Position numbers and translations under genes: made by a program. Positions 1 through 22,531 of a stretch of 22,531 nt of DNA are shown here, piece after piece (the stretch's first letter is position 1; every line of letters begins with the position of its first letter). This stretch comes from a virus, in IMG/VR virus record IMGVR_UViG_3300042882_000135, positions 1 to 22,531 of that record; one strand, 5' to 3'. Under the pieces are notes generated by a model. That model ran no database searches, was not told the DNA's origin, and worked only from the letters and a program-made list of their open reading frames with translations.

Positions 1-1085
1 TCTTCCGCAATACCCAGCAACCCCTGCTCACCCACGTTGTACTCAGTGTTGCCAAAACCACCCTGCTCTTTAAAGTAGGGATGGTAGCGACTGCCTTGCG
101 TCTGACCCGCCGCCTCATGCACGTCTAGCGTTACAGACTTGGCAAAGTCACCAGCTTTTTGTGAGCCGTAGGTCGGAATCTTGTAGTTGGTCGGGACGTT
201 TGCCTTGTTCATCTCGCGCAGGTTTTGCCCACCCTCAAGGACGCTCTGCACACCTTGACGATGCAGTGGCATGAGAGGCAGGCCAATGCCAAACTTATCC
301 TTATACGCCGCCATTTCCTTGGCAACATTTTCCTCAGTCAAGGGGATGCCACGCGCATTCATGTTGCGCAGGAACTGACCGACCGCCATCTCGTTCACGA
401 TGGAGTTACGAGCGGATGCAGGCGCAAGCGAATGAATCCACCTGTCGAATTTCTCTGCTGGCATACCAGCTTCTAATACCGCCTGCTTAACAGGGTATAG
501 CGAGGCGTAGAACGTCTCACCACCTAGCGGTAGACCGCGCTTGATTTGCTTCTCAATGAGGGCGCGGTTCTCTGGGTCGCTGTACAACTCCTCGACATGA
601 GAGGTGCTGGCTCGTGTAGGCACGTCACGAGGAAACGATGACTGCTCTACGTCAGGGAAGCCCTCCAAGGCGTCTTTGATAGATGCGCGGTCAAATGCCT
701 GCAACTCTTTGCGAGGAGGCGTCCACGGCTCCGTAGGCTGGTCAAGAAACTCGTTGGCCTTACGCTTACGCTCTGCCACCACCTCAGCGGTGTTTTGCAT
801 CTTACTGGGGTTGCTCTCAACAAACGAGGCTTTACCTAATGCACCATATTGCTTTTCAAGCGCAGGTTTTTGGACACGCTCCCACTCCAGTTTCTTAGTT
901 GCCTGCGCCAATGCCTTCTTCTGCACCTCAGCGTCAGTCAGCTTGGGATTTGCGTCTGCAATCTTGTCCGCAAACCTAGCCGTGGTTGACTCTAGAACTT
1001 TGGGGCTATAGGCTGGCTCTCGTTCAGCAAACAGGCGCTTGCTGGCCTTACCGAGTCCACCTAGTATTCTTTTTGGGTCTGCCAT
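1..1085 (-). CDS. Unrecognised phage protein following TerL (3' end outside window)
   Basis: An open frame of 361 codons starts at ATG 1085 and runs off the left edge without a stop, so only the N-terminal part is seen. It begins MADPKRILGGLG, two bases after the TerL stop, in the position where phages usually place portal or head genes. The sequence is hydrophilic, with no signal peptide or membrane segment. The first 110 residues are Lys/Ala/Glu-rich and probably helical. Further on are the segments RGLPLGGETFY (near residue 190) and APASARNSIVNEM (near 230). They remind me of a large uncharacterised phage family (DUF7178-like), but that match is from memory and weak. It does not look like a portal or capsid protein. 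Function unknown; a virion or packaging-associated role is suggested only by its position. Confidence 0.8.
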   Translation of the reverse strand, partial: MADPKRILGGLGKASKRLFAEREPAYSPKVLESTTARFADKIADANPKLTDAEVQKKALAQATKKLEWERVQKPALEKQYGALGKASFVESNPSKMQNTAEVVAERKRKANEFLDQPTEPWTPPRKELQAFDRASIKDALEGFPDVEQSSFPRDVPTRASTSHVEELYSDPENRALIEKQIKRGLPLGGETFYASLYPVKQAVLEAGMPAEKFDRWIHSLAPASARNSIVNEMAVGQFLRNMNARGIPLTEENVAKEMAAYKDKFGIGLPLMPLHRQGVQSVLEGGQNLREMNKANVPTNYKIPTYGSQKAGDFAKSVTLDVHEAAGQTQGSRYHPYFKEQGGFGNTEYNVGEQGLLGIAE

Positions 1086-1087
1086 AG

Positions 1088-2503
1088 TTACACCGCGTAT
1101 GGGTTGACCCGCTCTTTGCGGGTATAAGCATAGTCATCATCGTCATCATAACGAGGCTCTGGGTTGATGTCTAGGAAACCCATGTCCTTCATTAACCGAA
1201 TCGCTTGCGTTGCGCTATCAACGTAGTCGTCGTGCGTCGAGTCAGGGAAGGAGCATATCTGGGATAGGAACCCTTCACACCAGTCCTTGACATAGCCCTT
1301 GCGCACGGATGACTCAGGCAACCAGACGCGCCCAGTGGCGAAGATGGAGGCGGTAATCTGGAGGCGTTGCATCTTGTCAGCCTTGCCGGGGTTGTATCCC
1401 CTCACAGGCAGGTGGGCCGCTCGTAGTTCTTGAATGAGGGAGATGCCAGCCGCCTTGTCCTCCACGAGTATCAGGTCAGGTCGCTTGGCGTCCTTGCCCT
1501 CACCGTAGCTGACGCGCCACTCGTCTAGCACCTTGGGCTTGAGCAGGGGGAACGTCAGGTGTTCAGCCCAGCAGTCGATGAGCAGGACAGACATCGGGCC
1601 ATCAAGGGGCTTAAAGACTCCCCACGTCGTCATGGCGGTCGGGTCGTTGTATTCCTTGTCACTGAAGGCGCAATCATACGACTGGACTATGAACTCAAAC
1701 TTGGGGAAGGGCTTGTCCGCTGGGTACAGCTTGAACATATCGCGCCCGACCACCTTGCCGTCTTCGAGGTCGACGAGCATACCCATGACCTCTTGCTCGT
1801 ACAGCTTGGAACCCTTGTACTGCTCCAACTGGTTGCGGAAAGTCGAGGCGAGGTTGGCCTCGTTCTCGTAGGTGCTGGCGCGGTCAATCACCACGTCGTC
1901 ACCCTCACGGCCCACCAAGTCAATGATGAGGTCTTTGGGGCGCGGTGTCGTGGTCACAATGACACGAGGTCGGTCACCCAGACGCAAGCCCATCATCATC
2001 ATGTCCCACGCCTCACCAGCGCCGAGGTACTGGAATGCCGCCAACTCGTCACACCATGCGAAGTGGAACTGCGGGCCACGCAGACGCTCGTAGGAGTCAC
2101 CTGAGATACCACGGATGATGGAGCCGTTAGACAGCTTGATTTGATGGTCTTGCTTGTTGTAGTCCACCACGAGTTCAGAGGGTATGCAGGCCAGCAGGCC
2201 AGACTGACCCTCGAAGCAAGTGAACTTGATGTCATTCGATGTGGGCGCGAGGACAAGGCAACGTGAGTTGGGGTTTGTCCATGCCCACCACCACAGCGCC
2301 TCAGCGGCGGAGCGTGTCTTGCCTGCTCCGCGCCCTGCCAGCATCATCCAGACGGTGTAGTCCATCTCCAGTGGAGGTGGTATCTGGTAGCGGTGGGCGC
2401 TGGCTACCCAAGTAGCGTGGGCGATGTATGCAATGCGGTCATGCTCGGAGCGGGCATTGAACTCCGCCTGCACTTCTGGGTCTTCGAGTATCTCAGCCAG
2501 CAC
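1088..2503 (-). CDS. terL: Terminase large subunit
   Basis: Packaging motor ATPase and nuclease of 471 residues, a normal length. The ATPase domain shows Walker A GRGAGKT (57-63), the terminase-typical RLRGPQ (140-145), Walker B HFAWCDE with acidic D152/E153, and coupling motif TTT (184-186). The C-terminal RNase H-like nuclease shows acidic D277 in QSYDCAFSD, E348/D349 in ILVEDKAAG, and a late DDYVDSATQ motif near 430. It cuts concatemers and drives DNA into the prohead together with TerS and the portal. The start is GTG at 2503, overlapping the last codons of terS (stop 2493), with GGAG about 8 bases upstream. No ATG fits without losing the N-terminal region ahead of Walker A. Family assignment is firm; the packaging strategy cannot be read from sequence alone. 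Confidence 0.96.
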   Translation of the reverse strand: MLAEILEDPEVQAEFNARSEHDRIAYIAHATWVASAHRYQIPPPLEMDYTVWMMLAGRGAGKTRSAAEALWWWAWTNPNSRCLVLAPTSNDIKFTCFEGQSGLLACIPSELVVDYNKQDHQIKLSNGSIIRGISGDSYERLRGPQFHFAWCDELAAFQYLGAGEAWDMMMMGLRLGDRPRVIVTTTPRPKDLIIDLVGREGDDVVIDRASTYENEANLASTFRNQLEQYKGSKLYEQEVMGMLVDLEDGKVVGRDMFKLYPADKPFPKFEFIVQSYDCAFSDKEYNDPTAMTTWGVFKPLDGPMSVLLIDCWAEHLTFPLLKPKVLDEWRVSYGEGKDAKRPDLILVEDKAAGISLIQELRAAHLPVRGYNPGKADKMQRLQITASIFATGRVWLPESSVRKGYVKDWCEGFLSQICSFPDSTHDDYVDSATQAIRLMKDMGFLDINPEPRYDDDDDYAYTRKERVNPYAV

Positions 2504-3080
2504 GCTTAGTCATCTCCATGTTGCGGATGACTTCAAGGAACTTGTTGGCGTTGGTGTCTTCAGTCTTGATGGCGGCTCCGCCCTCCACCCCCTCCAACGC
2601 CACACGGTCGCCATACTTGCGAGGCTTCAGCTTGGCTGACGTCCACTTACGCGCCTCAATGCGTTGCTTCTGCCACGCGAGGTAGGACTGGTCAAGGGAA
2701 GTGCGCCCATCCTTATCGGTGTACTCAGGCGGCATCTCGTCAGCGATGGCAAGGATTTCGTCAGCGTTGGTGTCAGCTTGGTCTTCGCGTGCGCGTGCGT
2801 ACATCTCGCAGAAGACGGGGAAGCGTATCAACCACCGATAAATCGTCGCGCAGTGCGGAAGGTGGTCATCACTACAGATTGAGACAAGCGACTCTCCGTG
2901 AGCGAGTCTCCAGCATACCTCTTCTGCTATCTCTTCTGTGTACTCTACTGGTCTATGAGCAGGACGTGGTATTTGCGGGGCTACAGGCTTCTTGGCAGGC
3001 GTAGTGCTACCTTGGGCTTGCGTAGTAGCCTTCGGCGTCTTGGTGGGCTTCTTAGCCCCCTTCTTGATGGTTTCTGGCAT
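2493..3080 (-). CDS. terS: Terminase small subunit
   Basis: A 195-residue protein directly upstream of and overlapping terL. After a basic, low-complexity N-terminus rich in Lys, Thr and Pro (1-40), a helix-turn-helix domain runs from about 45 to 95, including EEVCWRLAHGESL and HCATIYRWLIRFP. A helical oligomerisation region follows, containing SYLAWQKQRIEARKW and then KLKPRKYGDRV. This order and wording match the Sf6 gp1-like small terminases, which bind the packaging site and regulate TerL. The ATG at 3080 is chosen because the frame has no better start, although the ribosome site (GGGATTACGGG) is poor. The TAAAGCGAATC motif lies about 50 bases further upstream, so the mRNA may carry a short leader. 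Confidence 0.88.
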   Translation of the reverse strand: MPETIKKGAKKPTKTPKATTQAQGSTTPAKKPVAPQIPRPAHRPVEYTEEIAEEVCWRLAHGESLVSICSDDHLPHCATIYRWLIRFPVFCEMYARAREDQADTNADEILAIADEMPPEYTDKDGRTSLDQSYLAWQKQRIEARKWTSAKLKPRKYGDRVALEGVEGGAAIKTEDTNANKFLEVIRNMEMTKRAG

Positions 3081-3150
3081 AACCCGTAATCCCCATGTGA
3101 ATGAACGAATGTCGTCAGTGTAAACGATTCGCTTTAGGGACGCTATGGGC

Positions 3151-3227
3151 TGTTGGTGGTCGCGGGAGTCGAACCCGCCAGTCCACCTCTGATTACGCTG
3201 GAATCGAACCAGCCCTCACCACCAACA
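3151..3227 (-). ncRNA. tRNA-like element with two T-arm hairpins
   Basis: Read on the minus strand, 77 nt are closed by a perfect 10-bp stem (TGTTGGTGGT at 3218-3227 with ACCACCAACA at 3151-3160). Inside are two perfect hairpins with the canonical T-loop: GCTGG-TTCGATT-CCAGC (3197-3213) and GCGGG-TTCGACT-CCCGC (3162-3178). Read as one tRNA, the acceptor would be GGTGGTG/GACCACC (6 of 7 pairs), with the second hairpin as T-arm. The first hairpin, however, is not a D-arm and no good anticodon stem exists between them. It is therefore either a decayed fusion of two tRNAs or a structured RNA that mimics tRNA. No encoded CCA follows in the right place. It lies between a small membrane gene and terS. 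Confidence 0.5.
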
Positions 3228-3360
3228 CGGCTGGGGACTGCGAAAGCCACGGCAGGCCGAACCCGCACAACTGACCCTCTATCGCTGTACCGAAATGGCT
3301 TGTACAGAGCCACCAATCCCCATGCGCGTTGGCCCCACTTGCGTGGAAACCGACTCGGTT
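3228..3360 (-). other. Non-coding stretch with degenerate tRNA-like sequence
   Basis: I see no gene here. On the minus strand a perfect hairpin TGGCT-CTGTACA-AGCCA (3296-3312) has the size and loop of an anticodon arm, with GTA (Tyr) in anticodon position. CCAA/TTGG just upstream could be a D-stem. Further downstream is GCGGGTTCGGCCTGC, a poor T-arm. I could not complete a matching acceptor stem, so a working tRNA-Tyr is not supported. With the neighbouring element it reads as the remains of a tRNA cluster. Confidence 0.35.
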
Positions 3361-3528
3361 CTACTTCGCTTTAGATTCGCTACACAGTCTCTTGACGTAT
3401 GCGCTGGACTCTTGTTTCATGCAATCCTCCTCGTCCAATGTGAAGTCAGGAACCCACATCCAAAACACGAGGAAAGCAATGAACATTATACCAATGACCA
3501 CCTTCTGAAGCAAGGACTCTTCCTTCAT
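3361..3528 (-). CDS. Small single-pass membrane protein
   Basis: A 55-residue frame begins at ATG 3528 behind a very strong ribosome site (GGAGGAGGTGAA) and overlaps the stop of the upstream gene as ATGA. After MKEESLLQK, residues 10-27 form one hydrophobic helix (VVIGIMFIAFLVFWMWV). A short acidic patch (DEEDC) and a C-terminal tail with a second Cys follow. Topology would be one membrane segment with a 27-residue soluble tail; two cysteines could form a disulfide if the tail is periplasmic. I do not recognise the family. A holin-like or host-envelope role is possible but not shown. Confidence 0.75.
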   Translation of the reverse strand: MKEESLLQKVVIGIMFIAFLVFWMWVPDFTLDEEDCMKQESSAYVKRLCSESKAK

Positions 3529-3788
3529 TTCACCTCCTCCACAGTCACGCGGTATTTCTTACCGAAACGGTCTTCTACCTCGATGGTCTTCTTAGTGCTG
3601 GCAAAGCCGCCTGACTCGGTCAAGTCGTATTTAGGGCGGCTCACGCTGGACAACAGGCGCTCGGTGTCGTTGGCCTTCAGGTTGTTCACGATAGTGTGCG
3701 CGATGTAGTCGCAGTAGGCAACGTAGGACTTTGGCAGATTGTCAAAGAATTGGTTGACGATGGTGTTCATAGTGTCGAAGTGTGTCAT
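3525..3788 (-). CDS. Unrecognised small protein
   Basis: An 87-residue protein, MTHFDTMNTIVN at the start and RFGKKYRVTVEEVK at the end. The frame stays open further upstream, but ATG 3788 is chosen because it sits five bases behind the conserved CGAAAGCGAAT leader seen before neighbouring genes, and because upstream codons run through an intergenic hairpin. The N-terminal half looks helical; the last 30 residues look like a beta hairpin. Its stop overlaps the start of the downstream membrane microprotein (ATGA), so the two are probably translationally coupled. No domain recognised. Confidence 0.7.
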   Translation of the reverse strand: MTHFDTMNTIVNQFFDNLPKSYVAYCDYIAHTIVNNLKANDTERLLSSVSRPKYDLTESGGFASTKKTIEVEDRFGKKYRVTVEEVK

Positions 3789-3792
3789 ATCG

Positions 3793-3803
3793 ATTCGCTT
3801 TCG
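3793..3803 (-). promoter_or_regulatory. GAAAGCGAA leader motif
   Basis: Minus-strand CGAAAGCGAAT ends 4 bases before ATG 3788, preceded by AACCAAA. The gene has no GGAG-type ribosome site, so this motif decides the start. The GAAAG part could pair with the CUUUC segment that flanks the anti-Shine-Dalgarno core in many 16S rRNAs (inference). Confidence 0.6.
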
Positions 3804-3822
3804 TTTGGTTAATAATTCGGTT

Positions 3823-3838
3823 GGGGGCCGAAGCCCCC
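3823..3838 (-). other. Intercistronic GGGGGC hairpin with UUCG loop
   Basis: On the minus strand GGGGGC-TTCG-GCCCCC is a 6-bp G/C stem with a C(UUCG)G tetraloop, one of the most stable RNA hairpins. It starts five bases after the stop of the 3844-4335 gene and precedes the leader of the next gene. No U-run follows, so it is not a standard terminator; RNA protection or partial attenuation is more likely. Confidence 0.7.
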
Positions 3839-3843
3839 GTGGG

Positions 3844-4335
3844 TTAGATTTTCTTAAAGGCGGCGGCTGAATAGAACTTGCCGTCAACGTAGATGCGTGC
3901 AGGGAACTGATTAAACAGCTTGCCCTTGACTGACACGTTGATGATTTGGTTTTGCTCAATCATTACTTTTTTGTCACCCTTCATGCCAGTGATACGGAAG
4001 TTTGCGCCGCTGACGCGAAGCACCTTGCTGTCTGTCAACTCGCCAGCCTTGACGTTCACCTTGGCAATCAATTCGTCGGCAAACAACTCAGCCTGCTCTT
4101 GCGCGTACACATTCATGTTGTCTTCGCACAAAACAATTTCGTCGTTCATACGGTCACCAAGGCGCTTAGTGCATGGGCGCACTGTCAAAGACCAGAGGCT
4201 GTAAGACTTGCTGTTGTACACGCCACGGAATGTTGGGCCAAAGATTTCATGCAGGCGCTTGAACTGGTATCTAACGCTGGAAATAATTTGACCCTTGAAT
4301 TCTGCTACTAATTCGTTTTTGAGTTCTGTGTTCAT
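3844..4335 (-). CDS. Unrecognised 163-residue protein
   Basis: Starts at ATG 4335 directly behind the leader GAAAGCGAATT. The first 110 residues look helical and charged (MNTELKNELVAEFKG, AQEQAELFADELIAKV). The last 50 look beta-rich (NFRITGMKGDKKVMI, INVSVKGKLFNQFPA, RIYVDGKFYSAAAF). There are two cysteines (PCTKR and VLCED), no zinc pair, no signal peptide and no membrane helix. The gene stands alone between two G/C hairpins and is followed by a UUCG hairpin five bases after its stop. A promoter candidate lies about 50 bases upstream. I do not recognise the family. Confidence 0.8.
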   Translation of the reverse strand: MNTELKNELVAEFKGQIISSVRYQFKRLHEIFGPTFRGVYNSKSYSLWSLTVRPCTKRLGDRMNDEIVLCEDNMNVYAQEQAELFADELIAKVNVKAGELTDSKVLRVSGANFRITGMKGDKKVMIEQNQIINVSVKGKLFNQFPARIYVDGKFYSAAAFKKI

Positions 4336-4336
4336 A

Positions 4337-4346
4337 ATTCGCTTTC
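4337..4346 (-). promoter_or_regulatory. GAAAGCGAA leader motif
   Basis: Minus-strand GAAAGCGAATT abuts ATG 4335 and is preceded by GTAACAACT. Together with the copies at 7749 and 3793 it gives a longer consensus of about GTAACCAAACGAAAGCGAATTATG. Confidence 0.6.
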
Positions 4347-4384
4347 AGTTGTTACCCAACTGCATTATTGCTGTTGGTGGTGTA

Positions 4385-4415
4385 ATTCTAGCATAAACGA
4401 TTGGGGGGTTGTGAA
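4385..4415 (-). promoter_or_regulatory. Candidate promoter, extended -10
   Basis: Minus strand: TTCACA (4410-4415) and TAGAAT (4385-4390) with TG one base upstream (TGCTAGAAT), spacer 19. The long spacer is weak, but the extended -10 supports it. It overlaps the 4401-4423 hairpin and would serve the 3844-4335 gene and those after it. It lacks the 16-nt element of the other two minus-strand accessory promoters. Confidence 0.35.
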
Positions 4416-4423
4416 GCCCCCAA
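4401..4423 (-). other. Intergenic G/C hairpin
   Basis: TTGGGGG/CCCCCAA, 7-bp stem with a 9-base loop, about 26 bases after the stop of the 4450-4701 gene. No clear U-run follows on the minus strand, so termination would be weak. An AT-rich stretch (AAATATTTTTATTAGG, 4426-4441) lies between the stop and the hairpin. Confidence 0.6.
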
Positions 4424-4449
4424 ACAAATATTTTTATTAGGACTTTCCC

Positions 4450-4701
4450 TTAGTCGTTCATGTGCTGGGCAATCTCGCGCTCAATACGGGATTCATCCTT
4501 GCTGGTCAACTTCTTTTCCAGCCACGGGGCGGGGCGTCCACGGCGGTCACACACCACCCAGTCGCTCTCGCTATAGCCGTGGTAGTCCCAGTCGCTGGCC
4601 GCGTTCTGGCTGTAGGAGCCAGCGATGCTGATGTACTCAACGACACCAATGATGCAAGGGATGCCTGCTACGCGGGTTTCAATTTCTGCTAGGTATGACA
4701 T
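4450..4701 (-). CDS. Unrecognised small phage protein
   Basis: An 83-residue acidic protein starting MSYLAEIETRVAGIPC. It contains a glycine-containing beta-like segment (CIIGVVEYISIAGSYS), an aromatic, acidic middle (SDWDYHGYSESDWVVCD) and a charged helical C-terminus (KDESRIEREIAQHM). ATG 4701 follows a short AGGAAATTAA ribosome site, with the AAAGCGAATC leader about 20 bases further upstream, so both signals may act. The order beta-turn then charged helix is seen in many small phage accessory proteins, but I do not recognise a named family. Confidence 0.75.
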   Translation of the reverse strand: MSYLAEIETRVAGIPCIIGVVEYISIAGSYSQNAASDWDYHGYSESDWVVCDRRGRPAPWLEKKLTSKDESRIEREIAQHMND

Positions 4702-4721
4702 TTAATTTCCTTTCGGTTTTG

Positions 4722-4731
4722 ATTCGCTTTT
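4722..4731 (-). promoter_or_regulatory. GAAAGCGAA leader motif (displaced)
   Basis: Minus-strand AAAAGCGAATC, 20 bases before ATG 4701. Unlike the other copies it is separated from the start by a conventional AGGAAA site, so here it may be a relic or an RNA-level signal. Confidence 0.45.
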
Positions 4732-4734
4732 AGT

Positions 4735-4750
4735 GGGGGCCGTAGCCCCC
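4735..4750 (-). other. Intercistronic GGGGGC hairpin with UACG loop
   Basis: Minus-strand GGGGGC-TACG-GCCCCC: 6-bp stem with a C(UACG)G loop of the stable UNCG class. It begins six bases after the stop of the 4757-5146 gene and has no U-run. Same layout as at 3823 and 7105. Confidence 0.7.
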
Positions 4751-4756
4751 TTCGCT

Positions 4757-5146
4757 TTACGCCTTGGCCCAGTACCCGTAGACCATACGCTCAGTGCTGT
4801 CCCATGCGTCGTGAGCAACGCCGTCAATCACCGCCACAAAGTGACGGGCCTGCTTGGCAATGACGACGCCTGTAAGGTCACTACAACGCGCCTTACGGCC
4901 TGCAAACTGTGGAGCCTTCATCCACACAAAACCGTAACGCTTTAACACCTCGGTGTATACATCTTTCATCACGCCGTTACGAGCAGACTTTGCGCGACCG
5001 TTGTCAGCGTTGGCTTGGGCCAACTCCTTGTACACCGCGCTGTAGTCAAGGCCCAGTGCGATTGCCATTGCACGAGCGCCACAGTCACCTGCTGTACCTT
5101 TGAAGCCAGCGGCCTTGCGGCCTCCATCGTTGTATTGATATTTCAT
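4757..5146 (-). CDS. Papain/C39-like small phage protein
   Basis: 129 residues starting MKYQYNDGGRKAAGFKG. The GDCGARAMAIA block around C22 and the later RHFVAVIDGVAHDAWD block (H102, D108, H112, D116) have the order and spacing of the Cys and His boxes of papain/C39-fold enzymes. A family of short phage and plasmid proteins with this N-terminus and GDC motif exists, but to my knowledge its substrate is unknown. No signal peptide, so it would act in the cytoplasm. The open frame extends 24 residues further upstream, but ATG 5146 directly abuts GGAAAGCGAA and follows a promoter at 5188-5214. Protease, deubiquitinase-like or transglutaminase-like activity is possible; catalysis is inferred. Confidence 0.75.
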   Translation of the reverse strand: MKYQYNDGGRKAAGFKGTAGDCGARAMAIALGLDYSAVYKELAQANADNGRAKSARNGVMKDVYTEVLKRYGFVWMKAPQFAGRKARCSDLTGVVIAKQARHFVAVIDGVAHDAWDSTERMVYGYWAKA

Positions 5147-5156
5147 TTCGCTTTCC
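5147..5156 (-). promoter_or_regulatory. GAAAGCGAA leader motif
   Basis: Minus-strand GGAAAGCGAA touches ATG 5146 with no spacer. It is preceded by GTAACAGCGAA, itself a partial copy. Its position argues for the 129-residue form of the downstream gene. Confidence 0.55.
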
Positions 5157-5187
5157 TTCGCTGTTACCTGCTTATTGCAGTGAGGGT

Positions 5188-5214
5188 AGTATAACACCAT
5201 ATTAAACAATGCAA
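5188..5214 (-). promoter_or_regulatory. Sigma-70-type promoter, extended -10
   Basis: Minus strand: TTGCAT (5209-5214), then TATACT (5188-5193) preceded by TGT, giving an extended -10. The spacer is 15 bases, short, but the extended -10 compensates. It lies just after the sigma-region-4 gene and would drive the 4757-5146 gene and those beyond. The spacer holds the shared 16-nt element. Confidence 0.6.
5193..5208. promoter_or_regulatory. Shared 16-nt promoter element, copy 1
   Basis: Plus-strand AACACCATATTAAACA. It differs at one position from the copy at 13040 and lies between -35 and -10 of its promoter, the place where an operator would block RNA polymerase. Confidence 0.55.
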
Positions 5215-5224
5215 GCACTTTCCT

Positions 5225-5749
5225 TTAAGTATTTTCCCTAAGTTCCAAAAGTTTTTTGATTAACTGATTTTCCATGTAATTTGTGTGCCGCTCCACCATT
5301 TTTTTTTCATGGTAGGCTTCACGCCACTTATTCAATGCCTCTTGTTCCTGTTCTTCTAAACGCTTTTTGCGTGGGCAAAATTCCATTAAAGTACGCAGAA
5401 CATCGGAACGGGTGGGGTGCTTTAGTTTGCGAATAGCCTTGGCTTCAATCTGGCGTATACGCTCCCTTGTCACGCCAAACACCATGCCAGTTTCATCAAG
5501 GGTGTAATCAGCCCAAAAACGACACCAAAGCAGTTTTTGTTCTCGGTGGGTTAGTGTCTCCAAGGCCGTAGGAAATAAACGCTTCAAATCAATTCTGGTG
5601 TCCTTGTCTTCGTATGGGGTCAACATCCACCAAGGTAAGCGGTCAAATACCTCTTGCTCTGGCTCATCATTGCGACTACGCCAAAGTCGGCCTACCTCTG
5701 GGTCGTAGTCATGCAGTCGGCCTTCAAGACTTATTCGGCGGCGTCCCAT
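5225..5749 (-). CDS. Stand-alone sigma-70 region 4 protein
   Basis: 174 residues. From 66 to 119 it follows sigma-70 region 4 closely: [45 protein letters not shown], then TRSDVLRT. Helix-turn-helix residues 83-110 keep the RpoD -35 recognition helix (TRERIRQIE). Regions 1.2 to 3 are absent: the first 60 residues are unrelated, and the C-terminus (125-170) is a charged, probably coiled-coil tail ([15 protein letters not shown]). Such a protein cannot melt promoters alone. It may replace or compete with host sigma region 4, bind -35 boxes, or contact the RNA polymerase flap. ATG 5749 overlaps the upstream gene by 26 bases. It sits next to the 5188-5214 promoter, which may be one of its targets. 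Confidence 0.85.
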
Positions 5750-6302
5750 CTAGCTTATCCTCCATTTTCAGGTGGGCCAACAACTCCTTCACCGCAAACA
5801 CGTCAGTGGGGTACACGTTGATGTATCGCTCAATCTCGTTCAGGACGTAGCCATAGCCCGCGTCGAAGCCTTTGATGTAGTCAGACATCACCGCCTCGCT
5901 TTGAGGGCGTCTACAGCCCTCGTGGGCCTTTGTGAAGGCATCCATCTTGCCCACGATGGCATCAATGGGCGCAGGCATCTTGATGGCCTCGCTGAAGCCG
6001 CAGTGCTGGCACTCCATGCGCTGGGTGTCGCTGTTGTGAATGATGTGGTCGGTGTTCATACTTTTATTCCTTTTCTTTTTTTCTAATGATGCTCGAATGC
6101 CAATTGAAATTTTTTCACGGTGCTGGTCACTCAAGCCAAAAGTACCCTTTAACCCAAATTTAGAAAACTGTTTTGCAGAAAATTCTGGGGCCGTTGAAAC
6201 CAATTGCTGAAACATTTTTTTTCTATCTTCGGAAGGCAATTGTCGAATAGTTCTGCCAACACTCAACTCGTCCATGAACTCTTCTATTTGTTGTTTGTTC
6301 AT
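5724..6302 (-). CDS. Putative zinc-binding protein, possible two-gene fusion
   Basis: 192 residues in one uninterrupted frame, but in two unlike parts. Residues 1-80 are basic and helical, with [18 protein letters not shown] (56-73) faintly like the NUMOD-type DNA-binding repeat of homing nucleases. From Met82 a second part carries CQHC (98-101) and HEGC (127-130), a C2HC zinc site, then helices ([31 protein letters not shown]). An AGGAA site lies 11 bases before the Met82 codon (6059), so a 111-residue product may also be made. Many phages encode a short protein like this second part alone. The start at 6302 overlaps the previous stop as ATGA, which favours the long form. Function unknown. 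Confidence 0.75.
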
Positions 6303-6484
6303 GCTGTCTCCCTTGCTTCCTTGCGACCGCGCTCAACAAAATATCGAGCGTCAGTCTGGTCTGTGATGTGTTCTTCCTGAAGCATCTTGCGGATGCCTTC
6401 TGCTACGGCCCGCGCCCTGTCGGCGCTGTTGGCCTTCTCGTAACGATAGCCTGCGTTGATGTAGTCTGCTTGTGCGTGTTTCAT
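6299..6484 (-). CDS. Unrecognised small helical protein
   Basis: 61 residues, MKHAQADYINAGYRYE to [10 protein letters not shown]. Highly charged and helical, with no Cys and no membrane segment. ATG 6484 is chosen over an upstream in-frame start because GGAGG lies 6 bases before it and because it overlaps the previous stop as ATGA. Its own stop overlaps the next start the same way. Family not recognised. Confidence 0.7.
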   Translation of the reverse strand: MKHAQADYINAGYRYEKANSADRARAVAEGIRKMLQEEHITDQTDARYFVERGRKEARETA

Positions 6485-6891
6485 GCGGCCTCCTCGACCT
6501 GTGGCAAACGCAATTCCCAGCATCGACCGTACCCCACTATTTTTCGTGAGGCCACGTTGCGAATATCGTCAATGAGACTCTTTGCGCCAGAACTTTTCCA
6601 ACCGTCGTACTCGCAAGCCTGATAGTCAAAACAATCGCACCCAGAAATAATGTCGATAGCCTCAATATGCGACACCGATACGGTCTTAGGCAAGAAGTCC
6701 TCTGGCTTGTCACCGTAACGGGCAAACATACTGGCGTTGTTGGCGTCCCGCAAAACCGCGCCCACGCGCCAGTAGTCTTCGGACTGGGTCAGGTCAAATC
6801 GAACATCATCCACCCGCACGATGGGGTTGTGCTTACGCGCCCATGACAAAAGAATGTTGATGTGGTCATCAGAAACGTGAAATGCTGACAT
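6481..6891 (-). CDS. Conserved phage/plasmid-type protein, unknown function
   Basis: 136 residues beginning MSAFHVSDDHINILLSWA. This opening, followed by an adjustable middle and a late tyrosine/serine/aspartate region (CDCFDYQACEYDGW), resembles small proteins I recall from phages and plasmids of many bacteria, with no role assigned. Three Cys within ten residues (GCDCFDYQAC, around 88-97) might bind metal. ATG 6891 is chosen over a longer frame because the extra 38 residues are out of character (Arg/His-rich shadow sequence) and the shorter start lies right behind the upstream gene's stop with GGGGG ahead. Cytoplasmic, function unknown. Confidence 0.75.
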   Translation of the reverse strand: MSAFHVSDDHINILLSWARKHNPIVRVDDVRFDLTQSEDYWRVGAVLRDANNASMFARYGDKPEDFLPKTVSVSHIEAIDIISGCDCFDYQACEYDGWKSSGAKSLIDDIRNVASRKIVGYGRCWELRLPQVEEAA

Positions 6892-6893
6892 GA

Positions 6894-7079
6894 TTAAGCC
6901 CCCTGTGGTGCGTTGATGTAACCCTGCTCGATGAGCGAGGCGGCGGTGCGACCGAAGAAGCCTTGCAGTTGCCATGCAAGCCCCGTGTCGACCAAGTGTT
7001 GCCACGCCTCCAATACCTGCTCTTCACTCTCGGCCTCAATGAAGCCCTCTGCTAAACCTGTTGCTGTGTAGTTGTCCAT
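6894..7079 (-). CDS. Small acidic conserved protein, unknown function
   Basis: 61 residues, starting MDNYTATGLAEGFIEAESEE. Middle and end (AWQHLVDTGLAWQLQGFFG, RTAASLIEQGYI) form two amphipathic helices. The wording is familiar from aquatic phage genomes but has no function known to me. ATG 7079 follows the leader CGAAAGCGAAT at 7084-7094; the gene stands just after a G/C hairpin and two bases before the next start. Confidence 0.72.
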   Translation of the reverse strand: MDNYTATGLAEGFIEAESEEQVLEAWQHLVDTGLAWQLQGFFGRTAASLIEQGYINAPQGA

Positions 7080-7083
7080 GATG

Positions 7084-7094
7084 ATTCGCTTTCG
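7084..7094 (-). promoter_or_regulatory. GAAAGCGAA leader motif
   Basis: Minus-strand CGAAAGCGAAT, four bases before ATG 7079, preceded by ATAACCGAAA. No other ribosome site is visible. Confidence 0.6.
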
Positions 7095-7104
7095 TTTCGG
7101 TTAT

Positions 7105-7120
7105 GGGGGCCAAAGCCCCC
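7105..7120 (-). other. Intercistronic GGGGGC hairpin with UUUG loop
   Basis: Minus-strand GGGGGC-TTTG-GCCCCC, six bases after the stop of the 7127-7441 gene and ten bases before the next leader motif. No U-run. Third copy of the hairpin-then-leader arrangement. Confidence 0.7.
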
Positions 7121-7126
7121 TGTTGG

Positions 7127-7441
7127 TTAATCTGCGCGGGAACCCGTGTAGCAGGAAATGCCATGCTTGGTCAGCACTTGAGCAAACGCATGAGCGCCAG
7201 CTTCTTTGATGTCCATCGACTGGGTGAAGTTGCCTGCTGGGTTCCAGATAGACCAGCCCTTTTGCCAATGCTTGCGGCCCACGTTGTTTTTCTTGCACCA
7301 AGTCACAAACGGTGTGCGTGCGCTTGGCAGGTCGACCCAAGCAAAACCGCAGTACGCTGGTTCGCCATACTTGGCTTGGAACTCTGCTTCAGCCGCCTTA
7401 GCGGCGGAGATTGCTTCTTCGTAGATTGATGTGAAATCCAT
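7127..7441 (-). CDS. Unrecognised small phage protein
   Basis: 104 residues. An alanine-rich helix (EEAISAAKAAEAEFQAKYG) is followed by an aromatic segment (YCGFAWVDL, TWCKKNNVG, KHWQKGWSIWNPAG) and an alanine-rich end (GAHAFAQVLTKHGIS). Three Cys are spread out (31, 49, 97), without a zinc pair. ATG 7441 has GGAGG 6 bases upstream. Short gap (12 bases) from the upstream gene, so one transcript is likely. Family not recognised by name. Confidence 0.75.
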   Translation of the reverse strand: MDFTSIYEEAISAAKAAEAEFQAKYGEPAYCGFAWVDLPSARTPFVTWCKKNNVGRKHWQKGWSIWNPAGNFTQSMDIKEAGAHAFAQVLTKHGISCYTGSRAD

Positions 7442-7453
7442 ATCCGCCTCCGA

Positions 7454-7747
7454 TTAACGTGAAGTTACTTTGACAGAGAACACCGCAGTGGTCTTTGTGT
7501 GACGGGCAATCTGCTCGGCAGTCGCGCCCAACTCAGCCAACAAGGCTTTGTTGTCGACCACTGAGCGGTTGCTCTCGATGTATGTTGCTTTGAAGAGGTT
7601 GCCCTCAACTACCTTGTCGCCACCAGCAGAAGCGGCGTCTTTGATGCCGTCCTTGATGGAGTCAGCTTGCTTGGTTAACTCAGCAATCTGAGCCAAGAGG
7701 TTACCCAGTACGTCGACTTGGGTGAGTTGGATGTCGTTTGATTTCAT
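7454..7747 (-). CDS. Unrecognised 97-residue conserved-type protein
   Basis: Starts MKSNDIQLTQVDVLGN. A first helix (LLAQIAELTKQADSIKDG) is followed by a Gly turn (ASAGGDK), a beta-like stretch FKATYIESNRSVVD, a second helix and a closing strand (TAVFSVKVTSR). The NRS-VD-K and final VTSR features resemble a recurring small phage family with no function known to me. It is the first gene after the promoter at 7802-7829 and carries the leader motif directly before its ATG, so it is probably the most strongly expressed member of this block. Confidence 0.78.
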   Translation of the reverse strand: MKSNDIQLTQVDVLGNLLAQIAELTKQADSIKDGIKDAASAGGDKVVEGNLFKATYIESNRSVVDNKALLAELGATAEQIARHTKTTAVFSVKVTSR

Positions 7748-7748
7748 A

Positions 7749-7759
7749 ATTCGCTTTCG
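7749..7759 (-). promoter_or_regulatory. GAAAGCGAA leader motif
   Basis: Minus-strand CGAAAGCGAAT one base before ATG 7747, preceded by GTAACCAAA. It is the first start codon downstream of the 7802 promoter. Confidence 0.62.
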
Positions 7760-7801
7760 TTTGGTTACCTGCCTTGCAACTATTGCTTGGTCAGTGATGC
7801 T

Positions 7802-7829
7802 AGTTTAACCCCAAATTAAACGCTGTCAA
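7802..7829 (-). promoter_or_regulatory. Strong sigma-70 promoter
   Basis: Minus strand: consensus TTGACA (7824-7829), 16-base spacer, TAAACT (7802-7807), in an AT-rich intergenic region with TTTTTAAAAA just upstream as a possible UP element. The best -35 in the window. It serves the 7454-7747 gene and the block to its left. The 16-nt element fills the spacer. Confidence 0.75.
7807..7822. promoter_or_regulatory. Shared 16-nt promoter element, copy 2
   Basis: Plus-strand AACCCCAAATTAAACG, 14 of 16 identical to the copy at 13040-13055. It occupies the spacer of the 7802-7829 promoter, so a bound protein would repress. Confidence 0.55.
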
Positions 7830-7861
7830 CAACTTTTTAAAAATATTTTCTAAGGAAAACC

Positions 7862-8161
7862 CTAATGTTGTGCCGTAGCAACACCCAGCAATTCCAGCGT
7901 ATCTTTGAGAAGGTCGGCCTCGTCGTACCCGTAGTGCTTCTCAAACCCCTTGGTTCCAAGGCCATGCAGGCCCGTAGCGCCGCGATGATGCTCTGGGCAT
8001 AGCGGTATCACGCTCATGTGGCTAGAACGCCCCCAGCCCCCCGCCAAACGCCTTGGATGGTGCAACTCAGCGGGCGTACCCTCGTACCCCATCCGCCTGC
8101 ATACAGCACAGCCCAATTCAGCCACGGCGCTCATGTGCTTTTTTTCTTTCAGCGTGGTCAT
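7862..8161 (-). CDS. Ref/HNH-type nuclease-like protein
   Basis: 99 residues from ATG 8161. Zinc and HNH-like motifs: CAVC (18-21), LHHPRRLAGGWGR (33-45), IPLCPEHHRG (52-61), GLHGLGTKGFEKHYG. This order matches the phage P1 Ref (recombination enhancement function) / DUF968-type HNH family, a RecA-dependent DNA nuclease in P1; activity here is inferred. The gene closes a long operon with RusA and helicase genes, fitting a DNA-processing role. ATG 8161 overlaps the previous stop (TAATG). A second ATG at 8134 (MSAVAELG) could be the true start, since the ten codons before it resemble a tiny leader frame at 8297-8329. Confidence 0.82.
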   Translation of the reverse strand: MTTLKEKKHMSAVAELGCAVCRRMGYEGTPAELHHPRRLAGGWGRSSHMSVIPLCPEHHRGATGLHGLGTKGFEKHYGYDEADLLKDTLELLGVATAQH

Positions 8162-8304
8162 TAACTGTCCCCATATAGTTCTGCACACCTAAACAATGCG
8201 TAGTAAACAAGACGGCAATCACCACGCTGTTCAAATGTTTCAATTGCTAGGTTTTTCCACACAACCCGTTCAATCCATCTTTCTAATTGGTAATGTTCAA
8301 TCAT
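8161..8304 (-). CDS. Unrecognised 47-residue protein
   Basis: Starts MIEHYQLERWIERVVW at ATG 8304 and ends AELYGDS; the stop TAA shares a base with the next ATG. Aromatic and basic, probably helical, with two Cys (DC, RC). No clear ribosome site, but an upstream ten-codon frame ends across this start, so re-initiation is plausible. The coupling on both sides supports it as a real gene. Confidence 0.55.
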   Translation of the reverse strand: MIEHYQLERWIERVVWKNLAIETFEQRGDCRLVYYALFRCAELYGDS

Positions 8305-8325
8305 GTGTTTTTTCTGCAAGTGTGG

Positions 8326-8526
8326 TCATTGGCGCGGGGCAATCTTGGACTGCATGAATTTGATGAACTCTTCGTCGGTCTCATCAACGGGTTGAGAGTT
8401 CTCAAATAAAGTTCCGTCCTCAGCCATCCTATGAATGTCAGCCAGCATTTCCGCCATTTCTTCTGGTGTGCCTTCAAAGCCATCAAAGCAACCCTCAGCA
8501 AAAATAATTTTAGGTTTCTCAGTCAT
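8326..8526 (-). CDS. Small acidic phage protein, unknown function
   Basis: 66 residues, strongly acidic. MTEKPKIIFAEGCFDGFEG is a beta-turn opening, followed by two acidic helices (TPEEMAEMLADIHRMAED and TDEEFIKFMQSK). The order and the AEGCFDGFEGT motif look like a recurring small phage family with no assigned role. ATG 8526 overlaps the zinc-ribbon gene's stop. Net charge and size would suit a DNA-mimic or protein-binding inhibitor, but that is speculation. Confidence 0.75.
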   Translation of the reverse strand: MTEKPKIIFAEGCFDGFEGTPEEMAEMLADIHRMAEDGTLFENSQPVDETDEEFIKFMQSKIAPRQ

Positions 8527-8669
8527 TGCTTACCCTTTGTAAAACCAGCCCTGTTTTTTAAATCGTGACACGTTTGGCATCGCCACTGCGGAGCGCCCCT
8601 ACTGGTTCTCACTTGCTTGTCTGCTGGTCGCAGGCGGCATACCTGACAGGTCTTTGGTTTGTCAGTCAC
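8523..8669 (-). CDS. Small zinc-ribbon protein
   Basis: 48 residues with two CxxC pairs, CQVC (8-11) and CQTCH (31-35), about 20 residues apart, a minimal zinc ribbon. Basic overall, so nucleic-acid binding is likely. The start is GTG 8669, overlapping the stop of the previous gene; no ATG is available. The first codons (TDKPK) resemble those of the next gene (TEKPK). It overlaps the next ATG by four bases. Confidence 0.65.
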   Translation of the reverse strand: MTDKPKTCQVCRLRPADKQVRTSRGAPQWRCQTCHDLKNRAGFTKGKQ

Positions 8670-9021
8670 GCTTCATGCCCCTTACAAATATTGCGAACGA
8701 GGCAACAGTGTCTCCACCGTTACGCATCTTTTCAAACTCAAGCGCCACCTCTTCTAGCACGCCGTTGCGCAACTCGTTATCCAACTCCGCGTCAGTCATC
8801 GGCTTGTGATAAACCCCGATAGTCCTGTAACCCTGCTCTCGCAGGACACGGTCAAACTCATCATCTTCATCATTCTTCATGGTCATCCTCCACATTGAAT
8901 AAATCATCAAAACAAATCCAGCGACTGCCAAATAATGCGTGTGGGTTATCCACCCATCGGTCAAAACCATTACCCAGCTTAGACCGTGGAGGACGCCCCA
9001 TTGAAAAGAATTAAAACGCAT
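8662..9021 (-). CDS. Membrane protein with acidic cytoplasmic domain
   Basis: 119 residues from ATG 9021, overlapping the lipoprotein gene by 11 bases. Residues 7-20 and 28-45 are hydrophobic (GVLHGLSWVMVL and YLAVAGFVLMIYSMW), giving two membrane helices with a short loop. From about residue 50 the protein is soluble, acidic and helical (NDEDDEFDRVLREQGY, ELDNELRNGVLEEVALEF). GGAGG lies 6 bases before an in-frame ATG (MKNDEDDE), so the soluble domain could also be made alone, or the frame may be two former genes joined. Next to a lipoprotein, a membrane or lysis role is possible; no known family recognised. Confidence 0.68.
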   Translation of the reverse strand: MRFNSFQWGVLHGLSWVMVLTDGWITHTHYLAVAGFVLMIYSMWRMTMKNDEDDEFDRVLREQGYRTIGVYHKPMTDAELDNELRNGVLEEVALEFEKMRNGGDTVASFAIFVRGMKRD

Positions 9022-9271
9022 ATCGGTTGGAGCAAAGGACGTCGATAACGGTCTCTGTGCTGTAACCGTTAACGTAACGCTTGCCATATATCACGCGGGC
9101 GCGTAGGCCCGCCTCTTGGCAGTCCTTGATTGCGTCAATCTGCTCACCGCGACTCAAAGGTTGAATGTTCCTGTCCATGATGAGGTTCTGCACCGTGACG
9201 TGCGGTTCCTTGTTTGATGAACACCCAACCAATGCGCTCACTGCACACACTGCAATAAAAATCTTTTTCAT
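9011..9271 (-). CDS. Small phage lipoprotein
   Basis: 86 residues with a classic lipoprotein signal: MKKIFIAVCAVSALVGC, lipobox LVGC, lipidated Cys17, followed by SSN, so outer-membrane sorting is likely. The mature part is 69 residues with two further Cys (KDCQEAG and VLCSN) that could form one disulfide. Candidates include an outer-membrane spanin, superinfection exclusion or an adhesin-blocking factor. The spanin idea is weakened because no typical inner-membrane coiled-coil partner precedes it; the following two-helix membrane gene overlaps it instead. Starts at ATG 9271, overlapping the previous stop. Confidence 0.82.
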   Translation of the reverse strand: MKKIFIAVCAVSALVGCSSNKEPHVTVQNLIMDRNIQPLSRGEQIDAIKDCQEAGLRARVIYGKRYVNGYSTETVIDVLCSNRYAF

Positions 9272-9600
9272 ACTGTTGCCCTTCCCTCTGCTCTGTTATT
9301 TGCTTGTTCTGTTCGCCATATTTCGACACGCAAGGTCGCCGCCGTGATGTCCCATTTGAGGCGCTCCTCAATTAGCACAGCTTCTTTCAATCCATCAAGC
9401 AACTGCACATACTCAGGGTGCGCGTATGCTTCGCGCTCTTGCGCTCCAATGGCGGTCTCCATGCTTCGCTTCATCAAAATTGATTTCAATGACTTGCGAT
9501 ATTCCTCTATGTATGTGCGCTCTGCCTTGGCCTTAGCAAAGAGCGCGGCGTGCTTGAGAATGTAATCCACCGCCTTGTGCGGGTCTCTTTCTTCACTCAT
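9268..9600 (-). CDS. Helical conserved-type phage protein
   Basis: 110 residues, no Cys, almost all helical: EERDPHKAVDYILKHAAL, FAKAKAERTYIEEYRKSLK, IGAQEREAYAHPEYVQLL, GLKEAVLIEERLKWDIT. The AYAHPEY and EIWRTEQANNR words recur in small phage proteins near replication genes. It may be a scaffold, a structural helper or a DNA-binding helper; no function is known to me. ATG 9600 is overlapped by the preceding microprotein frame. Confidence 0.75.
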   Translation of the reverse strand: MSEERDPHKAVDYILKHAALFAKAKAERTYIEEYRKSLKSILMKRSMETAIGAQEREAYAHPEYVQLLDGLKEAVLIEERLKWDITAATLRVEIWRTEQANNRAEGRATV

Positions 9601-9730
9601 AAAAAATCCTTCCCTTTTTTGCGCGATTGCGCTTGATTACCATACCAACAAAAATCACAACGCTTATCCAAAACATAAATCCAGACAGCGACATGAAGGC
9701 CCAAAAAAACTCTCCAAATGTGTTAAACAT
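9593..9730 (-). CDS. Membrane microprotein
   Basis: 45 residues with AAAGGAGAG about 3 bases before ATG 9730. One long membrane helix spans about residues 9-32 (FWAFMSLSGFMFWISVVIF), followed by a basic tail (KRNRAKKGR), indicating N-out/C-in topology. The LSGFMFW segment is shared with the next upstream microprotein, so the two may be an old tandem duplicate. Stop overlaps the next gene by eight bases. Confidence 0.65.
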   Translation of the reverse strand: MFNTFGEFFWAFMSLSGFMFWISVVIFVGMVIKRNRAKKGRIFYE

Positions 9731-9850
9731 TTACTCTCCTTTTATAGGCTGACACAGCCAGTAATACCACGTTAAAAAAATAACAAACATCCAAAACAAA
9801 ACGCCAGACAACAAAAAAAACCAAGTCATCACATTTAAAAATGCATCCAT
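9731..9850 (-). CDS. Membrane microprotein
   Basis: 39 residues; residues 4-34 are almost wholly hydrophobic (WFFLLSGVLFWMFVIFLTW), then a short end. LLSGVLFW matches LSGFMFW of the next gene. ATG 9850 has GGGG seven bases upstream, and it abuts the following ATG (TAAATG). A holin-like or membrane-perturbing protein is possible; evidence is composition only. Confidence 0.6.
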   Translation of the reverse strand: MDAFLNVMTWFFLLSGVLFWMFVIFLTWYYWLCQPIKGE

Positions 9851-10023
9851 CAATCACCCCTCTTGTTCACGAAGTCTTCGCGTACATCGACCATTGCCTG
9901 CGCCTGCTCGTAAGCCTCGTAGGCAATATCTATTTTTGACTTTAATGCCTTGGATGGCTTTTGCAAAAGACCAATCAATGCAAGCATTGCAAATATGTCA
10001 ATCAAGTCTGGTTCAGTTTTCAT
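9850..10023 (-). CDS. Unrecognised 57-residue helical protein
   Basis: MKTEPDLIDIFAMLALIGLL at the start, then a charged helix (KPSKALKSKIDIAYEAY, EQAQAMVDVREDF). The first helix is amphipathic with a hydrophobic run of nine, perhaps membrane-associated. Starts at ATG 10023 and overlaps both neighbours (ATGA upstream, TGATG downstream). Not recognised. Confidence 0.6.
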   Translation of the reverse strand: MKTEPDLIDIFAMLALIGLLQKPSKALKSKIDIAYEAYEQAQAMVDVREDFVNKRGD

Positions 10024-10142
10024 GTGCAACTCTTTTCTTTTTGTTTGGTGTACTGCGTGACGTAATCGTGCAAGTCGTCAATCAATGGCGGGTCTCCAGC
10101 AAACAAAAAGTATGCTACGACCAACAACAAAAACCATTTCAT
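10020..10142 (-). CDS. Membrane microprotein
   Basis: 40 residues, MKWFLLLVVAYFLFAG then a soluble acidic to basic tail (DPPLIDDLHDYVTQYTKQK). The N-terminus is either a membrane anchor or a signal peptide with no clear cleavage site. ATG 10142 overlaps the rusA stop. Support comes from coupling and composition. Confidence 0.58.
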   Translation of the reverse strand: MKWFLLLVVAYFLFAGDPPLIDDLHDYVTQYTKQKEKSCT

Positions 10143-10486
10143 AAAACCCCCTCTATGGTTACTTTGACCATACCGCCAATCTCGTCTGCCCAATACACGC
10201 GCAGGTCTTCAATAAGAGCATCGTCCTGCATCACGCCAGCGTGAGTCATGGAGTCAAGCAACGCCTTCAGCAGGTTATCCAAATCGCGACGACGACGGTC
10301 TGGGCGGAAGGCTTGTATCTCAACCTTCACCGCGTAGTCGATGTGCTTGGCGGCACGTTGAATCAACACTTGGTCAGCAACAGCCTTACGGTACTCGCGC
10401 CCCTTTGCGCTGATGACGGTGCGACCGTTGACGTTGCGCCAATAGGTGTTGACCGTTGGGGGCCAAGGCAGTGTTATCTCAATCAT
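10139..10486 (-). CDS. rusA: RusA-type Holliday junction resolvase
   Basis: 115 residues from ATG 10486. It shows the RusA signature: LPWPPTVNTYWR near the start, RRRRDLDNLLKALLDS in the middle, and GVMQDDALIEDLRV. The two aspartates of DLDN and the first-loop Asp of QDDA match the metal-binding catalytic triad of RusA, and the Lys of LLKA is also kept. It cuts four-way junctions as a dimer, resolving recombination or replication intermediates before packaging. An ATG two codons upstream is less likely, since AGGAGA would touch it; the chosen ATG has seven bases of spacing and forms an ATGA overlap with the upstream gene. Confidence 0.93.
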   Translation of the reverse strand: MIEITLPWPPTVNTYWRNVNGRTVISAKGREYRKAVADQVLIQRAAKHIDYAVKVEIQAFRPDRRRRDLDNLLKALLDSMTHAGVMQDDALIEDLRVYWADEIGGMVKVTIEGVL

Positions 10487-10725
10487 TTCCATTCTCCTGT
10501 GTTACCTCTGTTACCTTTTGTCCACTGGTCTCTAACATCAGCTTCAAGGCGGGACTTGGGATGAAGTTCGTTCCACCCCTTGTGGCGCTTCCCACGCTCG
10601 TCAACGTAACCATTGAACCAGCGGTATGCGCTATCGCGATTTTGAATACGCATCTTGATAATTTCTCGAACGAGACAACGGTGACGATGCTCATCCTCTC
10701 CTTCGCCCTCCTGCCCATAATTCAA
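10483..10725 (-). CDS. Unrecognised basic phage protein
   Basis: 80 residues with a TTG start at 10725, chosen because it overlaps the helicase stop and follows GGGGGAAGG. Key segments: HRHRCLVREIIKMRIQNRD, AYRWFNGYVDERGKRH, GWNELHPKSRLEADV. Basic and helical, with the look of a small DNA-associated phage protein found near helicase and rusA. A second frame over the same bases (10479-10718) is less protein-like. No named family known to me. Confidence 0.75.
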   Translation of the reverse strand: MNYGQEGEGEDEHRHRCLVREIIKMRIQNRDSAYRWFNGYVDERGKRHKGWNELHPKSRLEADVRDQWTKGNRGNTGEWK

Positions 10726-11723
10726 AACCTTCCCCCGTTGTCAAAAGACATTGGAATTGAGTCATGGTTTTCAACAAACTGCTGACTGTCTTTGAGATAC
10801 CAAAGCGAGTACCAGTCCTCAGCTTCGCCGTTACGTTGCTTCTCGCACATGAGGTAAGCATCTGGAATCATTGGGTCGACCGCGCCGTTCTGTGCGTCGT
10901 GTTCTTTTTTCTTGTTACGCCACACCATAAGGACGTTGTCCACTTGGTCGCTGATAGAACCTGAGCCTTTAATGTCGTTTTTGTTGGGCTTGATTTCCTC
11001 GCTCTGCAATTTGCGGATGTGGTGAATCAAATGAACGTGGACGTTGTGGTCACGGGCCAACGATGTCAACTCATCAACAAATGCTTTTTGAGCGTTGTAG
11101 TCGTCCTCGCCAGATACGCACTTCATCAGCGAGTCAATAAAGATGTGTTGCACACCCAACTCAACGGCGCTGTAACGAGATACCGCAATGACTTGCTGTG
11201 CAGTCACCGTGCCTTGCTGGTCATACAACCACAGGTTTGCATGAGCAAAAATTCTCATGCGCAAAATCAATGCAGATAGGTATCTGGCTTTGTCTGTATA
11301 GCGCGGAAAGTCAATGTTCTCACCAGCAAACTGGCGGAGCATACGAAACAGCGTGCGCTTAGGTTTCATCTCAAACGAAGCAATCATCACCTTCTGCTTT
11401 TGCTTTATGAGGCCCATCGCAATCTGGCCCGTCACCATCGACTTACCGCCGCCATTGCCGCCAGCGTACAAAGTCACCTCACCTGCGCGAAACTGAAAAC
11501 CTGCATGGGTCTTCGTCCAAGGCATGGTCTGAGACACATCCGCTACTGGGTTGGCAATCTCAGCTTCAATGTCATCCAAAAACTCGCCTGCGTTCTTAAC
11601 CTTTTGGGCCACGTCATTGGCCTTGAGGTATTTCTCAAAGTCAACCTCGTCTGGTTTGACAATACGAATACGACGAGCATCGTCAAGTTCTTGCGCTCTT
11701 TTGTGTACGTCAGACATTTGCAT
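10722..11723 (-). CDS. DnaB-like replicative helicase core
   Basis: 333 residues. Walker A GGNGGGKS (88-95), catalytic Glu in ASFEM (115-119), Walker B HIFIDSLMK (193-201), a HLIHHIRK motif (231-238) and the motif GSGSISDQVDNVLMVWR (253-269) define the RecA-type helicase domain of the DnaB/T7 gp4/Twinkle family, which unwinds DNA as a hexamer. The DnaB N-terminal domain and any primase fusion are absent; the first 70 residues are a charged helical segment. It follows the CHC2 zinc-finger gene with a 14-base overlap and the DUF1376 gene, together forming the replication core. ATG 11723 or the ATG two codons later would both fit a GGTGAA site. Confidence 0.93.
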   Translation of the reverse strand: MQMSDVHKRAQELDDARRIRIVKPDEVDFEKYLKANDVAQKVKNAGEFLDDIEAEIANPVADVSQTMPWTKTHAGFQFRAGEVTLYAGGNGGGKSMVTGQIAMGLIKQKQKVMIASFEMKPKRTLFRMLRQFAGENIDFPRYTDKARYLSALILRMRIFAHANLWLYDQQGTVTAQQVIAVSRYSAVELGVQHIFIDSLMKCVSGEDDYNAQKAFVDELTSLARDHNVHVHLIHHIRKLQSEEIKPNKNDIKGSGSISDQVDNVLMVWRNKKKEHDAQNGAVDPMIPDAYLMCEKQRNGEAEDWYSLWYLKDSQQFVENHDSIPMSFDNGGRF

Positions 11724-12144
11724 ATTTCACCGCCTCTTCAATTCGCTGTTGTGATAATTTCATTCGCTCTCTATCGCCTTCGCTCAACTTCTTACCTTGA
11801 CTCATGTCGTAAGCGCAGATGGCAACCACCAATGCTTCAAACGAAATGATTCGCATCAGGTCGCTGGCGTAAAACGCGGGCTTTAAACTCTTCTTGCCTT
11901 CAATTGGGTATTCGCGGCGCTTATCGTCTGGCGGAAACAAGTCAGTCATGTCCATACCCAGCGCCTGCACCACGTTCAACGTCTCGCAACCTGCAAAACA
12001 GTGAATCAACACTCGACCGTCTTCAGTCTCACGAATAGCAAGCGATGGCCCCTTGTCATTGTGCGCAGGACAGCAGGCAGTCCAAGAACCGTTGCGACCC
12101 TTGACCTTGGTCAGCATACCCAGCATACGTTCCACTGGTGTCAT
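11710..12144 (-). CDS. Primase-type CHC2 zinc-finger protein lacking TOPRIM
   Basis: 144 residues from ATG 12144 (GGAGG upstream, ATGA overlap). CPAH (25-28) and HCFAGC (48-53) supply the Cys-His-Cys-Cys zinc site of DnaG/gp4-type primases, with SWTACCPAHNDKGPSL, RVLIHCFAGC and VVQALGM in the family order. The ribbon probably selects the priming trinucleotide. After about residue 80 only a helical region is left (SDLMRIISFEALVVAICAY, MKLSQQRIEEAVKY); the TOPRIM catalytic domain is missing. So it is a zinc domain only: either a partner of the host DnaG, or a truncated primase. A family of such short phage zinc-finger proteins next to DnaB-like helicases exists. Confidence 0.85.
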   Translation of the reverse strand: MTPVERMLGMLTKVKGRNGSWTACCPAHNDKGPSLAIRETEDGRVLIHCFAGCETLNVVQALGMDMTDLFPPDDKRREYPIEGKKSLKPAFYASDLMRIISFEALVVAICAYDMSQGKKLSEGDRERMKLSQQRIEEAVKYANV

Positions 12145-12779
12145 ATGACCCTCCGACCCACGGCTGGCGTTCCTGCGTCGTCTTCCCAACGACGTTGGTT
12201 GATGTACGTCAGAGGTGCAGGTTCAAAGCCGCCAGTCCACTGCTCGGTGACCTTCAGTTTGTTGACCTGAGCGATGATGGTCTCAGCCACAGAGTCCAGC
12301 CCACCCTTCGCCCACTTCTTCTGGCACTCTGCCTTTGCGACCTTGCGTTTGGACGCAGGCCAACATTGCCAGAACTCGTCGAATTTCGACGATGTATTTA
12401 TATTCTTATTCTGTATCTGTATCTTCTTAGGGTTATGGTTGGCTTTCGATTCGGTTACCGATTCGGTTTTTGACGGCCTGCCGCCTCGCTTTCCGAGTTG
12501 TCGATTATTTTCAACTTGATGTTGATACTTCGTAACTTCGACATGGCAACGATTGTTGAAATACCCTGTTTCGGTACGTTCAAAAAATTCGTTCAAAACC
12601 GATTCGGTTATGTCCAAATCTAAACGTATCTTTCTCGCAACCGATTCGGTATCGAGTGGGATTTCCTTCTCGCTCATGTAGTAAAGGTCAAGCAGGCGTC
12701 GGTACGCCAAGTCCTCAGCATCACTGAGATGAACCGTGTGTGTGAGGTAATCACCGATGTGGAATTTGTACCATATCAT
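12141..12779 (-). CDS. DUF1376-type phage replication protein
   Basis: 212 residues. The N-terminus matches DUF1376 (YdaU-like): WYKFHIGDYLTHTVHL, DAEDLAYRRLLDLYYM, IPLDTESVARKIRLD, then EFFERTETGYFNN, about 1-85. A charged, low-complexity linker (85-128) leads to a C-terminal segment FDEFWQCWPASKRKVAKAE, GGFEPAPLTYINQRRWED, which occurs in phage replication initiator/helicase-loader proteins. Probably brings helicase to the origin or binds origin DNA. Codons in the linker are A/T-rich compared with neighbours. ATG 12779 overlaps the stop of the Cro-like gene. The replication role is inferred from family context and location. Confidence 0.85.
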   Translation of the reverse strand: MIWYKFHIGDYLTHTVHLSDAEDLAYRRLLDLYYMSEKEIPLDTESVARKIRLDLDITESVLNEFFERTETGYFNNRCHVEVTKYQHQVENNRQLGKRGGRPSKTESVTESKANHNPKKIQIQNKNINTSSKFDEFWQCWPASKRKVAKAECQKKWAKGGLDSVAETIIAQVNKLKVTEQWTGGFEPAPLTYINQRRWEDDAGTPAVGRRVI

Positions 12780-12988
12780 TTCGCTGTCTTTCCAAAAATG
12801 TCGGGCCGAAGTTCAGCCCTCTTCACTTTCCTACCTGTGTGCAACTCAATGTCGCGGGCTAGTTCTGGGCTAGGTAGTCGTCGCCCAGTCACAATCAAAG
12901 AGAACCATGTCTTGCTGATGCCCAGCTTGCGTGCTAAAGCAATCATCGTCCCCCTTGGTTTGTCCTGAAAATATTCTTGAAGTGTCAT
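12776..12988 (-). CDS. Cro/YdaS-like DNA-binding regulator
   Basis: 70 residues. ARKLGISKTWFSLIVTGRR (19-37) is a helix-turn-helix with a recognition helix of the Cro/YdaS type, followed by PSPELARDIELHTG and KVKRAELRPDIF. It is the first gene of the leftward replication operon and diverges from the plus-strand operon, so it most likely controls one or both directions by binding the palindrome or the 16-nt element in 13032-13055. No larger CI-like partner is visible. ATG 12988 has AAAGGGATACG upstream (weak site). Confidence 0.88.
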   Translation of the reverse strand: MTLQEYFQDKPRGTMIALARKLGISKTWFSLIVTGRRLPSPELARDIELHTGRKVKRAELRPDIFGKTAK

Positions 12989-13012
12989 CGTATCCCTTTC
13001 TTGGTTAAGCGG

Positions 13013-13041
13013 ATGTTACACCAAAAAAAAATGTTGTGCAA
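13013..13041 (-). promoter_or_regulatory. Leftward promoter for the regulator/replication operon
   Basis: Minus strand: TTGCAC (13036-13041), 17-base spacer containing nine T, TAACAT (13013-13018). The -35 lies inside the palindrome and touches the 16-nt element, so one bound protein could control it. Confidence 0.6.
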
Positions 13042-13043
13042 CA
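13032..13043. promoter_or_regulatory. Candidate operator palindrome
   Basis: TGTTG-TG-CAACA: five-base arms with a two-base centre, located between the divergent promoters and overlapping the leftward -35. The size suits a Cro-like dimer. Confidence 0.4.
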
Positions 13044-13064
13044 CCAAATTAAACATGATACACT
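13034..13064 (+). promoter_or_regulatory. Rightward promoter, extended -10
   Basis: TACACT (13059-13064) preceded by TG and one base gives an extended -10; the best -35 is TTGTGC (13034-13039) with a 19-base spacer, or TGCAAC with 16. It would drive the plus-strand operon 13093-15321. The 16-nt element lies between the boxes. Confidence 0.5.
13040..13055. promoter_or_regulatory. Shared 16-nt promoter element, copy 3
   Basis: Plus-strand AACACCAAATTAAACA, located between the boxes of the rightward promoter and just upstream of the leftward -35. Copies at 5193 and 7807 differ at one and two positions. Confidence 0.55.
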
Positions 13065-13078
13065 TGTGCGTGTTTAAC

Positions 13079-13090
13079 TCGAAAGCGAAC
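13079..13090 (+). promoter_or_regulatory. GAAAGCGAA leader motif on the plus strand
   Basis: CTCGAAAGCGAACGT ends directly before ATG 13093. It is the same motif as at the minus-strand starts, here at the first gene of the rightward operon, showing the motif travels with start codons rather than with strand. Confidence 0.6.
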
Positions 13091-13092
13091 GT

Positions 13093-13275
13093 ATGCACAG
13101 CGAAGACGAAATGCACCAACTCATGTTGGAAAGAATGCAAATGCTTGAGGAGGCTTTGGAAAAGGCCAAGGCAGGCGTTGCTACCGAGGACGACTGGAAC
13201 ATCATCCGCAGTGAATGCGGTCTGTCCAAGCGTCCAATTGTGACCTTAGAAACTGTATCAATTAGGAGCGAATGA
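13093..13275 (+). CDS. Unrecognised small helical protein, first gene of rightward operon
   Basis: 60 residues, MHSEDEMHQLMLERMQMLEE first, then EALEKAKAGVATEDDWNII, RSECGLSKRP. Acidic N-terminal coiled-coil-like helix. It follows the rightward promoter and the GAAAGCGAA leader, and its stop overlaps the start of the SSB-like gene (AATGATG). Function unknown; the position suggests early expression with the recombination genes. Confidence 0.72.
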   Translation: MHSEDEMHQLMLERMQMLEEALEKAKAGVATEDDWNIIRSECGLSKRPIVTLETVSIRSE

Positions 13276-13931
13276 TGGCTTTAATAGCGAAAGAAAGTGG
13301 CGGCGGCGGTGGTGAATTTACCCCTGTCCCGCAAGGAATGCACCTTGCACGGTGCTACCGAGTCATTGACTTGGGAACTCAAGAATCAACTTACCTTGGA
13401 ACGGTCAAGAAATTGCCCAAAGTGATGTTGCAATTTGAGGTGCATGGCGAAGACGAGAACGGCGATTCTATCGTCACAGGCAAAGGCGAACCAATGTCAA
13501 TCAGCAAGAACTTTACGCTCTCGCTGGCGGAGATGGCTACCCTGCGCAAAGACCTGCAAACGTGGCGTGGACGCGAGTTCACCGCAGACGAGTTGCGTGG
13601 CTTTGAACTCAAGAACGTGCTAGGCGCGTGGGCGATGATTTCGGTCATCAAGGCTATGGGCAACAACGGCAAGGAGTACACCAACATTGCCGCCATCATG
13701 TCTGTGCCGCCAGCCATCAAAAAGGCTGGAATCCCGCAAGGCCACAACGAGTTGAAGTTGTTCTCTATCGACGAGCCTGACATGACGCTGTTTGACAGCT
13801 TTAGCAACGGCCTGAAGGAGAAAATCCAAAAGTCGCCAGAGTGGCAGGCACGAGGCGGAACAAGCGCTCCAGCGCCCTCTAAAGCCCCTTCCAGCGGCTT
13901 TGACGACATGGATGATGACATCCCCTTCTGA
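13275..13931 (+). CDS. Phage SSB-like protein with acidic tail
   Basis: 218 residues from ATG 13275 (218 or 219, as a double ATG occurs; the second has six bases from GGAG). A glycine-rich start (KESGGGGGEFTPVPQG) is followed by a beta-rich body (CYRVIDLGTQ, KVMLQFEVHGED, SISKNFTLSL, AWAMISVIKAMGN), consistent with an OB-like fold. The C-terminus is a flexible Ala/Pro/Ser linker, then FDDMDDDIPF, the acidic tip by which SSB proteins recruit partners. It probably coats single-stranded DNA during replication/recombination and may bind the nucleases encoded next. The SSB identity rests on tail and fold impression, not a clear family motif. Confidence 0.75.
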   Translation: MALIAKESGGGGGEFTPVPQGMHLARCYRVIDLGTQESTYLGTVKKLPKVMLQFEVHGEDENGDSIVTGKGEPMSISKNFTLSLAEMATLRKDLQTWRGREFTADELRGFELKNVLGAWAMISVIKAMGNNGKEYTNIAAIMSVPPAIKKAGIPQGHNELKLFSIDEPDMTLFDSFSNGLKEKIQKSPEWQARGGTSAPAPSKAPSSGFDDMDDDIPF

Positions 13932-13933
13932 CC

Positions 13934-14311
13934 ATGAGGCTCATGCGTAACCAAAAAGCGGCGCACATTGATTTCTTTCAGTTCAAAGGACTGATTGAGA
14001 CCAATCCCAAGGCGACGCCCTGCGACATTGACATGGTGTTTGAACGTAAGTGCAAATTCTTTGTTGGTGAATGGAAGCGGGAAGGTGAAAGCATCAGCCA
14101 AGGGCAGGGGTTGCTACTGCGCAATCTGGCAAGGCAACCCCAGTTCACCGTAGTCATCATCCAAGGCAACACGGACGGTGAAACGGTGGTCGAGAAGTTT
14201 GAGCAATTATGTTCAGACGGTCGTTTCAGGGTGCGTGGCAAGTCTTTTGATGACCTCAAGAAGTTTGTCACGCGCTGGTACAACTGGGCAGACGCCCAAG
14301 AATTTCAATAG
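13934..14311 (+). CDS. PD-(D/E)XK-type nuclease, small
   Basis: 125 residues. The nuclease core is CDIDMVFERK (D33), GEWKREGESISQGQG (E46-W-K48), then a hydrophobic strand FTVVIIQG. Glu22 in LIETNPKA may be the helix acid. D33, E46 and K48 fit the PD-(D/E)XK order on a short frame, as in phage endonucleases with a Holliday or flap-type role. ATG 13934 lies two bases after the SSB-like stop with no obvious ribosome site, so coupling is likely. It precedes a larger nuclease of the same broad superfamily. Which substrate it cuts is not known from sequence. Confidence 0.7.
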   Translation: MRLMRNQKAAHIDFFQFKGLIETNPKATPCDIDMVFERKCKFFVGEWKREGESISQGQGLLLRNLARQPQFTVVIIQGNTDGETVVEKFEQLCSDGRFRVRGKSFDDLKKFVTRWYNWADAQEFQ

Positions 14312-14318
14312 GAAAGAT

Positions 14319-15089
14319 ATGACCATAACCACACCAGCAGTTCGCGCCAGCGAATCAAATCATTGGTACACCCGCGATGGCGTGCCACAGTACACCGTGG
14401 AGGCCAAGAAGGGCGGACAGCGTGCTACCACCCTGCGTGATGCAAGAACCATGAACTTGGTTCCAAGTGTCACTACAATATTGAGCGTTGCGGCAAAACC
14501 CGCGCTGACAGCTTGGCTCCAGCAACAGGTGTTGCTTGCCGCGCTTACCCTTCCCCGCCGCCCAGACGAAACTGAAAAGGAATACATTGACCGAATCATT
14601 AACGATTCCAAAGAACAGGGTCGGTCTGCGGCGGATGCGGGAACTGACATCCATGCATCCATTCAAGGCTTTTATGAAGATAGACCAACAGGAAAACACC
14701 AAGAGAGTGTTGACGCCTGCACCCGTGCAATCAAAGAACACTTCGGAGACCAAATCTGGATTTCCGAGCGCTCATTCGCACATGAACTCGGTTTTGGCGG
14801 TAAGTGCGATTTATTTTCTGGGGACGGAGAAGGCATCGTCGCTGACATCAAAACCAAAGAGTTTTCTGACCCCGCAAAGGTCGATGGCTACGACGAGCAT
14901 CTCATGCAACTCTCAGCTTATCGAGTTGGTCTAGGCATCCCCAAGGCACGCTGTGCCAACGTCTTTGTCTCTCGTAGCGTCCCTGACCTTGTCGTGGTGC
15001 GCGAGTGGAGCGCTGAAGACCTTGACCGTGGCTGGGAGATGTTCGTGAACCTTCTACAATTTTGGCAAATCAAAAACTCTCACAAATAA
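14319..15089 (+). CDS. RecB/Cas4-type PD-(D/E)XK exonuclease
   Basis: 256 residues from ATG 14319 (AGGAAAG six bases upstream). An N-terminal segment LVPSVTTILSVAAKPALTAW is followed by GTDIHASIQGFYE (H112), ERSFAHELGFGGKCDLF (D164), IVADIKTKEF (D176-I-K178) and HLMQLSAYRVGLG (197-206). This is the order of RecB/Cas4-like nucleases: His, Asp, Asp/Glu-x-Lys and the final QxxxY. No four-Cys iron-sulfur site is seen, so it is closer to phage exonucleases than to Cas4. It would resect ends for recombination and concatemer formation with the SSB-like protein. No annealing protein of the Bet/Erf type is seen nearby. Confidence 0.85.
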   Translation: MTITTPAVRASESNHWYTRDGVPQYTVEAKKGGQRATTLRDARTMNLVPSVTTILSVAAKPALTAWLQQQVLLAALTLPRRPDETEKEYIDRIINDSKEQGRSAADAGTDIHASIQGFYEDRPTGKHQESVDACTRAIKEHFGDQIWISERSFAHELGFGGKCDLFSGDGEGIVADIKTKEFSDPAKVDGYDEHLMQLSAYRVGLGIPKARCANVFVSRSVPDLVVVREWSAEDLDRGWEMFVNLLQFWQIKNSHK

Positions 15090-15099
15090 GGATTGAAAA

Positions 15100-15321
15100 A
15101 TGTTAAGCGAAGAAACCATCAAACAAATCTTCTTCCAAAGCGACCGACCCCGCAAAGACCCACTCATTGCGGACGAGGTGGACATCATGCAGTTTGCTCA
15201 CAACATTGAGCAATATGTGGCGGTGGAATACGCAAGAAAAGAACACGCTCGTTGCGTTGAGATTGTTAAAGAAATGAATCGCGCAGTCGGCGAGGCTTTG
15301 GACAACCAAAGGCCAGCATAA
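15100..15321 (+). CDS. Conserved small phage protein, unknown function
   Basis: 73 residues, MLSEETIKQIFFQSDRPRKD first, then PLIADEVDIMQFAHNIEQYV, ARKEHARCVEIVKEMNRAV. Mostly helical, one Cys. The wording (SDRPRKDPLIADEVDIM) is familiar from small genes of aquatic and betaproteobacterial phages. AAGGA eight bases before ATG 15100. It ends the rightward operon, directly before the converging terminator. Function unknown. Confidence 0.8.
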   Translation: MLSEETIKQIFFQSDRPRKDPLIADEVDIMQFAHNIEQYVAVEYARKEHARCVEIVKEMNRAVGEALDNQRPA

Positions 15322-15346
15322 AAAAAGCCCCCCAATTAAGGGGGGC
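15320..15346 (-). terminator. Intrinsic terminator of the leftward virion operon
   Basis: Minus-strand GCCCCCC-TTAATT-GGGGGGC (15327-15346), 7-bp stem, followed by seven U (15320-15326). It lies between the converging last genes 15100-15321 (plus) and 15381 (minus). On the plus strand no U-run follows, so it works mainly for the leftward transcript and protects the rightward operon from antisense reading. Confidence 0.9.
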
Positions 15347-15380
15347 AAAGAAGGAGAGCGGCAACTGCTCCTTAAAATTA

Positions 15381-17270
15381 TTATTCGGGCGGACGGTCTT
15401 TCAAAAGTCGTCTGACCCCTTCATATCCATATGTGCCAGCCATACCAAGCGCACCAGCGCCCCTTGCCTTGGTCATTGTCTTGCCTGCTGGGGGTAGCAT
15501 AGCCGCCGCCGCAGAACCAGCCTGCAAAGCCTTTAAAACGCCTTCGCTGGTGTCTCCAGCATTAAAGCGCTCCAAAGCCTCTTGGTAACTCATCACGCCA
15601 AGGTAGCCAGCCCCAGCGCCAGCAAATGCTCTTGGTAATGCGCCAACTTTTGCGGGGCCAGTGGTGGCTACACCCGCCCGCTCAAGCAAGCGCCCTGCGG
15701 CGTTTGGTTGTTCTTGCGCACGCGCCAGCTTGCGACGGGCCAATTCGGCATCTGTCTCTGCCTTGGTAAGCGCTCTTTGAAGGGGGGCCACCGCTTTAGT
15801 CTGCCCAGCAATTACATTGTGTCGTTGACCAGCTTGCGCACGCTGTTGGCGCAGGCGCTCCATTTCATACTCGTATAACGCTCGTTGCTGTTCCAAAAGT
15901 CTGGTTTGTGTTTCTTGTTGAATACGAGTTTGCTCGGCTCTTTGCTCAACTTCCGCTTGATTTGCTTGGTTCTGCTTGTCTATATCTGCTTGACGTTCCG
16001 CCACGGTAGTGGGTGGCAATTGAAGTTGCACACCGCTTGGCAGGACGGTCAAGCCAAAATCTCCAGCGCCAAGCTGTTTGATTTTTTGCAGGTTTGCAAG
16101 GTCTTCGTTTATTAAACGCTTGCCGCCTGTTGGGCTTTCTTTTGTTTTGTCGGTAGCCAAATCAAGAATAGCTTCAGGCAACTGATGCTTTTGACCAGCC
16201 TCTTGAATCATCCAATTTCTTGTGCCTGAGTCGCCTTCGACCTTCGGGCCACTTGCCCTGCCTTCGCGAGTTACTTGCGGGAATGGCGACGATGGTGCAG
16301 GCGTTTCAATTACTGAAGGGGCTTTAGGAATTCCCTTTAAACGCTCTTGAGCCAGACGCTGTTCGTTTTTAAGGCGTTCAAGTTCGGCTTGACTTTGACG
16401 GTACGTTTCTTCAAGATTGTCCGCGCCTTGCGGTACGGCTTGCTCTAAGTTACGACGAGCCAACTCTAGTTTATCTTGAGCAGATAAATTTGCCTCTCGC
16501 GCCTTACCTGTGTCCACCTTTGGAGAAACTTTTGGGTCGGTGAATGCAGGCAATATAGCGTTTACACCAGCGCCAAGCATTGCCGCATTTTCAGGGTCAA
16601 TTTTGTTGGCAGACTCAATTGCGCTATCAAGAAGCGTTTTTGGTTTTGGAGGTGGAGGGTTTAGCCTTGCCTCTTCGTCTCTGGCTTCTTGCTCTTTTCT
16701 TAGTTTAGTTGCCTCAGACTCGTAGGCTTCATAGCGGCTTGGTTCTTTTGCTGGTTCTGCTTGAGAGCCAATAAGACCAGTTTCTTTGTCGTCATCAAGA
16801 TTAAAATTCTTAGACACTCGCAAAGAATAGTTGTGAGTCTCTTGAGGCAAAGACATAATGGCTTTGTCTGGGTCTGCCTCATACAACTTCATAAAAGTTG
16901 CCACCGCTCTTGGACTGGCGTTGTACAGCGCCACCGCATTGCGTGGGCTTTTGTATGTGGTCAACAAATCTTTTAGGATGGTAACCCCACCCATAATGTT
17001 GCTGTCCTCATCATCAGGATTTATTTCAATCCCGTATTTTTTGTTGTAAAGACGAGCGGTATCAGGCATGATTTGCATGACACCTTTTGCCCCAGCAGGG
17101 GAGGTCAGAACTTTGTCTCCGCGAACGTGAGTAAACGACCCACCAGTTTCGGCTTCTGCAATAGCAATTGCCAAAGCAGGATTAACGCCTTGGCGCTCCG
17201 CCTCCTTAGCAATCTTCTCCACCACGCTAAATTGGGCTGGAGACAACTTCATCAGTTTTGCGTCATCCAT
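15381..17270 (-). CDS. Internal virion protein with lytic transglycosylase domain
   Basis: 629 residues from ATG 17270 (AAGGAAA upstream; overlaps the previous stop). Residues about 8-125 form an SLT-type lytic transglycosylase: AIAEAETGGSFTHV with catalytic Glu41, GAKGVMQIMPDTARLYNKK (61-79), ALYNASPRAV (114-123). After about 180 the protein is Ala/Glu/Gln/Pro-rich and coiled-coil (ARRNLEQAVPQ, RIQQETQTRLLEQQRALYE), ending with GAGAGYLGVMSYQEAL and a basic tail. The pattern matches ejected virion proteins of podovirus-like phages, which open peptidoglycan during DNA injection. No signal peptide, as expected for a virion-borne enzyme. Confidence 0.88.
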   Translation of the reverse strand: MDDAKLMKLSPAQFSVVEKIAKEAERQGVNPALAIAIAEAETGGSFTHVRGDKVLTSPAGAKGVMQIMPDTARLYNKKYGIEINPDDEDSNIMGGVTILKDLLTTYKSPRNAVALYNASPRAVATFMKLYEADPDKAIMSLPQETHNYSLRVSKNFNLDDDKETGLIGSQAEPAKEPSRYEAYESEATKLRKEQEARDEEARLNPPPPKPKTLLDSAIESANKIDPENAAMLGAGVNAILPAFTDPKVSPKVDTGKAREANLSAQDKLELARRNLEQAVPQGADNLEETYRQSQAELERLKNEQRLAQERLKGIPKAPSVIETPAPSSPFPQVTREGRASGPKVEGDSGTRNWMIQEAGQKHQLPEAILDLATDKTKESPTGGKRLINEDLANLQKIKQLGAGDFGLTVLPSGVQLQLPPTTVAERQADIDKQNQANQAEVEQRAEQTRIQQETQTRLLEQQRALYEYEMERLRQQRAQAGQRHNVIAGQTKAVAPLQRALTKAETDAELARRKLARAQEQPNAAGRLLERAGVATTGPAKVGALPRAFAGAGAGYLGVMSYQEALERFNAGDTSEGVLKALQAGSAAAAMLPPAGKTMTKARGAGALGMAGTYGYEGVRRLLKDRPPE

Positions 17271-19131
17271 TTGTTTTTCCTTTTGCTTCACGCTCTTTTC
17301 TCAAACGCTCTAAGCGTTGAGAATACGTTTCGTTCTTTGGAGCCTCATCCGTAGGAATTGGAGTAGGCGTCACTGGCTTAGGTGGAGCGCTGGGAGCCGT
17401 TGCAGGCTTAGGTGGAGCCGCAGGAACTGGAACAGGGGCGGGCCGTGGAGGGGCCGCAGGCGCTGGTGAAGTTGCAGGGGCGTTTGCCGCTGGCGCTTTT
17501 TTCTTTGGCGTAAGCAAGTCCAAGTTCTCTTCACGCACGCGGTCAAGAGTTTTCTTGTACTCTGTTTTGAGCGCTTTGTAATCTTTGTCCGTGGTGAAGT
17601 CGTCGTAGGTGTAGCCAGTCTGCTTTCTCTTTTCTTTCCACAAAGCAAAGCGGTCTTCGTCAAACATACTTTGCAATTTGAGCGCTTCAGATTTAAGAAT
17701 TACAGCACGTTGACTGTCTGATGGAAGGGCGTAGATGCTTCCAAGCAGTTTGGTCTCGTAGTCGGAGATAGCGCCCTCGCCCGGTGTCCTGTTCAACTGA
17801 CGACCACGCGATTGCAACTCGGCATATTTCTGAGCAAAAATTTGCAATGCCGCCAAATCGTTTTCGTCAAGGTTTGCCTCAGCAAGAGTTTTAGCTGGAA
17901 GGCTAACGCTGAAGTCACCAACCTTGATACCTTGCTCAGACGCACGAACAATCGCGCCAAAGACGCCGGGCCTGTTCATCGCTTGCAAGATTTTTGGATT
18001 GTTCTTTGCGTAACCAATCATGTCATCAGCGGTGTTCGTGTTTGCAAATGCCGCCTCAGCTTGCAAGCGAAGTTTTGTTGCAAGTTCCTCAGAGCCTTTA
18101 GCCCGCTCTTTCTCCACGGTGGTCAATGCTTCTTTTCTGGCCTCGGCTTCAGATGCTGAATAGGCTTGGCTGATTGGTGCAGGGGCTTCTCCAGTTGCAA
18201 CAGGTTTGCGACCACGAAGTTGCTCTGCCTCAAGGTAGCCATTTTTGTCATAGAAAGCAAGCAACTTTTGCTCGTCGCCATCAGCAAAATATTGGTCAAG
18301 AGCGGCTTTGTATTTTGCATACTCAGCCACGTTCATTTCGCGCTCAGTGCGAAGACCGCGAGGAACGACCTTGCGTTTATCTTGGCCTAGCTTCTCGCGC
18401 TCAATGCGGTTCTTCTCTTCGCCCTCTTGGGCTTTGCGAATCTCGGTAAGGGTTGCAAGCATCTTTGGCGCAACGCGACTTGCCAGCAACAGCACTTCAT
18501 CAGTAATTGGGATGCGACCCTGACGAGCCGCGCCCAACACTTGGTCTGGTGTTCTTAGGGTAGCAACATCAACAGGAGACGCAGTGCCAGCAACTCTTAG
18601 CTGTCCATCAGGCGTAGTCGTTGCACCGCCAGCAGGTGCAGGTGCGCTAGAAGTTTTTGGCCCACCCATTAGGACGCTGATTAGCTGGTCTCCACCCAAC
18701 TGCTGACGCAACTCTTGCTCTTTTCCAAGCAGTTCCATCTCCAACTTTTGGTTCTCTCTTTGAAAAACGGATTCGCGCTCTGCGGCGGCTCCAGCACCTT
18801 CTGCGGCATACCCCAAGGACTCGCCAAAAGAACCTGTCTTGGTGGGTTTTAAGAAGCCTGCGGCGGTCTGCATCAAGACAGGGTCAAATAACCTGTTTTT
18901 ACGCACATCCAAACTCTCACGCATACGCAACAACGCGGCATTCATTGCCTCACGTTGGTCACCAAGGTCATCAACAATTGTTTCTTTTAAGCCAGTCGGT
19001 TTTGATTGGTTAATTGTTTCAAGGTTCTCGGCCTGCGCCGCGCCTGCATCAAACTTGTTCCCAGCCTGTGCGGGCGGGGCTGGTTGCTTAGAGACTTGAT
19101 TCAGTCCGCCTTGCTGTGTTGGGATTGCCAT
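17263..19131 (-). CDS. Large internal/structural virion protein
   Basis: 622 residues from ATG 19131 (GGAG six bases upstream). Helical and Ala/Glu-rich: REAMNAALLRMRESLDV, NQKLEMELLGKEQELRQQLG; middle ADGDEQKLLAFYDKNGYLEAE; late GRQLNRTPGEGAISDYETKL. Residues about 545-600 are a Pro/Ala-rich linker (PAPAAPPRPAPVPVPAAPP). No enzymatic motif. It sits between the transglycosylase gene and another virion gene and probably belongs to the ejected internal core or tail lumen. Low-complexity composition makes homology hard to see. Confidence 0.72.
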   Translation of the reverse strand: MAIPTQQGGLNQVSKQPAPPAQAGNKFDAGAAQAENLETINQSKPTGLKETIVDDLGDQREAMNAALLRMRESLDVRKNRLFDPVLMQTAAGFLKPTKTGSFGESLGYAAEGAGAAAERESVFQRENQKLEMELLGKEQELRQQLGGDQLISVLMGGPKTSSAPAPAGGATTTPDGQLRVAGTASPVDVATLRTPDQVLGAARQGRIPITDEVLLLASRVAPKMLATLTEIRKAQEGEEKNRIEREKLGQDKRKVVPRGLRTEREMNVAEYAKYKAALDQYFADGDEQKLLAFYDKNGYLEAEQLRGRKPVATGEAPAPISQAYSASEAEARKEALTTVEKERAKGSEELATKLRLQAEAAFANTNTADDMIGYAKNNPKILQAMNRPGVFGAIVRASEQGIKVGDFSVSLPAKTLAEANLDENDLAALQIFAQKYAELQSRGRQLNRTPGEGAISDYETKLLGSIYALPSDSQRAVILKSEALKLQSMFDEDRFALWKEKRKQTGYTYDDFTTDKDYKALKTEYKKTLDRVREENLDLLTPKKKAPAANAPATSPAPAAPPRPAPVPVPAAPPKPATAPSAPPKPVTPTPIPTDEAPKNETYSQRLERLRKEREAKGKTNG

Positions 19132-19134
19132 TGT

Positions 19135-20106
19135 TTACTCCACTAAGTAGCCATCGGCATCGTAAAAATTACCCTTGCCATCGTGATATTCTGCGCCAGA
19201 AGGAGCCATCCCGCCATCGGCAAGGCGAACACCTCCGCCATGAGCCTTCTTTATGACGCCGCCCTCGGCATTTTTGACGGCTGACTGGGGAACGCCATAA
19301 AGCGCGGCAACCAATGAACCCAAGCCAGCAATCTGAGAGAGTGGGCTGTTGGAGTAGCCCTCGGAGCCAGTTGACTGCGTGGTCGTACCCATAGGCATTT
19401 GATAGCCTTGGAGCAACTTGGCAAACTGCTGAGTCTGAGCCATTGGGTAGTCAAGCAACTTTTGGCCTTGAGCCTGCTGTTGAGCGCCGTAGTCGGACAT
19501 CGTCTTTAGACCAGCCAGACCCATACCCTGCTGGGCTTGGCCCAAGTTCTCGAAGGCTTGCCCAGCCTGCAAGGCACGAGTCAAGTCGTTCTGAGCCTGC
19601 GTTCCTGCGGTCGTGTAACCAGTCTGAAGCGCCTGCATTTGCTTGCCCAGCAAATCAGACTGAAGGTCACGCAAAGCGTTTCCAGTGACTTGAGACTGAC
19701 GACGTGAGCCAAACTGACCAGAGCCAACTGCCGCCGCGCCAAGGTTTGGCAGGATGTTTTCTTGAATGCTTCGCTGTTGTAAGCGGCCCATCTCATCAAC
19801 CACGGCGGACTGATAAGGGTTCATGTAGTCAGCAATGACGTCAGGAACGGTTGTAGCGCCTGCCTCGCCTAGCAACTGCGAAGATGCGCCCATAGACCCA
19901 GCGCCAGCAAACGCGACGTCTGGAGCCATCTGGAAGGCTTGCTGTTGCAAAGGACTGAACCCAGCAATACCGCCCTGTTGGACAGCGTTCTGACCTAAGT
20001 TGGCAATGTCTTGCAGGTAGTTCGTGTAAAACTCTGGAGCCGCCTGTTGGGCTTCCGTCGTCTTAGTAATCGCGGGTAGTGGGTCACCCTGAAATAAGCC
20101 TGCCAT
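19135..20106 (-). CDS. Structural virion protein, Gln/Gly/Ala-rich
   Basis: 323 residues. Long Gln/Ala/Gly stretches (NLGQNAVQQGGIAGF, FSPLQQQAFQMAPD), a conserved-looking centre (VIADYMNPYQSAVVDEMG, LGAAAVGSGQFGSRRQSQ), and an end containing EGGVIKKAHGGGVRLADGG. The last motif also occurs in the upstream gene. This organisation recurs in virion genes of aquatic podovirus-like phages, adjacent to internal proteins. No catalytic site. Stop-start overlap with the upstream gene (TAATG). Confidence 0.75.
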   Translation of the reverse strand: MAGLFQGDPLPAITKTTEAQQAAPEFYTNYLQDIANLGQNAVQQGGIAGFSPLQQQAFQMAPDVAFAGAGSMGASSQLLGEAGATTVPDVIADYMNPYQSAVVDEMGRLQQRSIQENILPNLGAAAVGSGQFGSRRQSQVTGNALRDLQSDLLGKQMQALQTGYTTAGTQAQNDLTRALQAGQAFENLGQAQQGMGLAGLKTMSDYGAQQQAQGQKLLDYPMAQTQQFAKLLQGYQMPMGTTTQSTGSEGYSNSPLSQIAGLGSLVAALYGVPQSAVKNAEGGVIKKAHGGGVRLADGGMAPSGAEYHDGKGNFYDADGYLVE

Positions 20107-22531
20107 TATTTTGCTCCTTTAAGGTACGAGGTCAACGCCTTGGTTTTAGGTGGAATCTTGTTGATGGGGGCAGAGCGCTTGTGGGCGCGGATGCCTTCAC
20201 GAAACTTATCCAAAGCCTGAGCGCCAGCCTTAGTTGAGCCGTTGCCAATCTGGGCCACGGTCTCAGCGTCAATTACATATTCACCATCCGCCAGCATAGC
20301 TGGGATGTCATCAGACTGTCCATCACCTGCACCATGCACAGCCGCGCCCTTGCGGAAGTCCATGCGACCCTGAGTGATTGGCACGTTGGATGCGTGAGGC
20401 AAACCACCCCTGCGCATAGGGGGAGGCATACCCTGCTGTTGAGGCATCATGCCCTGCTGTGGCATACCCTGCGGCATCTGCTGTGCCATTTGCGGAGGCA
20501 TCTGCTGTGGCAAGCCTTGTTGTTGCGCCTGCATAGGGGGCTTTTGCTGACCAACTTGCGGCATCATTTCAGGCGGGTTCATTGGGGGCTGTGGGCGCAT
20601 TCCCAAGTTTGCCAAGATGTCAGCAGGTTGACCAAACGTGTAGTACGAGGAGACGGGGGTAGACATAGAAGACAAGCCACCAGAAGCCATTGCAGGCAAC
20701 GCCGCATCCTCAGACTCGTTGGCGGCAACTTCTTCGTAGCCGTAGTCGCCCTCACGCACGGGGTTGTACCCCGGGGCGTTTAGGTTCCGCAACAACTCCT
20801 CGTTTGGCGTGTAGTCGTTTGCATCTGTGCCGTACTGGTCGTAGCCCACAAAGTTTGTTGGGCCAATTCCAAAGTCTGTAGTGCGTGGGTTGATAAGGCC
20901 AACCTGCGACATATCCAAGCCTTGGTTCTGCGCACCAGTGCCGCCGCCCATAAAGTCACTACCAAGCAAGGTGGCAACCAGCGCCCCAGCACCTGCGGCT
21001 CCTGCTGTTGTTCCGAGCGCTCCAGTAATGCTTTTTAAAAGGTCGTCGCTTATACCTGTTTGCGCTGGTGGGTCAGCAGGGTCACGCGGGGTTCTAGGAG
21101 GTGGAGTTTTTGTTCCACTGCCCACGTTGACAATTGGAGCGGCATTTACGCGACCACCACCCAATGGAATTATGTTTCCACTTGGGTCATAAACAGTCAT
21201 GTTCCCATAACCATCAGTCACAATAAAGTTACCCGCATCATCCCGCGTGGTCTCGTAAGCCTCTGTTGTATCAAAGACGTTGCCATCTGAGTCAACAGTT
21301 ATAGTGCTACCGTCGTCAAAGGTTTGGATGTAAGAGCCGTCATCAAAGTATTGAACACCCGCCACTGGCGAAAACCCCGTGTCTTCAAAAGTTGTATTGA
21401 CCACTTCCTCGTCTTCACCTAAAGCAGAAGCCAAAACAGTTGGAGTCGAACGCTTTAAATAATCAGCGCCATATGGGCCGCTTTGAGAATACAAAGAGTT
21501 GCTACCAGTCAAAACTGGGTCGTCATCTTCACCGTAGTTGTAATCTACGTTTTGCCAATCTTGAACTTCTTCTTCGGTGTCGGAATACACAGCGTCGCCG
21601 TCTGCAAATTTTGGAACTCCACCTTTTTTCATCATAGCAATCAAGCCCCCGCGTTTGCCGTAATAGTCACCGCCATAGTCATAGCCATAGTCACCGCCAT
21701 CGTCATAACCGTAATCTGTGTAGTCGTCATTGCCAGCGTACAAGTAGTCGTCGTAACCTGAGTAATCAGTGTCATCAGCAATAAGTGTGTCGTCGTAATA
21801 TGTAGAGTCCTCTACTTCAGAGCCGTCAGCGTTTGCGTACAACTCATAAGTTCCGTCTTCATTTTGAGCGTAGACGTTACCAAGACTATCTTCAAAATAT
21901 TCGGTGTCTGTATTTTCAGCAACAGCGGTGTCATCACCAAAGTCATAAACTGGCGTGTCTTCAAAAGCAGAAGAGCCGTCGGCGTAGTACGCCAAATCAT
22001 ATTCACCATCTTCATTCATGGTGTACCGATTGCCGTCTTCGTCTTCGTAGTATTCTGTATCTGTACCGTTGCCAGCAACAACGGTATTTTCGCCATCGCC
22101 TCCAGCAACATTTGTTCCGCCTAGACCGCGAGTACCTCCAGTGGAGGTGTTAGCGTTTTCGTTTCCGCCACCGCCAGCGGTATCAGTTGAACCTTCAAAA
22201 ACATCAATTTTCCCGTCAGTATCAGTGGAGTACAAAACAGCGTTGTTTTCCATGCTGAACGTCATAGAGGAGCCATCGTCGAAGACGGTAGTGTAAGTCC
22301 CATCTCCATTGTCAATAGCGCCAGCAGGCAAACCTAGTGACTCATCAGCAGGCGTGCCTTTGTACGCAATATCTGAAGTGATGGGGCTACCGCCGCCAGC
22401 AGGAGGCGTCCTCGTGCCACCAGCAGGCGGGGCTTTTGAGCCACCAGCGGGTGGAGTTTTTGAACCACCAGCAGGAGGGGTTTTTGAACCGCCCGCAGGA
22501 GGAGTTTTTGAGCCTCCCGCAATAGGGGGCG
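20106..22531 (-). CDS. Large repeat-rich virion protein (5' end outside window)
   Basis: An open frame of 808 codons with no start inside the window; a shorter frame from a TTG at 22331 is an artefact of its position. N-terminal visible part: six proline-glycine octapeptides (22395-22531). Then acidic, Tyr/Asp-rich tandem repeats (21771-22061), a Tyr/Asp/Gly patch with RGGLIAMMKKGGVPKFADG, segments FDDGSYIQTFDDGSTITV, a Met/Gln/Pro-rich linker (about residues 590-650), and a C-terminal domain with GDGQSDDIPAMLADGEYVI and VAQIGNGSTKAGAQALDKF. The last domain is known to me from virion-associated proteins of aquatic phages. Role probably structural or ejected; the protein is low-complexity and likely extended. 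Confidence 0.8.
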   Translation of the reverse strand, partial: PPIAGGSKTPPAGGSKTPPAGGSKTPPAGGSKAPPAGGTRTPPAGGGSPITSDIAYKGTPADESLGLPAGAIDNGDGTYTTVFDDGSSMTFSMENNAVLYSTDTDGKIDVFEGSTDTAGGGGNENANTSTGGTRGLGGTNVAGGDGENTVVAGNGTDTEYYEDEDGNRYTMNEDGEYDLAYYADGSSAFEDTPVYDFGDDTAVAENTDTEYFEDSLGNVYAQNEDGTYELYANADGSEVEDSTYYDDTLIADDTDYSGYDDYLYAGNDDYTDYGYDDGGDYGYDYGGDYYGKRGGLIAMMKKGGVPKFADGDAVYSDTEEEVQDWQNVDYNYGEDDDPVLTGSNSLYSQSGPYGADYLKRSTPTVLASALGEDEEVVNTTFEDTGFSPVAGVQYFDDGSYIQTFDDGSTITVDSDGNVFDTTEAYETTRDDAGNFIVTDGYGNMTVYDPSGNIIPLGGGRVNAAPIVNVGSGTKTPPPRTPRDPADPPAQTGISDDLLKSITGALGTTAGAAGAGALVATLLGSDFMGGGTGAQNQGLDMSQVGLINPRTTDFGIGPTNFVGYDQYGTDANDYTPNEELLRNLNAPGYNPVREGDYGYEEVAANESEDAALPAMASGGLSSMSTPVSSYYTFGQPADILANLGMRPQPPMNPPEMMPQVGQQKPPMQAQQQGLPQQMPPQMAQQMPQGMPQQGMMPQQQGMPPPMRRGGLPHASNVPITQGRMDFRKGAAVHGAGDGQSDDIPAMLADGEYVIDAETVAQIGNGSTKAGAQALDKFREGIRAHKRSAPINKIPPKTKALTSYLKGAK
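21771..22061 (-). repeat. Tandem ~50-residue acidic repeats within virion protein
   Basis: Two adjacent copies of about 50 codons. Each opens TDTEYxED and continues xxGNxYxxNEDGxYxLxxxADGS, then EDTPVYDFGDDTAVAEN or EDSTYYDDTLIADD. They are acidic and Tyr-rich, a composition seen in ligand- or calcium-binding repeats. A further Tyr/Asp/Gly run follows at 21657-21764. Confidence 0.75.
22395..22531 (-). repeat. Six-fold 24-bp repeat encoding PPAGGSKT
   Basis: Six tandem units of about 24 bp in frame: PPIAGGSKT, PPAGGSKT, PPAGGSKT, PPAGGSKA, PPAGGTRT, PPAGGGSP. Units drift at the left end and may continue past the window edge. They encode a flexible, collagen-like or linker-type spacer before the acidic repeats. 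DNA repeats like this change length by slippage. Confidence 0.8.

Follow-up and report, generated by a model that had tools for sequence, protein, structure and literature searches.

Which RNA, if any, is encoded directly upstream of the terminase genes of this virus, and what could it do for the phage? In the window (the whole stretch of 22,531 nucleotides analysed, IMG/VR virus record IMGVR_UViG_3300042882_000135), a 10-bp closing stem encloses two perfect 5-bp hairpins with T-loop sequences at this place. An earlier note had described these stems, and the sequence confirms them; the strand, the junction type and an anticodon-like GTA hairpin given in that note had to be revised.

Fold and conservation of the double-T-arm RNA

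The closing stem is formed by tgttggtggt (3151-3160) and accaccaaca (3218-3227), which pair perfectly over 10 bp, or 9 bp plus a flanking U-A pair. Both hairpins have 7-nt loops. The loop sequences, TTCGATT and TTCGACT, belong to the minus strand, on which the terminase genes (terS and terL) and all relatives also lie, and not to the plus strand as had been supposed. Because a third small hairpin is present at 3179-3191, the junction is four-way and cloverleaf-like rather than three-way, and this cloverleaf is the minimum-energy fold of the 75-nt RNA, termed unit Y here. The genes and the parts of Y are as follows.

1088..2503, minus strand: large terminase gene, used to find relatives; open reading frame that matches annotated large terminases in phages
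2493..3080, minus strand: small terminase gene, just downstream of the array; open reading frame with a homologous protein that matches PHROG 1482, terminase small subunit
3152..3226, minus strand: unit Y, double-T-arm tRNA-like RNA of 75 nt; family-model match and covariation in all four helices
3218..3227, minus strand: 5' strand of the Y closing stem, 9 bp (GTTGGTGGT), 10 with the preceding U; read from the sequence, covaries in homologues
3151..3160, minus strand: 3' strand of the Y closing stem (ACCACCAAC) and the following, discriminator-like A; read from the sequence
3197..3213, minus strand: T-arm 1, GCTGG-TTCGATT-CCAGC, in the position of a D-arm; compensating changes GTCGG/CCGAT and GCCGG/CCGGT in relatives
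3179..3191, minus strand: mini hairpin CAG-AGGTGGA-CTG, in the position of an anticodon arm; homologue comparison, covariation and minimum-energy fold
3162..3178, minus strand: T-arm 2, GCGGG-TTCGACT-CCCGC, in the normal T-arm position; GTGGG/CCCAC in relatives

Y shares several features with tRNA. Its T-arm 2 has a 5-bp stem and a TTCRANY loop and adjoins the acceptor-type stem with one unpaired base between the two stems; TTCGA stands in this loop in all 14 aligned sequences. The closing stem, 7 bp family-wide and 9 bp in the window, is followed by an unpaired base, an A. A D-arm with a GG loop is not found; a T-arm (TTCGATT or TTTGATT) takes its place.

Homologues were collected by a pattern scan for T-arm 1 and the following junction, and they occur in about 20 viral contigs. 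Two scans with T-arm patterns also gave many matches that proved to be ordinary tRNAs or coding DNA and were set aside. Some lie within arrays of related units (L327, L330, L344, L346 and L387), others stand alone behind a promoter-like box (L390, L391 and L396), and in L386 and L395 the closing stem is wholly different (GGCGGCTGT/ACAGCCGCC in L386). In an alignment of 14 distinct sequences including the window (A1), 95.5% of cells are paired and both sides have changed in 11 of 22 pairs; none of 500 shuffles was as good, and controls with slid partners collapsed. The search pattern fixed loop 1 and part of T-arm 1 and left the closing stem, the mini hairpin and T-arm 2 free. The covariation counts are independent evidence that Y exceeds chance. 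With the family model, the window reaches 77.7 bits (E=7e-18), a consistency check because the window is among the 14 training sequences. The stems are thus conserved in homologues, as the earlier note had asked to see, and its suggestion that two intact T-arms imply selection is borne out by compensating changes in every one of the four helices. These changes contradict its simple reading of Y as a decayed tRNA cluster. As far as sequence comparison can carry them, both the fold and the selection on it are well supported.

Most relatives have a mini hairpin of 4 bp capped by a GUGA or GCGA tetraloop of the GNRA type, and Y is therefore without an anticodon. Consistently, an anticodon arm is absent from every family member aligned. 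ARAGORN detected no tRNA in the window or in the Y homologues, and Rfam 15 gave nothing in the window at the gathering threshold, so that the cloverleaf with anticodon that the earlier note had named as counter-evidence was found by neither tool. Y as a canonical tRNA was rejected on these scores and on its anticodon-loop and D-arm positions. The best sub-threshold Rfam match of the window was the bacterial tRNA-Sec family (RF01852; minus strand, 3154-3224; E=0.19). Like tRNA-Sec, Y has a longer acceptor stem and a 5-bp T-stem, which produce the weak covariance-model match. In contrast to tRNA-Sec, Y has neither an anticodon arm nor a D-arm and scores 20.4 bits in the window and up to 25.9 bits, against a gathering threshold of 47, and this candidate was rejected as well.

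The Y family model gave no further match in 300 genomes from the order of a Burkholderiales metagenome-assembled genome (MAG) that carries a phage-like array contig (L202) under stricter filters, and plasmids held no match to the Y RNA. A 34.5-bit match on a Burkholderiales chromosome (L397) lies inside an open frame of 175 amino acids and was discarded as chance.

A modular array of X and Y units

In the window, Y is preceded by a second structured unit, X, and the two constitute an array of one X and one Y. The features of this part are as follows.

3227..3232, minus strand: X-to-Y linker AGCCGT, conserved; array comparison
3233..3321, minus strand: unit X, 89 nt, with an 8-bp closing stem (GGGGATTG/CAGTCCCC), an H-type pseudoknot and a 3' T-loop-like stretch; the closing stem covaries over 239 units among the matches listed
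3285..3313, minus strand: H-type pseudoknot in X, GTGGCT/AGCCAT and CTGTAC/GTACAG; alignment of four sequences
3322..3333, minus strand: 5' leader of X (GCCAACGCGCAT; array consensus CCAACACGCAT); array comparison

The hairpin of anticodon-arm size with GTA that had been noticed upstream of Y is the second stem of this conserved pseudoknot, CTGTAC/GTACAG. The X of the window has family mates in L019, L116 and L162; all cells of the pseudoknot (100%) are paired in the four sequences, and two pairs are compensated in L019.

The place of the array was compared in 80 viral loci that encode a large terminase closely related to that of the window. The slot before terS is variable among them: it is empty in L002-L004, contains a true tRNA-Thr or tRNA-Met in L020, L023, L036 and L041, and contains an X-Y element in 27 of the 80 loci by strict flank matching. 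The element has the form CCAACACGCAT - X(GGGGATTG...CAGTCCCC) - AGCCGT - Y(GTTGGTG...CACCAAC) - AAC.

Scanning IMG/VR with the X-Y linker yielded at least 119 stretches, and scanning with the Y-X junction yielded 93, partly on the same contigs. At least 304 X-Y units were extracted from at least 219 oriented loci, with up to four units in tandem, and in the overall pattern X units with an 8-bp closing stem alternate with Y units with a 7-bp one. Nearly every X located through its 5' junction has a Y after it, and a Y may come first. By simple nucleotide clustering, the cores among the matches listed comprise at least 128 X families (72 singletons) and at least 100 Y families (60 singletons). 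Fifty of the 60 X families that occur at least twice among these matches have more than one Y family as a partner, indicating that the modules are shuffled. The neighbouring genes include small and large terminases, an HNH nuclease, ParB-like proteins, a Holliday-junction resolvase and others, and this diversity shows that the array is spread over unrelated phages. All array sequences are metagenomic. The database of isolated phages had no match to the flank consensus of the array, and a genome collection had five matches to the X-Y linker, with the unit confirmed in one of them, L202.

Several lines of evidence bear on whether the units act as RNA. The covariation tests of the closing stems were anchored on the linkers only. 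The X stem covaries at pairs 2-5 and 8 in the 239 units among the matches listed, and 212 of them have a U.G wobble at pair 6; since G.U is tolerated on the array strand only, this points to RNA of that strand. Among the matches listed, Y has a closing stem of exactly 7 bp: covariation at pair 7 (65 of 78, against at most 60 in shuffles) gives way to chance level at pair 8. Invariant pairs of either stem carry no weight because the search patterns fixed parts of both. ARAGORN called 42 tRNAs on array contigs among the matches listed; 38 of them are no more than 300 nt from the array, often only 5-11 nt, and every one of these 38 shares the strand of the array. Of 42 Y units that no X-Y linker precedes, 16, not all of them independent, have a -10-like box whose end lies exactly 6 nt upstream of G1; every other spacing occurs in at most seven units, and the predicted transcription start is thus G1. 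Where an array begins with X, good -10 matches cluster at 22 and 18 nt upstream of the stem.

Taken alone, Y would be a new tRNA-like family. The array is a system with universal closing stems, cores exchanged between phages and strings of units in register with true tRNA genes; no described counterpart of such a modular array was found among open-access PMC papers.

Two features of the units stand apart. In L235 and L260, all that is left of X between intact Y units is a hairpin (GGGGATTGTGCAAGTCCCC), so the core can be lost while the frame is kept. In all arrays alike, one strand, CGTGTTGGTG (3218-3232, minus strand), can pair with either the X leader (CAACACG; 3322-3333, minus strand) or the 3' strand of the Y stem (CACCAAC); this competition could mediate strand exchange during transcription or offer homology for shuffling.

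Proposed role and alternative explanations

The best explanation is that Y, a unit of a phage RNA array, is probably a tRNA-sized, anticodon-less tRNA mimic that is released in the manner of a tRNA. The acceptor-type closing stem with its discriminator-like A, the T-arm in place of the D-arm, the normal T-arm and the short hairpin replacing the anticodon arm would together form the mimic. The units of an array would be transcribed together and excised by host tRNA-processing enzymes, by RNase P at the U|G junction and then by RNase Z or exonucleases, and they would accumulate as stable RNAs unable to decode. Other Y units point the same way: some keep a full D-arm and T-arm without a usable anticodon arm, as read from their sequences. 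The anticodon arm is wholly absent in L336, 4-nt loops stand in place of the anticodon loop in L173 and L329, and L190 has a 12-nt loop there. One Y of L330, with D- and T-arms and without a 7-nt anticodon loop, passes the Rfam tRNA threshold; apart from this tRNA-like Y, Rfam 15 found only tRNAs and one int-alpA elsewhere on the array contigs. The common theme of these units appears to be the acceptor-plus-elbow half of tRNA with decoding removed. This half is recognized by RNase P, RNase Z, EF-Tu, the CCA-adding enzyme, TruB and TrmA. T-loop-like sequence occurs in 22 of 502 distinct cores among the matches listed (0.7 expected from shuffles; 4 on the reverse strand), and because most X and Y families are thus without a recognizable T-loop, the term tRNA mimic suits the Y of the window better than the array as a whole.

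As to purpose, our best guess, a tentative one, is that the units are decoys that would occupy a host protein or nuclease binding the acceptor, T-arm or elbow of tRNA, and the variety of cores would then reflect an arms race. The earlier proposal of a decoy or a processing signal for T-arm-recognizing enzymes likewise seems plausible. Decoys that cannot be cut in the anticodon would fit the setting of tRNA-cutting defences, which phage tRNAs counter (PMC10264068, PMC11555353). Human mascRNA is cut by RNase P and RNase Z via elbow mimicry, and mascRNA and menRNA resemble Y in that they keep an acceptor and a T-arm, have no usable anticodon loop and do not decode (PMC11693755). Unlike them, Y is phage-borne, lies in arrays, carries a T-arm in the D-arm position, is unrelated in sequence and would be processed only by prediction. 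A phage precedent for its surroundings also exists. Phage T4 makes stable non-tRNA RNAs (RNA C and D) among its tRNAs, on the same strand, as the array units do; the array differs from such clusters in that its core families number well over 200, its universal closing stems alternate and its modules are shuffled.

A different reading keeps the two T-loops and reverses their part: they would interdigitate and dock onto the flat elbow of a tRNA or pre-tRNA, so that Y binds tRNA rather than imitates it. Both loops have the U54-A58 signature (TTYGATT; TTCGACT) in 14 of 14 sequences, with loop 1 partly set by the search pattern, and an interdigitated T-loop pair is a known RNA device for gripping the tRNA elbow, found in the RNase P specificity domain, the L1 stalk and stem I of T-boxes (PMC4810234). 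Y shares two T-loops per RNA with these devices, and interdigitation and elbow binding are hypothetical for it. Against this reading, the two loops belong to separate arms, and the remaining Y families do not have the double-T-loop design. We consider this reading unlikely, and the same holds for the wider picture in which phages deliver interchangeable arrays of hundreds of RNA kinds through the tRNA-processing machinery and two universal closing stems, with the member in the window gripping the elbow of host tRNA or pre-tRNA. The units might instead merely mark cleavage sites that free the downstream mRNA or true tRNAs from a primary transcript. The position of arrays just before terS and other genes, the acceptor-like stems with U-1/G1 and the register with tRNAs agree with such punctuation. 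Cleavage marks would not need conserved cores of more than 200 families, complete with pseudoknots and loops specific to each family, however, and a terminator ends some arrays, which leaves this function a small probability. A cis-acting leader of the terminase mRNA, either a 5' stability hairpin or a regulator, is quite improbable. It is true that a Shine-Dalgarno sequence and a start codon follow within 120 nt in 133 of 262 arrays, that a terminator is close by in only 10 of 200 and that the inferred transcription start of Y units coming first is the paired G1, but the modules are shuffled over the unrelated downstream genes listed above, and true tRNAs come after the array in many loci.

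Short conserved inverted flanks around a variable folded core, cassette-like shuffling and frequent proximity to terminase genes recall a DNA element, either a single-strand recombination site like integron attC or a packaging site. The array contains no coding cassettes, unlike integrons, and its dominant flanks GTTGGTG and CCAACAC misfit the attC core sites RYYYAAC/GTTRRRY. The fixed U.G pair, the strict co-orientation with tRNAs and the -10 boxes at fixed spacing argue for RNA, and a DNA element is highly unlikely; an attC-like site was rejected. That Y is a functionless remnant of a tRNA cluster is hardly credible: its T-arms are recognizable and the same slot holds true tRNAs in some relatives, but all helices show compensating changes and the same fold recurs in phages with different flanks.

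Should the units be expressed, they would represent a large, almost unseen phage repertoire of structured non-coding RNAs, in which most core families would have no known relative, the sample being modest; being modular, they would correspond at the RNA level to gene cassettes. If true, anticodon-less tRNA mimics would make it possible to test directly how phages cope with defences that target tRNA, and an RNA with two T-loops would lend itself naturally to binding the tRNA elbow.

Neighbouring elements and a phage in culture

The slot before terS contains a different conserved element of 107-117 nt in L001, L011, L013, L022, L032, L038, L075 and L080. It starts with ATTGGTCTAA.../ATAGGTTTAA..., ends with ...GGTATACCTATGCCC and looks like another structured RNA. 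Upstream of the array, at about 3335-3380 on the minus strand of the window and in many terminase relatives, repeats GCGAATC.AAAGCGAA and a palindrome AAACCGAGTCGGTTT are found, and GCGAATCG follows the array in many terminase relatives; these flanking sequences are possible regulator sites. On the plus strand, an open frame of 73 amino acids at 3153-3374 (MVVAGVEPASPP...) is the antisense translation of the T-arms and not a gene. Such translations are a familiar kind of spurious protein.

A stretch of about 870 unannotated bases lies between the large terminase and the next gene of Xanthomonas phage Elanor (L398 1027-1900; ON189045.1 3830-4703). It contains a tRNA-Met; inspection by eye adds several tRNA-like or hairpin units with other closing stems, and one of these units has a T-arm resembling that of the RNA in the window. 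The stretch has relatives in other Xanthomonas and Stenotrophomonas phages and appears to be a cultivable counterpart of the array.

Follow-up and report, generated by a model that had tools for sequence, protein, structure and literature searches.

A 19-bp palindrome at dispersed phage early promoters as the probable operator of a YdaS-type Cro-like protein

Which protein, if any, reads a short element that is repeated over several promoters of a single phage genome? The question is raised by the window analysed here, the whole stretch of 22,531 nucleotides from the virus record IMGVR_UViG_3300042882_000135. A preliminary description had placed a 16-nt element at 5193-5208, 7807-7822 and 13040-13055; all three copies are exactly there, and no further match with up to three mismatches was found elsewhere in the window. 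In shuffled sequence this pattern occurs on average 0.93 times, with at least three matches in 9 of 100 shuffles, a comparison that taken by itself says little because the pattern was written from the same three copies. The element is real but the unit had been framed too short: the 16 nt represent one half and the centre of a 19-bp palindrome, GTTTAA-N7-TTNNAC, which begins 4 nt to the left of the 16-nt copies in window coordinates and occupies 5189-5207, 7803-7821 and 13036-13054. This pattern gives three leftward readings in the window plus a rightward one, the latter because the palindrome at 7803 is perfect and can be read from either strand. Among 300 dinucleotide shuffles the mean was 0.07 and the maximum 2, never three. 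All three sites are intergenic, while intergenic sequence makes up about 4.4% of the window by a hand-chosen gene set (naive probability about 8e-5). The earlier judgement that three such copies are unlikely by chance holds. Since the 19-bp frame was derived after the sites were known, the relatives provide the real test. A search for inverted or direct repeats of minimum length 8 in three regions of 141-161 bp found none; the arms are 6 bp long, partly degenerate and conspicuous only in relatives.

The promoters concerned are predicted ones, and their positions relative to the element agree with those given previously. P1 (minus strand, 5188-5214) is sigma-70-like, with a -35 box TTGCAT at 5209-5214, a 15-nt spacer and a -10 box TATACT at 5188-5193, and its putative operator (5189-5207, minus strand) reads GTTTAA-TATGGTG-TTATAC leftward. 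P2, also sigma-70-like (minus strand, 7802-7829; TTGACA at 7824-7829, 16-nt spacer, TAAACT at 7802-7807), bears the perfect palindrome GTTTAA-TTTGGGG-TTAAAC (7803-7821, minus strand); at both promoters the right half lies on the -10 box. The third site, O2 (13036-13054, minus strand, GTTTAA-TTTGGTG-TTGCAC), belongs to two divergent promoters: its right half is the -35 box of PL (minus strand, 13013-13041; TTGCAC at 13036-13041, 17 nt, -10 box TAACAT at 13013-13018), and it lies just upstream of the extended -10 TGATACACT of PR (plus strand, 13056-13064). PL and PR are kept in close relatives, and P1- and P2-like contexts recur in relatives. A generic sigma-70 scan has no power here, as it returned 7 promoters in the window against 10.5 expected from shuffles and recovered only P2 among those described. 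Two further sites around O2 are tentative: O3 (13003-13021, minus strand, GTGTAA-CATCCGC-TTAACC) lies over the PL -10 box with the 19-bp geometry in degenerate form, and the half-site O1 (13072-13078, plus strand, GTTTAAC) falls within the leader of PR, its distance to O2 being almost constant. Their half-sites are conserved in relatives but overlap leader and promoter sequences, whereas O2 is clear.

The genes downstream belong to several early functions. P1 precedes a phrog_3754 gene (4757-5146, minus strand) and P2 a phrog_6244 gene with weak similarity to a RecE-like family (7454-7747, minus strand). From PL would be read ydaS and then a replication block (10722-12779, minus strand) with a DUF1376/primosomal-like gene (12141-12779), a primase zinc-finger gene (11710-12123) and a DnaB-like gene (10722-11723), and from PR a recombination/nuclease block (13093-15321, plus strand) that includes a phrog_862 gene (13272-13931) and a PD-(D/E)XK nuclease/exonuclease (14319-15089).

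Across 79 related loci and the window, GTTTAA-Nn-TTNNAC gave 212 readings at n = 7, with perfect palindromes counted twice, compared with 1 at n = 5, none at 6, 3 at 8 and none at 9. When 17 promoter clusters were picked without requiring the element, from loci that had not been fetched by it (L089-L204 excluded), exact GTTTAA was found at -14 to -9 from the -10 box in 16; an earlier version of this test, on all loci including the element-fetched ones, had given at most one mismatch to GTTTAA in 39 of 44 clusters and more in 5. Furthermore, mechanically called ORFs of at least 100 aa take up 81.7% of all bases but contain the greater part of the site in only 34 of 165 cases. Both outcomes that had been named as speaking against the element, equal frequency inside genes and relatives that keep the promoter but lose the element, are therefore at odds with the data. 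The unbiased dyad censuses place the GTTTA/TTTAA dyad no higher than third to fifth in clade I, where GGGGC-N4 and AACCG-N3 precede it, and outside the top six in clade II. The element is tied to no single promoter box position: the N7 pattern yielded 102 non-ydaS clusters, in which the top-scoring -10 box, counted from the G, begins at +14 in 42 cases, at +3 in 16, at +8 in 14 and elsewhere in 10, with none assigned in 20. Some of the +8 clusters have their -10 box inside the palindrome centre (e.g., TACAAT).

The proposed binding protein is the Cro-like regulator of 70 aa encoded by ydaS (12776-12988, minus strand), which matches the Pfam family YdaS_toxin (PF15943, 6.2e-10; 39.2 bits against a cut-off of 30) and has its predicted helix 3 at residues 26-34. 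The gene faces another at 13093 on the plus strand, forming a divergent early promoter region whose upstream sequence is kept in close relatives. Among 24 whole records, sites were present in 18 of 18 with a YdaS of at least 69% identity and in 0 of 6 with one of at most 54%; conversely, YdaS is encoded in 11 of 11 of those listed among contigs longer than 30 kb from a DNA-only scan. In several relatives, among them L050, L064 and the more distant clade, the ydaS site reads GTTTAA- or ATTTAA-N7-NTACAA, with a weaker right half; L077, L078 and L080-L083 were left out of the close-relative sets.

The best solved match of the window protein is YdaS of the cryptic prophage CP-933P (8co2, TM 0.86; 37% identity over 67 columns). 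In the portion of the published account available, the footprints of this Cro analogue cover a palindrome region with the consensus GTTTAGTAA and both flanking promoters are repressed, while its authors state that the exact sequences bound are yet to be established (PMC8630535). As far as that account goes, the two systems share a related regulator (structures 8co2 and 8c7k) encoded next to divergent promoters, with palindromes over the promoters whose half-site starts with GTTTA, as in the site at 13036-13054. They differ in that the CP-933P palindromes are 18 bp long and stand in an array, whereas those described here are 19 bp long, with a 7-bp centre, and occur mostly as single copies at dispersed early promoters; the half-site distance at 13036-13054 is one base longer than in CP-933P and in phage Evi. 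Moreover, CP-933P has a lambda-like immunity region with the CI analogue PaaR2 and YdaT, while neither an integrase nor an S24 repressor appeared here in the records searched. The YdaT-type site TTGATT-N6-AATCAA, in the form available from PMC9986795, does not match the element.

A second line of evidence comes from a related clade in which the half-site has another sequence. Clade I has 187 GTTTAA-type readings and no TCTAA-N7-TTAGA, whereas clade IIIa has 152 of the latter and none of the former; in the unbiased census of clade IIIa, TCTAA-N7-TTAGA is the top dyad of all 5-mers. Phage MW202545, annotated as complete, carries four TCTAA-N7-TTAGA sites and no GTTTAA-type site in its whole record, while no regulon is visible in 12 kb of it alone. 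When loci were sorted by helix (3 of 237 were dropped as too short), those with an xKTW helix had GTTTAA sites in 123 of 157, a figure inflated because this set includes loci fetched by the operator pattern, and TCTAA sites in none; those with an xTWLG helix had GTTTAA sites in 0 of 45 and TCTAA sites in 40 of 45. Twenty of the 34 xKTW loci without a site in the stretch examined have the helix GVSKTWMSL, and ten of the misses are short loci (L207-L216) with sites in their records or in other stretches. In group IIIb and in L077 and L078, YdaS is present and neither motif was found. The predicted operator half-site thus changes together with the predicted recognition-helix residues of YdaS; both track phage ancestry, so that the switch amounts to one or a few events on a weakly resolved tree. 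This joint change has been computed directly, as have the palindrome itself, the constancy of its 7-bp spacing, its placement at predicted promoters and its co-occurrence with YdaS.

From a functional perspective, the element is probably the operator of the phage's own YdaS-type Cro-like protein, acting as a repressor of early genes. This protein is the best candidate because one site overlaps its own divergent promoters, because its solved relative leaves footprints over palindromes of the same kind (in the accessible part of PMC8630535) and because in a related clade the operator is changed along with recognition-helix residues. We infer that YdaS is the binder, in dimeric form, and represses rather than activates. 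A dimer would bind GTTTAA-N7-TTNNAC with one recognition helix per half-site. As ydaS would be the first gene read from the leftward early promoter PL, the accumulating protein would come to occupy the site between PL and PR as well as those on or next to the -10 boxes of P1, P2 and similar early promoters, and its occupancy would block RNA polymerase. YdaS would in this way dampen its own synthesis, and the replication, recombination and accessory early genes would be switched off together. The likely picture is that of a Cro-type repressor that turns off an early regulon of scattered promoters. The earlier proposal that one regulator may co-control several early blocks is strongly supported by the comparative data; of the three candidates then put forward, preference goes to the Cro-like protein, while the sigma-region-4 protein is very improbable and a host factor, considered here for CtrA only, appears unlikely.

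The strongest competing view accepts YdaS as the protein at these sites and differs on its function, which would be that of a lysogeny or immunity repressor, or of an activator at some promoters, rather than of an early shut-off Cro. From a site placed as at PL, upstream of and over the -35 box, activation would be possible, the large number of dispersed operators recalls immunity systems, and a ParB-like gene adjoins ydaS in MW202545. This view is nevertheless judged unlikely, given that the site positions at P1, P2 and PR predict blocking and that YdaS of CP-933P represses, according to the available part of PMC8630535. Among relatives of the window, itself a 22.5-kb fragment, Phage_integrase was found in 0 of 20 records and Resolvase in 0 of 22, and in a separate set the integrase was absent from 12 of 13, the exception being the outgroup phage Evi. 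An S24 repressor was found in 0 of 21 records, which may be fragments, and an HTH_3 protein other than YdaS in 1 of 21. The HTH_3 search missed ydaS itself in 16 of the 21 and could thus miss another divergent HTH repressor, which lowers the probability given to YdaS as the protein at these sites.

A host regulator, the alphaproteobacterial CtrA, could instead bind the sites through its box TTAA-N7-TTAA and tie early gene expression of the phage to the cell cycle of its host. The inner core at P2 is an exact CtrA box, the only one among the three window sites; CtrA boxes at phage promoters of Alphaproteobacteria have been published with the same core, as far as the available text of PMC9437464 shows, and the nearest terminases after that of MW202545 are those of Caulobacter phages (41% identity). 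However, the excess of TTAA-N7-TTAA in clade I is confined to copies with GT on one side and AC on the other (26 distinct contexts); one flank gives 0 and no flank 2, against 2-7 at other spacings, and GTTAA-N7-TTAAC does not occur in clade I. The right halves TTATAC, TTACAC and TTGCAC are common and each breaks the box, while clade IIIa keeps the geometry and breaks TTAA in both halves. Unlike in the published CtrA-box phages, as far as they are described, the outer GT/AC is needed, the inner positions vary and the clade switch follows a phage protein. CtrA is not known outside Alphaproteobacteria; Betaproteobacteria-1 RNA was found in 2 of 6 clade IIIa loci searched, yet in 0 of 9 loci of clades I and II, and a prophage search of genome contigs gave one distant match, in Acidithiobacillus (45% identity), among the matches listed. 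Because of the flank-dependent excess and the deviating right halves, the CtrA box has been largely rejected, and binding by CtrA is very improbable.

It is highly improbable, too, that the similarity reflects a promoter-leader cassette copied between early genes with no dedicated binding protein. P1 and P2 do share TCACTG and downstream leader sequence, which many sites carry, but at ydaS the same palindrome stands elsewhere with respect to the promoters, the two arms are preserved around a variable centre and are common to more than one promoter architecture, and the clade IIIa sites have switched arms at unchanged spacing. That the phage sigma-region-4 protein (5225-5749), which has a clear Sigma70_r4 domain and a gene adjoining P1, reads the element as a dedicated promoter class is hardly credible and has been rejected, since a single-sequence search (E up to 0.001) found a homologue in no more than 2 of the 27 records with sites, many of which are fragments, and since the promoters have -35 and -10 boxes of host type, with the element at no constant position relative to the latter.

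The Cro of lambda is a small HTH protein whose gene comes first in an early operon and whose operators lie over divergent promoters. The YdaS system has the same arrangement, its operators lying over its own divergent promoters, but with a different half-site and with operators at distant promoters as well; where lambda has three tandem sites, only O2 is clear here and O1 and O3 are tentative. One phage repressor with many sites per genome is also known from the stoperators of Cluster A mycobacteriophages; these are asymmetric, in the available part of PMC9283540, while the sites described here are palindromic and at promoters.

These observations turn a repeat spotted by eye into what would be a regulon with its own, testable operator code, and they do so for phages that are represented here by little other than metagenome contigs. 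That the helix and the operators at many promoters differ in step between clades offers a natural experiment on the joint change of a DNA-binding protein and its sites, and predicts orthogonal repressor-operator pairs. Tentatively, and with some doubt, a Cro without CI may be envisaged: a 70-aa protein that would be the sole repressor of a dispersed early regulon, in related clades that re-lettered their operators (GTTTAA to TCTAA, with the same 7-bp centre) together with helix residues 26 and 30, giving mutually blind groups that would resemble immunity groups in phages without recognised lysogeny genes. Such a system suggests what the role of Cro may be when no CI opposes it.

The preliminary description had placed three copies of a 16-nt element over promoters of the window, which is the entire 22,531-bp IMG/VR virus record. 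The copies, GTTTAATATGGTGTTATAC, GTTTAATTTGGGGTTAAAC and GTTTAATTTGGTGTTGCAC in leftward orientation, proved exact, without a further copy in the window at up to 3 mismatches, and all three are intergenic, each over a plausible predicted sigma-70 promoter (the leftward P1, 5188-5214, and P2, 7802-7829, and the divergent PL/PR pair at ydaS). A generic promoter scan flagged P2 alone among these and gave no excess over shuffles. The copies share a palindromic frame, GTNNAA-N7-TTNNAC, and the 16-nt element covers its centre and one of its halves. GTTTAA-N7-TTNNAC gives 4 readings in the window (matches on one strand; one perfect palindrome is counted twice) against a mean of 0.07 in 300 shuffles, which never reached 3; the looser frame occurs at 3 places, a number reached by 4 of 300 shuffles. 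Immediately upstream of P2 lies a RecA-dependent nuclease gene (7862-8188; PF16786, 7.3e-10); a RusA resolvase is found at 10139-10492, and 4450-4701 strongly matches the YuA phage Gp49 family (PF20788, 3.1e-24).

When YdaS, the Cro-like protein of 70 aa (12776-12988, minus strand), was searched against viral contigs, 80 of 81 loci were kept; the sigma-region-4 protein (5225-5749) gave 5. The regions upstream of ydaS align closely among close relatives. In these 85 loci, minus six with a distant YdaS and plus the window, GTTTAA-Nn-TTNNAC gives 212 readings at n=7 and 1, 0, 3 and 0 at n=5, 6, 8 and 9, so that the spacing of 7 is almost exclusive. Related promoters keep the element: among control promoters chosen without it (TTGN, spacer, TANxxT, CACTG; only loci not fetched by the element), 16 of 17 clusters have GTTTAA at the identical place, the odd one out showing 5 mismatches. 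Sites also appear scarcer inside genes than bases at large: 34 of 165 distinct sites share 10 or more of their 19 bases with an ORF, versus 81.7% of all bases, the ORFs being mechanical (at least 100 aa) and of a kind that over-extends upstream.

Among 102 non-ydaS clusters, found by the N7 pattern in all loci gathered, the highest-scoring -10 begins, relative to the first G, at +14 in 42 clusters, +8 in 14 and +3 in 16 (probably artefacts of TTTAAT), elsewhere in 10, with none assigned in 20. The +14 and +8 classes, in which the box sits for example on the right arm (TAAACT) or inside the centre (TACAAT), show the arms to be more than promoter boxes; a handful of clusters resemble chance matches in coding sequence. 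Where the -10 falls within that centre, the -35 TTGACA stands in a GGGGG...CCCC hairpin (L050 15164, L086 4163, L087 2499), as though the promoter had been superimposed on a terminator-like stem. The genes that follow 340 readings in clades I and II group by single linkage into 45 families at most, perfect palindromes being read in both directions.

Sites occur in all 18 whole records with YdaS of at least 69% identity, which had been fetched via YdaS (84 readings versus 5 for the reversed pattern), and are absent from all 6 with at most 54%. Nine additional whole records carry them in 9/9 cases (23 readings versus 4). A DNA-only scan returned at least 119 stretches, and 17 of the 80 listed contain ydaS themselves; in a whole-record search of 22 of these records, five of them positives known beforehand, YdaS is encoded in 10, that is in 9/9 records above 30 kb versus 1/13 at up to 25.4 kb. 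All 11 listed contigs above 30 kb encode it, two contigs from an earlier YdaS search included.

The YdaS groupings differ in operator. Two additional scans added more distant clades, and readings of GTTTAA type and TCTAA type number, respectively, 187 and 0 in clade I (70 loci), 34 and 0 in clade II (35), 0 and 152 in clade IIIa (48), 0 and 0 in clade IIIb (18), whose phages possess YdaS and neither motif, and 7 and 0 in group IV (14). In an unbiased census of every 5-mer dyad at spacings 3-11, TCTAA-N7-TTAGA comes first in clade IIIa, with 58 contexts and at most 1 at other spacings; the corresponding dyads GTTTA-N9-TAAAC and TTTAA-N7-TTAAA rank third and fifth in clade I, with 27 contexts each, behind hairpin-like dyads, and fall outside the top six in clade II. 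In MW202545, a phage record of 57 kb annotated as complete and circular, whose YdaS is 45% identical, sites of the TCTAA type number 4 and those of the GTTTAA type 0. Among records searched whole, TCTAA-type sites (1-4 each) are present in 9/9 further clade IIIa records (49-56 kb), with none in 3/3 of clade I.

The recognition helix changes with the operator: in counts that include near-copies and element-fetched loci, xKTW loci have GTTTAA in 123/157 and TCTAA in 0, xTWLG loci GTTTAA in 0 and TCTAA in 40/45, and 32 loci with other residues neither motif. The changes at residue 26 (K to P/Q/L/T) and residue 30 (S/A to G) would lie in helix 3, which is predicted at 26-34 (mean pLDDT 89.8). On a tree of few columns and many open forks the labels are clustered, which points to one or few switch events rather than many independent ones. 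The stretch examined has no site in 34/157 xKTW loci; ten of these are short, and their records or contigs carry sites elsewhere. The right half of the ydaS site is weaker in L050, in L064 and in the more distant clade.

Clade IIIa shows further features. At least 7 of 48 loci have a structured-RNA-like insert between the ydaS promoter and ydaS (L218 7896-8000, L226 3992-4100, L239 7895-8000, L240 7904-8000, L253 5126-5231, L257 7907-8000, L261 7896-8000), with conserved AAAGCGGATGCT ... GACGNAGCGAGTA inside a closing stem GGGG/CCCC or GGCC/GGCC; the L239 copy matches nothing in Rfam up to E 5. The palindrome ACTA[AG]TCNGA[CT]TAGT occurs in 17/48 loci (L223 8724, L224 8716, L242 8714, L257 8725 and others), mostly about 720 nt past the start of ydaS, a place occupied in MW202545 by a ParB-like gene; these are possibly parS-like sites.

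The preliminary description had also named a host factor and the sigma-region-4 protein as possible regulators. Host CtrA, an unlikely candidate, could bind the element via the box TTAA-N7-TTAA, described in phages (PMC9437464) and matched by the element core, and the terminase shares 41% identity with those of Caulobacter phages. However, clade I shows enrichment of the box solely within GT...AC (26 contexts versus 0 with one flank and 2 without flanks), canonical GTTAA-N7-TTAAC is absent, and box-breaking right halves are frequent. As for hosts, Betaproteobacteria-1 RNA (RF02932) may point to those of clade IIIa, as it occurs in 2/6 phage loci of this clade (L218 11893-12010, L257 11635-11752) versus 0/9 of clades I/II. 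The sigma-region-4 protein is very unlikely, being present in 2/27 site-bearing records. A YdaT-type site was rejected, since YdaT sites differ.

YdaS of CP-933P is the best solved match by fold and by sequence. According to its description, YdaS footprints span the divergent promoters, both of which are repressed, the promoter region contains 18-bp palindromes (consensus GTTTAGTAA), and the precise binding sequences are, for its authors, yet to be determined (PMC8630535). Phage Evi, whose YdaS by eye resembles that of CP-933P, has GTTTATTAAACACTAAAC upstream of ydaS. The GTTTA half-site is common to CP-933P, Evi and the present sites, the centre being one base shorter in the former two.

A lambda-type switch is not supported, because integrase (0/20 records; 0/12 in another set, outgroup Evi excluded), resolvase (0/22) and S24 repressor (0/21) were absent in searches limited by fragment records and unknown families, and one HTH_3 protein besides ydaS was found in 21 records, in a search that recovered ydaS in only 5/21, so that divergent HTH proteins could escape. 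Beside O2 (13036-13054), O1 (13072-13078) and O3 (13003-13021) are tentative, since they overlap the start-codon leader and the PL -10, respectively. The leader GAAAGCGAA, unlike the classic Shine-Dalgarno sequence, recurs 0-6 nt ahead of ATG, 6 times in the window (13081, plus strand; 3802, 4346, 5155, 7093 and 7758, minus strand) and 157 times in 80 loci (reversed control 0). The best reading is that YdaS, which would be the first product of PL, would bind the sites as a dimer and block PL, PR and the P1/P2 class.
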